From: Sphingomonas sp. EC-HK361 | GTDB taxonomy: Bacteria; Pseudomonadota; Alphaproteobacteria; Sphingomonadales; Sphingomonadaceae | DNA: 64,000 bases | Direction: 5' to 3' | NCBI RefSeq assembly: GCF_902498785.1 | Contig: NZ_LR701493.1 | Location: forward strand, 233,459 to 297,458 | In this document: piece by piece, positions 1 to 64,000 of the stretch | Position numbering within the stretch: the stretch's first letter is position 1 | Layout: each line of letters opens with the position of its first letter | Notes under the pieces: generated by a model | The model's input: the letters and a program-made list of their open reading frames with translations, nothing else | Database searches by the model: none | What the model was told of the DNA's origin: nothing | Position numbers and translations under genes: made by a program

Positions 1-728
1 CGGTGGGCGCGAACTATCAGCTCACGCCCAATTTCGCCGTTTATGCGCGCTACGCCAACGGCTTCCAGACCAACAACGTCGATCCGATCACCACGATCGA
101 ACTCTACGAAGCAGGGGTGCGCGGCCAGTATGGCCGGTTCTTCAGCGGATCGGCGACGGTGTTCCGCACCAACTTCCGCAACCAGAACTACAACTTCGCC
201 GATCCCACGAACCCGACGATCCAGAGCAACATCAATGCCGACCTGCGCACCAAGGGTATCGAGATCGACCTGAACGTCCGCCCGATCGACTGGTTCTCGA
301 TCGATTTCCAGGGCGTGTTCCAGGAGCCGAAGCTCGTCAATCTGGCGATCAACGGCGCCAACCAGGAAGGCTTCGAGGGCAATCGCCCCGAGCGGACGCC
401 CGCGAAGCTCTTTACGATCACCCCGGCGATCAAACTTCCGAACGGTCTCGGCGAAATCTACGGCCGCTACAAATATATCGGGCGGATCTTCGCCGATGCG
501 GGCAATGGCGTCGCGCTGCCGAGCTACGGCGTGACCAGCGCTGGCGTCACGCTGAACCTGAGCGACTCGATCCAGGCCAATTTCAACGCCGACAACATCT
601 TCAACGTCATCGGCCTGACCGAGGGCAATCCGCGGCAGGGGCAGACCCAGGCGATCACCGATGGCTATTTCTACGCGCGCGGGATCGTTGGGGCGACCTA
701 TGGCGGGTCGATCACGTTGAAGTTCTAA
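1..728 (+). CDS. TonB-dependent receptor, C-terminal part (cut by window start)
   Basis: The reading frame is open from the first base to the TAA at 726-728, so about 241 C-terminal residues of a longer protein are seen. The sequence has the alternating aromatic and polar beta-strand pattern of a TonB-dependent receptor barrel and ends in the aromatic terminal strand GSITLKF, the usual Bam recognition signal. Family role: energised uptake of a large substrate across the outer membrane. The plug domain and signal peptide lie outside the window, so the substrate cannot be inferred from the protein. The glycosidase-like gene 80 bp downstream on the same strand hints at a carbohydrate. Confidence 0.9.
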   Translation, partial: VGANYQLTPNFAVYARYANGFQTNNVDPITTIELYEAGVRGQYGRFFSGSATVFRTNFRNQNYNFADPTNPTIQSNINADLRTKGIEIDLNVRPIDWFSIDFQGVFQEPKLVNLAINGANQEGFEGNRPERTPAKLFTITPAIKLPNGLGEIYGRYKYIGRIFADAGNGVALPSYGVTSAGVTLNLSDSIQANFNADNIFNVIGLTEGNPRQGQTQAITDGYFYARGIVGATYGGSITLKF

Positions 729-808
729 GCTTTTCGAAGCGGGGACGACCGGGCGGCGGGCGCAAATCGCGTTCCGCCGCTCTGCATTGGGCGTAACGGA
801 GCGATGCG

Positions 809-2827
809 ATGCGGATGATGGTGACCCTTCCGATACTGGCCTTGCTCTCCACGATCGGCAGCGCGGCGCCTGCACCCGTGCGGCCCGAGCTCGCCTATCA
901 GCTGACCGAGGGCCAGAACCTCAACGCCTTCGTCCGGAACGGACCCGTCGCGGCGCACCTCCTGCTGCGCAACGGCACCGATCCCCGCATTCTCGTCGCC
1001 TTCCCGGCAGGCAACAGCGGCGTCGGCCTGTGGTTCGATCGCACCGCCCGCGCGACGTGGCGGCTCGACCAGCCACCGCAGCCGCTCTCTCGCGGGGCGC
1101 TGCACGGCATCGGGGTGACTGCGAGCATCGATGCGCCGCGCCTCGTCCCCAGACAGGCCGTGCTGTCCAGCGTGCGCTTCCTGCGCGACTATCAGGCGGT
1201 CGGCACCTTCCCCGCAGAGGTCGGCGTGAAGCCGACAATCGCGGGCGATACGATGACCTGGCGCCGGACGCGGCTGGACGGCGCACCGGGCTATGACCTC
1301 AGCCTGCGCGTCGTGGAGGGGCGCATCGCGGGCGGCGCGATCGTCGCCGGCGCCAATCGCCGGATCCGCGTGGAGATTACGGCGCTTACCGGCGAGACGC
1401 CGCTCACCCCGCTCCCGATCGCGCAGTTGCTGAACGCCAACGCAGCGGCCGATCCCGCCGCGCGCAATGCGCTGGCGTTCCTCAGCTACCGCGAGAAGTT
1501 CCTCGCAGGGTCGTGGCGCTTCGATACCTATTTCGGGCGCGACACGCTTATGTCGGTGCGGCTGCTGATGCCCGCGCTGCGGCCCGTCGCGATCGAATCC
1601 GGGCTGAACGCGGTCATCGCGCGTCTGTCGCCCGGCGGCGAGGTCGCGCATGAAGAGGGGATCGGCGAGTTCGCGGTCGTCGCCAACCGCAAGGCCGGCC
1701 GCGCAGGCGACGCGGCCGAGTTCGATTACGGCATGGTCGATGACGATTACATGCTCGGCCCCGTCGCCGCGGACTATCTGCTCGGCCCCGGCCGCGCGCG
1801 CGCCGCAGCCTATCTGGCGGAACCGGTGCACAGCGAAAGCCAGCCGGGCAAGCGCGAGACGGTCGGCGCGGCGCTCGTCCGCAACCTGCGCTTCGTACTG
1901 TCCCAGGCGCGTCCGTTTGCCGAGCGTCCGGCCACCGCCACGCTGATCGCGATCAAGCCGGGGCGGATGACCGGCGAATGGCGCGACAGCGACGAAGGGC
2001 TCGGTCGCGGCATCTACCCCTATGACGTGAATGCGGCGCTGGTGCCCGCGGCGATCGGGGCGGCCGACAGGTTGCTGCGCGCCGGACTCCTCGATGCCTA
2101 TCTCTCTCCCGCCGACCGTGCGACATTCCAGCGCGCCGGTGCGATGGCACGGACATGGCGCGAAAAGGCGCCGCCGCTGTTCCGGGTCGAAATCGAGTCC
2201 GGCAAGGCGAGCGAACAGATCCGCCGCTACGCAGCGTCGCTCGGGGTGCCCGCCCAGCCCGGTCTGGCGGCGCTCGGGCGGGAGCCGCTCGTCTTCCACG
2301 CGCTGTCGCTTCGGAAAAGCGACGGTGCCCCCGTTCCGATCGTCAATTCGGACGAGGGGTTCGCGCTGCTGTTCGACACGCCGACGCCGGCCGATCTCGA
2401 TACCTATATCGGCGGCATCATGCGCCCCTTCCCCGCCGGCCTGATGACCGACATCGGGCTGCTCGTCGCCAATCCGGCGTTCGCGGACACCGCTGCGCAA
2501 AGCCGCTTCACGCCGGCGGCCTATCACGGTGCGGTCGTATGGTCGTGGCAGCAGGCGCTGCTTGCCGCGGGGATCGAGCGCCAGCTCGCACGGCGCGACC
2601 TGCCGCCAGCGACCCGCACGCGGCTGATCGCGGCACAGGCGGCGCTGTGGCGCGCCATCGGCGCCGCACGCGCGGTGCAGAGTTCCGAGCTGTGGTCCTG
2701 GGCCTATCGTGACGGCCGCTACCGCATCGTGCCCTTCGGCGCGGGCAAGGCGGATGTCGACGAATCCAATGCCGCGCAGCTGTGGAGCACGGTCTATCTC
2801 GCCGTCCGGCCGCCAAAGGCGCGCTAG
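809..2827 (+). CDS. Secreted (alpha/alpha)6-barrel glycosidase-like protein
   Basis: 672 aa. The start ATG at 809 has GGAG 8 bp upstream and gives a Sec signal peptide of about 19 residues ending STIGSAA. The middle of the protein (about residues 215-470) carries helix-rich blocks like six-hairpin glycosidases, such as FDTYFGRDTLMS near 242, EWRDSDEGLGRGIYPYDVN near 390 and a C-terminal WSWAYRDGRYR. No exact glycoside hydrolase family can be named by eye, and the catalytic acids are not certain. It follows a TonB-dependent receptor on the same strand and is convergent with the halogenase genes. Periplasmic or outer-membrane carbohydrate processing is an inference; enzymatic activity is unproven. 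Confidence 0.72.
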   Translation: MRMMVTLPILALLSTIGSAAPAPVRPELAYQLTEGQNLNAFVRNGPVAAHLLLRNGTDPRILVAFPAGNSGVGLWFDRTARATWRLDQPPQPLSRGALHGIGVTASIDAPRLVPRQAVLSSVRFLRDYQAVGTFPAEVGVKPTIAGDTMTWRRTRLDGAPGYDLSLRVVEGRIAGGAIVAGANRRIRVEITALTGETPLTPLPIAQLLNANAAADPAARNALAFLSYREKFLAGSWRFDTYFGRDTLMSVRLLMPALRPVAIESGLNAVIARLSPGGEVAHEEGIGEFAVVANRKAGRAGDAAEFDYGMVDDDYMLGPVAADYLLGPGRARAAAYLAEPVHSESQPGKRETVGAALVRNLRFVLSQARPFAERPATATLIAIKPGRMTGEWRDSDEGLGRGIYPYDVNAALVPAAIGAADRLLRAGLLDAYLSPADRATFQRAGAMARTWREKAPPLFRVEIESGKASEQIRRYAASLGVPAQPGLAALGREPLVFHALSLRKSDGAPVPIVNSDEGFALLFDTPTPADLDTYIGGIMRPFPAGLMTDIGLLVANPAFADTAAQSRFTPAAYHGAVVWSWQQALLAAGIERQLARRDLPPATRTRLIAAQAALWRAIGAARAVQSSELWSWAYRDGRYRIVPFGAGKADVDESNAAQLWSTVYLAVRPPKAR

Positions 2828-3498
2828 GTCGCGAAGAACCCGGTGATCGTGAGCCGGCCCGTCTGCGGGTCTGCCGGCAGCGGCGCATGCGGCGGGATCG
2901 CGCCCGAATGGAGCATGCGGCTGCGGTAGAGGAGCGCACGGTTATAGGCGCCGGGAATGCACGCGGTCTGATCGAACAGCGGCGTGTCGCCCGCGATATA
3001 CGCCATCGGCGGCGGCCCCCGCGCTGCGATCGCTTCGTTGAGCGCGGCGAAATAGGTCTCGCTACGCGCGGCATCGACCGTTTCGTATCCGCTCGACCGC
3101 TGGCGGTAGAAGGCGGTGCCGTCCGTGCCGTCGGGCACGAGGTAATGGATGAGCGCCAGCCGGCCGGGTTCCAGCGCATCGACATGCGGCAGCCGCTGCG
3201 ACAGCGACAGCGTATCGGGCGACGCGGTGACGATCGAGAAGCGCGCCTCCAGCACGTCCAGCGACGGCCCCGCGCCGAAGACTTCGCGCGCGATTCGCCC
3301 GATCAGCGTGGCCTGGGCGGGCATATAGCTATCCGGAAGCGTCGCCTTGATACCGGGATAGTGGCGCCCGGCCGGTTCGTAGCGCTGCTGCGCGGCGAAC
3401 CGGCGCAGGCCATCCGGATCGCGCGCGAAATTCTCGATGATCGCGACCGGTTCGCGTTCCGCGCCGACCAGCCGGACCGTGACGCGCGGCGCGTTCAT
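2824..3498 (-). CDS. DUF6445-like protein next to tryptophan halogenase
   Basis: 224 aa, no signal peptide. The start ATG at 3498 overlaps the halogenase stop as ATGA (3495-3498), showing translational coupling; a longer upstream frame is only the halogenase in another register. The protein has a conserved block around PHVDALEPGRLALIHYLV (residues about 103-120) with a His and Asp, and later a second His-containing stretch, resembling the cupin / 2-oxoglutarate-oxygenase-like fold of DUF6445 proteins. These are commonly found beside flavin-dependent tryptophan halogenases in sphingomonads and caulobacters. Function is unknown. The pairing suggests it works on the same substrate as the halogenase. 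Its stop overlaps the convergent glycosidase-like gene by 4 bp. Confidence 0.75.
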   Translation of the reverse strand: MNAPRVTVRLVGAEREPVAIIENFARDPDGLRRFAAQQRYEPAGRHYPGIKATLPDSYMPAQATLIGRIAREVFGAGPSLDVLEARFSIVTASPDTLSLSQRLPHVDALEPGRLALIHYLVPDGTDGTAFYRQRSSGYETVDAARSETYFAALNEAIAARGPPPMAYIAGDTPLFDQTACIPGAYNRALLYRSRMLHSGAIPPHAPLPADPQTGRLTITGFFAT

Positions 3499-5015
3499 CC
3501 GTGAACCGATGCCCGTGCGCCGGATTCGCCGAGCAGCGCCGCGATCGCGTCGTCGTGGCGGGGCAGCGTCGGCACCGCGCGCGCGATCACCGCCTCGATC
3601 TGGTCGAGCTGTCGGCGGTTGGCCGCGCCGTCCAGCGTATCGGCGATCGGCGCCGGCCCGGCCGCGACGATCCCCTGTCCGTTCAGCACCGCAAGCCAGC
3701 TCGCCTCGCGAAACAGTTCGTCGGACGACAGCATCACTCGTCCGGAGCGGGCATAGTGCGCCTCCTTCTCGATCAGCGTGTCGGGCAGCGCCATCGTCCG
3801 CGTGTGCTGCCACAGCGGGTGATGGTGGCCGGTCGTCGCGTGGTAATGCAGGATGAGGAAATCGCGGATGCCGTCCATGTCGCGCCCGAACAGCGCGTTG
3901 AACTGGCGCGCGAGCGCGGGATCGCAATCGGCGTCCGGGAACAGCGTGATCAGCTTTGCGATCGCGCTCTGGATCAGATGGATGCTCGTCGATTCCAGGG
4001 GCTCGAGAAAGCCCGAGGACAGGCCGATCGCGACGACGTTGCCGCGCCACGCCTCGCGCCGGAACCCGGCCTGAAAGCGCAGCATCCGCGGCTCGGCGAG
4101 CGCTTCGCCGTCGAGATTCGCGAGCAGCGTCGCCGCGGCCTCATCGTCCGACACGAAGCGGCTGGCATAGACATAGCCGTTGCCGGTGCGATGTTGCAGC
4201 GGGATGCGCCACTGCCACCCGGCGGGACGCAGCGTCGAGCGGGTGAACGGCGTCGTCTCTGCCACCCGTGCGCACGGCACCGCGACGGCGCGGTCGCACG
4301 GCAGCCAGTGCGACCAGTCCTCGAACGGTGATCCCATCTCATCGCCGATCAGCAGCGCGCGAAAGCCCGAGCAATCGATGAACAGGTCACCCGACAGCCG
4401 CTCGCCACGCTCGGTCGTCAGCGCCGTGATGACGCCGCTGTTGGCATCGTGCTCGACCTGCTCCAGCCGCCCCTCGTAACGGGTCACCCCCCGCGCCTCG
4501 GCGAGCGAACGGAGATACCGCGCGTAGAGGCCGGCATCGAAATGATAGGCATAGCCGAGCGTCGAGAGGATCGATCCGGGGTCGTTGCTCGGCCGGGCGA
4601 AGCCGCCTGCCTCCGCCAGTTGCGCTGCCAGCGAATAGGCCGACAGCGGCCGGTCGTGGCCGTCCGCCCGCGCGCGCAGCCAGCGCTGGTGGAACGGCAC
4701 CGCCCCAAGATCGACGCCGTAGCGGCCGAAGGGGTGGAAATAGCGGTGACCGGGGCGCGTCCAGTCGACGAACTCGATGCCCAGCTTGAAGCTCGCCTTC
4801 GTCTCGCGCACGAAGTCGGCCTCGTCCAGCCCGATCAGCTGGTTGAACCAGTGGATCGTCGGGATCGTCGCCTCGCCCACCCCGACCGTCCCGATCGCAT
4901 CGGATTCGAGGAGGCTGATCGACACCGTCTGGCCAAGCGTCGCGCCGAGCGCCGCCGCGGTCATCCAGCCCGCGGTGCCGCCACCCAATATCACCACCCT
5001 GCGGACGCGCTGCAT
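3495..5015 (-). CDS. Flavin-dependent tryptophan halogenase family protein
   Basis: 506 aa. The N-terminus has the dinucleotide motif VVILGGGTAGWMTAAALG, followed by GVGEATIPTIHWF. The WxWxIP halogenase signature is present as GWQWRIPL at about residue 266. The conserved lysine region reads ASFKLGIEF near 79, and the catalytic-glutamate segment reads GFLEPLESTSIH near 335. Family role: FADH2-dependent chlorination or bromination of tryptophan or indole-like substrates; a separate flavin reductase is needed and none is seen nearby. The gene is coupled by ATGA to the DUF6445 gene downstream. Homologues in TonB-receptor loci of this group often have unknown, non-secondary-metabolite substrates, so the actual substrate is open. 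Confidence 0.92.
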   Translation of the reverse strand: MQRVRRVVILGGGTAGWMTAAALGATLGQTVSISLLESDAIGTVGVGEATIPTIHWFNQLIGLDEADFVRETKASFKLGIEFVDWTRPGHRYFHPFGRYGVDLGAVPFHQRWLRARADGHDRPLSAYSLAAQLAEAGGFARPSNDPGSILSTLGYAYHFDAGLYARYLRSLAEARGVTRYEGRLEQVEHDANSGVITALTTERGERLSGDLFIDCSGFRALLIGDEMGSPFEDWSHWLPCDRAVAVPCARVAETTPFTRSTLRPAGWQWRIPLQHRTGNGYVYASRFVSDDEAAATLLANLDGEALAEPRMLRFQAGFRREAWRGNVVAIGLSSGFLEPLESTSIHLIQSAIAKLITLFPDADCDPALARQFNALFGRDMDGIRDFLILHYHATTGHHHPLWQHTRTMALPDTLIEKEAHYARSGRVMLSSDELFREASWLAVLNGQGIVAAGPAPIADTLDGAANRRQLDQIEAVIARAVPTLPRHDDAIAALLGESGARASVHG

Positions 5016-5103
5016 CGACCGATCTTCCCGTTACCAAAGCGGAGAAGAACCGGGTTTGGCGCAGATGGCAAGCAGGACCGCGCCGGCGCCGATGCCCAGT
5101 CAA

Positions 5104-6321
5104 TCAGAAGCGATAGGGCGAGAAGCAGCCGGCGTCGGCATCGGGTCGTCCCGCGAAATCTGCGGCGATGATATCAGCGGCGAGCGCTGCGAAGGTGATG
5201 CCGTTGCCGCCGAATCCGCTCGCCAGCCAGAGGTTCGCGCTGCCATCCACCCGGCCGATTGCGGGCAGCCCGTCGGGCGACGACCCGAAGCTTGCTGCCC
5301 AGGCGCAGTCCACCCCGACATGGCGCTGTGCGATCATCGCGCCCAGCTTCGCGCTGATCGTCCCCGCCTTCGCCCCGATAAGCGCGTCGCGCTGGCGCGC
5401 ATCGGCGAAATCCTCGTCCTCGCCGCCGGCGATCACCCGGCCATCGGCGGTCGCGCGCGTGTAGAGATAGGGCGAGGACGCCTCCCAGATCATCGCATTC
5501 TCGCGCCAGAGCGGCGCGGTTCCCGGCGCCGTCGCGATGGCGTAGCTCGATCCCACCGTGAAGGCCTGCGGCAGGAACAGCGTCGCGCGCTCATACCCCG
5601 GCGCCAGGATCACGTGGCGCGCGGCGATCGTCCGGCCGTCGCTGAAGACCACCCGGATGCTCGCGTCGCCATGTTCGATCCGGGTGACGTCATGCGGAGA
5701 GGCGATCGTAGCACCGCCGGCGCGCGCGCGGCGCAGCAGCCCGAGCGTCAGCGCGACCGGATCGACCTCGTAACTGCCGTCCGACACCAACGCAGCGCGC
5801 GGCGCGATGGCGAACCGGTCGGCAATCGCATCGCCGCGAGCGAAGGACGACGGCAAGCCCGCGTCACGGCGCGCCGCCCCCTCCGCCTCCAGCGCCGCTT
5901 CGTCGAGCAATGTCCCCGCCAGATACAGTTCCGGCCGCGCCACCCAGCCGCATTCGATCGCTTCCCCGGCGATGCGGTCGCCGAGGTCGCGCACCGCGGA
6001 AAAGACCCGGCGCCATCGACGTGCCGCCTCGGTCATGCCGATCGTGCGTGCGAGGTGGGTGAGCGGGACGTCGGCGTCCCACATGACCAGTGCGGTCGAC
6101 GCCGCGGTGCTGCCATGCGCGGGCGGACGCCGATCGACGACCAGCACGCGTCGTCCCATCGCGGTCAGACGATGCGCGATCATCGCCCCCATCACGCCGG
6201 CGCCGACGACGGCGATATCGACCGGGCCGGCCGGCAGCGTATCGGACGCGAGCGTGGTGGATTCGTCGGCGACCCAGCTCGGTCGGCCGCCGCGCAGGTC
6301 GCGATGCTCGGTCAATTCCAT
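5104..6321 (-). CDS. FAD-dependent oxidoreductase, DAO (glycine/D-amino-acid oxidase) family
   Basis: 405 aa. The FAD-binding motif IAVVGAGVMGAMIAHRL starts at about residue 36 and is followed by VLVVDRRPPAHGSTAAST. The C-terminus contains GLPAIGRVDGSANLWLASGF and a GGNGITFAALAADIIA stretch typical of DAO-family proteins. It probably oxidises an amine or a 2-hydroxy or amino acid in the cytoplasm; the exact substrate cannot be read. It lies 88 bp upstream of the halogenase on the same strand and may be co-transcribed. The 35 or so residues before the Rossmann motif are longer than usual; a later start is possible but no good alternative ATG with a ribosome site was seen. Confidence 0.85.
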   Translation of the reverse strand: MELTEHRDLRGGRPSWVADESTTLASDTLPAGPVDIAVVGAGVMGAMIAHRLTAMGRRVLVVDRRPPAHGSTAASTALVMWDADVPLTHLARTIGMTEAARRWRRVFSAVRDLGDRIAGEAIECGWVARPELYLAGTLLDEAALEAEGAARRDAGLPSSFARGDAIADRFAIAPRAALVSDGSYEVDPVALTLGLLRRARAGGATIASPHDVTRIEHGDASIRVVFSDGRTIAARHVILAPGYERATLFLPQAFTVGSSYAIATAPGTAPLWRENAMIWEASSPYLYTRATADGRVIAGGEDEDFADARQRDALIGAKAGTISAKLGAMIAQRHVGVDCAWAASFGSSPDGLPAIGRVDGSANLWLASGFGGNGITFAALAADIIAADFAGRPDADAGCFSPYRF

Positions 6322-6381
6322 GTCGCGATCCGATACGCGCAGGCATCGCCACGGTTCCTGCGACTCAGCGCGGCGATCGCC

Positions 6382-6567
6382 TCACACGGGGACAGCGACG
6401 TGCTTCCCGCCGAAGAACGCCTGCCAGTTCTCGATTGCGGTGATGACGATCTCGTCCATCGCATCGCCCAGCCACTCGGTCGATACGACGCCGAGCGCCG
6501 CGAAGAGGCTCAGCACGAGATAACATGCGACCGAAATCATCGCGAACTGGAACAGGCGCAGCGACAT
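6382..6567 (-). CDS. Small putative membrane protein
   Basis: 61 aa, not recognised. Residues about 5-28 (FQFAMISVACYLVLSLFAAL) form one clear hydrophobic membrane segment, followed by an acidic, possibly amphipathic tail. It sits between the terminator of the TonB-dependent receptor gene and the DAO oxidoreductase gene, 60 bp upstream of the latter on the same strand. No strong ribosome site is visible. Amino-acid composition looks protein-like rather than like an antisense frame, which is the main support. No function is proposed. Confidence 0.45.
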   Translation of the reverse strand: MSLRLFQFAMISVACYLVLSLFAALGVVSTEWLGDAMDEIVITAIENWQAFFGGKHVAVPV

Positions 6568-6614
6568 GCGGTCGAGATTGTGCAGCCGTCCGCGCTAAAC
6601 GCACCGGTCTCCTG

Positions 6615-6657
6615 AAAAAATGATCGCCGGCGCCGGAAGGTTCCGATGCCGGCGATC
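6615..6657 (-). terminator. Rho-independent terminator of the TonB-dependent receptor gene
   Basis: On the minus strand a perfect 10-bp stem, GATCGCCGGC pairing with GCCGGCGATC (plus-strand 6622-6631 and 6648-6657), is followed directly by a run of six T (plus-strand A6 at 6615-6620). It begins 14 bp after the receptor stop codon. This is a textbook intrinsic terminator and separates the receptor from the genes at 6.6 kb and below. Confidence 0.9.
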
Positions 6658-6671
6658 GAGGGGGAGGCTGG

Positions 6672-9600
6672 TCAGAACTGGAAGTTGACGGCGAGCGCGT
6701 AGGTGCGGCCGAAATACGCGGTGTAGAGCGGATCCTGGCGCACGGTATCGACGGTCAGGCGGTTCGTCTCGTTGGTGATGTTCGAGACCTCTGCGATCAG
6801 CTTCACATTGTCGTTGATGTTGTACGACGCTGACGCATCGACGAAGATCGAGCTTGCGTTCGCGGTCGAGTCGGCATCCACCGATCCGCTCGGCACCGCT
6901 GTCAGGAACGCCGACCGGTAGTTGACCGTCGAGCGGATGCTGAACTTCTTGTCCTCATAATACAGCGTGCCGCTCGCGGTTTCCGGCGACAGCCCGACGA
7001 GCGCCGCGGTGCGCGAAAGCGTCGGCGAGATGATGTAGTTGATGTTCGAGCGCACGCGCGTGAAGTTGCCCAGCGCCCCGAAATTCCTGAGGAATCCCGG
7101 CAGGAAGCGGAACGGCAGCTGCACGTTCACCTCTAGGCCGTTCAACGGGCCGCCCGGCGTGTTGTTGCTGCGCTGTACGGTGAACTGGTCGGTCGGGCGC
7201 AGCTGCGTGCCCGTCAGCAGCGACAGCGGCAGGCCGATATCCTGGAACGCCACCTGCTGGCTGGTGGTCTGGATATAGGTCTCGATATTCTTGTGGAAAT
7301 ACGCGACCGAGATCAGCGATCCGGGCGCGAAATACCATTCGAGGGACGCATCGAAGGTGTTGGCGCGGATCGGATCGAGGAACGGGTTGCTGAAGCTTGC
7401 GGTCTGGATCACCAGATTGGCCGATCCCGCGGGGATCAGCTGGCCATAGGATGGCCGCGACATGACCCGCGCCGCCGAGAGCCGCGCGATGAGATCGTGC
7501 GTGATATCGATCGCCACGTTCGCCGACGGCAGCCAGTCCTCATAGGACCGGCTGACGTTCGAGATGACGTAGCGCGAGGCGTAGGTCGATCCGGTGGGAT
7601 TGGCGGTCGTGATCGGCCCGTAGGTGTCAAGATCGGTGTGGACATACCGCACGCCCGCATCGCCGCGGATCGCGATCGGCAGCGTGTTTTCGGTATTGAA
7701 TTTCACCATCAAATAGCCGGACTTGTACTTCTCATCGACCCCGCCATAGGTGCCTTTGGCGCATTCCACGCTGCAGTAGACATAGCTGTCCAGCCCGACT
7801 GCCGAGCGGAACTTGTTCGGATCGATGGAGACGAAATCCTGCAACTGCCCGTCTAGGTTGCTGCCGATTCCCCTGGTGACGAAGGCGAAGTCCGCCACGC
7901 TGACGCCAGCGGGGAGCGCAAGCGGCGTGTTGGTCGCCAGCTGGCGTTCGCGCGCGGTGTACCTGTTGGTGCGATACTGGCCGCCGACCTGGACCGTGAA
8001 TCCCGGCGCCGCCTCCCATTCGGTGTTCAGCTCGAAGGTCTTGCTGAGGATCGTGTTGCGGCGGATGAAATTCGAAAGCTGCCCGCGCTGGTCGCCATTT
8101 GTAAGCGGCGGCCCATATTGAAAGAGCGCGGCATTGGTGGTGTCGATGCCGTAGGTGATATTCGGGATGTCCGGATTGTCGCGGAAATCGATCTCCCAGT
8201 TGCGGGTGTCGTTCGAATCGATCGCGACCTGCAGGCGGTTCACATCGAGCACCGACTGGTTGATCCCGGCCATGCCATACACACGGAAATTATCCGAAAA
8301 GCGGTGATCGACGTTGAGGTTCGCCTGCTTGTAGGTCGAGGTAAACCGCTCGTCCTGCATTTCCGAGCGCAGATCGACGCCGTCGAACAGGCCGTGGATC
8401 AGCGATCCGTTCTCATCGACCTCGATATCGCGCACCGACGTCAGCGGCTGGCCGTTGTTCGAGATCGCGCGGCCGAACGAGCGCGCGTCGAAATAGGTGT
8501 CGAGGCGATTGACCTTGAACCGCGAATACAGCCCGTCGAGCGAGATATCGGTGGCGTCGGTCGGCTTCCACTGCAACGTCAGCGATCCGGCCAGCCGGTC
8601 CTGATCCTGCGAGCTCTTCACCGGACGCGGCAGGCGCGGCAGATAGACGCCGCCACCCGGGCGACCGTTCACCCCGGTGCGGCTCATGATATAGTCGTAG
8701 GCCGCCGTCGTGCCGGTGCGCGGGTTGCCGGTGCTGCAATTGTTGGCGTCGGCGCCGATCGGGACGCCGTTGGGTTGGGTGTAGCCGGGGACCGGGCTGT
8801 TCGTCGCGGCGCCGCGATAGGTGTAGCCGACCGGCGTGCAGAACGGGAAGATGACGCCTGCATTCGCGGTGCCGGCGGGTTGCGCCAGGCCATATACCGT
8901 CGTCGGCACCACATCGACCGCCGAATAGGCATATTCGTCGATATGCCGCTTCGAATAGGCGATGCTGCCAAGGATCCCGAAGGTATTGCCGAACTTCTTC
9001 GAAACCAGCGCGGAAAGCCGCGGATCGACGTCGCGGCGGATATCGTTGTAGATGCCGCGCGCGGTGGCGGAGAGGACGAAATCCTTGCGCTGGTCGAACG
9101 GCTTGGGCGCGCGCAGATCGACCGTCGCGCCGAGCGAGCCTTCCTCCACGTCCGCCGACAATGTCTTGCGGACCGAGAGGCTGGAAAAGATCTCGGTCGG
9201 GAACGTCACGAAATCGAACGAGCGACCGGTGGCGACGCCGCCGCGGATATCGCTGCCGCTGACCTGGCTTACGCCTTCCATCCCGTTTATCCGCACCCGG
9301 GTGAACTGCGCGCCAAGGCCGCGAACCGAGATGTTGCGGCCTTCGCCGCCATCGCCGCGGGACAGCGCGACGCCCGGAATGCGCTGCATCGATTCGGCGA
9401 GGTTCGAATCGGGGAACTTGCCGATATCCTCGGCCACGATGCTGTCGATAGCCGCGGTCTCGTTGCGCTTGGCATTCAGCGCGCTGTTCAGCGACGCGCG
9501 GAAGCCGGTGACGACAATGTCCGGGTCGGACGGGCTTTCGGCGCCGCTCTGCGGCACGGCCGCCGGCGCACCGGTCTGGTCGGTCTGCCCTTCGACCGGG

Positions 9601-9722
9601 GCCCCCGGCTGGCTCGTTGGGCTGGGGGCAGTGGTCTGCGCCTGGGCGATCGTCGCCAGAAACATGCTGGCCAGACCCGTCGACACGAGCAGCCGATATT
9701 TGTTCGCGCGCTTGTCCGTCAC
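6672..9722 (-). CDS. TonB-dependent receptor
   Basis: 1016 aa. A signal peptide (residues about 1-28, ending ATIAQAQ) and a Pro/Gln/Ala-rich linker precede the TonB-box-like DIVVTGFRASLNSALNAKR near residue 68. The plug domain has DIGKFPDSNLAESMQRIPGV and RGLGAQFTRVRINGMEG, the layout seen in large carbohydrate-type receptors of sphingomonads. The barrel ends TYALAVNFQF. It probably imports an oligosaccharide across the outer membrane. It is transcribed away from the GntR-regulator gene, from a promoter carrying nested inverted repeats (9763-9830), and ends at a strong terminator. The location next to the hexuronate genes suggests uronic-acid-containing glycans as substrate, an inference only. 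Confidence 0.95.
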   Translation of the reverse strand: MTDKRANKYRLLVSTGLASMFLATIAQAQTTAPSPTSQPGAPVEGQTDQTGAPAAVPQSGAESPSDPDIVVTGFRASLNSALNAKRNETAAIDSIVAEDIGKFPDSNLAESMQRIPGVALSRGDGGEGRNISVRGLGAQFTRVRINGMEGVSQVSGSDIRGGVATGRSFDFVTFPTEIFSSLSVRKTLSADVEEGSLGATVDLRAPKPFDQRKDFVLSATARGIYNDIRRDVDPRLSALVSKKFGNTFGILGSIAYSKRHIDEYAYSAVDVVPTTVYGLAQPAGTANAGVIFPFCTPVGYTYRGAATNSPVPGYTQPNGVPIGADANNCSTGNPRTGTTAAYDYIMSRTGVNGRPGGGVYLPRLPRPVKSSQDQDRLAGSLTLQWKPTDATDISLDGLYSRFKVNRLDTYFDARSFGRAISNNGQPLTSVRDIEVDENGSLIHGLFDGVDLRSEMQDERFTSTYKQANLNVDHRFSDNFRVYGMAGINQSVLDVNRLQVAIDSNDTRNWEIDFRDNPDIPNITYGIDTTNAALFQYGPPLTNGDQRGQLSNFIRRNTILSKTFELNTEWEAAPGFTVQVGGQYRTNRYTARERQLATNTPLALPAGVSVADFAFVTRGIGSNLDGQLQDFVSIDPNKFRSAVGLDSYVYCSVECAKGTYGGVDEKYKSGYLMVKFNTENTLPIAIRGDAGVRYVHTDLDTYGPITTANPTGSTYASRYVISNVSRSYEDWLPSANVAIDITHDLIARLSAARVMSRPSYGQLIPAGSANLVIQTASFSNPFLDPIRANTFDASLEWYFAPGSLISVAYFHKNIETYIQTTSQQVAFQDIGLPLSLLTGTQLRPTDQFTVQRSNNTPGGPLNGLEVNVQLPFRFLPGFLRNFGALGNFTRVRSNINYIISPTLSRTAALVGLSPETASGTLYYEDKKFSIRSTVNYRSAFLTAVPSGSVDADSTANASSIFVDASASYNINDNVKLIAEVSNITNETNRLTVDTVRQDPLYTAYFGRTYALAVNFQF

Positions 9723-9762
9723 GCCCCTCTCCCTGTTGTTGCGGCCATTCGAGCGGCCGCAT

Positions 9763-9830
9763 TGTTGTCATGCCGGTCGACCAATTCTTATCGTCCGGTC
9801 GGATAACACCGATAAAGCTGCATGACAACA
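9763..9830 (-). promoter_or_regulatory. Receptor promoter with nested inverted repeats
   Basis: The 170-bp gap before the receptor start holds a perfect 11-bp inverted repeat, TGTTGTCATGC at 9763-9773 and GCATGACAACA at 9820-9830. A second inverted repeat, TTATC (9788-9792) and GATAA (9802-9806), has practically the same centre (about 9797). On the minus strand the outer right arm includes TTGTCA, a plausible -35 element. This looks like a binding site for a dimeric or tetrameric regulator over the receptor promoter. A third repeat, TGCGGCC/GGCCGCA at 9740-9761, lies in the predicted leader. Confidence 0.5.
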
Positions 9831-9894
9831 TCCCGAGAGTGGTCGGGCAAAAAAGCGCGCTTGTCAGCTCGGGGGTGGTCGCGAGGGTGCCGCG

Positions 9895-10638
9895 CTACAC
9901 CGTGCGACGCGCCAGCGCGCGACGGCGCTGGTCGGTCTGCGCCCGTGCGCGCTCCACCGCTTCCGTCTCGTCGACGTGGAGAAGATGGTCGATCACCCGC
10001 GTCAGGTGATCGCGCATCGCCAGCCGCGCCTCCGCCGGATTGCGCGATTCCAGCGCGCGCAGGATTCGCCCATGCTCCTCCAGCCGCTCCTTCGTGCCAA
10101 GGCTCCCGGCCTTGACCAGCACCTGCCGCGCGAGGGGGGAACGAAAGCGCATGTCCCAGAAATCCGTGACCACCGCGATGATCGCGGCGTTGCCCGTCGC
10201 CTCGGCAATGGCGATGTGGAAGCGGCGATCGGCATCCTCGGCAGCGGCATCGTCGTCCTGCGCCATTTCCTTCACCAGCGCGCGCAGGGCCGCGAGCTGG
10301 GCCTCGTCGATTTCGGTCGCTGCGACCGCGGCCACCTCGCCCTCCACGAGCCGGCGCGCCTCGGTGATCTCGAAGGCGCCGATGTCGAGCTCCTCGTCGA
10401 TGTCCCCGCTGGCGGAGGCGAGAACAAACACCCCCGACCCCTTGCGTGCCTCGACCAGGCCCTGCATCTCGAGCGCGATCATCGCCTCGCGCACGGTCGG
10501 ACGGCTGACGCCGAATCGCTCTGTCAGGTCGCGCTCCGCCGGCAGGCGCGAGCCGATGGGGAAGATCCCCGCCGTGATGTCCGCAACGATCGCCTGCACG
10601 ATCCTGCGATACAGTTTTCCGCCGCCCTGCACCTGCAT
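9895..10638 (-). CDS. GntR-family (FadR subfamily) transcriptional regulator, probably of hexuronate genes
   Basis: 247 aa from the ATG at 10638, preferred because AGGA lies 8 bp upstream; a longer frame starts at 10677. N-terminal winged helix: LYRRIVQAIVADITAGIFPIGSRLPAERDLTERFGVSRPTVREAMIALE-type sequence (residues about 8-60), with the typical GSRLPAERDL and SRPTVREAM blocks. The rest is an all-helical FCD effector domain with scattered His and Asp residues for a metal. Relatives (UxuR, ExuR-like, KdgR-like) sense uronates or related acids and bind TGGTNNNACCA-type palindromes. Matching TGGCCNGACCA sites occur in front of the DUF1080 operon, kdgK/uxaC and uxuA in this window, so these are the likely targets. 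Probably a repressor released by a pathway intermediate. Confidence 0.88.
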   Translation of the reverse strand: MQVQGGGKLYRRIVQAIVADITAGIFPIGSRLPAERDLTERFGVSRPTVREAMIALEMQGLVEARKGSGVFVLASASGDIDEELDIGAFEITEARRLVEGEVAAVAATEIDEAQLAALRALVKEMAQDDDAAAEDADRRFHIAIAEATGNAAIIAVVTDFWDMRFRSPLARQVLVKAGSLGTKERLEEHGRILRALESRNPAEARLAMRDHLTRVIDHLLHVDETEAVERARAQTDQRRRALARRTV

Positions 10639-10770
10639 AACATGTCCTATCCCGTTTCGCCGCCGCGCACGCCTCATCGCCGCCGTTCCTGCTCCTCACG
10701 CATCGCGAGGCGCGGCGTCAAGCCCCCGTGATATCGGCACCCATCTGCCCGAATCGGATAAAATGCCTGA

Positions 10771-10806
10771 CAGACTATTGCATGTGGCCGGACCACATTT
10801 TAACAA
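10771..10806 (+). promoter_or_regulatory. Promoter and GntR-type operator of the DUF1080 operon
   Basis: ATGTGGCCGGACCACAT (10782-10798) is an inverted repeat with perfect 6-bp arms. It contains the core TGGCCGGACCA (10785-10795), also seen at 19786 and 20845. The preceding bases CAGACTATTGC (10771-10781) are identical to those before the uxuA site at 20831, giving a -35-like TTGCAT; an A/T-rich -10-like region follows the palindrome. A bound repressor would sit between -35 and -10. Confidence 0.68.
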
Positions 10807-10862
10807 ACGGGTATAAGAGGCTGTGTCGACAACGATCGGCACGCAACAGAGGGACGAGGGCG

Positions 10863-12272
10863 ATGATGGCACCGGGCGACGAACGAAATCTCCCTTTGCG
10901 ACGTGCGCTGGGTCCCTGCGCGCTCGCCGCAGCGGCGCTGCTCACGGCAACGGGGGCTCCCGTCCTGTCCTCACCCGCGGCGACGACACCGCGCGCACCG
11001 TGGCGCGACATCACGCCGAAACCGGGTCTGGCGGGCTACCACAGCACGGGCGGTAACGCCGTCTACGAAGTCGTCGGCGGCGAGCTCGTCGGGCGCGCCA
11101 CACCGGGCAAGACGAACAGCTGGCTCGTCTCTGACGCGACCTATGGCGATTACATCATGGAGTTCGACGCGAAGACCGATCCCCTGCTCAATTCGGGCAT
11201 GATGGTGCGCGGACAGAGCAGGCCCGATTACCGCAACGGCGTGGTCCACGGCTATCAGGCGGAAATCGACCCGAGCCCGCGCGCGTGGAGCGGCGGCATG
11301 TATGACGAGCAGCGCCGCCAGTGGCTCTACTCGCTGGGCCGCAACGAGGCGGCACGGCGCACCTTTCGTTCGGGCGACTGGAATCACTACCGTATCGAGG
11401 CGATCGGCAACCGGCTGCGCACCTGGATCAACGGCGTCCCGGCGACCGACACGGTGGACGATACCGACGCCCGCGGCTTCATCGCCTTTCAGGTTCATGC
11501 CATCCCCGACGAGCAGGCGCGCAAAGGCCCCGAGGCGCGGTTCCGCGCGGTGCGCATCATCACCGACAACCCGGCGCGTTACGCCCTGCCGGAAACCGGG
11601 CTGCCACAGGAAGGCTGGCTGACCAATCGCCTGAGCGCGCGCGAGCAGCGCGCGGGCTGGTCGCTGCTGTGGGACGGGACGAGCGACCGGGGTTGGCGGA
11701 GCGTGACGGCTGCGGGATTCCCGGCAAAGGGCTGGGGAATCGCGGACGGCGTGCTGTCGACGACCGGTGGCGGCGGCGACATCCGGACGGCCGCGCCCTA
11801 CCGCGATTTCGAGCTTTCGGTGGATTTTCGGCTGACCCGCGGCGCGAACAGCGGGATCAAATACCGCGTCGCGCCGGGCACACGCTCGCTCGGGCTCGAA
11901 TATCAGCTGCTCGACGACGACCGGCATCCGGATGCGAAGATGGGCCGCGACGGCAACCGCACACTCGCCTCGCTCTACGACCTCATCCCCGCGCGCAATC
12001 TTTCCGACCCGGCGAGTCCGGGCAAGCGCACCAACCCGCCCGGGGAGTGGAACCGCGCGGTGATCGTCGTGCGCGGCAACCATGTCGAGCACTGGCTGAA
12101 CGGGTTCAAGGTCGTCGAATATGACCGCGCATCGCCCGCCTTCCGCGCGGCGGTGGCGGCCAGCAAGTTCGCCGGCGAACAGGGATTCGGCACGTGGCCG
12201 CAGAGTCCGATCGTGCTGCAGGACCACGGCGACCGGGTGGACTTCCGCTCGATCAAGCTGCGCAAACTCTAA
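10863..12272 (+). CDS. Secreted protein with two DUF1080 (3-keto-disaccharide hydrolase-like) domains
   Basis: 469 aa from the ATG at 10863, with GAGGG 5 bp upstream; the frame continues upstream to 10728 through the promoter, so the longer form is unlikely. A signal peptide (residues about 14-38) leads into two DUF1080 / laminin-G-like domains, about residues 45-225 and 250-469. The second contains the usual LLWDGTSDRGWRS and NSGIKYRV blocks. DUF1080 (PF06439) members hydrolyse 3-keto glycosides in periplasmic pathways. It is the first gene of an operon with Gfo/Idh oxidoreductases and lies behind a uronate-type operator. The tandem domain arrangement may mean one domain binds and the other cleaves; this is inference. 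Confidence 0.82.
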   Translation: MMAPGDERNLPLRRALGPCALAAAALLTATGAPVLSSPAATTPRAPWRDITPKPGLAGYHSTGGNAVYEVVGGELVGRATPGKTNSWLVSDATYGDYIMEFDAKTDPLLNSGMMVRGQSRPDYRNGVVHGYQAEIDPSPRAWSGGMYDEQRRQWLYSLGRNEAARRTFRSGDWNHYRIEAIGNRLRTWINGVPATDTVDDTDARGFIAFQVHAIPDEQARKGPEARFRAVRIITDNPARYALPETGLPQEGWLTNRLSAREQRAGWSLLWDGTSDRGWRSVTAAGFPAKGWGIADGVLSTTGGGGDIRTAAPYRDFELSVDFRLTRGANSGIKYRVAPGTRSLGLEYQLLDDDRHPDAKMGRDGNRTLASLYDLIPARNLSDPASPGKRTNPPGEWNRAVIVVRGNHVEHWLNGFKVVEYDRASPAFRAAVAASKFAGEQGFGTWPQSPIVLQDHGDRVDFRSIKLRKL

Positions 12273-12285
12273 GGGGAGATCGGCC

Positions 12286-13599
12286 ATGATGGACCGTCGC
12301 ACGGTAGTCAAAGGTATGGGCGCCACGATCGGCGCCGCGATGACCGCGAAAAGCTATGCGCGGATCAAGGGCGCGAACGATCGCATCAACGTCGCGACGA
12401 TCGGCGTCAACGGGCGCGGGCAGGCGCATATTGCCGCGTTCACGAAAGTGCCGAACGTATCGCTGACGCATATCGTCGATTGCGATTCGGCGGTGCTGGC
12501 GAAGCGCGTCGCCGCGTTTTCGGAGCGTGGGCTACCCGTCCCCCGCACCGAAAGCGACTATCGCCGGCTGTTGCAGAACAAGGACGTCGATATCGTCACT
12601 GTTGCAACGCCCGACTTCAGCCATGTGAAGATCGCGACCGATGCGATGAACGCCGGCCACCACGTTTATTGCGAGAAACCGGTTGGAATCTCGCCCGCGG
12701 AGGGCGAGGCGATGATCGCGGTGCAGAAGCGCACCGGGCGCAAGCTGCAGATCGGCAACCAGCAGCGCTCCAGCCCCGAAACGCGGCAGCTGGCCGACCT
12801 CGTCAAGGCGGGTGATCTCGGTCACATCTACGAGGCGCAGACCTGGTATGCGAATGCGCGCAAGCCGATCGGCCACGGCAAGCGCGTGTCCCCGCCGGCG
12901 ACGCTCGACTGGGACATGTGGCAGGGTCCTCGGCCGCGTGCTGCCTATCGGTCCAATCTGGTGCCCTATAACTGGCACTGGGTGTGGCAATACGGCACGG
13001 GCGAGATCTGCAACAACGGCATGCACGAGATCGACGTCGCGCGCTGGCTGATGGGGCTGACCTATCCCAGCCAGGTGGAAGCGCGCGGCCAGAGGCAGTT
13101 CTTCAACGACGACGATTGGGACATGTACGACAGCATGGCCCTGACGCTGGCATTCGACGGCGACCGGACGATTCGCTGGGACGGCCAGAGCGGCAATGCG
13201 ATGCTGCGCTACGGTCGCGGGCGCGGGGTGCTGCTGCTGGGGACCAAGGGCTCGGCCGTCGTCGATCGCAACGGCTACGAACTCTACGACCTGTCGGGCA
13301 AGCAAACGCGCGTCGTGAAGGCGGCGGGCGAATCGGAGACGACCGGCACCGTCGGCGAGGGCGTCCTCGACATCTATCACGCAGGCAATCTCGTCGATAA
13401 CGTCCGCGGCAAGTCGACGACGCTCAATTCGCCGATTGCGGAGGGGCATATCAGCACCACGCTCTGTCACCTGGGAAACATGGCCTACCGCACGGGCGAA
13501 ATACTCACCGTCGATCCGAAGACGGGCAGGCCGAAAAGCGCGGAAGCGCTGAAATTGTGGGCGGTCGATTACCAGCCGGGTTGGGAGATCAAGGTCTGA
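12286..13599 (+). CDS. Gfo/Idh/MocA oxidoreductase with twin-arginine-like leader
   Basis: 437 aa. The start ATG at 12286 has AAGGGGAG upstream; the frame extending further upstream overlaps the preceding gene and is not used. The N-terminus MMDRRTVVKGMGATIGAA resembles a Tat signal. The Rossmann motif reads INVATIGVNGRGQAHI (residues about 34-50), and the Gfo/Idh motif CEKPVG at about 130 holds the EKP signature. The C-terminal alpha/beta domain carries NNGMHEIDVARWLMG. Such proteins use tightly bound NAD(P) to oxidise or reduce a sugar hydroxyl. In this operon they probably interconvert 3-keto and 3-hydroxy sugars. It lies 13 bp after the DUF1080 gene. Confidence 0.87.
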   Translation: MMDRRTVVKGMGATIGAAMTAKSYARIKGANDRINVATIGVNGRGQAHIAAFTKVPNVSLTHIVDCDSAVLAKRVAAFSERGLPVPRTESDYRRLLQNKDVDIVTVATPDFSHVKIATDAMNAGHHVYCEKPVGISPAEGEAMIAVQKRTGRKLQIGNQQRSSPETRQLADLVKAGDLGHIYEAQTWYANARKPIGHGKRVSPPATLDWDMWQGPRPRAAYRSNLVPYNWHWVWQYGTGEICNNGMHEIDVARWLMGLTYPSQVEARGQRQFFNDDDWDMYDSMALTLAFDGDRTIRWDGQSGNAMLRYGRGRGVLLLGTKGSAVVDRNGYELYDLSGKQTRVVKAAGESETTGTVGEGVLDIYHAGNLVDNVRGKSTTLNSPIAEGHISTTLCHLGNMAYRTGEILTVDPKTGRPKSAEALKLWAVDYQPGWEIKV

Positions 13600-13604
13600 A
13601 CGCG

Positions 13605-14471
13605 GTGACGAAGCCGGTCGCGGGTGCGGTGGAACGGTTCGCTGCCATGGGCACGCGGATCGAGCTGCACGTCTTCGGCCCCGGCGCGAGCGAGGGAAGC
13701 TTTGCGGACGCCCTCGCCGCCGCACGCCGCACGGTCGAGGCGGTGGACGATGCGCTGACGATCCACCGGCCGTCGCCCGCCACCGCGCTCAACGAGGCGC
13801 TGATGGCCGGGACAACGGCTGCGATCGACGACCCCCTGCTCTTCGACGCGCTGGCCGTCGTCGATGACGAATATGCCGCCACCCTCGCGCTGTTCGACGT
13901 GGCCGCCGATCGATATCGCGGCGGAGCCTGGTCGCAGGTGTCGCTCGATCGCGCTGCACGACGAATCACCGCAACAGGATTGCTGGCGCTCGATTTCGGG
14001 GGAATGGGCAAGGGATTCGCGCTCGACCATGCAGCGGCGGCCCTGCGTGATGGCGGCGTCACCTCGGCGCTGCTGAGCGCGGGCGAAAGCTCGATCGTTG
14101 TCATCGGCGAGCATCCGCTTGGCGGCAGCTGGCCGTTCGCGATTCCGCACCCGCTACGCCCGCACGAAACGCTGGTGGAGTTGCAGTTGACCGATGCGGC
14201 GCTCTCGATCTCGGCGACCGTCGGAGCAGGGCTCGATGCGCCCGAGCGCTCGGCAACGCTTCGTCCTGGGGGCGGCACGCCCGTCACCGCGCCGCGCTGC
14301 ACCGCCGCCATCGCGACCACGGGCACGCTCGCGGAGATGATGAGCACCGCGCTGCTCGCCGCCGACGCGGCGCAGGCGCAGCACCTGATCGCGGATGCGC
14401 CCCGCGCGCGCTTTCGCTTCGACCTGAACGGCGCCCGGACGGCGCCTCTTGGAGATCTGATCCCAGCATGA
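13605..14471 (+). CDS. Divergent ApbE-like FAD:protein FMN transferase
   Basis: 288 aa from GTG 13605, 5 bp after the previous stop. The N-terminal RFAAMGTRIELHVFG and the flavin-site segment ALDFGGMGKGFALDHAAAA (about residue 130) match ApbE (PF02424). The usual H-I-x-D-P-x-T-G block is degenerate (SATLRPGGGTPV), and the metal-binding A-D-A-x-x-T segment reads AEMMSTAL, so Asp is replaced by Glu. No signal peptide or lipobox is seen, unlike periplasmic ApbE. Family role: covalent transfer of FMN to a Thr of exported flavoproteins. Whether this one is active is uncertain. It is coupled by ATGA to the next Gfo/Idh gene, which suggests a role in that pathway. Confidence 0.78.
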   Translation: MTKPVAGAVERFAAMGTRIELHVFGPGASEGSFADALAAARRTVEAVDDALTIHRPSPATALNEALMAGTTAAIDDPLLFDALAVVDDEYAATLALFDVAADRYRGGAWSQVSLDRAARRITATGLLALDFGGMGKGFALDHAAAALRDGGVTSALLSAGESSIVVIGEHPLGGSWPFAIPHPLRPHETLVELQLTDAALSISATVGAGLDAPERSATLRPGGGTPVTAPRCTAAIATTGTLAEMMSTALLAADAAQAQHLIADAPRARFRFDLNGARTAPLGDLIPA

Positions 14472-15745
14472 CCGATGAGACGTTCGAACTCTCCCGCCGG
14501 CGCTTCCTCGACAGCGTGCTGGGCGCCACCGCTGCGGCAGGTGTCGCCGCCGCGGCCCCCTGGGCAGCGAGCGCGGCGGCGCAGACGCTGGCCGCACCCG
14601 TGCCGCGATCGGGCGACCGCGTAAGGCTGGCCGTGCTTGGCACCGGCGACCGCGGGCGGGCGCTCATCCGCAACATCCAGAAGACGCGCAACTGCACGGT
14701 CGTCGCGGTGTGCGACACCTATGCGCCGCATCTGGCGAAGGCGCGCGAGATCGTGGGCGCGGCGGTGCCCGCCTTCACCGATCACCGCCGAATGCTCGAT
14801 GCGGGCAGATATGATGCAATCGTCATCGCGACGCCCTTGAACCTGCACGCAGCCCATGCCGCGGCCGGGTTCGACGCGGGACTCCACGTCTGGTGCGAAA
14901 AGGCGATGGCGCGCACGATCGCGGATTGCGGCGCGATGATCACAGGCGCGCGCAAAGCGGGCAAGGTGCTGCAGATCGGCCACCAGCGCATGTTCCATCC
15001 AACCTATCTGAACGCGCTGAAGCGCGTGAAGGCGGGGGACATCGGCTCGATCACCCAGGTCCGCGCAAGCTGGCACCGCAACAACAGCTGGCGCCGCCCC
15101 GTCCCCGCCGACGCGACCGACCGCCAGATCAACTGGCGCCTATACCGCGACAGCTCGGCCGGTCTGATGACCGAGCTTGCGACCCATCAGCTACAGGTCT
15201 GCAACTGGTTCATGGACAGCGTGCCGACGCGCGTCATGGGATCGGGAAGCATCTGCTTCTGGAAAGACGGTCGCGAGGTCTACGACCACGTCGCGCTGGT
15301 TTATGAGTATGCCGGCGGCCGCAAGGTCATCTACACCTCGTTGCTGAACAATGCGCGCTATGGCTGCGAGGAGCAGATTCAGGGCAGCAAGGGCACGATC
15401 GAGCCAGAGCTCGGCCGCATCTTTGCCGAGGTGCCGCCCAAGCAGCTCCAGCTCCAGCGCATGCATCAGGACATCGCGCGCGGCCACAAGCGCACCGTGC
15501 CGATCGGCGGCGCCACGTGGTTCCCGGAGCTGCCCGTCACCACCCCCGGCGAGTCGCTGGGGTGGAGCGCGTATGACGAGACGATGCTGCAGTTCGAGGG
15601 CTTTGGCGAGGCGGTGCGCACCGGCAAGCCGCTGCCCGGGCTGCTCGCCCAGGCCTATTGGGCGAGCGTCGCCTCGCTGCTTGGCGAGCATGCGATGGAC
15701 CGCGGCGAAGCGATGACATGGCCGACCGATCTGATCGCGGTCTGA
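14468..15745 (+). CDS. Gfo/Idh/MocA oxidoreductase with Tat signal
   Basis: 425 aa, start ATG overlapping the ApbE-like stop as ATGA (14468-14471). A clear twin-arginine leader, LSRRRFLDSVLGATAAAGVA, ends before about residue 40, so the enzyme is exported folded with its cofactor. The Rossmann motif is RLAVLGTGDRGRALI (residues about 52-66), and the EK signature appears as CEKAMA near 142 rather than EKP. The C-terminal domain has GLMTELATHQLQVCNWFM. Likely a periplasmic NAD(P)-dependent sugar dehydrogenase acting on the products of the DUF1080 hydrolase. It is one of three Gfo/Idh paralogues in this operon; the three are clearly different proteins. Confidence 0.88.
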   Translation: MTDETFELSRRRFLDSVLGATAAAGVAAAAPWAASAAAQTLAAPVPRSGDRVRLAVLGTGDRGRALIRNIQKTRNCTVVAVCDTYAPHLAKAREIVGAAVPAFTDHRRMLDAGRYDAIVIATPLNLHAAHAAAGFDAGLHVWCEKAMARTIADCGAMITGARKAGKVLQIGHQRMFHPTYLNALKRVKAGDIGSITQVRASWHRNNSWRRPVPADATDRQINWRLYRDSSAGLMTELATHQLQVCNWFMDSVPTRVMGSGSICFWKDGREVYDHVALVYEYAGGRKVIYTSLLNNARYGCEEQIQGSKGTIEPELGRIFAEVPPKQLQLQRMHQDIARGHKRTVPIGGATWFPELPVTTPGESLGWSAYDETMLQFEGFGEAVRTGKPLPGLLAQAYWASVASLLGEHAMDRGEAMTWPTDLIAV

Positions 15746-15767
15746 TCCGACAACAGGAGTAAGCGAA

Positions 15768-16922
15768 GTGACCGATCCCAGCCGCCGCGATCTCATCGGC
15801 CTTGCGCTCGCCACCGGCCTGTCGGGGATGGCGGCCGAGGCGCTGGCGCAATCGACAACCCGCGGCGACGCACCGACCGAAAGCGCCCCAGCACGCCCCG
15901 CCCCGGACGCGAAATACCGCGTGCCGTTCGCGGTCATCGGGCTCGATCACAACCATATCTATGGCATCACCGATGCGATGATCCGCGGCGGCGGCGTCCT
16001 GACCGCCTTCTACGCCGCCGACCCGAAACAGGTCGCGGCGTTCCGGAAACGCTATCCGGGCGTGCGCCTCGCGCGATCCGAAGACGAGATCATCGAGGAC
16101 AGGGCGATCAAGCTGGTCTGCAGCGCGGCGATCCCCGCCCTGCGCGCGCCGCTGGGCATCAAGGTGATGCGCGCGGGCAAGGATTACCTCAGCGACAAGG
16201 CGGCGGTGGTCACCCTGAAGCAGCTGGCCGAGGTGCGCGCGGCGATCAAGGCGACGGGGCGCAAGTTCGGGATCATGTATTCCGAACGGCTGGAGGTGCC
16301 CGCCGCGGTGATGGCGGGGCAGCTGGTCCATGACGGCGCGATCGGCCGCGTCATCCAGACCGTGAACCTTGCGCCGCACCGCGTCGCCGCCCCCACGCGC
16401 CCCGCATGGTTCTGGGACCCTGCGCTCAACGGCGGCATCCTGACCGACGTCGGCAGCCATCAGGCGGACCAGTTCGTGTATCTGACCGGCAGCAAGCGCG
16501 CGAGCGTGCTGGCCGCGCAGGTCGGCAATTTCGGGAATCCGGATCACCCCAAGTTCCAGGATTTCGGCGACATGATGATGCACGGCGACGGCGGGGCCGG
16601 CTATGTCCGCGTCGATTGGTTCACCCCCGACGGGCTACCGACCTGGGGGGACGGCCGGCTCTTCATCCTTGGCAGCGAAGGCTATATCGAGCTGCGCAAA
16701 TATGTGGACATTGCCGGGCGGCCGGGCGGCAACCATCTGTTCATCGCGGACAAAAAGGGCACGCGCTACATCGACTGCGCGAAGGTGCCGCTGCCGTTCG
16801 GGCCGCAGTTCATCGCCGATCTGGTCGAGCGGACATCGGTGGCGCAGGATCAGGACGGCGCGCTGCTTGCCGCGGAGCTGGTGCTTACCGCCTCGGCGAA
16901 GGCGACAACGGCGACTGCCTAG
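15768..16922 (+). CDS. Gfo/Idh/MocA oxidoreductase with Tat signal
   Basis: 384 aa, GTG start at 15768 with AGGAG at a good distance. Twin-arginine-type leader PSRRDLIGLALATGLSG ending near EALAQ. The NAD(P)-binding half starts at FAVIGLDHNHIYGITDAMI (about residue 48), and the usual EKP is replaced by SDKAAVVTLKQ (about 143), so lysine is kept. The second domain contains LNGGILTDVGSHQADQFVY. This subfamily of small exported Gfo/Idh proteins recurs in 3-keto-glycoside loci. It is the last gene of the plus-strand operon and overlaps the convergent uxuB by 4 bp. Confidence 0.87.
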   Translation: MTDPSRRDLIGLALATGLSGMAAEALAQSTTRGDAPTESAPARPAPDAKYRVPFAVIGLDHNHIYGITDAMIRGGGVLTAFYAADPKQVAAFRKRYPGVRLARSEDEIIEDRAIKLVCSAAIPALRAPLGIKVMRAGKDYLSDKAAVVTLKQLAEVRAAIKATGRKFGIMYSERLEVPAAVMAGQLVHDGAIGRVIQTVNLAPHRVAAPTRPAWFWDPALNGGILTDVGSHQADQFVYLTGSKRASVLAAQVGNFGNPDHPKFQDFGDMMMHGDGGAGYVRVDWFTPDGLPTWGDGRLFILGSEGYIELRKYVDIAGRPGGNHLFIADKKGTRYIDCAKVPLPFGPQFIADLVERTSVAQDQDGALLAAELVLTASAKATTATA

Positions 16923-18289
16923 TCGTCGCGTACCAGCCGCGTCAGTTCGGCACGGTCATCCGCGTCAAGTGCGTATGCGGCCGGCATCAGCCCGCGCGTT
17001 CCGAACACCGCGTCCACCACGCCCTGCGCGCCGCCGCGCCAGCACGCCATGAGCGCCGCGCTGCGCGGATCGTCTGCCGGCGCGCGCACGAAGCGCAGCC
17101 ACGCTGCCAGCGCGATCAATGTCGCAGGCGAACGTCGCCCGCGCGCGCGATTGATCGCCAGCGGCGCGAGCCAGCGCGGGCCGATCTTCTGCGATCCGTC
17201 GGTAGCGATCTGCGCTAGCCGGTGCGGCAGCGCCGGATTGGCAAAGCGCGCGAGCAGCGCGTCGGCGTAGGCGGTGAGATCCTGCCCCGGCGCGGCATCC
17301 ACCGTCGGCGCCGCCTCCCACCGCATCAGTTCCTCCACCGTTACACGGATGACCGGATCGGCGATCGCTTCGTGGACATGCGCATGGCCCGCGGCGAGCC
17401 CGAGATAGGCAAGCGCCGAATGCGCGCCGTTGAGCATGCGCAGTTTTGCGGTTTCGAACGGGCGCACATCGGCGGCGAACTGCGCGCCACCCGCCTCCCA
17501 GCGCGGGCGCGGGCCGGCAAAGCGATCCTCGATCACCCATTGGCGAAACGGTTCGGTGACGATCGCGCCCGCGTCGCGCAGGCCGAGACGCGCTTCCGCG
17601 TCATCCAGCATTACCGCCGTCGCGGCGGGCACGATGCGATCCACCATGGTGGACGGGCACGCACAGCAATCGGCAAACCAGCGTGCCAGCGACGGGTCGG
17701 TCTCGTCGAGCCACGCCGCCACAGCACGTCCGAGCTTGGCGCCATTTTCCGCCAGATTGTCGCAGCTGACGAGCGTGAGGCCGGGCAGTCCCCGCGCCCG
17801 CCGCTCGGCAAGCCCGGTCGCCAGATAGTGATACAGCCCCTCCCCGCTCGCCCGCACAGCCGCCAGGTCGAGCGCGCCGCCGGCCCCGAGCTGATAGGCC
17901 TTCTCGGTCACCGTCAGTGTCACGACCCGCGTATCCGGATCGGCGAGCGCCGCGACAACCGCGCTTGGGTTCTGCGGCGCGACCAGCACATCGCGCAGCG
18001 CGCCGGCCAGTTGCACGCGCTCGCCATCCCCGCCGCGCTCGGTCACGGTGTAGAGCCCGTCCTGCGGCGCGAGCGCTTCGGCGACGCTCGCGGAGCGAAG
18101 CGAAACGCCGGTGATCGACCAGTCGCGGTCCCCGGCCGCCATGGCAGCGTCGGTATAGACCGCCTGATGCGCACGCGCGAACGCGCCGATCCCGATATGG
18201 ACGATCCCGCGCCTTTGCGCCGCGCGATCGTAACCCGGATGCACGACGCCAGCCGGCAGGTGCCGGGCGGTCGCTGCCGAGAGCCTCAC
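16919..18289 (-). CDS. uxuB: Mannitol dehydrogenase family protein, probably fructuronate reductase (D-mannonate oxidoreductase)
   Basis: 456 aa. The N-terminal NAD-binding segment RGIVHIGIGAFARAHQAVY, the family signature CPSTMVDRIVPA (about residue 210) and KLRMLNGAHSALAYLGL (about 280) identify the polyol / mannonate dehydrogenase family. Reaction expected from context: NADH-dependent reduction of D-fructuronate to D-mannonate in the cytoplasm. The start GTG overlaps the uxaC stop as GTGA (18286-18289), so the two are translationally coupled. Mannitol 2-dehydrogenase is the alternative within the family, but the uxaC-uxuA-kdgK neighbourhood makes UxuB far more likely. Convergent with the Gfo/Idh gene at 15768. 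Confidence 0.9.
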   Translation of the reverse strand: MRLSAATARHLPAGVVHPGYDRAAQRRGIVHIGIGAFARAHQAVYTDAAMAAGDRDWSITGVSLRSASVAEALAPQDGLYTVTERGGDGERVQLAGALRDVLVAPQNPSAVVAALADPDTRVVTLTVTEKAYQLGAGGALDLAAVRASGEGLYHYLATGLAERRARGLPGLTLVSCDNLAENGAKLGRAVAAWLDETDPSLARWFADCCACPSTMVDRIVPAATAVMLDDAEARLGLRDAGAIVTEPFRQWVIEDRFAGPRPRWEAGGAQFAADVRPFETAKLRMLNGAHSALAYLGLAAGHAHVHEAIADPVIRVTVEELMRWEAAPTVDAAPGQDLTAYADALLARFANPALPHRLAQIATDGSQKIGPRWLAPLAINRARGRRSPATLIALAAWLRFVRAPADDPRSAALMACWRGGAQGVVDAVFGTRGLMPAAYALDADDRAELTRLVRDD

Positions 18290-19698
18290 ACGCGGTACGC
18301 CCGGCGTACCAGGCCACTGGTCAATTCATGCGCGAGGTCCGCCGCTTCCCAGTCGGCCAGGCGATGTTCCGCCACGAGCCGCGCGAGGAAAGCACAGTCG
18401 ATGCGCCGAGCCACGTCGTGCCGCGCAGGAATCGACAGGAACGCGCGCGTATCGTCGTTGAACCCGACGGTGTTGTAAAAACCCGCCGTTTCGGTCGTCA
18501 TCTCGCGGAAGCGGCGCATGCCCTCGGGCGAATCGTGAAACCACCAGGCCGGCCCAAGGCGCAGGCAGGGATAGTGGCCCGCCAGCGGCGCGAGCTCGCG
18601 GGTGTAGGTGTCCTCGTCCAGCGTGAAGAGGATGATTGTGAGGCCCAGCTCGTTGCCGACCACGTCGAGCATCGGCTTGAGCGCCCGGACGAATTCCGCC
18701 TGCACCGGGATGTCCGCGCCCTTGTCCCGGCCATGCGTCGCGAACAGGCGGGCATTGTGGTTGCGATAGGAGCCAGGATGGATCTGCATCACCATGCCGT
18801 CCGCGACGCTCATCTTCGCCATCTCGGTGAGCATCTGCGCGCGGAACAGTTCGGCATCGTCGGGCGACCACGTGCCGCCGACGATCCGCGCGAACAGCGC
18901 CTCGCATTCCGCGGTGGAAAGGTTCGCGGTCGCCGCGCTGGCATGGCCGTGATCGGTCGCGGTCGCGCCAAGATCGCGGAACGCGGTGCGCCGCTTTGCG
19001 TGCGCCGCGAGATAGCCCGACCAGCTGTGCACGTCCTCCCCGGTCAGGGCAGCGAAACGCTCCATCGCATCGGCGAACGCCTCATGCTCGACATCGATGA
19101 CGCCGTCGGGGCGATAGGTGGTGACGACCCTACCCTGCCAGCCCGACCCGCGGATTGCGCGGTGGTGCGCCAGATCGTCGTGCGCGCCTTCGGTCGTCGC
19201 GAGGAAATCGATGCGGAACTGCTCGAACAGGGCGCGCGGGCGGAACGCGTCGCTCGCCAGCCGCTCGCCGATCGTGTCGTAATATCGATCCGCCGTGCTC
19301 GCATCGAGCGCCACCTCAAAGCCGAACACCTCGGCGAAGACGTGATCGAGCCACAATTGCGATGGAGTGCCGCGGAACAGATGATACCGCTCGGCAAAAG
19401 CGCGCCACGCCGCGCGCGGATCGGTATCGGGCACGCCGTCGCGATGCGGAATCGCCAGCGTGTCGAGATCGATGCCCTGGCTGTAGAGCATGCGGAAGAC
19501 GTAGTGGTCGGGCTGCAGCAACAGGCTCGTCGCATCCGTCCACGGCGCGTTGGTGGCGAACCATGCAGGGTCGACATGGCCATGCGGACTGACGATCGGC
19601 AGCGTGCCGACCTCCGCATATAGCGCGCGTGCGATATCACGCTGCACGGGATCGCTGGAGAACAGGCGATCGGGATGGAGCGACAACGGACGGGTCAT
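18286..19698 (-). CDS. uxaC: Glucuronate isomerase
   Basis: 470 aa from the ATG at 19698; a TTG at 19707 with a closer AGGA is an equally possible start. Contains the metal-site SPHGHVDPAWFATNAPW near residue 37 and the long UxaC amidohydrolase-like barrel with SQGIDLDTLAIP. Catalyses D-glucuronate to D-fructuronate (and galacturonate to tagaturonate), the first step of hexuronate breakdown. The length is normal for the family. First gene of a two-gene operon with uxuB, transcribed away from kdgK. A TGGCCTGACCA operator-like site lies 87 bp upstream of the ATG. Confidence 0.95.
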   Translation of the reverse strand: MTRPLSLHPDRLFSSDPVQRDIARALYAEVGTLPIVSPHGHVDPAWFATNAPWTDATSLLLQPDHYVFRMLYSQGIDLDTLAIPHRDGVPDTDPRAAWRAFAERYHLFRGTPSQLWLDHVFAEVFGFEVALDASTADRYYDTIGERLASDAFRPRALFEQFRIDFLATTEGAHDDLAHHRAIRGSGWQGRVVTTYRPDGVIDVEHEAFADAMERFAALTGEDVHSWSGYLAAHAKRRTAFRDLGATATDHGHASAATANLSTAECEALFARIVGGTWSPDDAELFRAQMLTEMAKMSVADGMVMQIHPGSYRNHNARLFATHGRDKGADIPVQAEFVRALKPMLDVVGNELGLTIILFTLDEDTYTRELAPLAGHYPCLRLGPAWWFHDSPEGMRRFREMTTETAGFYNTVGFNDDTRAFLSIPARHDVARRIDCAFLARLVAEHRLADWEAADLAHELTSGLVRRAYRV

Positions 19699-19785
19699 GG
19701 ACGGCAACCGATCCTGATTGCCGATAGCGGTGACCTTGCTTGTCGCATCGAACCCTCCTTCTGGCCATGCCTAGCAGCGGCAAAG

Positions 19786-19796
19786 TGGCCTGACCA
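19786..19796. promoter_or_regulatory. GntR-type operator between uxaC and kdgK
   Basis: TGGCCTGACCA, identical to the uxuA site at 20845 and one base different from the DUF1080-operon site at 10785. It is placed in the 190-bp divergent intergenic region, so it could control both uxaC-uxuB (minus) and kdgK (plus). The half-sites TGG and CCA match FadR-subfamily consensus operators. Confidence 0.65.
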
Positions 19797-19888
19797 GTGG
19801 CCGCGTAAATCTGCGCCGGTTCGTTGACATGCCGGCCGACGCTGCTCATCCAATGCGACCGGACGAACCGAAAGGCGCGCTGCGGACA

Positions 19889-20797
19889 ATGCCGGATATC
19901 GTGATGGTCGGAGAGGGAATGATCGAGCTGTCGCGCGCCGACGCCGCTGGCGGCTGGCGACTGGCCCATGGCGGCGACACGCTCAACACCGCAATCCATC
20001 TGGCGCGCCTCGGCGACCGCGTCCGCTACCTCACAGCAATTGGCGACGATCCGTTCAGCGCCGGTTTGCGTGCCGACTGGGCCGCGGAAGGCATCAATAC
20101 TGCGCTCACCCTGACCGAGCCAAACGCAAGTCCGGGCCTTTACGCAATCGCCACCGACGACGCGGGGGAGCGCACCTTCACCTATTGGCGCAGCGACAGC
20201 GCCGCGCGGCGCGTGTTCGGCGCACCCGGAATCGCAGCGGCGGTCGAGCAAGCGGCGAGCGCCGACCTGCTCGGCTTCTCGCTCATCAGCCTTGCGATCC
20301 TGCCCGACGAGGGACGCAACGCGCTGCTCGCGCTGGCCGAACGCGTCCGCGCAAATGGCGGCGGCGTCGCGTTCGATGGCAATTACCGTCCGCGACTGTG
20401 GCGCGACGCGGCGGAGGCTCGATCCTGGCGCGACCGGGCGGTCGCGACGTGCAGCATCGGACTTCCCACCGCCGAGGACGAGGCGCTGATCGGCGACGCA
20501 GATTACGCCGCTGCCATCGCCGCACGCTGGCGGTCGCTTGGCGCGGGCGAGGTCGTCGTGAAGCTGGGTGCGCGCGGCGCCCTGGTGGATGGCGAAATCG
20601 TGCCGCCGCCTGCCCGCCTGACCCCGCGCGACACCAGCGGGGCGGGGGACGCCTTCAACGCCGGCTATCTCCACGCGCGACTGAGCGGCACCGCGCCCGC
20701 CGACGCGGCGCTGGCCGGTCACCGCCTCGCCGGGTGGGTGGTTATGCGCCCCGGTGCGATCCCAGGCCGCGATGACGGCGCCGCTTACGATGGCTGA
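19889..20797 (+). CDS. kdgK: PfkB-family sugar kinase, probably 2-dehydro-3-deoxygluconokinase
   Basis: 302 aa from the ATG at 19889, placed so that the protein starts MPDIVMVGEGMIELS as usual for the family; an ATG at 19829 would add 20 residues. The PfkB C-terminal signature DTSGAGDAFNAGYL (about residue 248) with the catalytic Asp is intact, and the N-terminal GGDTLNTAIHLARLG binds sugar. Reaction from context: ATP-dependent phosphorylation of 2-keto-3-deoxygluconate to KDPG, which then enters the Entner-Doudoroff route. The KDPG aldolase gene is not in the window. Divergent from uxaC and 154 bp upstream of uxuA on the same strand. Confidence 0.9.
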   Translation: MPDIVMVGEGMIELSRADAAGGWRLAHGGDTLNTAIHLARLGDRVRYLTAIGDDPFSAGLRADWAAEGINTALTLTEPNASPGLYAIATDDAGERTFTYWRSDSAARRVFGAPGIAAAVEQAASADLLGFSLISLAILPDEGRNALLALAERVRANGGGVAFDGNYRPRLWRDAAEARSWRDRAVATCSIGLPTAEDEALIGDADYAAAIAARWRSLGAGEVVVKLGARGALVDGEIVPPPARLTPRDTSGAGDAFNAGYLHARLSGTAPADAALAGHRLAGWVVMRPGAIPGRDDGAAYDG

Positions 20798-20830
20798 ACC
20801 TCCGCCACAATCTGCTCATCCTATGTAAGA

Positions 20831-20855
20831 CAGACTATTGCCCGTGGCCTGACCA
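20831..20855 (+). promoter_or_regulatory. Promoter and GntR-type operator of uxuA
   Basis: TGGCCTGACCA at 20845-20855 preceded by CAGACTATTGC at 20831-20841. The latter 11 bases and their spacing to the palindrome match the site at 10771-10795 exactly, so this is a conserved promoter-operator unit. TTGCCC would be the -35, and TATAGG just after the palindrome the -10 region. It controls uxuA and probably the MFS carrier behind it. Confidence 0.68.
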
Positions 20856-20951
20856 ATGTATAGGTTGATGTCGTTGCCAAGGTGATGGAGCGGCAGGAAG
20901 TCGCTTTGTCCGGTCGGGAGGGGAGGAACGGGTGATCCGGTTGGCGAAGAC

Positions 20952-22142
20952 GTGGCGTTGAACGACACTCACCCGGTATTGATGACCCAGACGATGCGCT
21001 GGTTCGGCCCGACGGACCCGGTATCGCTGCGCGATATCCGCCAGGCGGGCGCCAGCGAGGTGGTCACCGCGCTTCACGAAATACCCAACGGCGAGGTCTG
21101 GCCGCAGGAGGCTATCGCCGCCCGGCGCGACGAAATTATGCGCGCAGGCCTCGGCTGGACCGTCGTCGAAAGCCTGCCCGTGCACGAGGCGATCAAGCTC
21201 GGCACCGCGGACCGCGACCGCTGCCTTGATGCGTATCGCCAGAGCCTGCGTCATCTGGCGCGCGCGGGCATCAAGGTCGTCACCTACAATTACATGCCGC
21301 TGCTCGACTGGACCCGCACCGATCTCGCCTACGCCATGCCCGACGGCGCGCTGGCACTCCGTTTCGAGCCCGTCGCGCTCGCCGCCTACGACATCCACAT
21401 CCTGAAGCGCCCCAACGCCGCTGAAAGCTACGACGACGCGGTGCGCGAGCGCGCCGACAGGCGTTTCCACGCGATGGACGACGCCGCGCGCCGCAAGCTG
21501 GAGCGCACGATCATCGCCGGCCTGCCCGGCAGCGAGGAGAGCTTCACCTCGGCAGAGTTTCTGCGCGCCATCGAAGGATATGAAGGGATCGACGAGGACC
21601 GCCTGCGCGAGCACCATATTGCCTTCCTCGAGGCCGTCTGCCCGGTGGCGGAGGAAGAGGGCGTGCAACTGGTCGTGCACCCGGACGACCCGCCCTTCTC
21701 GATCTTCGGCCTGCCGCGGGTGGTGAGCACCGAGGCCGACGCGACCGCGCTGTTCGCGCGGGTGCCGAGTGCCAGCAACGGCCTGTGTTTCTGTGCCGGC
21801 TCATTCGGGTCGCGGAAAGACAACGATCTTCCCGGCATGGTCGAGCGGCTGGGCGACCGCATCGGCTTCGTCCATCTGCGCTCGGTTCAGCACAAACCCG
21901 ACGGGTCCTTCCACGAGGCCGCACATCTAGAGGGACATGCCCGCATGCCCGAGATCGTCGCCGCGCTGCACCGCCTGCAGCAGCGGTCCGGGCGATCGAT
22001 CCCCATGCGGCCCGACCACGGCCACCAGATGATGGACGATCTACGCCGGGTCACCAACCCGGGCTATTCGCTGCTCGGCCGGATGCGCGGGCTGGCCGAA
22101 CTGCGCGGATTGGAACGCGGCATCGCCCACGCCGCAGCCTGA
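20952..22142 (+). CDS. uxuA: Mannonate dehydratase
   Basis: 396 aa, from GTG 20952; the ribosome site is weak and an ATG at 20982 (MTQTMRWFG) is a possible alternative. Diagnostic UxuA blocks: MRWFGPTDPVSLRDIRQAGA at the N-terminus, VVESLPVHEAIKLG, ITYNY-like VVTYNYMPLLDWTRTDL, LVVHPDDPPFSIFGLPRVV and the C-terminal MRPDHGHQMMDDL with metal-binding His and Asp. Catalyses D-mannonate to 2-keto-3-deoxygluconate with a divalent metal, the step between UxuB and KdgK. Followed by the MFS carrier 54 bp downstream. Confidence 0.95.
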   Translation: MALNDTHPVLMTQTMRWFGPTDPVSLRDIRQAGASEVVTALHEIPNGEVWPQEAIAARRDEIMRAGLGWTVVESLPVHEAIKLGTADRDRCLDAYRQSLRHLARAGIKVVTYNYMPLLDWTRTDLAYAMPDGALALRFEPVALAAYDIHILKRPNAAESYDDAVRERADRRFHAMDDAARRKLERTIIAGLPGSEESFTSAEFLRAIEGYEGIDEDRLREHHIAFLEAVCPVAEEEGVQLVVHPDDPPFSIFGLPRVVSTEADATALFARVPSASNGLCFCAGSFGSRKDNDLPGMVERLGDRIGFVHLRSVQHKPDGSFHEAAHLEGHARMPEIVAALHRLQQRSGRSIPMRPDHGHQMMDDLRRVTNPGYSLLGRMRGLAELRGLERGIAHAAA

Positions 22143-22196
22143 AACAACAGGGCGAACAAACCGCCAATGAGCGAAAACACAGGAGAGGGCACGACC

Positions 22197-23483
22197 ATGG
22201 CAACGCATTCCCGCCCGGTTCCGATACGCGCCCGACCCGGCGGGAATGTGCGATGGGTGATATGTGCGCTTCTCTTCCTGGCGACGACGATCAATTATGT
22301 CGATCGGCAGATCATCGGCATTCTGAAACCCACGCTGCAGGACGAGCTTGGCTGGAGCGAGGTCGATTACGGCAACATCGTCTTCTGGTTCCAGGCCGCC
22401 TATGCGATCGGCCTGCTGGCGTGCGGCCCGCTGATCGACCGGATCGGCGCTCGGCTGGGCTATGCCGCCGCGATCGGGATCTGGAGCCTCGCTGCGATGT
22501 TCCACGCGGTAGTCAGGACGCCGTTCGGTTTCTCCGGCGCGCGCTTCCTCCTCGGGCTGGGGGAGTCGGCGAACTTCCCGGCCGCGATCAAATCGGTCGC
22601 GGAATGGTTTCCGCGGCACGAGCGCGCGCTGGCCGCAGGAATCCTGAACGCCGGTGCCAATGTCGGCGCAATCGCGACGCCGATCGTCGTGCCGCTGCTG
22701 ACGATCCGCTTCGGTTGGCAGGCGGCCTTCATCGTGACGGGCCTGCTCGGCTTTCTGTGGCTAGCGGCGTGGCTCGCCTTCTACCGCACGCCGGCGGATC
22801 ACCCGACGGTCACCGCGTCAGAGCGCGCCTATATCGACGCCGATACCGAGGAAGAGCCGAGCGAGCGCGTGCCTTGGCGCCGTCTGTTCGCGCAGCGCCC
22901 GACATGGGCTTTCGTCATCGCGAAATTTCTGACCGACCCGGTATGGTATCTCTTCCTGTTCTGGCTCCCTGATTTCTTCTCGAAGGAATATCAGCTCGAT
23001 CTCAAGACCTTCGGCCCGCCGCTCATCGCCGTGTATCTGCTGGCCGATGCGGGAAGTATCGGCGGCGGCTGGCTGTCCTCGACGCTGATGAAGCGTGGCT
23101 ACAGCGTGAACGCGGCGCGCAAGATCGCGCTGCTGGCGTGCGCGCTGTGCGTCGTTCCGATCGTGTTCGCCAGCGGTGCGTCCAACCTGTGGAGCGCCGT
23201 CGCGATCCTCGGGCTCGCCGCCGCCGCGCATCAGGGGTGGTCGTCGAACCTCTACGCGGTCGTGTCCGACACCGTCCCGCGCTCGTCCATCGCCTCGGTC
23301 ATGGGGATCGGCGGCGCGGCGGGGGCGGTCGGCGGCATGATCATGGCGCAGTCGGTCGGCCATCTGCTAGAACGGATCGGATCCTATTGGCCGGTATTCC
23401 TGTGGGCGAGCAGCGCCTATCTGATCGCGCTTGGCGTGATGCACCTGCTGCTTCCTCGGATCGGTGCGCCGGTGGCCCGCTGA
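22197..23483 (+). CDS. MFS transporter, ExuT-like hexuronate carrier
   Basis: 428 aa from the ATG at 22197, which has AGGAGAGG 9 bp upstream; the upstream ATG at 22167 has no ribosome site. Twelve hydrophobic segments are visible. The anion:cation symporter subfamily signature NYVDRQIIGILKPTLQDELG (residues about 30-50), followed by YGNIVFWFQAAYAIG, is that of ExuT / glucarate-type carriers. Role: proton-coupled uptake of hexuronates across the inner membrane. It lies behind uxuA and likely shares its promoter and GntR-type control. The ACS subfamily also carries other sugar acids, so glucuronate is inferred from context. Confidence 0.9.
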   Translation: MATHSRPVPIRARPGGNVRWVICALLFLATTINYVDRQIIGILKPTLQDELGWSEVDYGNIVFWFQAAYAIGLLACGPLIDRIGARLGYAAAIGIWSLAAMFHAVVRTPFGFSGARFLLGLGESANFPAAIKSVAEWFPRHERALAAGILNAGANVGAIATPIVVPLLTIRFGWQAAFIVTGLLGFLWLAAWLAFYRTPADHPTVTASERAYIDADTEEEPSERVPWRRLFAQRPTWAFVIAKFLTDPVWYLFLFWLPDFFSKEYQLDLKTFGPPLIAVYLLADAGSIGGGWLSSTLMKRGYSVNAARKIALLACALCVVPIVFASGASNLWSAVAILGLAAAAHQGWSSNLYAVVSDTVPRSSIASVMGIGGAAGAVGGMIMAQSVGHLLERIGSYWPVFLWASSAYLIALGVMHLLLPRIGAPVAR

Positions 23484-23538
23484 AGGCCGCGGCGCCTCCC
23501 GCTTGTCTTTCCCGAACCGCCGATAAGTCAGCCAAACC

Positions 23539-24318
23539 TCAGTTCAGATCGCGCACCCATATGTTGCGATAGCTGATCGGCGGGCTGGGATCGCCATGCG
23601 CCTGGAGCTTGATCGGCGCCCGGTCATAGGCCTTGTAGCTCGGTTTGCCGATATAGAGCGTCTCGCCAAGCAGCGCGACATGGTTCTGGATCAGCACGCC
23701 GTTGATGAACGCGGTAACGTGCGCCGGGCTTTTCACCGATCCGGTCGCGTCGAAGGTCGGCTTGTCCCAGACCACATCGATGCTTTGCCACTCGCCCGGC
23801 TTGCGCACCGGATTGGCGAGCGGGGCGAACTGCTTGTAGATCGAACCGGCCTGACCATTGACGTAGGTGTCGTTCCGGTAGCTGTCCATGATCTGCAACT
23901 CGTAGCCTTCATCGCCCGGACCGGTCGACGCCAGGAACAGCCCGCTGTTGCCGCGTGCCTGCCCCATGCCGGTGACATTGGCAGGGATGCGATATTCGAG
24001 GTGAAGCTGATAGCTGCCGAAGGACCGACGGGTCTGGATGTTGCCCGCCTCCTTCGCCACGGTGACGATGCCGTCCGCGACCGTCCAGCCCGCCGCCGCG
24101 CCGTCCTTCACGTTCACCCACTGGTCGAGCGACTTGCCGTCGAACAGGACTATCGCGTCGGACGGCGGCGAGGCCGTCTCGCTCCTGCCGGGCGTCACCA
24201 CCGGCACCGCAGGCGACCAGCGCTCGGTATCCTCAGGCTTCGGCTTGGCGTCTTGCGCCGTGGCGGCGAGCGGGGCTGCGACCAGCAACAGGGGCACGCC
24301 CCGGAGGATCGATGTCAT
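23539..24318 (-). CDS. Secreted DUF1080 (3-keto-disaccharide hydrolase) protein
   Basis: 259 aa from the ATG at 24318, which overlaps the upstream stop as ATGA and has AAGGA 8 bp upstream; an ATG at 24327 is a weaker option. Signal peptide of about 22 residues (LLLVAAPLAATAQ). A single DUF1080 domain with IVLFDGKSLDQWVNVKDG, YQLHLEYRIP, NSGLFLAS, YELQIMDS and the C-terminal PISYRNIWVRDL. Members hydrolyse 3-keto glycosides to 3-keto-glucose plus the aglycone or sugar. Last gene of the ten-gene operon; convergent with the ExuT-like gene. Confidence 0.9.
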   Translation of the reverse strand: MTSILRGVPLLLVAAPLAATAQDAKPKPEDTERWSPAVPVVTPGRSETASPPSDAIVLFDGKSLDQWVNVKDGAAAGWTVADGIVTVAKEAGNIQTRRSFGSYQLHLEYRIPANVTGMGQARGNSGLFLASTGPGDEGYELQIMDSYRNDTYVNGQAGSIYKQFAPLANPVRKPGEWQSIDVVWDKPTFDATGSVKSPAHVTAFINGVLIQNHVALLGETLYIGKPSYKAYDRAPIKLQAHGDPSPPISYRNIWVRDLN

Positions 24319-25715
24319 AGCTCCCATCCTTTTCGATATGTGCGGTCGAGATAGCGGTTCGCGTCGGCCAAATTGGTGATGCGGCCCGCCGCGGCGTCAT
24401 ACTCGATCGGCTGGCCCGCCCGCATCGCGACGATGCCGAGCAGCATCGTCTCGGTCAGCGGTACCGCCACGGCGAAGGGCGAGGAGATCGCTTCCTCGCC
24501 CCGGATCGCGCGAATCCAGTTCATCTCATGGCCGTGCAGGCCGCCCTGGATGCGCGGGAGCGATTGCGGGATGGCGGCGGCGCGTTCGGCGACGCCCTCA
24601 CCGATGAAGACCGGTTTCTCGCCGTAGGTTTCATGCATCAGCATGCCCTGGCTGCCGACATAGAGCACGCCGCCATCCGGCTTCATCACCGCCGTCGGCG
24701 GCAGTCCGCGCGGCGTGGGTGGCATCAGCCCGCCGTCATACCACGTCAGCTTCACCGCCCCGCCTTTGGCGGCGCCGAACTCGAAGAAGGTCGTGGTGGC
24801 AAGCGGATAGCTGCCGCGCCCATCGCCTTCCGGCGTGCCCGCCGGCCGCGGATTGTCGCCCCAGGCGGAATGGCGCGTCTCGATGCGGGTCGGAAGACCG
24901 GGGTCGAGCGCCCAGACCGGAAAGTCGATCAGGTGCGCGCCCATGTCACCCAGCGCACCGCACCCGAAGGGCTGCCAGCCGCGCCAGTTGAAATGGGCGT
25001 AAAGCGGGTTGTAGCCCCAATCGACCGTCGATGGCCCGAGCCACACGTCCCAGTCGAAACCGGCTGGCGTCGGCTGAGACACGGGGCGCGCGATGCCTTG
25101 TGGCCAGATCGGCCTATTGGTCCAGACATGAACCTCACGAACGGCACCGATGACGCCGCCACGGATCAGCTCCACCACACGGCGGCCATCGTCGCCCGAA
25201 TGGCCCTGATTGCCCATCTGCGTCACGAGTCCGGGATTGGCGCGGGCGAGGGCGTTCAGGACGCGACCTTCGCGCACGGTGTAGGTCAGCGGCTTCTGGA
25301 CATAGACGTGCAGGCCGCGCTCCATCGCCATTTTGGCGGCGACCGCGTGGTGCTGGTCGGGGGTCGCGATGACGACGGCGTCGATGTCCCGCCGATCGAG
25401 CATCCGCCGGTAATCGGCATATTTTTCGGCGCGGTCGTAGGCGGCCTTGAGCACCGCGCGGCGCGGGTTCGGCGCGCCGGAATCGTCCACGAACGCCTTG
25501 GCGACGTGCGAAAAGTCCGGATCAGCAAGCGCAACGATATTCTGGCTGGTGAACTGCTCCATATTGGCAGCGCCCATCCCGCCTGCGCCGATCGCGGCGA
25601 TGTTCACGCGGTCGCTGGGGACAATTCGGCGAGTGCGGCGTGCGGCGTGCGACGGCATGGCGATGCTCGACGCAGCGGCGGCGGCGCCCTTCAGCCATGA
25701 ACGACGGTCCATCAT
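24315..25715 (-). CDS. Gfo/Idh/MocA oxidoreductase with Tat signal
   Basis: 466 aa from the ATG at 25715; the longer frame to 25751 would overlap the GMC gene stop. Twin-arginine-like leader MMDRRSWLKGAAAAASS. Rossmann motif VNIAAIGAGGMGAANM (residues about 37-52); the signature is VQKPLT near 130, with Gln in place of the usual Glu before Lys-Pro. Later GDMGAHLIDFPVWAL holds the conserved His. Probably exported with bound NAD(P), reducing or oxidising a keto-sugar. Coupled by ATGA to the DUF1080 gene and 16 bp after the GMC gene. Confidence 0.9.
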   Translation of the reverse strand: MMDRRSWLKGAAAAASSIAMPSHAARRTRRIVPSDRVNIAAIGAGGMGAANMEQFTSQNIVALADPDFSHVAKAFVDDSGAPNPRRAVLKAAYDRAEKYADYRRMLDRRDIDAVVIATPDQHHAVAAKMAMERGLHVYVQKPLTYTVREGRVLNALARANPGLVTQMGNQGHSGDDGRRVVELIRGGVIGAVREVHVWTNRPIWPQGIARPVSQPTPAGFDWDVWLGPSTVDWGYNPLYAHFNWRGWQPFGCGALGDMGAHLIDFPVWALDPGLPTRIETRHSAWGDNPRPAGTPEGDGRGSYPLATTTFFEFGAAKGGAVKLTWYDGGLMPPTPRGLPPTAVMKPDGGVLYVGSQGMLMHETYGEKPVFIGEGVAERAAAIPQSLPRIQGGLHGHEMNWIRAIRGEEAISSPFAVAVPLTETMLLGIVAMRAGQPIEYDAAAGRITNLADANRYLDRTYRKGWEL

Positions 25716-25731
25716 CGCGGCGTCCCCCCGC

Positions 25732-27417
25732 TCAAGCCAGCGCACCGGCACGCAACTGTTTCACCGCGTGATCCACCGCCCGGCACGTCATCGCCATGAA
25801 GGTGAGCGACGGGTTCACGCAGGCGATCGAGTTCATCTGCGAGCCATCCGTCACGAACAGGTTGGGTGCCTCGTGCGCCTGGTTCCACTTGTTGAGCACC
25901 GAAGCGCGCGGGTTCTCGCCCATGCGCGCACCGCCCATCTCGTGGATCGCGTCTCCGGGCACGTGTTCGGACTCGCTGCTGGTCACGTTGGTGAGGCCCG
26001 CCTTTCGCAGCATGATTTCCCCTTGCTCGCGGGCATCCTTCATCATGCGAAGTTCGTTCTCCCGGAAGGTCACGTCGAAACGCAGCTGGGGAATGCCGAA
26101 GCGATCCACCTTCGTGGAATGCAGCGAGACGCGGTTGTCCTCATAAGGGAGACATTCGCCAAAGGCGCCGATCGAGAACCGCCACGGGGCGTAGCGGCGC
26201 ATGCCCTGCTTCATCGAGGCGCCGAAGCCCACCGGCGCGGCCATGCTCCGGCCCGCGCCGCCCTGATAGCCGTAACCGCGCTTGAACCCGACGCCGTCGT
26301 CCTTGCCGATGTTGCGGAATTTGGGAATATAGACCGCGCCGGGACGACGGCCATATTCGATATAGTCCGTCATCCCCGGCACTTCGCCCGAGATATCCGT
26401 GCGGAAGATGTGGTCCATCACATAGCGGCCAAGCGTTCCGCTGGTGTCGAAATAGCTGCGGCCCGATCCCGGTGCGCGGGTGTTCATCAAAATCTGGACC
26501 GACGCCATCGCCGATGCGCAGAGGAACACCAGATCGGCCTTCACAACACTTGCCTGTCCCGTCTTTGTGTCGATGAAGCGGACGCCCGTTACGCGCTTGC
26601 GCTGCGCGTCATAGTCCAGGTTCGACACGACCGCGTCGGAGCGAATGGTGAGGCGCCCCGTGGCGCGCGCCGCGGGCAGGGTGACGGCCTGGGTCGAGAA
26701 ATAGGCGCCGAACGAACAGCCATTGGAGCATTGGTCGCGGAACTGGCACTTCGTCCGGTTCTGTTCGGGTTTGTCCTCGGTCATGTTCGAAAGCCGCGCG
26801 TGGATCAGCTTGCGGCCGGGAAATGCGCCTTCCAGCCGGCCTTTCATCCAGGTCTCGGCCACGTTCATCGGCATCGGCGGCTGGAACTCGCTGTCGGGCA
26901 GGTAATCGAGGTTCTCGCGCGAGCCGGAGACGCCGATATATTTCTCGACATAGCTGTACCAGGGCGCAACGTCGTCATAGCGGATCGGCCAGTCCCCGCC
27001 GATTCCTTCGCGCTTGTTCGCTTCGAAATCCGCCGGACTCCAGCGGAAGCACCACCGGCCCCAGATCAGCGACTTGCCGCCGAATGCCGCGGGGCGGATC
27101 CAGTAGAACTTGCTGCCCTCGTCGATGACGTAGGGGTTCAGCCGGTCGTCATTGTAGAATTGCAGGTTGCTGGTCGACAGATAGCCATGCTTGGCGATGA
27201 AATAGTCGCTGTCGACGATCGCCTTGGGGACTTCGCCGCGGGCCGGCAGCTCGAAGGCGGGCTTGCCGTCATAGGGATAGCCCTCGCCGTGCTCGACCAT
27301 GAAGCCGCGGTCGAGCATCAGGACGCGAAGGCCCTTTTCGGTCAGTTCCTTCGCCGCGAACCCGCCGCTGACCCCGGAACCGATGACGATCGCGTCGAAA
27401 CTGTTGGTCGAATCCAT
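25732..27417 (-). CDS. GMC-family oxidoreductase, probable glucoside 3-dehydrogenase catalytic subunit
   Basis: 561 aa. FAD-binding motif DAIVIGSGVSGGFAAKELTEKG (residues about 8-30), FGGKSLIWG, a cysteine-rich CQFRDQCSNGCSFG segment near 235 and the active-site IHEMGGARMG followed by CVNPSLTFMAMTCRAVDHA. This is the gluconate-2-dehydrogenase-alpha / glucoside 3-dehydrogenase type of GMC enzyme. It has no signal peptide of its own; the small subunit encoded at 28275 carries a Tat leader and would escort it. Electrons would pass to the cytochrome c at 29823. Oxidation of C3 of glucosides or galactosides is inferred from the adjacent DUF1080 and isomerase genes. Confidence 0.92.
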   Translation of the reverse strand: MDSTNSFDAIVIGSGVSGGFAAKELTEKGLRVLMLDRGFMVEHGEGYPYDGKPAFELPARGEVPKAIVDSDYFIAKHGYLSTSNLQFYNDDRLNPYVIDEGSKFYWIRPAAFGGKSLIWGRWCFRWSPADFEANKREGIGGDWPIRYDDVAPWYSYVEKYIGVSGSRENLDYLPDSEFQPPMPMNVAETWMKGRLEGAFPGRKLIHARLSNMTEDKPEQNRTKCQFRDQCSNGCSFGAYFSTQAVTLPAARATGRLTIRSDAVVSNLDYDAQRKRVTGVRFIDTKTGQASVVKADLVFLCASAMASVQILMNTRAPGSGRSYFDTSGTLGRYVMDHIFRTDISGEVPGMTDYIEYGRRPGAVYIPKFRNIGKDDGVGFKRGYGYQGGAGRSMAAPVGFGASMKQGMRRYAPWRFSIGAFGECLPYEDNRVSLHSTKVDRFGIPQLRFDVTFRENELRMMKDAREQGEIMLRKAGLTNVTSSESEHVPGDAIHEMGGARMGENPRASVLNKWNQAHEAPNLFVTDGSQMNSIACVNPSLTFMAMTCRAVDHAVKQLRAGALA

Positions 27418-27441
27418 TGGTGATGCCTTCGCAGCGGGGGA

Positions 27442-28278
27442 TCAGAAGCGCAGCGCGCTGAGGTTCCGGAAGCTGGTGGTGATGTCCGGAAGGTAAGGGG
27501 CTGGCGCTTCGTCATTCTCGACATAGAAATGGCGGACGCTGGCGGCGCCGGGCCGCTTGAACAGCGCGGCGAAATCGATCGTGCCGGTGCCGACCGCGGT
27601 CATCGACTTGTCGGCGCGCATGTCCTTCACGTGGAAGGCGTAGAGACGGGCAGCGAGGCGATCGACGAGCTTGCCGGGATCCTCGCCGGCGTGAACCGCC
27701 CAAAACAGGTCCAGCTCCAGCTTCACGAGCGCGGGGTCGGTCCCGCTGACAAGCCGGTCGTAGAGCGATTTGCCGTCGAAGCGGGTGGTGAACTCGAAAT
27801 CGTGGTTGTGATAGGCGAGGCCGAGGCCGGCGTCGCGCGCCTGCTTCGCGAAGCGGTTCATATTCTCCACCACCGCGCCGAACCCCGTGTCCGTGCGAAG
27901 CTCCTCCGGCAGCCAGGGCACCACGATCGTGTCGGCGCCCAGCGCTTTCGCCATCTTCACCGCTTCGGCGAATTTGGTCAGCAGCGTTTCGTAGGGCACA
28001 TGCAGCGACGGTGCGGACAGGTGCAGCTTGTCCATCGTCCGGCGCAGCAGCGCGTGGTCCATCGCCTCGTAATTGCCGCCGCCGAACTCGACCTCGCGGT
28101 AGCCGATGCGCGCGACCTTCTCGAGCGTGGCGACCGGGTCGCGCTGGAAGAGCTCGCGCACCGTGTAGAGTTGCAGCCCAACCTTGCGAACCTGCGCGGC
28201 CATCGCGATTTTCGGGAGGGTGCTGACCGCCAGGGCCCCGCTTATGCTCGCAACGAAAGCGCGTCGATCGATCGTCAT
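27442..28278 (-). CDS. Sugar phosphate isomerase/epimerase (TIM-barrel) with exported leader
   Basis: 278 aa from the ATG at 28278, overlapping the upstream stop as ATGA; the longer frame to 28524 is an out-of-register extension into the upstream gene. Leader TIDRRAFVASISGALAVS is twin-arginine-like. The barrel shows VGLQLYTVRELFQRDP, YREVEFGGG, VVPWLPEELR, YHNHDFEF and ELDLFWAVHAGEDP, with metal-ligand Glu and His positions of the AP-endonuclease-2 superfamily. In 3-keto-glycoside and C-glycoside loci such proteins isomerise or beta-eliminate keto-glycosides. Here it probably acts on the product of the GMC enzyme, but the reaction is not known. Confidence 0.85.
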   Translation of the reverse strand: MTIDRRAFVASISGALAVSTLPKIAMAAQVRKVGLQLYTVRELFQRDPVATLEKVARIGYREVEFGGGNYEAMDHALLRRTMDKLHLSAPSLHVPYETLLTKFAEAVKMAKALGADTIVVPWLPEELRTDTGFGAVVENMNRFAKQARDAGLGLAYHNHDFEFTTRFDGKSLYDRLVSGTDPALVKLELDLFWAVHAGEDPGKLVDRLAARLYAFHVKDMRADKSMTAVGTGTIDFAALFKRPGAASVRHFYVENDEAPAPYLPDITTSFRNLSALRF

Positions 28279-28844
28279 GCCGTGTAGACCTTGTTGACCT
28301 TGGAATAGAGATAATCGCCGTGATATTCGCCGGGGACCGGCAGATATTCCTGCTCCTGCGTCATCCCGATCTCCGACGTGTAGTATCCGGTCACGACGAG
28401 CTGCCGGAACGCCTCGAAGAAATCGGCTCCGCCTGCGAACTGCGCATTCATCGCGGCGGTGAGCAGCGCGTCGAGTTGCTCGGCGGAGGCCTGGGCCGTC
28501 GGGACCTTGTAGTCCTGAAGGCATTTGGCCTCGATCGCATCGAGGCCGGCGAGGATCGGAACCCTTTCCTCAGGTAGCGCCCAGTCGGCGAGCAGCTTTT
28601 CGATATAGGCTGGCACGCCGGCCTTGATGGCGCCGGGCGTGTCGGTCGTCGGGACGACGCGTTCGCTCAGCGCAGTCATCAGCGCGCGTTGCGGTGCGGT
28701 GAAGACCTGCACGCTCGGCGGCCCCTCACTGACAACGGGGCGCAGGTCCTTGCCGACGAGCCCGGCCGCGCGCGCGATCGGCGCGAACAGCGTGGTGCCG
28801 AACAGCGCGGCGACCCCGGCAAGGGCGGTTCTACGGTCGATCAT
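28275..28844 (-). CDS. Gluconate 2-dehydrogenase subunit 3-like protein with Tat leader
   Basis: 189 aa from the ATG at 28844, with GGAGG 7 bp upstream. The leader MIDRRTALAGVAALFGTTLF is a Tat signal. The body (about residues 45-189) has QRALMTALSERVVPTTDTPGA-type sequence and GYYTSEIGMTQE, matching PF13618. In this family the small subunit carries the export signal for the GMC catalytic subunit and anchors it. The gene is separated from the catalytic subunit only by the isomerase gene, with ATGA coupling to the latter. Confidence 0.88.
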   Translation of the reverse strand: MIDRRTALAGVAALFGTTLFAPIARAAGLVGKDLRPVVSEGPPSVQVFTAPQRALMTALSERVVPTTDTPGAIKAGVPAYIEKLLADWALPEERVPILAGLDAIEAKCLQDYKVPTAQASAEQLDALLTAAMNAQFAGGADFFEAFRQLVVTGYYTSEIGMTQEQEYLPVPGEYHGDYLYSKVNKVYTA

Positions 28845-28884
28845 TGCGAGCCTCCGGACAGGTTCAGGGGAGTGCTGTTGCACG

Positions 28885-29808
28885 TCATGCCGCGTCGACC
28901 TCGCGATAAGCGACGACCAACCGCTCTTCGCCCGCGCGCCCATTGAGCGAGTTGCCATGTTCCATGCCGATGACGCCATCGTAGCGACGGCGCTTCAGCC
29001 AGCGCACGATATTGTGATGGTTGATCTCGCCGGTGCCCGGCTCCAGCCGGCCCGGATTGTCGCCGAACTGGATATAGGCGATCTCGCTCCAGCAGGTCTC
29101 CAGCGTCGGGATCAGGTTCCCCGCCTGGATCTGCGCGTGATAGAGATCGGCCAGCACCTTGACCGCCGGGTTGGCGACCCCCGTAGCGATGGCATAGCCC
29201 TGCGGGATCGTGCGCATGAAGATATTAGGATGATTGGTGATCGTGTTGAGCGGCTCCATCACCAGCACCAGCCCGTGTTTCGCCGCGATATCGCCCGCGC
29301 GGCGCATCACCTCGATGACCCGCGCCGTCTGGATATCGACGGGCACCTTCGGGTCCATGAATCCGGTGACGACGGTCATCCACTTCGCATCGAGCCGCTT
29401 GGCGACGTCAACGGAGCGGCGGATGTCGGCGAGCATCGCCTCCTGCTCGACCGCATCGCCGGACCCCAGAAGCGGGCGATACTGATCCCATTTCGGCATG
29501 CTGGCGACCAGCACGCCCATCGTCATCCCGCGCTGGCGCAGCGCCTTGCCCATCGCCTCCTGCTCGGCGACGGACCGCCCGGCGGCCTCATTGTCTTCCC
29601 ATGCCGTGAAACCCTGGTCGGCGGCATAGGCGATCTGCTCGATCCGGTCGCCGCGGCTCGCGAAGCTGCCTTCGTGGGGCGCGAATTTCAGCGCGAACCG
29701 CGCGGCGTTTCCTGATGGCCCCGCGGCCCGCGCGCACGTGCTCGCACCGAGCCCTGCCAGGCTCGCCGCCAGGAGAGTGCGTCTGGATGGCGTCAGGCTT
29801 TCCAGCAT
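28885..29808 (-). CDS. Exported TIM-barrel protein, hydroxypyruvate-isomerase-like
   Basis: 307 aa from the ATG at 29808 (a GTG at 29811 is also possible; AGGGG lies just upstream). Leader PSRRTLLAASLAGLGAS with an Ala-rich end is twin-arginine-like. The barrel contains ISYAADQGF-type start (RIEQIAYAADQGFTAWEDN), VVTGFMDPKVPVDIQ, LVMEPLNTITNHPN with a metal-binding Glu, and GEINHHNIVRWLKRRRYDGVIGMEHGN at the C-terminus. Related to hydroxypyruvate isomerase and other AP-endonuclease-2 barrels. Third-type isomerase of this operon; substrate unknown, expected to be a keto-sugar. Confidence 0.83.
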   Translation of the reverse strand: MLESLTPSRRTLLAASLAGLGASTCARAAGPSGNAARFALKFAPHEGSFASRGDRIEQIAYAADQGFTAWEDNEAAGRSVAEQEAMGKALRQRGMTMGVLVASMPKWDQYRPLLGSGDAVEQEAMLADIRRSVDVAKRLDAKWMTVVTGFMDPKVPVDIQTARVIEVMRRAGDIAAKHGLVLVMEPLNTITNHPNIFMRTIPQGYAIATGVANPAVKVLADLYHAQIQAGNLIPTLETCWSEIAYIQFGDNPGRLEPGTGEINHHNIVRWLKRRRYDGVIGMEHGNSLNGRAGEERLVVAYREVDAA

Positions 29809-29822
29809 CACGTGCGCATCCC

Positions 29823-30209
29823 CTATTTGGCCGTCGCCGTCGTCAGATAGGCGATGACCGCCGCGCGCTTCGCCGGATCGGACAGGCTGATCGGCATTTT
29901 CGTCCCCGGGACCTTCTTGGTTGGCGCCGCCAGGAATTCGTCCAGCGTCTTGGCATCCCAGGTGATGCCCGAACCCTTCATCGCGGCCGAGTAGCTGAAG
30001 CCGGGAACCGACCCGGCGCGTCGCCCGAACAGGCCGGAGAGATTGGGACCGATCCCGTTGCGGCCGCCTTTGGTAACCGTATGGCAGGCCGCGCACATGC
30101 CGAATGCCTGCGCGCCGGCAGGGGCGCCTTGCGCGGTCGAGGGCGGAGCGGACACCGCGATGACGCCCAGCAGCGCGGGGGCTGCGATCAGGCTATAAAT
30201 CCACTTCAT
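29823..30209 (-). CDS. Cytochrome c, electron acceptor of the sugar dehydrogenase
   Basis: 128 aa. Signal peptide of about 26 residues, then a single class I cytochrome c domain with the haem motif CAACH (about residues 39-43) and the axial Met in the segment GTKMPISL near 104. The start ATG at 30209 overlaps the upstream stop as ATGA, and GGGAGAG lies upstream. Role: takes electrons from the periplasmic GMC dehydrogenase complex to the respiratory chain. The placement inside the operon is strong support for a quinone- or cytochrome-coupled, not NAD-coupled, first oxidation. Confidence 0.95.
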   Translation of the reverse strand: MKWIYSLIAAPALLGVIAVSAPPSTAQGAPAGAQAFGMCAACHTVTKGGRNGIGPNLSGLFGRRAGSVPGFSYSAAMKGSGITWDAKTLDEFLAAPTKKVPGTKMPISLSDPAKRAAVIAYLTTATAK

Positions 30210-31306
30210 CCAAACTCTCCCGATTTTACGGGCCTCGGACCGTCTACGGTTTGCGGGTCGAGGCCGAGCAGTGCGCGATTGGTGGCGTGGTCCGTGCCGC
30301 TCGCCGCGAAATCGTCGAACGCGTGCGGCGTGACCCGGATGATATGGTCCCGGATGAAGGGCGCTCCCTCGCGCGCGCCGTCTTCGGGATGCTTGAGCGC
30401 GCATTCCCATTCGAGAACCGCCCAGCCGCGGAAGTCATATTGCGCCAGTTTCGCGAAAATCGCGCCGAAATTGACCTGGCCGTCCCCCGGCGAGCGGAAT
30501 CGGCCGGGGCGATCCACCCAGGTCTGATAGCCGCCATACACGCCGGACCGTCCGTTCGGCCGGAACTCCGCATCCTTGACGTGGAAGCAGCTGATCCGCT
30601 CGTGATAGAGGTCGAGAAAGGCGAGATAATCGAGCTGTTGCAGCACGAAATGGCTGGGATCGTAGAGGATCCGGGCGCGCGAATGCTGGTCGACGACGTC
30701 CAGAAAGCGCTCGAACGTCACACCGTCGTGCAAATCCTCGCCCGGATGAAGCTCGAACGCGCAATCGACGCCGCAGTCTTCGAACACATCGAGGATCGGG
30801 CGCCAGCGCTTGCCGAGTTCGGCAAAGGCTTCGTCGATCAGCCCGGCCGGGCGTTGCGGCCAAGGATAGACATAAGGCCAAGCGAGCGCCCCCGAGAAGG
30901 TCGCGTGCGCATCGAGGCCCAGCCGCCGGCTGGCCTGCGCGGCGAGTTTCACCTGTTCGGTCGCCCAGCGCTGGCGCTCGGCCGGCTTGCCCCGCACATG
31001 CGCCGCGGCAAACCCGTCGAACAGCCTGTCATAGGCGGGATGGACCGCGACCAGCTGGCCTTGCAGATGCGTGGACAGCTCGCTCACCACGATGCCGTGC
31101 CTGTCGAGCGTGGCGCGCAGATCGTCGCAATAGGCCTGGCTTTCGGCCGCCGTCTCGAGGTCGATCAGTTGCGGGGTGCAGGGGATCTGCACCGCTGCAT
31201 AGCCAAGCCCGGACGCCCACTCAGCCAGGTGATCCAGCGTGTCGAACGGCGGCTGATCGGACAGAAACTGCGCGAGGAAGATGCCGGGGCCCTTGATGGT
31301 CTTCAT
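30206..31306 (-). CDS. Sugar phosphate isomerase/epimerase (TIM-barrel), cytoplasmic
   Basis: 366 aa from the ATG at 31306, which overlaps the previous stop as ATGA (31303-31306). No signal peptide. The barrel carries VQIPCTPQLIDLE, ELSTHLQGQLVAVHP, FELHPGEDLHDG, LYDPSHFVLQQLDY and FHVKDAEF, typical metal-site residues (Glu, Asp, His, Glu) of this superfamily, and a C-terminal VLEWECALKHPEDG. Larger than the exported barrel proteins of the operon. Likely the cytoplasmic isomerase or epimerase acting on an imported keto-sugar, working with the Gfo/Idh enzyme encoded just upstream. Confidence 0.87.
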   Translation of the reverse strand: MKTIKGPGIFLAQFLSDQPPFDTLDHLAEWASGLGYAAVQIPCTPQLIDLETAAESQAYCDDLRATLDRHGIVVSELSTHLQGQLVAVHPAYDRLFDGFAAAHVRGKPAERQRWATEQVKLAAQASRRLGLDAHATFSGALAWPYVYPWPQRPAGLIDEAFAELGKRWRPILDVFEDCGVDCAFELHPGEDLHDGVTFERFLDVVDQHSRARILYDPSHFVLQQLDYLAFLDLYHERISCFHVKDAEFRPNGRSGVYGGYQTWVDRPGRFRSPGDGQVNFGAIFAKLAQYDFRGWAVLEWECALKHPEDGAREGAPFIRDHIIRVTPHAFDDFAASGTDHATNRALLGLDPQTVDGPRPVKSGEFG

Positions 31307-32442
31307 CGGGCTATATCCGGGAGCGACAGCCAGGTTCGCGCCTCGTTCGATCGAACCGCGCAGTCGATGAACCGCGCGGACCGCAGGCCGTCTTCGATGC
31401 CGGGCAAGAGGCCTTGCGCGCCGCAACTGCCTTCGATCATGTCGGCGAAATCCGCATAGAGTGTCGCGAACGCTTCGATGAAACCTTCCGGATGGCCGCT
31501 GGGCAAGCGGGTCGCCCGCTGCGCCGTGGAGTGCAGGCCTGGCGCTCCCGCGTGGATAATCTCGGTCCGCGCTTCGGGCCAGCGCAGGATCAGTTCCCCC
31601 GGCGCGTCGTGGCACCATTCGAGGCCGCCCTTCTCGCCGTAGACGCGCAGGCGCAGCGCGTTGCGTTCTCCCGTCGCGATCTGCGAGGCCGTCAGGACAC
31701 CGGGCACGCCGCCCGTGAAGCGGAGCAGGACGTTGCAGTCATCGTCCAGCTGACGGCCGGTGACGACACGGGGAAGGTCTGCAATCAGTTCGGCCGCGCG
31801 AAGGCCGCTCACATACTCCGCGAGCTGGAAGGCGTGGACGCCAATGTCGCCAATCGCGCCGCCCATGCCGGCCTTGGCGGGGTCAGTCCGCCAGCGCGCC
31901 TGGGCATTGTCGGCCTCGATCCGCTCGGACAGCCAGCCTTGCGGATAGTCGACCATGATCTTGCGGACCCGTCCGATCGCGCCGTCGGCGATCCGCGCCC
32001 GCGCCTCGCGGATCATCGCATAGCCGGTGTAAGTGTAGGTAAGCGCGAAGGGTCGGCCGGATTGCACCACGATGGGAGCCAGCGCCTCGGCTTCGGCCAG
32101 CGTCGCGGTCATCGGCTTGTCGCAGATCACCGCGAAACCGGCTTCCAAGGCCGCCTTGGCGATCGCGAAATGGCTGTCGTTCGGCGTCGCGATGGCGATC
32201 GCCTGAACCCCGTCGTCGCGCCCGCGCTCGCCCGCAATCAGCGCCTCGACACCGTCATAGGCCCGGTCTTCCGGGATGCCCCACCGTGCGGCTTGCTGAC
32301 GCGACTTTGCCAATGTCCGGCTGAACGCGCCGGCGGACAGAACGAAGCGCGCGTCGAGGCAGGCGGCCATGCGGTGCACCGGGCCGATGAAGCTTCCCGG
32401 ACCGCCGCCGATTAATCCAAGCCTGAGCATCTCGTTCGTCAT
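31303..32442 (-). CDS. Gfo/Idh/MocA oxidoreductase, cytoplasmic
   Basis: 379 aa. The Rossmann motif starts at residue 7 (LRLGLIGGGPGSFIG), so there is no export leader. Signature CDKPMT near 115 keeps Lys-Pro. Second domain has GGAIGDIGVHAFQLAEYVSG. Related to myo-inositol and 3-keto-sugar reductases. Start overlaps the transporter stop as ATGA and its stop overlaps the isomerase start as ATGA, so carrier, dehydrogenase and isomerase are made together. Probably reduces an imported 3-keto-hexose back to the hexose; inference from context. Confidence 0.9.
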   Translation of the reverse strand: MTNEMLRLGLIGGGPGSFIGPVHRMAACLDARFVLSAGAFSRTLAKSRQQAARWGIPEDRAYDGVEALIAGERGRDDGVQAIAIATPNDSHFAIAKAALEAGFAVICDKPMTATLAEAEALAPIVVQSGRPFALTYTYTGYAMIREARARIADGAIGRVRKIMVDYPQGWLSERIEADNAQARWRTDPAKAGMGGAIGDIGVHAFQLAEYVSGLRAAELIADLPRVVTGRQLDDDCNVLLRFTGGVPGVLTASQIATGERNALRLRVYGEKGGLEWCHDAPGELILRWPEARTEIIHAGAPGLHSTAQRATRLPSGHPEGFIEAFATLYADFADMIEGSCGAQGLLPGIEDGLRSARFIDCAVRSNEARTWLSLPDIAR

Positions 32443-33698
32443 CCCAAGCCCACCGGTGCGGGCGCGACGGACTTATCGTCGGGGGCGGGTGCTAGTTTCT
32501 CGCGGAAGGTGAGCGCGAAGAGAACCATCGCGACGGCGGCGATTACCGCCGGCACCATCCAGATGGCGCGCCAGTCGTGACTGCCGTCGGCGCTGACGTT
32601 CATCCCGTACACGACGCCGGCGATGTTCGAGCCGATGACGATGCCGATCCCCTGGGTGATCAGATTGAAGAAGGATTGCGCGCGCGATCGGGCCTCCGCA
32701 TCGAACTTGCGATCGACGTAAATCTGCCCCGACACGATGAGGAAATCGTAGCAGACGCCGTGAATGATGATGCCGAGCAGCACCATCGGCATGATCGCGG
32801 TCGCACCGCTATAGCCGAAGCCGAAGAGCAGGAATCGCACCGCCCACGCGCCCATGCCGATGACCAGCACGCGCTTGATGCCCAGGCGGAACAGCAGGAT
32901 AGGCAGGCTGATGAGGATCAGTGATTCGAAGATCTGCCCCGCCGTCTGGATGCCCGTCGCCTCGATCCGCGTGCCGAACAGCGTCAGGTGCAGGTCCTTG
33001 TCGGCGAAGAAGGTGTTGGCGTAGGTGTCGTAGAAGCTGCGGGGGATCATCAGCGCCAGCGTGCAGGCGATGAAGACCCAGAACGCCGTCTCACGGTGGC
33101 GCAGGATCACGTCCAGCCCGAGCACCGCCGACGCGCTGACGATCCGGCCCCGCGCGCGCGGCGGCGTGTTCGGCAAGGTAAGGGCGTAGAGGCCGAGCCC
33201 GACATAGACGATCGCCGCCATCCGCATCGGCAGCGCGGTCTGCGCCGCACCCGCGATCACGCCGACCAGCAGCCCCGCCACGATCCAGCCGACCGTCCCC
33301 CACACGCGCACCCCCGGAAACTCGCGGGCGATATCGTCCACGGCGTTGAACGCGATCGCGGTCGCAAGCGGAATGGTCGAGGCGTAGAAGAGGAAATGGA
33401 GGAGGAGACCGAAAAGGAAGAGCGAGGGCGAGGTCTCGATCGTCGACACCCAGAACAGCGCGGCGCCGGCCAGGATCGACAGGATGCTCAGCAGCTTCTC
33501 CGCCGCCATGAAACGATCCGCGATCATCCCCACGAACAGCGTCGATACGATCGTCGCGATGCCGACCATGCCGTACGCGGTGCCGATGATCGTATCGAAA
33601 TGAAGCCCCTTGCTCATATAGGTGCTGAGCGGGACGAGCCAGACGCCCCACGCGAAATACTGCGCGAACATCATGATCGACAGTCGCAATTTCACCAT
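32439..33698 (-). CDS. MFS transporter, nucleoside:H+ symporter (NupG-like) family
   Basis: 419 aa from the ATG at 33698, with AAAAGG 8 bp upstream; a GTG at 33740 would add 14 residues. About twelve membrane segments; MVKLRLSIMMFAQYFAWGVWLVPLS at the N-terminus and a long inner region with NTFFADKDLHLTLFG match the NupG/XapB (PF03825) family. In sphingomonads and Bacteroidetes this family is repeatedly found in sugar loci. Here it is the first gene of the operon, and uptake of a sugar or keto-sugar is more likely than nucleoside uptake. A palindrome at 33832 lies about 135 bp upstream of the start. Confidence 0.88.
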   Translation of the reverse strand: MVKLRLSIMMFAQYFAWGVWLVPLSTYMSKGLHFDTIIGTAYGMVGIATIVSTLFVGMIADRFMAAEKLLSILSILAGAALFWVSTIETSPSLFLFGLLLHFLFYASTIPLATAIAFNAVDDIAREFPGVRVWGTVGWIVAGLLVGVIAGAAQTALPMRMAAIVYVGLGLYALTLPNTPPRARGRIVSASAVLGLDVILRHRETAFWVFIACTLALMIPRSFYDTYANTFFADKDLHLTLFGTRIEATGIQTAGQIFESLILISLPILLFRLGIKRVLVIGMGAWAVRFLLFGFGYSGATAIMPMVLLGIIIHGVCYDFLIVSGQIYVDRKFDAEARSRAQSFFNLITQGIGIVIGSNIAGVVYGMNVSADGSHDWRAIWMVPAVIAAVAMVLFALTFREKLAPAPDDKSVAPAPVGLG

Positions 33699-33831
33699 GC
33701 GCAGCACCTTTTCAGACCAGGTTGGAGATTCCCGGCGCACCTCTCACATACATCGGGTGCGGCAACCGGAATGGCGACGCCGACCCGTCACACCCCCGAT
33801 CTTCGCCGGGGCTTCGACGTGGGCAAGGAAA

Positions 33832-33849
33832 CATGAGATCGATCTCATG
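33832..33849. promoter_or_regulatory. Perfect 18-bp palindrome, candidate LacI-family operator
   Basis: CATGAGATCGATCTCATG is a perfect palindrome with a central CG, the usual symmetry of LacI-family operators. It sits between the LacI-type regulator gene (stop at 33885) and the start of the ten-gene operon (33698). Both genes are on the minus strand, so the palindrome lies in the promoter region of the operon. Confidence 0.6.
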
Positions 33850-33884
33850 GCAAGGTGAAATCGGTAAAAGGCGGAATTATCCGA

Positions 33885-34979
33885 TCAGCTGCGGAGAAGC
33901 CGATTCACCGGCGCGGCCCCCAGGCTTTCGCGCGGAATGAGTTCGTAGGGCAGCGTCGCGGAAACGGGCTGCACCTGCCGGCCGCTGAGGATGCCGAGCA
34001 GCAGTTCGACCGTCTTGCGCCCGATCTCCGCCATCGGCTGGCGCACGGTCGCGAGCGGCGGATCGACATAGCGCGCCATCTGAATATCGTCGAAGCCCAC
34101 GACGGAAAGGTCGGCCGGGCAGGACAGGCCGGCGGTGCGCGCCGCCGCCAGCGTGCCGATCGCCATCTCGTCGCTGAAGCAGAAGATGGCGGTGGGGCGC
34201 GGGGAGCGCGCGAACAGCGCCATCGCCGCGCGCCGCCCCGACTCGATCGAGAAATCGCCGGCTTCGACGATGAGATTGGCGGCCAGCCCGCGCGCCGCCG
34301 CCGCTCTGCTCGCGCCGGCCAGACGATCGCGGGTCAACGGGCTGTCGGCGGGTCCGAGGATGAGCGCGATGTCGCGGTGACCCAGCCCGTAGAGCGCCTG
34401 CATGACCTCATGGCCCGCCCCCGCATTGTCGATATGCGCGCTCGACACGCCGAGCGTGGAGGTGAACTCGCAACCATTGACGACCGGCGCGCGGCCGCCA
34501 TCGCGGGCGAGGATCGTGGCGAGCACCGTCGGCAGCCGGTGGCCGAGAAAGATGATGCCGTCCGCCTCACGGCGATTGAGCATGTCGGCATATTGCTCCT
34601 CACGCTCACGCTCGTTGCGGGTGTCGCCAAGCAGCACCGCATAGCCCGCCTTCTGCGCCGCTTCCTCGACCCCGCGGATGACGCGGGAGAAGAACGGGTT
34701 CGAGATATCGGGCACGGTCACGATGATCCGCCCCGTCCGCGTTGTCCGCAGGCTCGCCGCGACCGAATTCCGGATGTAGCCGAGCTCCTGCACGGCCTGC
34801 ATCACCTTCGCGCGCGTTGCGTCTGCGACCAGCTCGGGGGCGGAGAGGACGCGCGCGGCGGTCGCCCTGGAGACGCCCGCGACCTGCGCCACATCGCGAA
34901 GCGTCGTCACCGCGCGCGGACGTCGGCGGACATGGCCGCGGCGCGTCCGTCGTGGTGAGCGGTGGGCGATCGTTGGCAA
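33885..34979 (-). CDS. LacI-family transcriptional regulator
   Basis: 364 aa from a TTG at 34979; a GTG at 34910 would start the protein at VTTLRDVAQVAGVS, the usual family start, and may be the true one. N-terminal helix-turn-helix and hinge helix (TLRDVAQVAGVSRATAARVLS), then a periplasmic-binding-protein-like effector domain with IIVTVPDISNPFFSRVIRGVE, ILGPADSPLTRDRL and VVGFDDIQMARYVDPPLATV. Such proteins repress sugar genes until a sugar binds. It is placed directly upstream of the ten-gene operon and divergent from the glycosidase-like gene at 35168, its likely targets. Confidence 0.93.
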   Translation of the reverse strand: MPTIAHRSPRRTRRGHVRRRPRAVTTLRDVAQVAGVSRATAARVLSAPELVADATRAKVMQAVQELGYIRNSVAASLRTTRTGRIIVTVPDISNPFFSRVIRGVEEAAQKAGYAVLLGDTRNEREREEQYADMLNRREADGIIFLGHRLPTVLATILARDGGRAPVVNGCEFTSTLGVSSAHIDNAGAGHEVMQALYGLGHRDIALILGPADSPLTRDRLAGASRAAAARGLAANLIVEAGDFSIESGRRAAMALFARSPRPTAIFCFSDEMAIGTLAAARTAGLSCPADLSVVGFDDIQMARYVDPPLATVRQPMAEIGRKTVELLLGILSGRQVQPVSATLPYELIPRESLGAAPVNRLLRS

Positions 34980-35167
34980 CGCATCGCCTTACCTTTGCGA
35001 GGGACGTTATCGCTGGCAAGTCCCGTCGTCGATCGACCGACATGTCATGCGACCGCGTCGCGCGATCCTTGGCCCACGTGCCGCGCCACCAGCCACGGCC
35101 GGAGACGCGAGCGGGGCCCGCCGCATTTCCTCTGTTCGACCCTCCCTGATTGCCGTAGCCCTTCCCC

Positions 35168-37714
35168 ATGAAGAACGGCGTCCGTCATTCGCTGGCCACG
35201 GCTCTTCTTGCGGTCGTGCTGATCGCGAATGCCGACCCGGCGCCGCTTCCCACATATCGACAGGACGTCACCGGATTTGTGTCCGCCAAGGGCGAGCGGG
35301 CGCTGCTCATGGGGTATCCCGGCGCGCTCGAAATCTGGGCCTATCCGCTCCAGCTCGCAAGCGACTTCCAGCTTCGCTTCCGCGTTCAGGGCACCGTGGC
35401 ACCGATCGAGGCGGCACCGCTCCTTCGCCGCGTCGATCGCTCGCCGAACGAAGTCGTGCGCACCTATGTCGGCGCCGACTTCGTCGTGCGCGAACGTCTG
35501 TTCGTCCCCCGCCAGCAAGCCGGCGCGATCCTCCGCTATGAAGTGGAGGGCAAGCCCGACGTCCAGATCGAAGCGAGCTTTCGCCCCTCGCTGAACCTCA
35601 TGTGGCCTGCCGCGCTTGGCGGTCGATCGGTCAGCTGGGACGCGACGCGATCCGGCTATGTCGAGCGCGAGCCGCTGCACGGGTTCAGCGCGACGATCTC
35701 CTCGCGCGAGACTGTCGCGCACGACGACGCGATCAATCTCGCCCGGGCGCCGCTGGAGCGATACGCGATGCTGCTTGCCCCGCGCGCGGGAGGCGACGGT
35801 GTCCGCTCCGCCAGCCTCGTCCTTGCGCTCGATCCCTCGGCGGAAACCGACGGCGCCCAGAACATTCGCGACTCTGAGACTGCGGCACGCCGGGACGCGG
35901 CGACGCACAGCGCGGCGGTGCTCGCGGAGTCGATCGCCATCGAGACGCCGGACCCGGCGGTCAACCGCGCGCTCGCGTCGGCCGCCCTCGCCCTCGATGC
36001 GGCATGGGCGTGTAACGACCGCATCGGCTGCGGCGTGGTTGGCGGCTACGGCCCGTCGCGCCCCGATCGACGCCCCCAATATGCGTGGTTCTTCGCAGGC
36101 GACGGGCTGGTCGTGATGGAGGGCATGCTCGCCGCCGGCCAGTTCGACCGCGCGCGCCAGGAACTCGCGTTCGTGACCCGCTACCAGGACCCCAGGACAG
36201 GGATGATCTGGCACGAAATGTCGCAGAGCGCCGGCCTGATCGATTGGGTCGGCAAATATCATTACATGTACGTCCATGTCGACATCACCTTCCAGTATCT
36301 CGCGGCCGTCGCCCGCTACGTGGAGACGACCGGCGATGTCGCGTTTGCGCGCCGCAACTGGCCGGCCATCGCGGCGGCGTGGCGCTACTGCATGTCCGTC
36401 ATCGATCGCGACACGGGTATTCCCACCATCCCTGCGGGCAAGCAGGGGCAGAATGAGCAGGAGGATCTGCGCGACGATATCCGGCTGTCATCGCTGTGGA
36501 TCGATGCGGCCGATGGCTACGCGTCGCTCGCCGGCGCGCTGCAAAAGCCCGCGCTCGTAAAGACCGCGGCAGCGGCCGCGACGCGCGCGCGCCGTGCCAT
36601 TGCCGACAATGGATGGGACGACGCCAACGGCTTCTGGCTTTCGGGCCATCGGCGCGACGGCACGCCGGTCCTCAGCCAGCGCCCCGACGCGATCGGCGTG
36701 CTCGATCAGCGCGTCGTATCGGATGCGCGGGCAGCCCGGGTGCTCAACCGGATCGCGTCGCCCGATTTTCTCACCGACTGGGGGGTGCGGAGCCTGGCAG
36801 CGAGCGATCCTCAATATGATCCCAATCTTTATTCGGCGGGGAGCGTATGGGCGCTCGGCAGCGCGACCGTCGCCACCACGGCCTACCGGCAGCATCGACC
36901 GCAAACCGGATGGGCGATCTGGCGCGCCATGGTGGACAGCGACACGCTCGACAGCGCGGGCCATCTCCACGAGGTGCTGGCCGGCGATACCTATCGACCG
37001 GAATTCGAATCCGTGCCCGAACAGAGCTGGTCCTCCGCGGGGCTGATGATCGCGGCAGTGCGGGGTGTGTTCGGGCTTTCCGTGTTCCCCGCCGAAAACC
37101 GCGTGAGGCTGGCGCCGCACCTGCCGGCCGAGTGGGATGCCATTCGCTTGCGAAACGTCCGGATCGGCGATCGACGCGTCGGCCTGGCGATCAAACGCGA
37201 CGCGAAGGGGATGACGCTGACCATCGATAATCCGGGCGATGCCTTGACGGTCGCGTTCGCGCCGGTGATCCCGCTTGGCGCGAGCCTGACCGGCGCCGTC
37301 GTCGAAGCGCGCCCCGTGACCATCAAGGCCGTCTCGACTGGCCAGGACAATCACGCCGAAATTACGATCGACGCACGCGCCCGCGGCCAAACGACGGCGC
37401 GGATCATGTATGATGGCGGGGTCACGGTGGCGCCGGTGCGGCGACCGGCGTCGATCGGCGACCGCAGCCATAACCCGATCCTCACGTCTGTTTCCGAATA
37501 TCCTGACGGGCTTGGCCTCGACGCGTGGGTGTCACAGGCCGCGGGCGGCGCCTTCACATTGGCGACGGATCGCGTACCGTCGGTCGGATCGGGCGCGACG
37601 ATCGATCGCATTCGCGATGGGTTCTACAGAATCACGGTCGCTCCGGGCACAGGTCAGACGGGCAGCATTTCGGGATATGATCGCCATAAGGTGATGATGA
37701 CCTTCAAACCCTGA
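35168..37714 (+). CDS. Large secreted (alpha/alpha)6-barrel glycoside hydrolase-like protein
   Basis: 848 aa with a Sec signal peptide (ATALLAVVLIANADPAP). An N-terminal beta-sandwich (to about residue 270) is followed by an alpha-helical catalytic-type barrel: ALDAAWACNDRIGCG, YAWFFAGDGLVVMEGML, MIWHEMSQSAGLIDWVGKYH, and WSSAGLMIAAVRGVFGLSV near 620, ending in a beta domain of about 200 residues. The layout resembles amylo-alpha-1,6-glucosidase, GH63 and GH78-type enzymes; the acidic E and D in the DLIDW and HEM segments could be catalytic. Exact activity unknown. It is divergent from the LacI-type regulator and may release the glycosides used by the 3-keto operon. Confidence 0.78.
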   Translation: MKNGVRHSLATALLAVVLIANADPAPLPTYRQDVTGFVSAKGERALLMGYPGALEIWAYPLQLASDFQLRFRVQGTVAPIEAAPLLRRVDRSPNEVVRTYVGADFVVRERLFVPRQQAGAILRYEVEGKPDVQIEASFRPSLNLMWPAALGGRSVSWDATRSGYVEREPLHGFSATISSRETVAHDDAINLARAPLERYAMLLAPRAGGDGVRSASLVLALDPSAETDGAQNIRDSETAARRDAATHSAAVLAESIAIETPDPAVNRALASAALALDAAWACNDRIGCGVVGGYGPSRPDRRPQYAWFFAGDGLVVMEGMLAAGQFDRARQELAFVTRYQDPRTGMIWHEMSQSAGLIDWVGKYHYMYVHVDITFQYLAAVARYVETTGDVAFARRNWPAIAAAWRYCMSVIDRDTGIPTIPAGKQGQNEQEDLRDDIRLSSLWIDAADGYASLAGALQKPALVKTAAAAATRARRAIADNGWDDANGFWLSGHRRDGTPVLSQRPDAIGVLDQRVVSDARAARVLNRIASPDFLTDWGVRSLAASDPQYDPNLYSAGSVWALGSATVATTAYRQHRPQTGWAIWRAMVDSDTLDSAGHLHEVLAGDTYRPEFESVPEQSWSSAGLMIAAVRGVFGLSVFPAENRVRLAPHLPAEWDAIRLRNVRIGDRRVGLAIKRDAKGMTLTIDNPGDALTVAFAPVIPLGASLTGAVVEARPVTIKAVSTGQDNHAEITIDARARGQTTARIMYDGGVTVAPVRRPASIGDRSHNPILTSVSEYPDGLGLDAWVSQAAGGAFTLATDRVPSVGSGATIDRIRDGFYRITVAPGTGQTGSISGYDRHKVMMTFKP

Positions 37715-37727
37715 CCCGTGCTGCTCG

Positions 37728-37857
37728 TCGATCGCCGAGCGCCGCGGCCTGCCGTGCATGGTGGTGGTCGACGACAATGGCACCGGGCTGACCAGCCATG
37801 CCGTCCTCGCCTAGTGCCAGGACACCGGGGGCGAGCGGCACTCCATCGCGCCGGGCA
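37728..37857 (+). pseudogene. Remnant of an IS3-family transposase (OrfB integrase domain)
   Basis: Translating from 37728 in the frame of 37743 gives a string that aligns by memory with the IS3-family DDE integrase: AERRGLPCMVVVDDNGTGL, then TSHAVLA, a TAG stop at 37812-37814, then CQDTGGERHSIAPGTP. In intact IS3 elements the same stretch reads like GLP-MVVSDNGTELTSHAVLAWCQDTGVEWHYIAPGKP. The catalytic DNG is still readable, but the frame is stopped and both ends are lost. It is a decayed fragment of about 130 bp between the glycosidase-like gene and thrC. No terminal inverted repeats or target duplication could be found. Confidence 0.7.
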
Positions 37858-37879
37858 CCCCAAGCCTACCCACCCCCGG

Positions 37880-37901
37880 CCCCTCCCTTCTTAGGGAGGG
37901 G
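37880..37901. repeat. Palindromic repeat, CCCCTCCCT family
   Basis: CCCCTCCCT (37880-37888), loop TCTT, AGGGAGGGG (37893-37901). The same arms occur in the larger palindrome at 45668-45702. The right arm merges into the ribosome site of thrC (GGAGG), so the repeat forms part of that gene's leader. Confidence 0.7.
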
Positions 37902-37911
37902 AGGAGCTGAC

Positions 37912-39135
37912 ATGAACACCAACCTCACCACCGATCGCCCGACCTTCGTCACCCATCTCGAATGCTCGATGACGGGCGAGCGCTACGCGGCGGACACGCT
38001 GCACAATCTCTCGCGCGTCGGCCGGCCGTTGCTCGTTCGCTACGATCTGGACGCGGTAAAGGCAGCCGTCTCGCGCGACGCGATGGCCGCGCGCGAAACC
38101 GATCTGTGGCGGTGGCGCGAGCTGCTACCGGTGCGCCATACGCGCGATATCGTCAGCCTCGGCGAGATCGAGACCCCACTCGTGCCGATCCCCCGGTCCG
38201 GCGGCGCGAACGTGCTGGTCAAGGACGAGGGGCGGCTTCCCACCGGCAGCTTCAAGGCACGCGGGCTGGTCATGGCGGTCGCGATGGCGAAGGAACTTGG
38301 CGTCACCCGGATCGCGATGCCCACCAACGGCAATGCCGGCGCCGCGCTCGCCGCCTATGCCACGCGGGTCGGGATCGAGACGATCGTCTTCTGCCCGGAC
38401 GACACCCCCGAAATCAACGTGCGCGAGATCGCGGTGCAGGGCGCAGCGGTCTGGCGCGTCAACGGCCTGATCGACGATTGCGGCGCGATCGTCGCGAAGG
38501 GCGCGGCGGAAGGGCGCTGGTTTGACTTCTCGACGCTGAAGGAACCCTATCGGATCGAAGGCAAGAAGACGATGGGGCTGGAACTCGCCGCGCAATTCGG
38601 CTGGTCATTGCCCGATGCGATCTTCTACCCGACCGGCGGCGGCACCGGGCTGATCGGCATGTGGAAGGCGTTCGACGAGCTGGAGAAGCTCGGCTGGATC
38701 GGGCCCGAACGCCCGCGCATGTATGCCGTCCAGGCCAGCGGCTGCGCCCCGATCGTCCGCGCCTTCGAAGCCGGCGTGGAGCATGCCGAGCGCTGGGAAG
38801 ACGCGGCGACCGTCGCGGCGGGCATCCGCGTGCCCAGGGCGGTCGGCGATTTCCTGATCCTGCGCGCGGTGCGCGAAAGCGGCGGCAAGGCGCTCGGCGT
38901 CGGCGACCCAGCGATCCTGAAAGCGGTCGAGGAGTGCGCCAAGAAGGACGGCCTCCTGCTCTGCCCCGAAGGCGGCGCGACCCTCGCGGCGTACAAACAG
39001 GCGCTGCGCGACGGCGAGGTTGACGAAGACGAGCGCGTCGTCCTGTTCAACTGCGCGACGGGCCTGAAATACCCGATGCCGGCAGCCGACAAGACGCTGG
39101 ATCGCCACGCGCCGATCGATTTTGACGCGCTTTGA
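37912..39135 (+). CDS. thrC: Threonine synthase
   Basis: 407 aa from the ATG at 37912, with GGAGGAG 7 bp upstream; the frame runs upstream through a repeat and the IS remnant, which is not coding. Fold-type II PLP enzyme: PLP lysine in LPTGSFKARG (about residue 113), the phosphate-binding loop PTNGNAGAALAAYA and the serine/glycine-rich FYPTGGGTGLIGMWKAF. The N-terminal HLECSMTGERY resembles the cysteine-containing head of this subfamily. Reaction: O-phospho-L-homoserine to L-threonine. Related PLP lyases cannot be fully excluded. Downstream gene is convergent. Confidence 0.9.
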   Translation: MNTNLTTDRPTFVTHLECSMTGERYAADTLHNLSRVGRPLLVRYDLDAVKAAVSRDAMAARETDLWRWRELLPVRHTRDIVSLGEIETPLVPIPRSGGANVLVKDEGRLPTGSFKARGLVMAVAMAKELGVTRIAMPTNGNAGAALAAYATRVGIETIVFCPDDTPEINVREIAVQGAAVWRVNGLIDDCGAIVAKGAAEGRWFDFSTLKEPYRIEGKKTMGLELAAQFGWSLPDAIFYPTGGGTGLIGMWKAFDELEKLGWIGPERPRMYAVQASGCAPIVRAFEAGVEHAERWEDAATVAAGIRVPRAVGDFLILRAVRESGGKALGVGDPAILKAVEECAKKDGLLLCPEGGATLAAYKQALRDGEVDEDERVVLFNCATGLKYPMPAADKTLDRHAPIDFDAL

Positions 39136-39145
39136 GGGCCGTTCG

Positions 39146-39595
39146 CTAGCGCGCGGTCGCGCAAGCCGCGCGCGGCTGGCAGGGTAGCGGTTTCCAGGTG
39201 GCAATCTCTTTTTGAAGATTGACCAGCGCGCGAGCACCGTAAGCGCCGCGCTCCTGCTCGGTGAGGAGGCCGTCATGATCCGTGTCGGCTTCGGCGAACG
39301 CCCGATCGGCCCCCGCAATCGCCTCTTGGATGGAGATGCGCCCGTCATGATCAATGTCCGCGCGGTCGAATTCGGCGCGCGCCATCCGATCGTTGGGCAA
39401 TCGTTCTGGGATCTGCCCTTTCGGGAATATTGCGGCTAAGGCGAATTCGCGCATCTCGGCATAGGTTACGAAGCCATCGTGGTTCGCATCCATGCGACGG
39501 TGATGCGCTAAAGCCGCTGCCTCGTCCTGTTGCCGCGTTTCTCCGACAGGACTGACATTGGCCGCGGCCAGCAGTGCTGCAACGAGAATTGCCAT
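39146..39595 (-). CDS. Exported EF-hand calcium-binding protein
   Basis: 149 aa with a short hydrophobic N-terminus (MAILVAALLAAANVSP) acting as a signal peptide. Three EF-hand loops can be read: DANHDGFVTYAE (about residue 36), DIDHDGRISIQE (about 78) and DTDHDGLLTEQE (about 98). Each has the Asp/Asn-x-Asp-x-Asp/Gly pattern and ends in an acidic residue. Calcium binding in the periplasm is expected; partner unknown. Lies 85 bp downstream of the TonB-dependent receptor gene on the same strand, so the two may be co-transcribed. Ten bases separate its stop from that of thrC. Confidence 0.85.
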   Translation of the reverse strand: MAILVAALLAAANVSPVGETRQQDEAAALAHHRRMDANHDGFVTYAEMREFALAAIFPKGQIPERLPNDRMARAEFDRADIDHDGRISIQEAIAGADRAFAEADTDHDGLLTEQERGAYGARALVNLQKEIATWKPLPCQPRAACATAR

Positions 39596-39680
39596 TCCCC
39601 GACCCTGCGCCGTACTGAATGACGAGGACGTGACGAACGTCTGAAATCTGCTGTCGATTTGTTCAAGGTTGGTCCGCTCC

Positions 39681-42278
39681 CTAGAAGAACAGCTTCCGTA
39701 CCGAAATCCGCACGCTGCGGCCCAGCGCGTCGAGATAGGCGGGCTGGTAGCTGATCGGGGTCAGGCCGTTCGCGTCGGTCACGCGCTGGCGCTGGTTGGT
39801 CAGATTGTTGAACGACAGCGTCACCCGCGTTCCCCGCATCCAGGGGTGCGCCTTCACCCATTCCAGCCGCCCGCCCAGATCGGCGAACAGCCGCAGGTTG
39901 AAGGTGGCGAGGCTGGAGAAATCGAGCGTCTGCGGGTTGGCGGCGGTGCCGGCCTGCACCGTCGTGCCGCTCTGCCAGTTCGCCGAAAGCCGCGCGCCGA
40001 TGCCGTTGTTGGTGTAGCCCGCCTGTCCCTCGACCTCGTGGCGCGGCTGGCCGCCGCTCTGCCCGATCGCGTCGCCGCGCAGGAGATCGAGGCTTGGGCC
40101 GCCGTCGAGCACATCGACCCGGTCGGTCAGGTGGATGGTGTGATACACCGCGAACTGCAGCCGCCCGCCGCCGCCAGCGCCGCCGCCGCCGCGCCCGCCG
40201 AAGCCCCGGCCACCGCCGCTAAATCCACGTCGGCCGCCCGGACCTGCCTGCGGACCATTCGGCCGAGCCGCGCTGTCCGCTGGTGGGGACGCTGCACCAT
40301 CCGGGGCGGACGTCGCGGCTGTGTTACCACGCGCGCCGTCCTGTCCCTCGCCGCCGCCCTGCCGCCGCTGGCGCCCGGGGAAGGTCATCCCCGCGAACGG
40401 GTTGGGTCCAGTGCCCGCGCGATACGCCTCGATCTCGCGCTGGACCTTCGATTTCAGCGATTTGGAGAAGTTGAAACCGTAGCGGAACTGGCTGTTCTCC
40501 GTCCGCGCATAGTTGATCGGTCGCGTGTCGAGCCGCACCAGCGTGCCGTTCACCCGCGTGAAGCGATCGCCGAACGCCGCCTCGATCGCGGCGGTGGGCG
40601 TAGGGAAGGACGCGATCGGATCATCGACGGTCGTTCTTACGTAGGTGCCCACGATCGTCAGGTCGCTCTTCGCCCACGGCTTCAGCGTCAGACCCAGCTT
40701 CTGGACGTTCTTCGTGTCGGAACGCAGCAGCGGGTTGCCGCCGCTGAGCGTCGTCACGTTCACCGTCTGCCCGGTGACGTAATCGAAGACGCGGGTGTTG
40801 GGGGTCAGGACCTGCGGATTGCCCAGCTGCGCCGCGCTCGGCGCCTCCTCCCGGTGCGCGACCGATCCGATGAAGCGCACGCCGTCGATCACCGACCAGT
40901 TGAAGCCGTAGCCATAAGCGACGAGCGTGCCGAAATCGGAAAGGCGATCCACGCCGAAATTGCCGTTGAGCGAGAAATTGCCCGCCCAGGCGAGCACGTC
41001 CTTCGAACGGCTCGCGATCGGCACGTCGACGTTGATCTGTCCACTTGCGGTATCGCGCGACACCTTGCCGCTCTGCACAAGGCCGCTGCGGAACGAATCG
41101 CTCGTGAAATCGGAGGTGTCGGCGCCGATCTTGATCGTGGTCGAAACATCGCCCGCAGGAAGGGCGAACAGCGGGCCGCTCGCGGTCGTCGTGAGGTCCG
41201 CCGTGCTCGACACCGAATTGCCGCGATTGGGCAGCCCGAACGGCCCGGTCAGCGGATCGCCCGCCAGCAGCGCCGCCTGATAGGTCGCCAGGTCCAGGCT
41301 GGTGTCGGTCAGCGTCTTGCTGTTCACCCTGTCGTAGGCGGCGGTCGTCGTCCAGCGCCACTGGTCCGCGGTGCCGTTGACGGTCGCGCCGAGATGGCTG
41401 GTGAGGCTCGAATTGCGCTGCGAAAGCGGTGTCAGGTCGGTTGTATCGCTCACCGGCGATTGCAGCGTTACGATCGGCAGGCCGAACGTGCCCAGGCTTC
41501 CCGTCTGGGTGATCGAGCCGTTGATCGTCGCGTTCACGCTGTTCCCGAAGGGACGGGCATAGACCATGTTGACGTTCAGCTGGTGGCTGCCGGGCGTCAG
41601 CGTGCGATAGGGGCCGAGGTCGATCGCGCTTCCCGGTTCCTGGATGACGTTCCGCTCCGCCTCGGTCAGCGCGGACGTGTCGGTGTAGCTGGTGTGAAGC
41701 TGGACGCGGCTGTCGCGCGCGATGTGAAGCAGGTCGAACTCACCCTGCGCGGTGTTGCTGCCGCCCTCGGTCGGGATCTTGTCTGCGGCCTCGATCGTGA
41801 CCGCGCGGAAACGGCGGCGCAGGACGAAGTTCACCACCTTCTGGTCGGCGCGGTAGCCATATTTCAGCGCGACTTCCTCGGGCAGGATATCGACGCGCAG
41901 GATCGCCTCGGTCGGGATATCGCGGATCTCGGAAAAGCCCGCGATCCGCCGCCCGTTCAGCAGCACCACCGGAGGCCCGCCGACGCCGCTCTGCGTCTGC
42001 GGGCCGAGCTCGTCGAGCAGGTCGCTGACCGAGCTGACGCCGTAGGAGCGGATGTCCGCCGGCCCCAGCTGCACTTCGGGCGGGATATCGCCGACGACCG
42101 CACCGGGCAGGTTCTGTCGGGAGCCGGTGACGACGATATCGGCCGCCTCGTCCTCGTCGCCCGCCGCTGCTGGTTCGGGCGCGGGTTGTGCGGCGGGAGG
42201 GGTGGCGGGGGCGGGTGCCTGCTGCGCCCATGCGGGTGCCGCGGTCATCATTCCGAACATCACGACCAGCCGACGCAT
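39681..42278 (-). CDS. TonB-dependent receptor with Gly-rich insertion
   Basis: 865 aa from the ATG at 42278, chosen for the GGGGAAG 8 bp upstream; a GTG at 42287 is an alternative. Signal peptide of about 20 residues (MRRLVVMFGMMTAAPAWAQQ), then an Ala/Pro linker, TonB-box-like DIVVTGSRQNL and a short plug with VSSVSDLLDELGPQ and VVLLNGRRI. In the C-terminal third a low-complexity region (nucleotides about 40150-40380) is rich in Gly, Arg, Gln and Pro, for example GGRRGFSGGGRGFGGRGGGG. The barrel ends VRISVRKLFF. The insertion presumably forms a flexible loop. Transcribed ahead of an EF-hand gene. Substrate unknown. Confidence 0.93.
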   Translation of the reverse strand: MRRLVVMFGMMTAAPAWAQQAPAPATPPAAQPAPEPAAAGDEDEAADIVVTGSRQNLPGAVVGDIPPEVQLGPADIRSYGVSSVSDLLDELGPQTQSGVGGPPVVLLNGRRIAGFSEIRDIPTEAILRVDILPEEVALKYGYRADQKVVNFVLRRRFRAVTIEAADKIPTEGGSNTAQGEFDLLHIARDSRVQLHTSYTDTSALTEAERNVIQEPGSAIDLGPYRTLTPGSHQLNVNMVYARPFGNSVNATINGSITQTGSLGTFGLPIVTLQSPVSDTTDLTPLSQRNSSLTSHLGATVNGTADQWRWTTTAAYDRVNSKTLTDTSLDLATYQAALLAGDPLTGPFGLPNRGNSVSSTADLTTTASGPLFALPAGDVSTTIKIGADTSDFTSDSFRSGLVQSGKVSRDTASGQINVDVPIASRSKDVLAWAGNFSLNGNFGVDRLSDFGTLVAYGYGFNWSVIDGVRFIGSVAHREEAPSAAQLGNPQVLTPNTRVFDYVTGQTVNVTTLSGGNPLLRSDTKNVQKLGLTLKPWAKSDLTIVGTYVRTTVDDPIASFPTPTAAIEAAFGDRFTRVNGTLVRLDTRPINYARTENSQFRYGFNFSKSLKSKVQREIEAYRAGTGPNPFAGMTFPGRQRRQGGGEGQDGARGNTAATSAPDGAASPPADSAARPNGPQAGPGGRRGFSGGGRGFGGRGGGGAGGGGRLQFAVYHTIHLTDRVDVLDGGPSLDLLRGDAIGQSGGQPRHEVEGQAGYTNNGIGARLSANWQSGTTVQAGTAANPQTLDFSSLATFNLRLFADLGGRLEWVKAHPWMRGTRVTLSFNNLTNQRQRVTDANGLTPISYQPAYLDALGRSVRISVRKLFF

Positions 42279-42396
42279 CTTCACCACTTCCCCGAACCGA
42301 CACGCGGCCGAAACGCACCGCAGTCCGGCGGGTAGCGCGGCATTGTCGCAAAACTATGTCATGGAGGGGCGACGAAGATTATCCGCCCAATCGCCG

Positions 42397-42675
42397 CTAT
42401 CCGCGCAGCCGCTCATGATGGCGGATCACCTCGTCGATGATGAAGCGCAGAAACTTCTCGGAAAACTCCGGGTCGAGATCGGCCTCGCCCGCCAGCCGCC
42501 GCAACCGCGCGATCTGCTGCTCCTCGCGCCCCGGATCGGCCGGCGGAAGCCCCGTCTCCGCTTTGTAGCGGCCGACCGCCTGCGTCACCTTGAAGCGCTC
42601 GGCGAGCAGGCAGACCAGCGCCATGTCGATATTGTCGATCGACTGGCGATAGCCCTTCAACACATCGTCGGCCAT
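42397..42675 (-). CDS. Chorismate mutase, AroQ type
   Basis: 92 aa from the ATG at 42675; the longer frame upstream runs through the promoter of the divergent gene. All-helical AroQ-type sequence: an N-terminal helix with YRQSIDNIDMALVCLLAERF, then KVTQAVGRYKAETG and a terminal helix RFIIDEVIRHHERL. The conserved Arg of the first helix, Lys of VGRYK and the downstream Glu/Gln positions fit the active site. Converts chorismate to prephenate for phenylalanine and tyrosine. Monofunctional, no prephenate dehydratase fused. Divergent from the polyprenyl synthase gene, with about 100 bp between the starts. Confidence 0.88.
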   Translation of the reverse strand: MADDVLKGYRQSIDNIDMALVCLLAERFKVTQAVGRYKAETGLPPADPGREEQQIARLRRLAGEADLDPEFSEKFLRFIIDEVIRHHERLRG

Positions 42676-42778
42676 GGCGCGCCCCCAATTGCGGTTCGCC
42701 GCCTTTTGTCCGTGCGCGCCGCGAGGGGCAACCCCCGGCCTTGCGTTCGGGCGCGCTTGCCGCCACAGCCTGACCGCG

Positions 42779-43789
42779 ATGACCGCGACGATCCATCGCC
42801 TCGCCGGCCGGGCGCCTTCCCTCGACCCGATGGTCCAGCTGGTGACCGGGGACATGAACTGCGTCAACGCAGTGATCCTCGATCGCATGCAGTCGCAGAT
42901 TCCGCTGATCCCGGAGCTTGCCGGGCATCTGATCGCGGGTGGTGGCAAGCGGATGCGGCCGATGCTGACGCTCAGTTCCGCGCGGCTGATCGGCTATACC
43001 GGCACGCGCCACCACCGGCTGGCGGCGGCGGTGGAATTCATTCACACCGCGACTCTGCTCCACGACGATGTCGTCGACGGCAGCGACCTTCGCCGCGGCA
43101 AGCGCACCGCGAACATCATCTGGGGCAATCCCGCGAGCGTGCTGGTCGGCGACTTCCTGTTCAGCCGCAGCTTCGAGCTGATGGTCGAGGACGGCAGCCT
43201 CAAGGTGCTGAAAATCCTGTCCAACGCCAGCGCGGTGATCGCGGAGGGCGAGGTCAACCAGCTGACCGCCGCGCGCCGCGTCGATCTGGGCGAAGACCGC
43301 TATCTCGATATCATTGGTGCGAAGACCGCCGCCCTGTTCGCCGCCGCGTGCCGGATCGCGGCCGTCGTCGCGGAGCGATCGGAAGACGACGAGGCGGCGC
43401 TCGACGCCTATGGCCGCAACCTCGGCATCGCGTTCCAGCTCGTCGACGACGCGATCGATTACGTGTCGGACGCTGGCACGATGGGCAAGGATGCGGGCGA
43501 CGATTTCCGCGAGGGCAAGATGACGCTGCCGGTCATCCTGGCCTATGCGCGCGGCGACGATGCCGACCGCAAGTTCTGGAAGGACGCGGTCGAGGGACGG
43601 CGCGACAGCGACGCCGATTTTGCGCACGCGATCGACCTTGTCCGCTCGACCCGCGCGGTCGACGATACGCTCGCCCGCGCGCGTCACTACGGCCAGCGCG
43701 CGATCGACGCGATCGGGCGGTTCCCGGCCGGCGCCGCGAAGGACGCGATGATCGAGGCGGTCGAGTTCGCGGTCGCGCGCGCCTATTGA
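42779..43789 (+). CDS. Polyprenyl diphosphate synthase
   Basis: 336 aa from the ATG at 42779; the upstream extension is not coding. Carries both aspartate motifs, LLHDDVVDGSD (about residue 95; DDxxD) and LVDDAIDY (about 225; DDxxD), plus GGGKRMRP near 55. Trans-prenyl transferases of this type condense isopentenyl diphosphate to the long chain used for ubiquinone (octaprenyl or decaprenyl). Length is typical for the long-chain class (IspB/Dps). The chain length cannot be read from the sequence by eye. Confidence 0.92.
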   Translation: MTATIHRLAGRAPSLDPMVQLVTGDMNCVNAVILDRMQSQIPLIPELAGHLIAGGGKRMRPMLTLSSARLIGYTGTRHHRLAAAVEFIHTATLLHDDVVDGSDLRRGKRTANIIWGNPASVLVGDFLFSRSFELMVEDGSLKVLKILSNASAVIAEGEVNQLTAARRVDLGEDRYLDIIGAKTAALFAAACRIAAVVAERSEDDEAALDAYGRNLGIAFQLVDDAIDYVSDAGTMGKDAGDDFREGKMTLPVILAYARGDDADRKFWKDAVEGRRDSDADFAHAIDLVRSTRAVDDTLARARHYGQRAIDAIGRFPAGAAKDAMIEAVEFAVARAY

Positions 43790-43793
43790 GGAC

Positions 43794-44114
43794 TCAGGAC
43801 TTCCCGAACATTCCCGACAGTCCGCCCATGATCCCGCCCAGGCCGCCTTCGCCGCCCTGTTCCCCCAGCAAGCCCGCAAAGCGTCCGAGCGCACCTTCGC
43901 CACCGATATGGCCGACGATCTGCTGCAGCGCATCGGTTGGAAGCCCGGTCGATTGCGCGGCCGTGTCGACCGTATCGCCCGGCGCCGCGTGTGCCTGACC
44001 CAGCGCGGTAACCGCCTGTTCGACCTGATCGGGCGACAGGCCCACTTTTTCGGCGAGGTTGGCGATATCCACATTGCCGGTCACCTGGCCCAGCAGTCCG
44101 TCGAGCATACCCAT
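43794..44114 (-). CDS. DUF937-like protein
   Basis: 106 aa from the ATG at 44114 with GGAGA 7 bp upstream. Starts MGMLDGLLGQVTGNVD and contains AEKVGLSPDQVEQAVTALG, a helical stretch typical of DUF937 proteins, and ends in a Gly-rich tail GGEGGLGGIMGGLSGMFG. Function unknown; no membrane segment or signal peptide. Convergent with the polyprenyl synthase gene, 4 bp apart. Confidence 0.75.
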   Translation of the reverse strand: MGMLDGLLGQVTGNVDIANLAEKVGLSPDQVEQAVTALGQAHAAPGDTVDTAAQSTGLPTDALQQIVGHIGGEGALGRFAGLLGEQGGEGGLGGIMGGLSGMFGKS

Positions 44115-44225
44115 CGCGTATCTCCTGCAATCCCGGACGTCCCGCATAGCACGTCAGCGCGAGCGGAGTCCGCGCCGTAAAGCACGGCTGGCGCAGCGCG
44201 GGGTCGGTGTGGCATCGCGGGGGCG

Positions 44226-45710
44226 ATGAGCGACCTGCCAATCCTTGCCGTATTGCCCGAGCTGCTTCGGGTGCTCCGCGAGGGGACGCGCGCCGTGCTG
44301 GTCGCGCCGCCGGGAGCTGGCAAGACGACCGCGGTCGCGCCGGCATTGCTTGGCGAGGGGTGGTGTTCGGGCGAAATCCTGCTGCTCAGCCCGCGGCGGA
44401 TAGCGGCGCGCGCGGCGGCGGAGCGGATGGCTGCGCTCGCCGGTGAGCCGGTCGGCAAAACCTTCGGCTATGCGACGCGGCTCGACAGCAAGCGGTCGGC
44501 CGCCACGCGCGTGATCGTGGTCACCGAAGGCATTTTCGTCGCGCGTATCGAGGCCGATCCGGAGCTTGCCGGGGTATCCGCAGTCCTCTTCGACGAAGTG
44601 CACGAGCGCAGCCTAGACGGCGATTTCGGCCTCGCCCTCGCGCTCGATGCGCAGGCAGGGTTTCGCCCGGACCTGCGGATCGTCGCGATGTCGGCAACGC
44701 TCGACGGCGCGCGCTTCGCCGACGTGATGCACGCAGCCCCGGTGATCGAGAGCGAAGGGCGCAGCCATCCGCTCACCGTTCGGCATATCGGCCGCCGGGC
44801 CGAGGCGCGGATCGAGGACGAGGTTGCAGGCGCGATCCGGCGGGCGTTGCGCGAGGAGGAGGGGGGAGTGCTCGCCTTCCTGCCCGGTGTCGGCGAGATC
44901 GAGCGGACGGCGGAACGGCTGAGCGAGGACATGGCGCGCCTCGATATCGCGCTGCACCGGCTTCACGGCACGCTCGACCCGGCGGAGCAGCGCGCCGCAA
45001 TCGCGCCGACGAAGGATGGCCGCCGCAAGGTCGTGCTCGCGACGTCGATCGCAGAGACGAGCCTTACGCTCGACGGTATCCGTATCGTCGTCGACTCCGG
45101 CCTTGCGCGCCGCCCGCGCTACGACCGGGCGGCGGGGATGACGCGGCTCGTCACCGAACGCGCGAGCCAGGCGGCGGTGACGCAGCGGGCAGGGCGCGCC
45201 GCACGGCAAGGGCCGGGCACTGCCTATCGGCTGTGGGAGGCGGAGGCGACCGCGGGGCTGCCGCGCTTCGACCCGCCGGAAATCCTGGAGGCGGACCTGT
45301 CCTCCCTTGTGCTCGCGATCGGCATCTGGGGCGTTGCCGACGCGCGGGAGCTGCGCTGGATCGATCCCCCGCCCGCCGCCGCCATTGCGGAAGCGCGGTC
45401 GCGACTGGAGGCGCTGGCGGCGATCGATCCGGATGGCCGCCCCACCCCGCACGGCCGCGCCATCGCCGCGTTGCCGATGTCGCCACGGCTTGCGCACATG
45501 CTCCTGCTCGCGTCCGACAAGCGCCTCGCGGCGGAGATCGCGGTGCTGCTCGGCGAGCGCGGGCTTGGCGGCAACGATATCGATCTGGAGACGCGGCTGC
45601 GGCGCTGGCGGGGGGATCGCTCGGCGAAGGCGACCGCCGCACGCGGGCTGGCGGAACGGTGGGTCAGCCTTGCTCCCCTCCCTGGAAGGGAGGGGAGCAA
45701 GGCTCGCTGA
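44226..45710 (+). CDS. hrpB: HrpB-type ATP-dependent helicase, C-terminally truncated
   Basis: 494 aa. Contains Walker A PPGAGKTTAV, the DEVH box DEVHERS, motif III SATLDG and motif VI QRAGRAARQ, with the HA2-type region to about residue 470. HrpB proteins are normally about 800 residues; the whole C-terminal third is absent. The last 15 or so codons (VSLAPLPGREGSKAR) come from a palindromic repeat (45662-45712), and the coding pattern of HrpB does not continue after it. The gene is therefore probably broken by a deletion or repeat insertion; the helicase core may still be made. The role of HrpB in bacteria is poorly known (RNA helicase). Confidence 0.87.
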   Translation: MSDLPILAVLPELLRVLREGTRAVLVAPPGAGKTTAVAPALLGEGWCSGEILLLSPRRIAARAAAERMAALAGEPVGKTFGYATRLDSKRSAATRVIVVTEGIFVARIEADPELAGVSAVLFDEVHERSLDGDFGLALALDAQAGFRPDLRIVAMSATLDGARFADVMHAAPVIESEGRSHPLTVRHIGRRAEARIEDEVAGAIRRALREEEGGVLAFLPGVGEIERTAERLSEDMARLDIALHRLHGTLDPAEQRAAIAPTKDGRRKVVLATSIAETSLTLDGIRIVVDSGLARRPRYDRAAGMTRLVTERASQAAVTQRAGRAARQGPGTAYRLWEAEATAGLPRFDPPEILEADLSSLVLAIGIWGVADARELRWIDPPPAAAIAEARSRLEALAAIDPDGRPTPHGRAIAALPMSPRLAHMLLLASDKRLAAEIAVLLGERGLGGNDIDLETRLRRWRGDRSAKATAARGLAERWVSLAPLPGREGSKAR

Positions 45711-45712
45711 CC
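45662..45712. repeat. Large palindromic repeat at the 3' end of hrpB
   Basis: Perfect 16-bp arms CCTTGCTCCCCTCCCT (45668-45683) and AGGGAGGGGAGCAAGG (45687-45702) around a 3-base loop. Outer arms GGTCAGC (45662-45668) and GCTGACC (45706-45712) also pair. The core shares CCCCTCCCT/AGGGAGGGG with the repeat at 37880. The hrpB stop codon lies inside it. No gene is seen in 45713-45877, which holds A/T-rich sequence in front of the flippase gene. Confidence 0.85.
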
Positions 45713-45877
45713 GAAACGCCATCCCTTCCGAGACACCGCCGCCGGTGAACAGCCCTCTACCCACCACACCCCAACACCGTCAAACACTTTTTGCAATTTT
45801 GTTGCAGAGATGAAGAAAAAGAACGGATTTCCGCGGGTCTTAACTCGTTGGCAGGCCGGTGCATCTAGGACGAGCCG

Positions 45878-47371
45878 ATGGACGTTCCCGCCGAATCGCA
45901 GCCCGGCACAGCGGCCGCCAGCCGTGATTCGAGCATCACGCCGCTGCGAGCTCAGATCCGGCGCGCGGTCTTGTGGCGCTCGGGAAGCCAGATCGTCGCG
46001 CAGATCGTGCAGTGGACAGCGACCTTCCTCGTGATCCGTATTCTGGCGCCCGCCGATTACGGGCTCTTTGCGATGACCCAGGTCGTGTTGATGCTGGCGA
46101 GCATGCTCAACGGCATGGGGCTCGCCAATGCTGTCGTCCGCCAACCGACGGTCACCCCGCACGCGCTCCGCCAGGTGTTCGGGATGTTGATCGCGACCAA
46201 CGCGCTGCTTGCGGTCGTCCAGATCGCCGCCGCGCCGATCGTTGCCGCCTATTATCGCCAGCCGGAGATCACGACGATCCTGCGCGTCCAGGCGCTGCTC
46301 TATGGCGCGACGCCGTTGATCGCGCTGCCGCAGGCGCTGCTCGCCCGAACGCTCGAGTTTCGGCGGCAGGCGCAAGTCAACGTTGCAGCGTCCTTGCTCG
46401 CGGCATCGAACGCGCTTGGCGGCGCGCTGATGGGCCTGGGCGTATGGACGCTCGTCGCGGCGCCGATCGTCCTGTTCTGGGTCCGCGGGATCGGCTTGAC
46501 GATCGCCGCCGGCGGCCTGCCGCGTCCGAGCTTCGCCTTTCGCGGCAGCGGCGAGTTCGCGCGCTATGGCGGGTTGCTGGCCGCCGGGCAGTTCTTCGCC
46601 TTCATCTGGAGCCAGGCGGACGTGTTCGTCGGCGGACGCGTGCTCGACCCCGCGATTCTGGGGCTTTACACGACGAGCCTGTTCCTCGTGCAGATCGTCG
46701 TGTCGAAAATCGTGCCCCCCCTGAACGAAGTCGCCTTTGCAGCCTATGCGCGCATGCAGGACGATCCCGATGCCGTAGCCGCCGCATTCCTGAAGCTGGT
46801 GCGGGTCGTCATGGTGATCGCCATGCCCTTCTACCTCGGGTTGGCGGCGACGGCCGAGCCGCTGGTCGCAACGATCCTTGGCAGCAAATGGGTGGCGGCG
46901 GCGCCGATTGCGGCGGTGCTCGCGCTGTCGATGCCCTTCTATACCGTTCAGGTCCTGCTGGGGCCGGCGACCGATGCGCTCGGGCGCCCGGGAATCGCGG
47001 CGCGCAACGGGCTGACCGCGGCGCTCATCGCGCCGGTCGCTGTGCTCATCGCGATCCCCTTTGGCGTAATCGCGCTCGCAGCGTGCTGGCTTGGCGTGTT
47101 TCCGCTGCTTCTCGCGATCTCGGCGCGGCGCGCGTTGCCGGTCATCGGGGTGAGCGCGCGCGCGCTGATCGCGGCGGTCGCGCCGCCCGTGGCCGCAGCG
47201 TCGGCAATGGGGCTGGTCCTCACCGTCGTCGACCGGATGTCTGCCATCGAGGCGGACGGCGTGCGCCTCGCGCTTCTGGTTGCGTGCGGTGCGGCGGTCT
47301 ATGGCACGTGGCTGCTGATCTTCGCGCGCGATTCGGTGCGCGAGATGCTGGCCCTGCTCAGGCGGCGCTGA
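45878..47371 (+). CDS. Polysaccharide flippase (MOP superfamily, Wzx-like)
   Basis: 497 aa with about twelve to fourteen hydrophobic segments. N-terminal block LWRSGSQIVAQIVQWTATFLVIRILAPADYGLFAMTQV is characteristic of lipopolysaccharide/oligosaccharide flippases (PF01943/PF13440). Likely moves lipid-linked oligosaccharide across the inner membrane for O-antigen or exopolysaccharide. It lies next to a glycosyltransferase-like gene with which it overlaps tail-to-tail by 14 bp (47358-47371). No polymerase or ligase genes are nearby, so this is not a full gene cluster. Confidence 0.88.
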   Translation: MDVPAESQPGTAAASRDSSITPLRAQIRRAVLWRSGSQIVAQIVQWTATFLVIRILAPADYGLFAMTQVVLMLASMLNGMGLANAVVRQPTVTPHALRQVFGMLIATNALLAVVQIAAAPIVAAYYRQPEITTILRVQALLYGATPLIALPQALLARTLEFRRQAQVNVAASLLAASNALGGALMGLGVWTLVAAPIVLFWVRGIGLTIAAGGLPRPSFAFRGSGEFARYGGLLAAGQFFAFIWSQADVFVGGRVLDPAILGLYTTSLFLVQIVVSKIVPPLNEVAFAAYARMQDDPDAVAAAFLKLVRVVMVIAMPFYLGLAATAEPLVATILGSKWVAAAPIAAVLALSMPFYTVQVLLGPATDALGRPGIAARNGLTAALIAPVAVLIAIPFGVIALAACWLGVFPLLLAISARRALPVIGVSARALIAAVAPPVAAASAMGLVLTVVDRMSAIEADGVRLALLVACGAAVYGTWLLIFARDSVREMLALLRRR

Positions 47372-48278
47372 GCGCCCGGATCGCGTTGTTCGTGGCGTCG
47401 AGATAGACGCGCCCGTCGAACCGGCACGTCCCGACGAAATGGACGAAGCGCCGATCCGCCGGAAGTGCCTCCCCCCAGAAATTGAGATAGCGACCATACG
47501 GCAGCAGCAGCGGATCGCCGCTATTGGCGATGACGACGTTCGAGGTCACCTGCTCCGTTCCCCACTCGGCCCAGCGCGGCCCCAGCATCGCTTGCGCCTG
47601 AAGCGAAAAGGCTTCGGCAAGCGCACGCCCGCCGCGCGAGGGAGCGAATCCGGCAAACCCCGAACATCCGCGCGCGTAGAGCGGCCTCGCAACGCCCGGT
47701 AACGCGATCGCATCCATCCGCATCTCGATCGCGTGCTGGATATGGACGCGCGGGCCGACCTCTGGCGCCAGCGTTGCGGGGAAATCCGACATCGGCATAA
47801 GCGTGGCGGATTCCTCGCCGCGCAGCATGAACGACCGCCCGGCGTCGATCGCGGCGGCCACTTCCGGCACGTCTCCAAAAGTCACCGTGTCCGAATCGAG
47901 CTGGATCACATAGTCGTCGCGCCGCAGGTCGAGGATGGTGAGCAGCCGCTCCCAAGTCCCGCCGCGCGGGCAAGGGCCGGTATCGACGCTGGCGATCGGG
48001 ATGATCCGTGGCTGCCCAAGATGATGCGCGAGGAGGGCGCGGTCGGCATCTGTCAGCGTCCCGTCATCGACGATGACCACGCGCCCTCGCCCGAGCGCTA
48101 CCGCAAACGACTTCACCGCGACCAGATAGGGAAGCACCACCTGCGTGCCGATCATCGAGAACAGGATTACGCCATCGTCGCGCGGAATCATCGGCGGGGT
48201 ATCGATGACGCCGCGCACGACGCGCGCATGCCAGCGGGTCTTCACGCGCCAGTTCAGGTGATCGAGCAGCATCGGCAT
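47358..48278 (-). CDS. Putative glycosyltransferase-like (GT-A fold) protein
   Basis: 306 aa, not assigned to a known family. Segment YVIQLDSDTVTFGDV (about residue 122) resembles the DxD of GT-A glycosyltransferases, preceded by VVIVDDGTLTDAD in the nucleotide-binding half. C-terminal part has QVTSNVVIANSG and ALPADRRFVHFVG. No signal peptide. Sits opposite the flippase gene; cell-surface polysaccharide synthesis is a reasonable guess. The start ATG at 48278 has a weak ribosome site. Confidence 0.6.
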   Translation of the reverse strand: MPMLLDHLNWRVKTRWHARVVRGVIDTPPMIPRDDGVILFSMIGTQVVLPYLVAVKSFAVALGRGRVVIVDDGTLTDADRALLAHHLGQPRIIPIASVDTGPCPRGGTWERLLTILDLRRDDYVIQLDSDTVTFGDVPEVAAAIDAGRSFMLRGEESATLMPMSDFPATLAPEVGPRVHIQHAIEMRMDAIALPGVARPLYARGCSGFAGFAPSRGGRALAEAFSLQAQAMLGPRWAEWGTEQVTSNVVIANSGDPLLLPYGRYLNFWGEALPADRRFVHFVGTCRFDGRVYLDATNNAIRALSAA

Positions 48279-48320
48279 CGATCGCGTCTTACGCGCGCGT
48301 GCGTTAAGGCTTCGTCGCCA

Positions 48321-48749
48321 TCAGGCCGTCTGGATATAGGTCCGCATCGCCTCCGCCTCGGCCTCGATCCGATCGATCCGGTATTTCACCAGATCGCCGA
48401 TCGACACGATGCCGATGACCTCGCCCCCGTCGATCACGGGCAGGTGACGGATTCGCCGCTTCGTCATCAGCGACAGCGCGCCGAGCACCGAATCGCCGGG
48501 CGCGACGGTGAGCGCTGGCGCGGTCATCACGTCGCGCACCGTTTTCTGGAGCGTCGCGGTGTCGCCGTCCTTCAGGCAATGGATCACGTCGCGCTCCGAA
48601 AAGACGCCCGCGACCTGCCCGCCTTCCATGACCGGCACCGCGCCGACCCGTCGCTCGGCAAGCAGCGCAATCGCCTCAGCGACGCTCTGGCCGGGGGAGA
48701 CGGAGACGACCTCTCCGCCCTTGGTTTTCAGGATCGCCGCGATGGTCAT
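48321..48749 (-). CDS. Tandem CBS-domain protein
   Basis: 142 aa, start preceded by AGGAGAAAACAG. Two CBS domains (about residues 8-62 and 75-128): VSVSPGQSVAEAIALLAERRVGAVPV and TVAPGDSVLGALSLMTKRRIRHLPVID, each followed by GIVSIGDLV- or GVFSERDVI-type ends. CBS pairs bind adenine nucleotides and act as regulatory modules; no catalytic domain is fused. Role unknown. Stands alone between the glycosyltransferase-like gene and DUF4167 gene. Confidence 0.92.
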   Translation of the reverse strand: MTIAAILKTKGGEVVSVSPGQSVAEAIALLAERRVGAVPVMEGGQVAGVFSERDVIHCLKDGDTATLQKTVRDVMTAPALTVAPGDSVLGALSLMTKRRIRHLPVIDGGEVIGIVSIGDLVKYRIDRIEAEAEAMRTYIQTA

Positions 48750-48825
48750 CTGTTTTCTCCTTTCGCCGGCGGAGACTGTCTCACTTTTGCGGTGCGGAGA
48801 AAAGGCGCGAGCGAGGGCGCCGCAT

Positions 48826-48860
48826 AGAAAAGGCCGGCACCGCGCTGTGCGATACCGGCC
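48826..48860 (-). terminator. Rho-independent terminator of the DUF4167 gene
   Basis: On the minus strand GGCCGG (from 48855-48860) pairs with CCGGCC (from 48832-48837), with additional pairs in the loop region, followed by TTTTC (plus-strand A at 48828-48831). It starts 27 bp downstream of the DUF4167 stop and separates that gene from the CBS gene. Confidence 0.75.
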
Positions 48861-48886
48861 ATTTCGGGGTTGCAGATGCGACGGAC

Positions 48887-49750
48887 TCAGCTGGCTTGCG
48901 AAACCTCGTCGCCGGCGGCGCGGCGGCGACGGCGCGGCTTCTCGGCCACTTCGCCTTCGTCCCCGCTGTCGCCCGATGGCGTGATGCCGAGCGATGGCGG
49001 GAGGATCGCCGCATCGAAGGTCGGGGCGGGCTCGGCCCCCTCGGCCTGCACCTTGCGAGGACGGCCGCGGCGGCGCGGCTCTGCGGCCTCGACGCCCTCG
49101 TAATCGTTCGCGGGAGTCACCGCGAGCGGACGCTCGCCGTCGCGGCTGCGATCCTGATCGCGGTCGTCCGTGCCCTGGTTCTCGCGCGCCTGATCCCGGC
49201 TGACGCGGCGTTGCGGACGATCGTCGCGCTGAGCCCCGTCGCGCTGGAAATCGTCGCGATTGCCCCGATCGTCGCGCGGTTGACGGTTGCTGCGGGCCTC
49301 GCGCGGGCTGCGGTCGTCGCGGCTCTGCCCGCCTCGCTCCTGGCCATCGCGATCCTGACCATCTCGACCTCCGCGCTCTTCGCGGTAGCCATCACGGCCA
49401 TTCTGTTCGTCGGCGCGAACCAGATCGCCCTCGTCGCCGTAATCGTCGAAGTCGCCGTCGAACGAATCCTCCCGCCCACGGCGCGGGTTCTGTTCTTCGG
49501 CGCGGCCGCGCTGTTCGGCCAGCACGCGGAAATAGTGGTCCGCAAACTGGAGGTAATATTCGGTGTTGACGCGGTCGCCCTGCATCTGCGCGTCGCGCGC
49601 CAGCGTCTTGTATTTCTCGAGCAGCTGGGCGGCATTGCCGCGCGCACGGTTGTCGATGCGGTTACCCATGTTCGGATTGCCGCCGCCACCCTGGCGCTGG
49701 CCACCACCACCGCGACCGCGACGGCGGCCGTTCTGACGATTATTGATCAA
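48887..49750 (-). CDS. DUF4167 domain protein
   Basis: 287 aa from a TTG at 49750, chosen because AGGA lies 7 bp upstream and the protein then starts MINNRQNGRRRGRGG, the usual start for this family; the frame extends to a TTG at 49807. N-terminal DUF4167 block with GNAAQLLEKYKTLARDAQMQ and DRVNTEYYLQFADHYFRVL, then a long disordered Arg/Asp/Gln-rich region with RDQ and RDD repeats and C-terminal PRRRGRPRKVQ, an AT-hook-like motif. Likely nucleic-acid binding; function unknown. Conserved in Alphaproteobacteria next to prmC, as here. Confidence 0.88.
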   Translation of the reverse strand: MINNRQNGRRRGRGGGGQRQGGGGNPNMGNRIDNRARGNAAQLLEKYKTLARDAQMQGDRVNTEYYLQFADHYFRVLAEQRGRAEEQNPRRGREDSFDGDFDDYGDEGDLVRADEQNGRDGYREERGGRDGQDRDGQERGGQSRDDRSPREARSNRQPRDDRGNRDDFQRDGAQRDDRPQRRVSRDQARENQGTDDRDQDRSRDGERPLAVTPANDYEGVEAAEPRRRGRPRKVQAEGAEPAPTFDAAILPPSLGITPSGDSGDEGEVAEKPRRRRRAAGDEVSQAS

Positions 49751-50001
49751 GCGATTGTCCTCGTCCTCAAACCAAAACCGGTCCTGCTCCCGGAATACTC
49801 GGTGCAACCCCGGCCTAACCTGTGCTCAAACGCTCAGGCCAAGCCTGCCACGGTCGCCGGACTGCAGCGACTTCATGACGAAGGAAGCGGGTAAGTGCCC
49901 ACATCTCAACCAATTCGATGAAATGTGTGGAGCCCCGTGAGCGTCGAATAGCGGCACTTGGACCCGGCTACAAATGAAATATGGGCGGGCCGTGCCGATT
50001 T

Positions 50002-50817
50002 TCAAGCCGGTGTGGCAACGATGGCGCGGGGGCGATCGCCATAATCGCGCACTGCCCGCGTCGCAAATCCGTGGGCCAGCAAGACCGCGGCGACCGCATC
50101 CGCCTGCGTCCAGCCGATCTCGACGATCGCCACACCACCGGCCGCGACCAGCCGGGCAAGCTGCGGCGCGAGCGCGCGGTAATCGTCCAGGCCGTCGGCC
50201 CCAGCGAACAGCGCCTCCCCCGGTTCGTGGTGCGCCACCTCGTCGGGCAGCGCCTCGTCAGTCGCGATGTAGGGCGGATTGGCGAGAACGAGATCGAACC
50301 GCGCGTCGATCGCCGCCGCCCAGTCGCCCTGCACCAGCCGCGCCCGCCCCGGTGCAACGCGCGCGGCGTTGATGCGGGCGTAATCGAGTGCGGCAGCTGA
50401 CCGTTCGACGCCCAGCCCTGCCGATTCGGGCCACTGATCGAGCGCGGCGAGCAGGAGCGTGCCGGGACCGGTGCCGAGATCAATCACGCTCGCCGGCGCC
50501 CGCGCCCCGAAATGCGCGACCGCCGCCTCGATCAGCGCCTCGCTGTCGGCGCGCGGCACGAGCACGCCGGGACCGACCGCGAGGTCGATCGTCCAGAAGC
50601 CGCGGGCGCCGGTGAGATAGGCGACGGGCTCGTGTGCGGCACGGCGTTCGACGAGCGCGGCGAAGCCGGGCGGCACCGCATCGTCGAGGTGCGTGAGCAG
50701 CAGCGCCTCGCGGGTAACCCCCAGCGCATGCGCCATCAGCAGTTCGGCATCGAGCCGCGGGGTTGCTGAAAAGCCGAACCTTGCGGCTGCGACGGTGAGG
50801 GCGGCCCTGACGGTCAC
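50002..50817 (-). CDS. prmC: Peptide chain release factor glutamine methyltransferase
   Basis: 271 aa from the GTG at 50817 (VTVRAALTVAAARFG); longer starts at 50826 (GTG) or 50838 (TTG) are possible and none has a good ribosome site. N-terminal helical domain, then the class I methyltransferase motif VIDLGTGPGTLLLAALD and the catalytic NPPYIA (about residue 180). Methylates the Gln of the GGQ motif in release factors RF1 and RF2. The gene follows prfA, its substrate, on the same strand. The 79-bp gap is filled with four short hairpins. Confidence 0.93.
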   Translation of the reverse strand: MTVRAALTVAAARFGFSATPRLDAELLMAHALGVTREALLLTHLDDAVPPGFAALVERRAAHEPVAYLTGARGFWTIDLAVGPGVLVPRADSEALIEAAVAHFGARAPASVIDLGTGPGTLLLAALDQWPESAGLGVERSAAALDYARINAARVAPGRARLVQGDWAAAIDARFDLVLANPPYIATDEALPDEVAHHEPGEALFAGADGLDDYRALAPQLARLVAAGGVAIVEIGWTQADAVAAVLLAHGFATRAVRDYGDRPRAIVATPA

Positions 50818-50827
50818 GTGAGGCACG

Positions 50828-50909
50828 CGGCGCGGCAAAGCCGCGCCGTCGAACGGCGCCTCCAGCGCCGTCGGCCGTGCTTGGCCGTGTTCTGCCGCGG
50901 CACGCGGCA
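50828..50909. repeat. Cluster of short hairpins between prfA and prmC
   Basis: Four hairpin-forming inverted repeats follow each other. They include CGGCGCGGC/GCCGCGCCG (50828-50836 and 50840-50848), ACGGCGC/GCGCCGT (50853-50859 and 50865-50871), a GGCCGTGC-TTGGCCG unit around 50873-50886, and TGCCGCG/CGCGGCA (50893-50899 and 50903-50909). They are not clearly an intrinsic terminator because no T-run follows on either strand. Confidence 0.65.
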
Positions 50910-50916
50910 GGCCGGC

Positions 50917-51989
<1,073 letters not shown>

Positions 51990-51993
<4 letters not shown>

Positions 51994-53243
51994 TCGGCAG
52001 CACCGAGCGCTGGCTCAAGGATTTGCCTGACCCTATCGATTTCCGGTTTCGTAGCTCCAAAACCTCGATGGCCGATACCCGTCACCCCCTCACGAAACGA
52101 CAACGAGATGATCTGGTCAGGTCGATGTTTAAGCGCCTTGTCATAGCGCTTTTTTGAGCTTCCCGTTGTGACGGCTTCAGCCATCCAACCTGCACGCCGC
52201 AAGGCAGCTACACCCGCTAAGACAACTGTTTCATACCGATCATCTTCCGCCACAACTACAACTTGAGGCTTTGGCGCTTCCGGCTCTTCAATCAACATCG
52301 CCAATCGCTCGACCCCCGCCGCCCAGCCGACCCCTGCCGTCGCCGGCCCGCCGAGGCTTTCGATCAACCCGTCATAGCGCCCGCCCGCGAGCACCGTGCC
52401 CTGCGCACCCAGCCGGTCGGTCACGAACTCGAACGCCGTATGTCGGTAATAATCCAGCCCGCGCACCAGCCGCGCGTTGCGCGTCCACGCCACGCCCGCG
52501 GCATCCAGCCCCTTCGTCACGCTGTCGAAGAACGCACCGGCTTTCGCCGACATGAAGTCGTCGATCCCCGGCGCCGCATCCGCCACCGGCCGATCCCGCG
52601 GGTCCTTCGAATCGAGGATGCGCAGCGGATTCTTCTCCAGCCGCACGAGGCTGTCCTCGCTCAGCTCCCCGCGATGCGCCTCGAAATGCGCCACCAGCGC
52701 GTCCCGCCACGCATCACGCGTTTCGGCATCGCCCAGCGTATTGAGCTGAAGCGTCACCCCGTCCGCGATGCCGAGTTCCCGCAGCAACTGGTCCGCCAGG
52801 CACAGCAACTCCACATCCGCCGCCGGCTCCAGCGCGCCGATCACCTCCGCATCGATCTGGTGAAACTGGCGATACCGTCCCTTTTGCGGCCGCTCGTAGC
52901 GGAACACCGGACCCGAGGTCGCGAGCTTCAGCGGCGCATATTGCTGCCACCCCTCGGTCAGATACGCCCGTGCGATCCCCGCGGTGAATTCCGGGCGCAG
53001 CGTGATGAGGTCGCCGCCGCGATCGGGGAAGGTGTACATCTCCTTCGACACCACATCGGTCGTCTCGCCGATCGAGCGTGCGAAGACCTGCGTGTCCTCG
53101 AACACCGGAATGTCGATGCGCTCGAAGCAGTAGAGCGCGCGCACCCGCTCGAAGGTCTGGAGGACATGCGCGAAGCGGCGCTGCTCCTCGCGGAAGATGT
53201 CCTGCGTGCCGCGCACGCGTTTTGGTGTTTCGATCCGGGCCAT
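51990..53243 (-). CDS. hisS: Histidyl-tRNA synthetase
   Basis: 417 aa, class II synthetase with motif 1 region [21 protein letters not shown], motif 2 [18 protein letters not shown] and motif 3 [14 protein letters not shown]. The C-terminal anticodon-binding domain (from about residue 325) is encoded by a stretch (about 52021-52260) with clearly lower G+C than the rest of the gene and its neighbours. Overlaps prfA by ATGA. First gene of hisS-prfA-prmC. Confidence 0.97.
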
Positions 53244-53293
53244 TGCGGCCGGGTATCTAGGCGAGGTCCGTGGGTTACGCTAGCGTCCGCGCA

Positions 53294-53935
53294 ATGCAGC
53301 TCCATCTCGGCAAGCGGATCGCCCCGCCGCGCTTCGTCGCCTTCCTCCTGATCTTCGTGGTCGGGCTCTTCGTCGCCATCCCCGCCCAGGGCCTCGGGCG
53401 CGGCACGATGATCGCGTTCGACGTGGCGGCGGCGATCTTCCTCGTATCGCTCTGGCCGCTGTTCGGCCGCGGCGGGGCGGAGCAGATGCGCGCCGCCTCC
53501 GAACGGAACGACGCCAATCGCGCCGGGCTGCTCGGCATCACCGGGCTGACGATGCTCGTCATCCTCGTATCGGTGGCGAAGGAGCTTCAGGGCAAGAACG
53601 ATATGCTCGCGATCATCCTCGTCGTCGCGACGCTCGCGCTCGCCTGGCTGTTTTCGAACACGATCTACGCGCTGCACTATGCGCACCTCTATTATTCGGA
53701 CGGAGAGGCGGGGAAGGACCTGCGCGGGCTCGATTTTCCCGATTGCAAGGAGCCCGATTACTGGGATTTCGTCTATTTCAGCTTCACGCTGGGCATGACG
53801 TTCCAGACCAGCGACGTGGGAATCTCGTCGCGGCGGCTGCGCAAGATCGCGATCGGCCAGTGCCTTGCCGCCTTCGTCTTCAACCTCGGCGTCCTCGCCT
53901 TCACGATCAACGTGCTGGGCAGCAGCGGGAACTGA
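53294..53935 (+). CDS. DUF1345 membrane protein
   Basis: 213 aa from the ATG at 53294; a GTG at 53270 would add eight residues. About four to five membrane segments: FVAFLLIFVVGLFVAIPAQ, FDVAAAIFLVSLWPLF, GITGLTMLVILVSVA and LAFTINVLGS at the end. Contains the DUF1345 region EPDYWDFVYFSFTLGMTFQTSDVGI, which is reminiscent of an ion-channel selectivity loop. Function unknown. Divergent from hisS. Confidence 0.87.
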   Translation: MQLHLGKRIAPPRFVAFLLIFVVGLFVAIPAQGLGRGTMIAFDVAAAIFLVSLWPLFGRGGAEQMRAASERNDANRAGLLGITGLTMLVILVSVAKELQGKNDMLAIILVVATLALAWLFSNTIYALHYAHLYYSDGEAGKDLRGLDFPDCKEPDYWDFVYFSFTLGMTFQTSDVGISSRRLRKIAIGQCLAAFVFNLGVLAFTINVLGSSGN

Positions 53936-54026
53936 CCGGAGACATTATTACACCGGAGGGGCTGGACGGCTGACCTTTTCGGCGCGTAAGTCCCCCGCTT
54001 CGTCGTCTCCAGCCGAAAGAATCCCC

Positions 54027-55946
54027 GTGATCGCACGTCTGCTTGCCGCCACCTTACTCGCCTCGACCGCCGCCGCCGCCCTGGCGCAGGTTCCCCAAGG
54101 CAACACCGCGCCGCAGCCAGTCCCGATCGTCGATACCATCCCCTCCGCCGTCGACACGCCCTATCCGGGCACGATCCAGCTCGATGTCGACGCGACCGAT
54201 ACCGAGCGCGGCATCTTCCGCGTGACCGAGACGATCCCCGTCGCGAAGGCGGGCCATATGGTGCTGCTCTTCCCGAAATGGCTGCCGGGCAACCATTCGC
54301 CCACGGGCCAGGTCGAAAAGCTTGCCGGCCTCGTCATCAAGGCGAACGGGAAGACGCTGCCGTGGACCCGTGATCCGGTCGACGTCTTCGCCTTCCACAT
54401 CGATGTGCCGGAGGGCGCCCGGCGGCTCGACACGACCTTCCAGTTCATCTCGGCGACGCAAGCCAATCAGGGCTCGATCGTGATGGGTCCGTCTATCCTC
54501 CGGCTCCAGCCCAATTCGGTCAGCCTCTATCCGGCCGGCTATTTCACCCGCCAGATTCCGATCCAGATGACGGTGAAATATCCCGCCGGCTGGACCGCAT
54601 CGGGCGCGGTTCCGGCCAAGGTCGCGGGCGCGACTTACACCTATGACAAGACGAACTACGAGATTCTCGTCGATTCGCCGATCATCGCGGGCCGCTATTT
54701 CAAGCGCTGGCCGCTCAGCCCCCGCGTCAATCTCGACGTCTATGCGGACACCCCCGATCAGCTCGCGGCGACGCCGGCGCAGATCGACGCGCACAAGCGG
54801 CTCGTCGATCAGGCGGTGAAGACCTTCGGCGCGCAGCATTACGACAACTACACCTTCCTGCTCGGCATCAGCGACCAGATCGGCGGCATCGGGCTGGAGC
54901 ATCACCGTTCCTCCGAAGACGGCGTGCGCCCCGGATATTTCACTGAATGGGACCAGCAGATCGGCGCGCGCAACCTGCTGCCGCACGAATACACGCATAG
55001 CTGGGACGGCAAGTTCCGCCGCGGCGCGGACCTCTGGACCCCGGATTTCCGCACACCGATGCGCAACTCGCTGCTGTGGGTCTATGAGGGCCAGACGCAA
55101 TTCTGGGGCTATGTCCTCCAGGCGCGCTCGGGCCTCGTCAGCAAGCAGGACACGCTCGATCAATATGCGGGCATCATGGCGCTCTACGATTCGCAGCCCG
55201 CGCGTCAGTGGCGCGACCTCGTCGACACCACCAACGATCCGATCATCTCGCGCCGCGCGCCGAAGGGTTGGACGAGCTGGCAGCGTAGCGAAGACTATTA
55301 CAACGAGGGGCTTCTGGTCTGGATGGACGTCGATTCGATGCTTCGCCAGATGTCGGGCGGCAGGAAGTCGATCGACGATTTCGCCAAGGCGTTCTTCGGC
55401 GTGCGCGACGGCGACTGGGGCGAGCTGACCTACACGCTGGACGATGTGGCGAGCACGCTGAACGGCATCCAGCCCTATGACTGGAAGGCCTATCTCGTGA
55501 AGCGCCTGACCGAGCATGCCGCCGGCGCGCCGATCGATGGCTTTGCGCGCAACGGCTACAAGCTCGTCTACACCGACCAGCCGACCAACGTCTTCAAGCA
55601 GGGCGAGAAGACCCGCAAGATCGCCGATTTCACCTATTCGGGCGGCTTCGTCGTCGGCAAGGACGCGGAAATCAGCTCGGTCACCTGGGATTCGCCGGCG
55701 TTCAAGGCGGGGCTCGATGTCGGCACGACGATCGTGTCGATCGGCGACACCGCCTATTCCGACGACCGGATGAAGGCTGCGATCAACGCGGCGAAGACGT
55801 CGAAGGAGCCGATCCGCCTGACCGTGAAGAACGGTGATCGCTATCGCCAGGTCGCGATCGATTACCATAACGGCCTGCGCTACCCGCATCTCCAGAAGGT
55901 CGGCACCGGCGAAACGGGTCTCGACCGCCTGCTCGCGCCGCGCTGA
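54027..55946 (+). CDS. M61-family peptidase (glycyl aminopeptidase type) with PDZ domain
   Basis: 639 aa from the GTG at 54027, giving a signal peptide (VIARLLAATLLASTAAAALAQ); the longer frame from 53865 is out-of-register with the DUF1345 gene. Zinc-binding HEYTH motif in LPHEYTHSWDGKFRR (about residue 323), with the third ligand in LLWVYEGQTQFWGYVL. A C-terminal PDZ domain includes DSPAFKAGLDVGTTIVSIGD. Likely a periplasmic aminopeptidase with preference for small N-terminal residues. Single gene; 236 bp of repeat DNA follow before the next gene. Confidence 0.93.
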   Translation: MIARLLAATLLASTAAAALAQVPQGNTAPQPVPIVDTIPSAVDTPYPGTIQLDVDATDTERGIFRVTETIPVAKAGHMVLLFPKWLPGNHSPTGQVEKLAGLVIKANGKTLPWTRDPVDVFAFHIDVPEGARRLDTTFQFISATQANQGSIVMGPSILRLQPNSVSLYPAGYFTRQIPIQMTVKYPAGWTASGAVPAKVAGATYTYDKTNYEILVDSPIIAGRYFKRWPLSPRVNLDVYADTPDQLAATPAQIDAHKRLVDQAVKTFGAQHYDNYTFLLGISDQIGGIGLEHHRSSEDGVRPGYFTEWDQQIGARNLLPHEYTHSWDGKFRRGADLWTPDFRTPMRNSLLWVYEGQTQFWGYVLQARSGLVSKQDTLDQYAGIMALYDSQPARQWRDLVDTTNDPIISRRAPKGWTSWQRSEDYYNEGLLVWMDVDSMLRQMSGGRKSIDDFAKAFFGVRDGDWGELTYTLDDVASTLNGIQPYDWKAYLVKRLTEHAAGAPIDGFARNGYKLVYTDQPTNVFKQGEKTRKIADFTYSGGFVVGKDAEISSVTWDSPAFKAGLDVGTTIVSIGDTAYSDDRMKAAINAAKTSKEPIRLTVKNGDRYRQVAIDYHNGLRYPHLQKVGTGETGLDRLLAPR

Positions 55947-55960
55947 GGGGGTCGAAGGAA

Positions 55961-56159
55961 CCGGTTCGGGAAGTCGCTAAGGCGCTAAGAAGACACTGTT
56001 CACGCGGAGACGCGGGAGTTTAGAAGAGTCGAGCCGCCCCTGGGCGGCTCAAGGCTAAATCGTTGCTGCCGCGGAGCTATACCAGAAGTCCCACTCCGCG
56101 CCTCCGCGCCTCCGCGTGAAACCATCTTCCTGCTCTTCTTAGCGCCTTCCCCGAACCGG
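55961..56159. repeat. ~200-bp inverted-repeat element (MITE/IRU-like)
   Basis: The left end CCGGTTCGGGAAG (55961-55973) with GGCGCTAAGAAGA (55981-55993) pairs with the right end TCTTCTTAGCGCC (56134-56146) and TTCCCCGAACCGG (56147-56159). Inside, TTCACGCGGAGACGCGG (from 55999) pairs with the repeated CCGCGCCTCCGCGTGAA (to 56120). In the centre GAGCCGCCC/GGGCGGCTC (56031-56050) forms a short hairpin. The element fills the gap between the M61 peptidase and GNAT genes and has no coding potential. It resembles non-autonomous intergenic repeats widespread in proteobacteria. Confidence 0.8.
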
Positions 56160-56182
56160 CTCTTCCCCTCTTCTACAAACGC

Positions 56183-56665
56183 TCAACCCCCGTCTGCCAA
56201 CCACTCCAGCGCCTCGCCGGTCACCCGGTTGATCCGCCACTCCTCCAGCGTCTCCGCGCCGAGCGAGCGGTAGAAGTCGATCGCGGGCGTATTCCACGTC
56301 AGCACCGACCATTCGAACCGGGCGCAGCCGCGATCCGTCGCGATCCGTGCCAGCCGCTTCAACAGCGCCTTGCCGACCCCGGCCCCGCGTGCCGCCGGGG
56401 TGACGTACAAATCCTCGAGATACAGACCGCGCCAACCGGTCCAGGTGGAAAAGTTATGGAAGAACAGCGCCATGCCGACCGGCGCGCCGTCCACCTCGGC
56501 GATCAGCGCTTCCGCCGCAGGTGGCGCGGAGAACAGCGCATCGGCCAGCAATGCCTCGGTCGCGACGACCTTGTCGGCGGCGCGTTCATACTCCGCAAGT
56601 TCACGCACGAAGCGCAGGATGGTCGTGACGTCGCCGCGTTCGGCGAAACGGATCTTGGTGCTCAT
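56183..56665 (-). CDS. GNAT family N-acetyltransferase
   Basis: 160 aa from the ATG at 56665, overlapping the EamA stop as ATGA; longer upstream frames are the EamA gene in another register. Starts TKIRFAERGDVTTILRFVRELAEYE; the acetyl-CoA-binding motif A reads LYVTPAARGAGVGKALLKRLA (about residues 88-108), followed by FEWSVLTWNTPAIDFYRSLGA. Acetylates a small amine or polyamine-like substrate; closest in style to diamine-type acetyltransferases. Last gene of the ispG-EamA-GNAT operon. Confidence 0.92.
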   Translation of the reverse strand: MSTKIRFAERGDVTTILRFVRELAEYERAADKVVATEALLADALFSAPPAAEALIAEVDGAPVGMALFFHNFSTWTGWRGLYLEDLYVTPAARGAGVGKALLKRLARIATDRGCARFEWSVLTWNTPAIDFYRSLGAETLEEWRINRVTGEALEWLADGG

Positions 56666-57561
56666 GCCGCCGCCTCTAGCGCAGCCTGCGCGATATCGCG
56701 ACGCCGCGCCGCATACAGGCACGCCGCGACGATGACTGCCGCCCCGCCCAGCGTCCACACCGACACCCGCTCCCCGAACACCGCCCAGCCCAGCACAGCG
56801 GCATAGACGAATGACGTATATTCGGTCGTCGCCAGATACCCCGTATCGCCGTGGGCATAGGCCCAGCCGAGTGCGAAGAGCGATGCGGTGGCCAGGCCCG
56901 CGCCGATCACCAGCTTCGGCCACTCCCCGACCGGAGGAAATGCCGCCAGCCACGGCGCTGCCAGTCCGAGCAGCGCGACGACGATCATCGACTGGAAGAA
57001 GGCGATCTCCCCGGGCCGCGCCGCCTGCGCCTGCACCCGCGCAATGACGAGATTCACCGCATAAAGCACCGCCGACACCAGGATCGCGCATGCCCCTTCG
57101 AATGCCTGCGGCCCAAGCGCTGCGCGGCTCTGACCCAGCATCACGATCAACACCCCCGCAAAGGCCGCGACCGACGCGACGACAACGCGCCTGCCGACCC
57201 GCTCGCCGAGCACGACCGCCGCCAGTAACAGCGCAAGGATGGGCGCGATGTAGGAGAGCGTGATCGCCTGCGCCATCGGCACCCGCGCCAGCCCCCAGAA
57301 GAACAGCAACGCCATGATCGTGGTGACGCCACCGCGCATCGCATGCAGCCGCAGCGCCTTGCGCGTCGGTCGCCCGCTCTTGCCCGCTTTCCACGCGATC
57401 GCGCCGAACCCGACCGACACCAGCGACCGCCAGAACAGCGCGTTGTAGACGCCGATCGCAAGCGTCAGCGACTTCATGAACGCGTCCATGATCGAGAACA
57501 GCCCGATCCCCAGCGCCGCCACCGCGAAAGCGAGCGCGGGCGATACGGTTCTCGCGCTCAC
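56662..57561 (-). CDS. EamA-family (DMT) transporter
   Basis: 299 aa, from a GTG at 57561 which overlaps the ispG stop as GTGA (57558-57561). Ten hydrophobic segments in two EamA halves: [18 protein letters not shown] and [38 protein letters not shown] in the first, [14 protein letters not shown] and [21 protein letters not shown] in the second. Exports or imports small metabolites across the inner membrane; substrate unknown. Translationally coupled on both sides. Confidence 0.92.
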
Positions 57562-58682
57562 TCGGCGGCCTGCGCCGTCTCCGCTGCCTCCGCCTCGATC
57601 TCGGCCGCCTTCGCTTCCACCAGCTTCACGATATGCGAGATCATGTCGGCGTCCTGGACGTGATGATCGGTGACGCCCGACAGATAGACCATGTGCTTGC
57701 CGTTGCCGCCGCCGGTGATGCCGATATCCGTCTCGCGCGCTTCGCCCGGACCGTTGACGACGCAGCCCAGCACCGACAGCGACATCGGCGTGCGGATATG
57801 CTGGAGCCGCTCCTCGAGCGCCTGCACGGTGCGGATCACGTCGAAGCCCTGCCGCGCGCAACTCGGGCACGACACCACCCGCACGCCGCGATTGCGGATG
57901 CCGAGCGCTTTCAGGATTTCGAACCCGACCCGAACTTCGTCTTCCGGCTCGGCCGACAGGCTCACACGGATCGTGTCGCCGATCCCGTACCAGAGCAGCG
58001 AGCCGATCCCGATCGAAGACTTCACTGTCCCGCCGACAAACCCGCCCGCCTCGGTGATCCCCAGATGCAGCGGACAATCGACGACCTCCGCCAGCTGCTG
58101 ATACGCCGCGACCGCCAGAAACAGGTCGCTCGCCTTTACCGCGACCTTGAATTCGTGGAAATCGCGGTCCTGGAGCAGCTTGATATGATCGAGCGCGCTT
58201 TCGACCAGAGCATCGGGGCAGGGCTCGCCGTATTTCTCCAGCAGGTCGCGCTCGAGGCTCCCGGCATTCACCCCGATCCGGATCGCGCAGCCATTCGCCT
58301 TGGCCGCGTTCACCACCTCGTTCACTCGGCTTGCCGACCCGATATTGCCCGGATTGATGCGCAGGCACGCCGCGCCCGCATCCGCCGCCTCAAGCGCGCG
58401 CTTGTAGTGAAAATGAATGTCCGCGACGATCGGCACACTGGCGGCGCGGACGATCTCTTTCAGTGCCACGGTCGATTCCACATCGGGGCACGAGACGCGG
58501 ATGATATCGACCCCCGCCTCCTCGCAGCGACGGATCTGGTCGATCGTCGCCTTCGCGTCCGAGGTCGGGGTATTGGTCATCGTCTGCACCGTCACCGGCG
58601 CGTCGCCGCCGACGGGGACGTTGCCGACCATGATCTGGCGGCTCTTGCGGCGCACGATATCGCGCCAGGGACGGACGGACAT
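57558..58682 (-). CDS. ispG: (E)-4-hydroxy-3-methylbut-2-enyl-diphosphate synthase
   Basis: 374 aa. N-terminal TIM-barrel with [39 protein letters not shown] and [15 protein letters not shown]-terminal iron-sulphur domain with [11 protein letters not shown] (two Cys) and [18 protein letters not shown] (third Cys plus catalytic Glu). Catalyses the reductive ring-opening of methylerythritol cyclodiphosphate in the non-mevalonate isoprenoid pathway. Same length class as other alphaproteobacterial IspG. First gene of the operon. Confidence 0.98.
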
Positions 58683-58712
58683 GGGGATTCCTTGTGCTTC
58701 GGACGGCCTATA

Positions 58713-59828
58713 CTATCGCCCGCGAAACGCCGCCACCCGCCGCGCGGCATTCTCGCGCAGGTTCATATAGGCGATGCTGTAATCGACGTTATGGAAGTTT
58801 CCGAACGGGATCATCAGCGCTGCGTAGCGCTTGCCCGGCGGCGAGATGTAGAGCGCGCCGTCCTTCATCCGCCCGGTCACCAGCCCGACATCGGCAACCG
58901 CAGGCTCTGCGCCGGGTCCGTGAATCCACGATCCGAGATCGGCCGATTTCGGCGACACGGCCCCGCTCGTCGTCCACGTGAAGGGGTTGATGCCGACATA
59001 GGGACGGCGGATCGCCTCCGGCGCATAATGGCTCTGCTCCGCGACGAACCGCCGCTGCGCTGCCCCGTCGCGGCCCTGCGCAAAGGTCGAGAAGGTAACG
59101 ACGCAGCCGGTATCGTCCCCGCGCTGGCAGGGGGTGATGCCGCCGAGCCTGCGGAACCAGTCCGCCTCGATCCAGTGCCCGATCAGATAGGCCGCGACCA
59201 TGCGGCGGGCGATCGGCTTGCCCGCAATCTCGCGCTCGATCAACAATCGCCCCAGCCGCGACCCCTGGCTGTGCCCCGCGATGATGAACGGTCGCCCCTT
59301 GTTCCAGGCGAGAAACTGCCGAAAGGCGCGGGCGACGTCGCCGTACGCGAGCTCGGTCGCGCGCGCGCTGCCGTCGCTCCAGCGGATATAGCCGCCGAGC
59401 GTCATCTGGCGATAGCGCGGCGCATAGACCGCGCAGCAATCGTTGAACGCGCTCGCCTGCCCGCGGATCGTGGTCGCATCGATCTTGGCATTCAGCGCCG
59501 CATCGCGCGGATCGGCGTTCCACTGCGTCCGGCTCATCAGCACGGTCGGATAGATGAAGAACACCTCCGCCGGCGCGCGGGTCTGGTCGCCCGGGCGCAC
59601 GCCGAGCGGCGACACGTCTGCCTCGTCCCGCGTCGTCGGCAGCGCCGCCCAGGACGACGCCCGCGCATAGTCGACCGGGGCGGGCGGGGGCTTGGTCCCG
59701 AAGGCGAAGGGCGGTGGCTGGTTGTTGCGCGAGATCTTCAGCGCCTGGAGAATTTGCGCGCTCGCCGCACTCGCCCCCGCCAGCGCGACCGCCGCCAGCG
59801 TCCCGTTCCGGATCAGCGTCCCGCGCAT
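58713..59828 (-). CDS. Secreted DUF3089 alpha/beta hydrolase
   Basis: 371 aa from the ATG at 59828, with GGGAG 9 bp upstream; a TTG at 59864 lies inside the divergent gene's region. Signal peptide (LAAVALAGASAASAQ). Alpha/beta-hydrolase nucleophile elbow GHSQGS near residue 190, preceded by RPFIIAGHSQG; DUF3089 features include EVFFIYPTVLMSRTQWNADP, the DCCAVYAPRYRQM stretch and a C-terminal His region GNFHNVDYSIAYMN. Probably a periplasmic esterase or lipase-like enzyme; substrate unknown. Divergent from the acyltransferase gene. Confidence 0.87.
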   Translation of the reverse strand: MRGTLIRNGTLAAVALAGASAASAQILQALKISRNNQPPPFAFGTKPPPAPVDYARASSWAALPTTRDEADVSPLGVRPGDQTRAPAEVFFIYPTVLMSRTQWNADPRDAALNAKIDATTIRGQASAFNDCCAVYAPRYRQMTLGGYIRWSDGSARATELAYGDVARAFRQFLAWNKGRPFIIAGHSQGSRLGRLLIEREIAGKPIARRMVAAYLIGHWIEADWFRRLGGITPCQRGDDTGCVVTFSTFAQGRDGAAQRRFVAEQSHYAPEAIRRPYVGINPFTWTTSGAVSPKSADLGSWIHGPGAEPAVADVGLVTGRMKDGALYISPPGKRYAALMIPFGNFHNVDYSIAYMNLRENAARRVAAFRGR

Positions 59829-59901
59829 CCCGCTTGCTCCCGTCAACGAATTGGTGACCGGCAAAGCCTATACGAGCAACGCATTGAGGGCGAATATTTC
59901 C

Positions 59902-61056
59902 GTGACGATCGGCCGCCATTACGGACTCGACTGGCTGAGGATCGGCGCCTTCGCGCTATTGATCCTCTACCATGTCGGCATGGTCTTCGCGCCCTGGGAC
60001 TGGGTGGTGAAGTCGCGCGTCACCTATCCCGCGCTCATCGTGCCGATGGCGGCGCTGACCCCGTGGCGGCTTGCGCTGCTGTTCGCGGTATCGGGCTACG
60101 CCTCGCGCCGGCTGATGATGCGGGGCGATCTCCTCGCGTTCCTGCGCAATAGGTCGCTTCGCCTGCTCCTCCCGGTCGGCTTCGCGCTCGTCGTGCTGCT
60201 GCCTCCCGAATTGTGGATCCGCGAAAGGTTGCGCGGCTATGACGGCTCCCTCTGGCGCTACTGGAGCCACGACTACTGGAGCGTCACCCCGATCCACGGA
60301 CTCGGCTTCCCGAGCTGGGAGCATATGTGGTTCGTCGTCTATCTCTGGGCCTACACCGTCGCGCTTGTCGGTCTGGTCGCCGCGCTCGGCATTCCGCGCC
60401 TCCAGCGCGCCGGTGACTGGCTCGCACATGGCATCCGCCTGCTCTGGGTGCCGATCGCGATCCTCGTCACCCTGAAGCTCGCGCTGATGTTCGAAGTGCC
60501 CGAGCAGCAGGGCCTGACCACCGACTGGACCGCGCATGCCGAGTTCGCGCCGCTGTTCCTCTTCGGATTCGTGCTTGGTGGCTCGGACGTGCTGATGCCC
60601 GCCGTCCACCGCTTCTGGAAACCGGCCGCGGTCATTGCATTGGTCACCGGCATCTTCGCTGTGTGGATTGAGCTTGCCTATCAGGGCCAGCACGTCCCCG
60701 GCCACGCGCTGATGGCGCTCGATCGTGCCGCACGGCTCGCGATGGCATGGGTGATGATCCTGCTGCTCGTCCATATCGCGACACGCTTCTGGAATCACGA
60801 TCACCCCTGGCGCGCGACGCTCGCGGAGGCGGTGTTCCCGATCTATGTCGCCCACCACCTGATCCTGATGTGGCTCGCCTGGACGACGCTGCCGCTGGAC
60901 CTGCCGATGCCGGTGGAGTTCGCGCTGCTGTTGGGTGGCACGACGGGGTTGTCGCTCGGCGTCTACCTCATCGGCCGCCGCATCCCGTGGCTGCGTCCGT
61001 GGATCGGACTGTCGGCTCCCAAGCGTGCGCCGGCGGTCAAGATAGCCACTGCTTAA
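59902..61056 (+). CDS. Acyltransferase family 3 membrane protein (first of tandem pair)
   Basis: 384 aa from the GTG at 59902 (VTIGRHYGLDWLRIGAF); the longer frame from 59692 is antisense to the divergent hydrolase gene. About ten membrane segments with the family N-terminus HYGLDWLRIGAFALLILYHVGMV, in which the conserved His is present, and SGYASRRLMMRG. Family role: O-acylation of cell-surface sugars or lipids using acyl-CoA. It is followed by a similar gene after 176 bp containing a palindromic element. Confidence 0.9.
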   Translation: MTIGRHYGLDWLRIGAFALLILYHVGMVFAPWDWVVKSRVTYPALIVPMAALTPWRLALLFAVSGYASRRLMMRGDLLAFLRNRSLRLLLPVGFALVVLLPPELWIRERLRGYDGSLWRYWSHDYWSVTPIHGLGFPSWEHMWFVVYLWAYTVALVGLVAALGIPRLQRAGDWLAHGIRLLWVPIAILVTLKLALMFEVPEQQGLTTDWTAHAEFAPLFLFGFVLGGSDVLMPAVHRFWKPAAVIALVTGIFAVWIELAYQGQHVPGHALMALDRAARLAMAWVMILLLVHIATRFWNHDHPWRATLAEAVFPIYVAHHLILMWLAWTTLPLDLPMPVEFALLLGGTTGLSLGVYLIGRRIPWLRPWIGLSAPKRAPAVKIATA

Positions 61057-61068
61057 ATCTGCGCCGTA

Positions 61069-61166
61069 TCGCCCTCACCCTTCCGGCGCGTGCCGCGCCT
61101 CCCTCCCTCTCCCGCCGGGAGAGGGAAGGGGCCCGCCGCCGGAGGCGGTGGGAAGGGTGAGGGCGA
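61069..61166. repeat. Nested palindromic element between tandem acyltransferase genes
   Basis: Outer perfect 16-bp inverted repeat TCGCCCTCACCCTTCC (61069-61084) and GGAAGGGTGAGGGCGA (61151-61166). Inner hairpin CCCTCTCCC (61105-61113)/GGGAGAGGG (61117-61125). Overall a 98-bp imperfect palindrome in the gap between the two genes; its G/C-rich purine-pyrimidine style resembles the repeats at 37880 and 45662. Confidence 0.82.
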
Positions 61167-61232
61167 GATCAGGCGACACTCTGTTACCCTTTTCCACTGG
61201 CAATCCGGCCCCCGCTCACCGAAAGCCCGCGC

Positions 61233-62381
61233 ATGGATCGTCACTACGGCCTCGACTGGCTCCGGATCGGCGCGTTCGGGCTGCTGATCTTCTACCATAT
61301 CGGCATGGTCTTCGTGCCGTGGGACTATCATGTGAAGCTTGCCGCCGCCGATTGGGTCGTCGTCCCCATGCTGGCGACGAACGCCTGGCGGCTGATGCTG
61401 CTGTTCGTGGTCTCGGGCTATGCCAGCCGCGCGCTGATGATCCGCAGCGACGGGCTCGCCGCCTTCGCGCGCAACCGCAGCTTCCGTCTGCTCGTCCCGC
61501 TGGCCTTCGGCGTCGCGGTGATCGTCCCGCCACAGGTCTGGGCGGAGCTCGCGTCGAAATATGGCTATGCGCGCGGCTATCTCCATTTCTGGGCGCGTGA
61601 CTATTTCTCGTTCGAGACGATCGGCCGAATCGTCGTGCCCACCTGGAACCACCTGTGGTTCGTGGGCTATCTTTGGCTCTACACCATCGGGCTGACGATC
61701 CTCGCGGCGATCGCGGGACGGGTAGGGCATTTGTTCCAGCGGGCTGGCGACTGGCTCTTCGCCGGGCCGCTGCTGTTCCTCGTCCCCACCGCCTGGCTGC
61801 TCTTCATCAGCGGCTGGGCCTTTGCCGGCCAGAGCGAAACCCACGCGCTGATCGACGATGGCGTCGCGCATGCCAGCTATCTGCCGATGTTCCTCTTCGG
61901 CTTCTGGCTTGCCGGCAGCGAGAGCGCGATCGATCGCTTTCGTCGTTTCTGGCCGGTCACCGCCGCGCTCGGCCTCGCCGCCTATGCGGTCGTCGCCGGG
62001 GTCGAGATCGCCTGGCCGGGCGGTGCGCCTTATCCCTGGGGTCGCGTCTTCAGTCTCGGCAAGGGCGTGCAGGGTTGGATGACGATCGCTGCACTTATCG
62101 GTCTTGCTGAGGCGTTCCTCAACCGCGACCACCCCTGGCGCCGCACGCTGACCGAGGCGGTGTTCCCCTTCTATATCATCCACCAGACCGTCATCGTCGT
62201 TGTCGCCTATTGGCTGCGCGGCGCCGGGCTGCCGCTCGCCGCCGACTTCGCGATCCTGGTGGCGGCGACCGTCACCGGATGCTGGGCCTTCTACCTCGTC
62301 GGCCGCTCGGTCGGGTGGCTGCGGCCGCTCATCGGCCTGCGCCCCCGCGTCCATCCGCGCGGCGATATGGCATTTGCGTGA
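61233..62381 (+). CDS. Acyltransferase family 3 membrane protein (second of tandem pair)
   Basis: 382 aa. N-terminus DRHYGLDWLRIGAFGLLIFYHIGMVFVPWD is nearly the same as in the upstream gene, and PMFLFGFWLAGSES, HPWRRTLTEAVFPFYIIHQTVIV match its equivalents. It has about ten membrane segments. It is a paralogue produced by tandem duplication; the two proteins now differ in much of the middle. Probably modifies a cell-surface glycan or lipid. Convergent with the DNA ligase gene, 12 bp apart. Confidence 0.9.
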   Translation: MDRHYGLDWLRIGAFGLLIFYHIGMVFVPWDYHVKLAAADWVVVPMLATNAWRLMLLFVVSGYASRALMIRSDGLAAFARNRSFRLLVPLAFGVAVIVPPQVWAELASKYGYARGYLHFWARDYFSFETIGRIVVPTWNHLWFVGYLWLYTIGLTILAAIAGRVGHLFQRAGDWLFAGPLLFLVPTAWLLFISGWAFAGQSETHALIDDGVAHASYLPMFLFGFWLAGSESAIDRFRRFWPVTAALGLAAYAVVAGVEIAWPGGAPYPWGRVFSLGKGVQGWMTIAALIGLAEAFLNRDHPWRRTLTEAVFPFYIIHQTVIVVVAYWLRGAGLPLAADFAILVAATVTGCWAFYLVGRSVGWLRPLIGLRPRVHPRGDMAFA

Positions 62382-62393
62382 GGCCCGAGGCGT

Positions 62394-63968
62394 TCAAGCG
62401 ATCATCCGTTTCAGCGTCTCCACCCGGTCCGCCTCGGCTGCCGGCTTGTCGGTCCTGATCCGCGCGATGCGGGGGAAGCGCATCGCGACGCCGGATTTGT
62501 GCCGCCGCGATTCGTGGATCGAATCGAACGCGATCTCCAGCACCAGCGTCTTCTCGACCTCGCGCACCGGCCCGAAGCGGCCAACGGTATTCCGCCGCAC
62601 GAAGCCGTCGAGCATCTTCAGCTCCTCGTCGGTGATCCCCGAATAGGCCTTGCCGACCGGCAGCAGCTCGCCCTCTTCGCTCCAGCAGCCGAACGTATAG
62701 TCGCTGTACCAGGACGACCGCCGCCCATTGCCGCGCTGCGCATACATCATCACGCAATCGGCGGTCAGCGGGTCGCGCTTCCACTTGTACCACAATCCGG
62801 TGCGCCGCCCCGCGACATAGGGCGAGTCGCGGCGCTTGAGCATCATCCCCTCGATCGCGGCATCGCGCGCACCGCTGCGGATCGCTTCCAGCGCGGTAAA
62901 GTCCTCCGCCTCGATCACCTGGCTCAGATCGAAGCGTTGCGGATCGAGCCGCGGCACGAACGCCTCCAGCCGCACCCGGCGCTCGCTCCACGGCAGCGCG
63001 CGCAGATCTTCCTCTTCGTCGAACAATATGTCGTAAAGCCGCACGAACGCGGGATAGTCCACCAGCATCTTCGCCGAGACGACCTTGCGCCCCAATCGCT
63101 GCTGGAGCGCGTTGAAGCTCGCCGCCTCTCCACCCTGCGCCTCGCCCTTCACCAGCAACTCGCCATCGACCACTCCGGGTTCGGCAAAGGCCGCCGCTAC
63201 ATCGGGAAAGCTGCCCGTCACGTCGTCACCCGTGCGGCTGTAGAGCCGCGTTTCGCCCTTCACATGGACGATCTGGACGCGGATGCCGTCCCATTTCCAT
63301 TCCGCGGCATAATCGGCGAGGTCGACGCGCACATCCTCCAGCGGATGCGCGAGCATGAACGGGCGGAACACCGGCACGTCCGCCGCGGTCGGCTGGTCCC
63401 CGCGCCCTTCCGCCCAGTCGAACAGCGCGGCGTAAGGCGCGTCGATGCCGTGCCAGACTTCCTCGACCGCCTCGACATCGATCCCGAACGCATCGGCCAG
63501 CGCCTGCTTCGCGAGGCGTGCGGATATGCCGATCCGCATGCCCCCCGTCGCCATTTTCAACAGGGCGTAGCGTTCCTCCGGCGTCATCCGATCAAGCATC
63601 GCCGCCAGCACCGCCGGGGCATCCGAACGCGACAGATGCGCCAGCCGATCGACGACCGCCGCGACCCCCAACGGCTCATCGACCGGCGGAGTTACCGGAT
63701 CGGGCCAGAGCAACGCGACCGTCTCGGCGGTGTCGCCGACATAGTCGCGGCTCAGTCGGAACAGCACGGGATCGACCCGTTCCTCGATCAGCGCGCGGAT
63801 CTGCGCGGGCTTTACCCCCGGCAGATCGAGTTCACCTGTCAGCGCCGCCAGCGCCCAGCCGCGATCGGGATCGGGTGTCGCGCGCAGATAATCGCCGATG
63901 AGCTTCAGCTTGGCGTTGCGCGACCGCGTGTAGATCAGCGAATCGAGGAGCTGGGCAAAGGCGCGCAT
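62394..63968 (-). CDS. ATP-dependent DNA ligase, Lhr-associated type
   Basis: 524 aa. N-terminal helical DNA-binding domain (MRAFAQLLDSLIYTRSRN), then the nucleotidyltransferase motif I EWKWDGIRVQIVHV with Lys (about residue 225), motif III-like VVDGELLVKG, motif IV IEGMMLKRRDSPYVAG and motif V WYKWKRDP, with a C-terminal OB-fold including FDSIHESRRHKSGVAMRFPRI. This is the bacterial ATP-dependent ligase usually encoded with an Lhr helicase, an exonuclease-like metallo-beta-lactamase-fold protein and a phosphoesterase. Neighbours are probably just beyond the window end. Confidence 0.93.
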   Translation of the reverse strand: MRAFAQLLDSLIYTRSRNAKLKLIGDYLRATPDPDRGWALAALTGELDLPGVKPAQIRALIEERVDPVLFRLSRDYVGDTAETVALLWPDPVTPPVDEPLGVAAVVDRLAHLSRSDAPAVLAAMLDRMTPEERYALLKMATGGMRIGISARLAKQALADAFGIDVEAVEEVWHGIDAPYAALFDWAEGRGDQPTAADVPVFRPFMLAHPLEDVRVDLADYAAEWKWDGIRVQIVHVKGETRLYSRTGDDVTGSFPDVAAAFAEPGVVDGELLVKGEAQGGEAASFNALQQRLGRKVVSAKMLVDYPAFVRLYDILFDEEEDLRALPWSERRVRLEAFVPRLDPQRFDLSQVIEAEDFTALEAIRSGARDAAIEGMMLKRRDSPYVAGRRTGLWYKWKRDPLTADCVMMYAQRGNGRRSSWYSDYTFGCWSEEGELLPVGKAYSGITDEELKMLDGFVRRNTVGRFGPVREVEKTLVLEIAFDSIHESRRHKSGVAMRFPRIARIRTDKPAAEADRVETLKRMIA

Positions 63969-63978
63969 CAGGCCCTAA

Positions 63979-64000
63979 CTAAGCCTTGCGGCTGGCCTCG
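63979..64000 (-). CDS. Possible C-terminal end of the gene upstream of the ligase (partial)
   Basis: On the minus strand the last codons in one frame read EASRKA followed by TAG at 63979-63981, 10 bp before the ligase start. In loci of this type the upstream gene is the ligase-associated exonuclease. Only seven codons are visible, so this is a weak suggestion. Confidence 0.3.

Follow-up and report, generated by a model that had tools for sequence, protein, structure and literature searches.

The stretch analysed here, 64 kb of the genome of Sphingomonas sp. EC-HK361 (hereafter the window), carries genes for a TonB-dependent receptor, a GntR-family regulator, an operon headed by a double-DUF1080 gene and a set of hexuronate catabolism enzymes (Table 1). 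The gene names given in the first-pass annotation agree with profile searches: UxaC and UxuA score above curated cut-offs, the KdgK-like and UxuB-like proteins score below them, and DUF1080 matches two stretches of one protein. The DUF1080 hydrolase is clear in the operon, and its Gfo proteins match glycoside 3-dehydrogenase models only below cut-off. A GMC-type set that forms a second 3-keto cluster (23.5–33.7 kb in the window) is without an operator.

Table 1. Genes and predicted regulatory elements of the cluster (window coordinates).
Feature	Position	Strand	Remarks
TonB-dependent receptor	6672..9722	-	TIGR01782 above cut-off
Box-like TGTCATGCA	9819..9827		22 bp from degenerate operator TTGCCCGACCA
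Probable degenerate operator TTGCCCGACCA	9840..9850	-	TonB-receptor promoter, 117 bp upstream of receptor
GntR regulator, FadR subfamily, ExuR/UxuR-like	9895..10638	-	GntR HTH + FCD domain
Upstream dyad box TGCCTGACA	10764..10772	+	22 bp centre to centre from operator
Putative -35 element TTGCAT	10778..10783	+	TA 17 bp downstream in 39/41 units
Predicted operator TGGCCGGACCA	10785..10795	+	-35/-10 spacer, DUF1080 operon/regulator divergon
Putative -10 element TAACAA	10801..10806	+	Rule of 17-bp spacing
Double-DUF1080 (3-keto-disaccharide hydrolase) protein	10863..12272	+	PF06439, 2 stretches; first gene of operon
Gfo/Idh/MocA oxidoreductase	12286..13599	+	Closest NCBIfam model: BT_2158 glycoside 3-dehydrogenase (139 bits, under the cut-off of 750)
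ApbE-family protein	13557..14471	+	Profile match; gene caller puts start at 13647
Gfo/Idh/MocA-type oxidoreductase	14468..15745	+	NCBIfam matches under cut-off
Gfo/Idh/MocA oxidoreductase	15768..16922	+	Profile matches
UxuB-like fructuronate reductase, mannitol dehydrogenase family	16919..18289	-	Below NCBIfam cut-off
uxaC, glucuronate isomerase	18286..19707	-	NCBIfam equivalog above cut-off; start 19698 or 19707
Predicted operator TGGCCTGACCA	19786..19796	+	Within uxaC/kdgK divergon; exact match, intergenic
kdgK-like sugar kinase	19829..20797	+	Below NCBIfam cut-off; start probably 19889
Upstream dyad box TGTCTTACA	20824..20832	-	Centre 22 bp from operator centre
Putative -35 element TTGCCC	20838..20843	+	Promoter-unit comparison
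Predicted operator TGGCCTGACCA	20845..20855	+	Spacer of uxuA promoter; exact match, intergenic
Putative -10 element TAGGTT	20861..20866	+	Rule of 17-bp spacing
uxuA, mannonate dehydratase	20952..22142	+	NCBIfam equivalog above cut-off; start probably 20982
MFS transporter	22167..23483	+	Nearest NCBIfam D-galactonate transporter, below cut-off

The regulator had been described as FadR-type with a fitting operator style, and both parts of that description hold. The Pfam GntR and FCD domains are matched above their cut-offs (PF00392, 77.2 bits; PF07729, 82.5 bits); the best NCBIfam model is ExuR (144.7 bits against a cut-off of 396), and UxuR gives 122.6 against 442, so the protein falls short of both curated equivalog cut-offs. 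A comparison with 80 relatives, kept from 107 candidates, reveals invariant residues in 81/81 sequences: R36, S45-R46-P47-T48, R50, E51 and G67, and in the FCD domain D137, H141, H189 and H211. The list of FadR DNA-contact residues in PMC4494728 includes R35, R45, T47, R49 and G66, the equivalents of which (R36, R46, T48, R50 and G67) are all among the invariant positions in an alignment to FadR made by eye. Two contacts differ (T44 and T46 are replaced by S45 and P47), and FadR H65 corresponds to K or H at position 66. The same source gives TKGT-N3-ACMA as the operator consensus of the subfamily and names the 3-nt spacing for ExuR and others. The ACCA half of the window's operator fits this consensus exactly, and the other half, TGGC at all three sites, has C in place of T; that half is TGGT in many relatives, and the full site is exactly TGGTCWGACCA in Caulobacter loci L050 and L037.

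Three sites had been reported in the window, and we find exactly three matches to TGGCCNGACCA, all on the forward strand and all intergenic according to our own codon-model gene caller. In 2000 rounds of dinucleotide shuffling of the intergenic DNA (4642 bases), the mean count was 0.012 and the maximum 1, so that three were never reached. When one mismatch is allowed, the window contains 9 matches against 4.26 expected; these alone carry little weight, given that 3/100 shuffles already reach at least 9. The site at 10785 is part of a perfect inverted repeat (6+5+6, ATGTGG-CCGGA-CCACAT). Two further intergenic sequences, at 19762 and 22187, match TGGYCNKRCCA with one mismatch.

The sequence CAGACTATTGC is identical at 10771–10781 and 20831–20841 and lies at an equal distance from the operator at both, as the first-pass annotation had noted in proposing a conserved promoter-operator unit. 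The unit is indeed laid out as a promoter, composed of a predicted -35 element (TTGCNN), a 17-bp spacer that contains the operator, a predicted -10 element beginning with TA and a dyad 21–23 bp upstream; what does not stand is CAGACTATTGC as a free-standing element, which we reject because it comprises half of the second dyad and the start of the -35 element. The 41 promoter units compared were selected for TTGC plus operator, and many come from close relatives, so independent evidence comes only from the TA and the dyad. In 30 aligned divergon regions, pairwise identity is 0.80 for the operator, 0.87 for the box, 0.88 for the -35 element and 1.0 for the TA against 0.37–0.44 for the flanks; these are 30 of 33 regions, L032, L033 and L055 being left out for gapped operator columns. 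L055 has a one-mismatch site nearby. Only 18/30 of the aligned DUF1080 promoters fit TGGYCNGRCCA, and the remainder are degenerate. The upstream dyad is of the type TGYCTKACA and shares the 7-base core GYCNKAC with the operator. Across 35 loci (707 kb), TGGYCNGACCA has 31 intergenic and 3 coding matches, and backward controls give 2/4 for the box and 0/8 for the operator; every locus is regulator-centred, so these counts supply no genome-wide figure for the box.

The TonB receptor probably also belongs to the regulon, as judged from a candidate fourth site in its promoter. TTGCCCGACCA is placed like ATGCCCGACCA, ATGCCGGACCA and GTGCCGGACCA in loci L001, L003 and L012 (117 versus 121–124 bp from the start), although these three score just 9 of 11, and a full operator match precedes receptor orthologues in only 10/33 promoter regions.

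Frequent occurrence of the motif elsewhere had been named as grounds for refutation. This is true of the bare 11-mer but not of an 18-bp unit, which has 39 matches in 38/295 Sphingomonas genomes against 4 for the reversed control. Of these 39 contexts, all of which were read, 32 are in front of DUF1080 genes, 5 in front of TonB receptors, 1 in front of uxuA and 1 in front of an unknown gene that lies next to the regulator and is transcribed away from it; 38/39 are compatible with the regulon. Loosening the 18-bp pattern and allowing 2 mismatches left it without advantage over its control in most of the 7 genomes scanned. We rejected the bare TGGYCNKACCA as a genome-wide marker, given 13–41 strand matches per genome in 8 relatives and a backward control that is commoner in 8/8 (55–90). 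These measurements were made in relatives' genomes; in G001, G003, G005 and G007 sites were counted only, and in the four genomes read site by site most lie inside genes. Sphingomonas corticis has 12 unique sites, 9 in genes and 3 intergenic, the latter all in the cluster; S. desiccabilis (G002) has 19, with 3 intergenic and 0 of these in the cluster; G006 has 18, with 2 of 4 intergenic sites in the cluster; and G008 has 18, with 1 of 6. The DUF1080 operator of G008 was apparently miscalled as coding because the gene caller extended the regulator's start, and that of S. desiccabilis, like that of L012, has decayed.

Nine genomes have a DUF1080 or TonB operator without an adjoining regulator in the stretch examined, and in 9/9 the best regulator homologue, sited elsewhere, has its own TGGYCNKRCCA-type site; in 3/9 that homologue is divergent from the mannonate dehydratase gene ManD. 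Sites of distant orthologues are found at genes for GH67 (alpha-glucuronidase), ManD, GH88 and TonB/alginate-lyase proteins. Ashwell-pathway genes carry operators at uxuA and uxaC/kdgK in the window and at uxuA and ManD in relatives; at uxaC, none of 6 relatives' loci has the full operator, two one-mismatch matches are present, and S. aerophila (G001) has no uxaC match. The predicted link of the DUF1080 operon and hexuronate genes through one regulator thus survives the sequence tests run. It is supported by the family-typical operator, the phylogenetic footprint, the genus-wide specificity of the 18-bp unit, the persistence of the operator in genomes whose regulator gene sits elsewhere and the uronate genes at distant orthologues.

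We regard the regulon itself as well supported; binding, repression, an effector and a hexuronate-yielding substrate we infer. It is likely that an ExuR/UxuR-like repressor, the product of 9895–10638, co-controls hexuronate catabolism, the TonB receptor and the 3-keto-glycoside operon via these operators. The operator would occupy the 17-bp spacer from -35 to -10 (TA....) in the promoters of DUF1080 and uxuA. A dimer bound there would thus keep RNA polymerase off, and it is this geometry that suggests repression as the direction of control. A second dimer would probably bind the upstream dyad on the same DNA face. Binding of a sugar acid (glucuronate, fructuronate, mannonate or KDG) to the FCD domain may release the repressor, and release would jointly switch on the Ashwell pathway (uxaC, uxuB, uxuA, kdgK), the MFS transporter, the TonB receptor and the 3-keto-glycoside operon.

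Chance matches deserve next to no credence: one-mismatch matches carry little weight and coding DNA contains the core often, though less often than its backward control, but the intergenic shuffles and the genus-wide scan contradict chance, which is already refuted for 10785 and 20845, while 19786 rests on the window count and its position. The 11-mer core alone does not identify the protein, since it is common to other FadR-type regulators (Escherichia coli LldR and the quoted FadR consensus share it), and 10 relatives searched encode 6–24 GntR homologues each (E ≤ 0.001). It is nevertheless very unlikely that another FadR-subfamily protein encoded in the same genome binds the sites and the adjacent gene is a bystander. 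Dozens of species have the sites clustered around this regulator; the next-ranked homologue in S. corticis is 31% identical, and still 3/3 intergenic sites there belong to the cluster; and a close orthologue is present in 24/38 unit-bearing genomes versus 45/295 overall (relatedness uncorrected), the remaining 14 having a homologue of 48–54% identity. Activation, by the regulator or by another protein at the upstream dyad, would make the unit a platform rather than a roadblock. The dyad would be centred near -45, is conserved as well as the operator and is kept in L012 and L003 despite a decayed operator. However, an operator between -35 and -10 is in the classical position for repression, characterised ExuR and UxuR are repressors, and visual inspection of the distant autoregulatory sites showed no dyad; we therefore consider activation unlikely.

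The shared operators, conserved in many Sphingomonas species, tie the 3-keto operon and the outer-membrane transporter to glucuronate-type catabolism, which suggests a substrate containing a sugar acid, probably a uronoside. Tentatively, we suggest a glucuronoside route of TonB import, 3-oxidation by Gfo/Idh/MocA proteins, cleavage by the double-DUF1080 protein and passage of the uronate to UxaC-UxuB-UxuA-KdgK, all under one ExuR-like repressor; if true, it replaces the GH67/GH88-type cleavage that fills this place in the regulons of distant orthologues. That the operon instead acts on a different sugar from the same polymer or plant glycoside, its induction simply accompanying that of the hexuronate genes, is a real possibility, though short of probable. 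No uronate-specific feature was found in the operon's enzymes, and PMC9007349 names 3-ketotrehalose as a DUF1080 substrate and proposes 3'-ketolactose as another; against this, the cleaving enzymes of the regulon in distant orthologues belong to uronate-type families (GH67, GH88, alginate lyase). The conserved operator provides a testable substrate class and inducer for one 3-keto operon; the second cluster in the window stays untied to it, and the 18-bp signature finds the regulon in part of the genus. To our knowledge, the substrate is known for few DUF1080/Gfo 3-keto operons. The account in PMC9007349 is in line with this.

Among the matches listed in a search of the open-access literature, none stood out as describing such a regulon in Sphingomonas. 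The system resembles ExuR/UxuR hexuronate regulons in its FadR-type regulator, its targets (uxaC, uxuA and kdgK/uxuB-like genes) and its ExuR-type 3-nt operator spacing (UxuR has 2). It differs in a regulator far under both cut-offs, in the addition of a TonB receptor and a 3-keto-glycoside operon, and in an operator within the promoter with a second dyad 21–23 bp away, whereas the extra boxes given in PMC4494728 lie 7–12 nt from the centre. PMC5507952 predicts a novel GntR-family UxuR in Rhodobacteraceae, which is likewise alphaproteobacterial and is placed in the UxaC pathway, but it is tied to an ABC transporter, and the portion of that paper describing it mentions neither 3-keto genes nor a motif. 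The E. coli LldR box, AAnTGGTCnGACCAnTT, and its pairing (two boxes per target) are alike, but LldR governs a lactate regulon with other targets (PMC10272880). Finally, in the Caulobacter lactose system as presented in PMC9007349, a DUF1080 protein is also proposed to hydrolyse a 3-keto-glycoside; the dehydrogenase there is the membrane-bound LacABC, whereas the window operon encodes three Gfo/Idh/MocA-type proteins and ApbE.

The predicted operator TGGCCNGACCA has three exact copies in the 64-kb window, which lie before the DUF1080 operon, in the gap between uxaC and kdgK and before uxuA. These are the sites and gene positions on which the first-pass annotation had built a regulon linking 3-keto-glycoside and hexuronate catabolism, and they are borne out: all three are intergenic, against an expectation of 0.012, and none of 2000 shuffles gave three. 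Relatives of the FadR-type regulator (78–85% identical) were found at 35 loci titled Sphingomonas, apart from one titled Microvirga, and most of those viewed also keep the gene neighborhood, as expected if the window derives from a Sphingomonas-like bacterium. The exception, L008 (L-numbers denote loci and G-numbers genomes of relatives), is recorded as Microvirga sp. SRT01; in gene order and in regulator identity (79%) it agrees with Sphingomonas, and the label is probably a wrong name. Elsewhere in the window, a tryptophan-halogenase-family protein and a DUF6445 protein are encoded side by side (2824-5015); close by are a 670-aa gene that gave no match in Pfam (815-2827) and, at 3-728, the end of a TonB receptor.

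Features of the cluster and its surroundings, in window coordinates
Feature	Position	Strand	Remark
TonB receptor	6672-9722	-	
Candidate fourth operator TTGCCCGACCA	9840-9850		TonB promoter
FadR-type regulator	9895-10638	-	GntR + FCD domains
Dyad TGYCTKACA	10764-10772		cluster promoter
DUF1080-Gfo-ApbE-Gfo-Gfo operon	10863-16922	+	
uxuB-like and uxaC		-	
kdgK-like, uxuA, MFS transporter		+	
Dyad TGYCTKACA	20824-20832		cluster promoter
Second 3-keto-type cluster, including LacI-type regulator	23539-34910		enzyme genes 23.5-33.7 kb
LacI-type regulator	33885-34910		adjoins second 3-keto cluster

An alignment of the regulator-DUF1080 divergon (33 sequences) reveals a conserved island within diverged DNA, in which AAATGYCTKACA is followed, after a short gap, by TTGCATG, the operator, and TA. 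Thirty rows have an aligned operator, and across them mean pairwise identity stands at 0.80 in the operator, 0.87 in the upstream box, 0.88 in TTGCNNG, and 1.0 in TA, whereas the flanks reach 0.37 upstream and 0.44 downstream. TGGYCNGRCCA fits just 18 of these 30 operators, and the operator has therefore drifted in 12. The TGYCTKACA dyad is still found at promoters in which the main operator has degenerated. We compared 41 distinct units, of which 39 came from a genus scan and two from the window. In 39 of the 41, a spacer of exactly 17 bp separates TTGCNN from TA; among the alternative spacer lengths between 10 and 23, length 23 was seen 10 times and each of the others 0–3 times. Scored against TGYCWKRCA with either orientation allowed, the dyad attains 9/9 in 36 of the 41 units, compared with 0.9% of shuffled upstream regions, and is located 21–23 bp from the operator center in 38. 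We read the unit as a putative -35 and -10 separated by a 17-bp spacer that encloses the operator, and place a second dyad roughly two turns of the helix upstream. The upstream element CAGACTATTGC of the first-pass annotation is thereby recast as the end of the dyad joined to the start of the -35.

In the 35 regulator-centered loci (707 kb, 91% coding), TGGYCNGACCA has 31 intergenic versus 3 coding matches and TGYCTKACA 43 versus 5; the backward controls give 0 and 8 for the operator and 2 and 4 for the dyad. The whole genome of S. corticis contains 12 unique TGGYCNKACCA sites, nine of them within genes; the three intergenic sites all belong to this cluster, in its regulator/DUF1080, TonB, and uxuA promoters. 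The pattern is less clear-cut in other genomes, where intergenic sites fall within the cluster in 0/3 (G002, S. desiccabilis), 2/4 (G006), and 1/6 cases (G008), and in each of eight genomes the backward control of the 11-mer outnumbers the motif itself. Much higher specificity than with the bare 11-mer was obtained with the 18-bp unit TTGCNNGTGGYCNGACCA: a scan of 295 Sphingomonas genomes gave 39 matches, spread over 38 genomes, and four for its backward control. All 39 were inspected: 32 precede DUF1080 genes, five TonB receptors, one uxuA, and one a 283-aa gene of unknown function divergent from the regulator; one match (L209) was called coding, apparently via an extended regulator start. 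At L229 (529-1380) and L026 (8865-9716), the position opposite the regulator and operator is occupied not by the DUF1080 operon but by a 283-aa protein with no match in Pfam.

The FadR-subfamily operator is given as TKGT-N3-ACMA; ExuR is one of the members listed with a 3-nt spacing, and UxuR has 2 nt (PMC4494728). For LldR of E. coli, the box is given as AAnTGGTCnGACCAnTT (PMC10272880). Judged by its sequence, our motif is of the kind bound by this subfamily. The regulator's best named relative is ExuR, with a score below the cut-off; most FadR contact positions are invariant in all 81 regulator sequences, as are four FCD residues that coordinate a metal in relatives. Of the 38 genomes with the unit, 24 also encode a close regulator orthologue, versus 45 of 295 overall (Fisher 1e-13, relatedness ignored), and the other 14 all encode a 48–54% identical homologue. 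Nine of these 14 have a DUF1080/TonB operator without an adjoining regulator in the stretch examined, and in all nine the best homologue, encoded elsewhere, has its own TGGYCNKRCCA-type site 42–54 bp upstream; three are divergent from the mannonate dehydratase ManD (~1.5 kb examined on each side). The operator is thus kept at unlinked loci, a pattern that goes beyond what linkage alone explains. Four of the five unit-bearing TonB receptors adjoin a 49–50% identical regulator. At L205, L214, L228, and L230, a paralogue of this identity is divergent from a TonB receptor with the unit in its promoter, and it may share the operator.

Among 33 TonB-promoter regions (window included), 10 have a full TGGYCNKRCCA match 106–220 bp before the start and four, among them the window, match 10 of 11 positions; the remaining 19 match only 8–9, a level at which chance matches are expected. 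At near-equal distance to the TonB start lie ATGCCCGACCA (L001), ATGCCGGACCA (L003), and GTGCCGGACCA (L012), and by our own count these and the window site each have a box-like dyad 22 bp away. The window's TTGCCCGACCA is a probable, weak fourth site.

Caulobacter L050 has the palindrome TGGTCTGACCA, adjoining the regulator, in the gap that separates ManD from a GH67 alpha-glucuronidase, and TGGTCAGACCA is similarly placed beside GH67 in L037 (other neighbor not typed). Sphingomonas L068 has sites before ManD and the regulator, before a TonB receptor followed by an alginate-lyase-family gene, and before GH88 followed by DUF4861. These sites at distant orthologues tie the regulator lineage to uronate-releasing enzymes, whose place in the window's lineage is held by the DUF1080 operon. 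Downstream of the L068 regulator, a 623-aa gene (10836-12707) with an operator 20 bp upstream matched neither Pfam nor NCBIfam models at the thresholds applied; its product is possibly a new uronate-related enzyme. No full operator was found at six uxaC loci of relatives, and no uxaC match in S. aerophila (G001), so uxaC is no constant regulon member. The second 3-keto cluster encodes DUF1080, two Gfo proteins, a GMC oxidase, gluconate 2-dehydrogenase subunit 3, cytochrome c, three AP_endonuc_2 proteins, and a Nuc_H_symport transporter. No TGGCCNGACCA-type intergenic site within one mismatch was found there; the hexuronate link is therefore specific to one of the two 3-keto clusters. It is regulation alone that suggests a uronoside as the operon's substrate, and the DUF1080 substrates given in PMC9007349 are neutral 3-keto sugars.

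We infer binding, direction of control, effector, and substrate from these patterns. Most likely, a dimer in the promoter spacer would repress, another dimer, bound at the upstream dyad, would possibly strengthen repression, and a hexuronate-derived acid would relieve it. The dyad could instead serve an activator. Before uxuA its orientation is reversed (TGTAAGACA), as can happen with a dimer site. Among the open-access literature matches listed, we found neither a hexuronate regulon joined to a 3-keto operon and a receptor nor this promoter architecture. A GntR-type UxuR was earlier predicted for Rhodobacteraceae (PMC5507952), and this kind of regulon is therefore already known.
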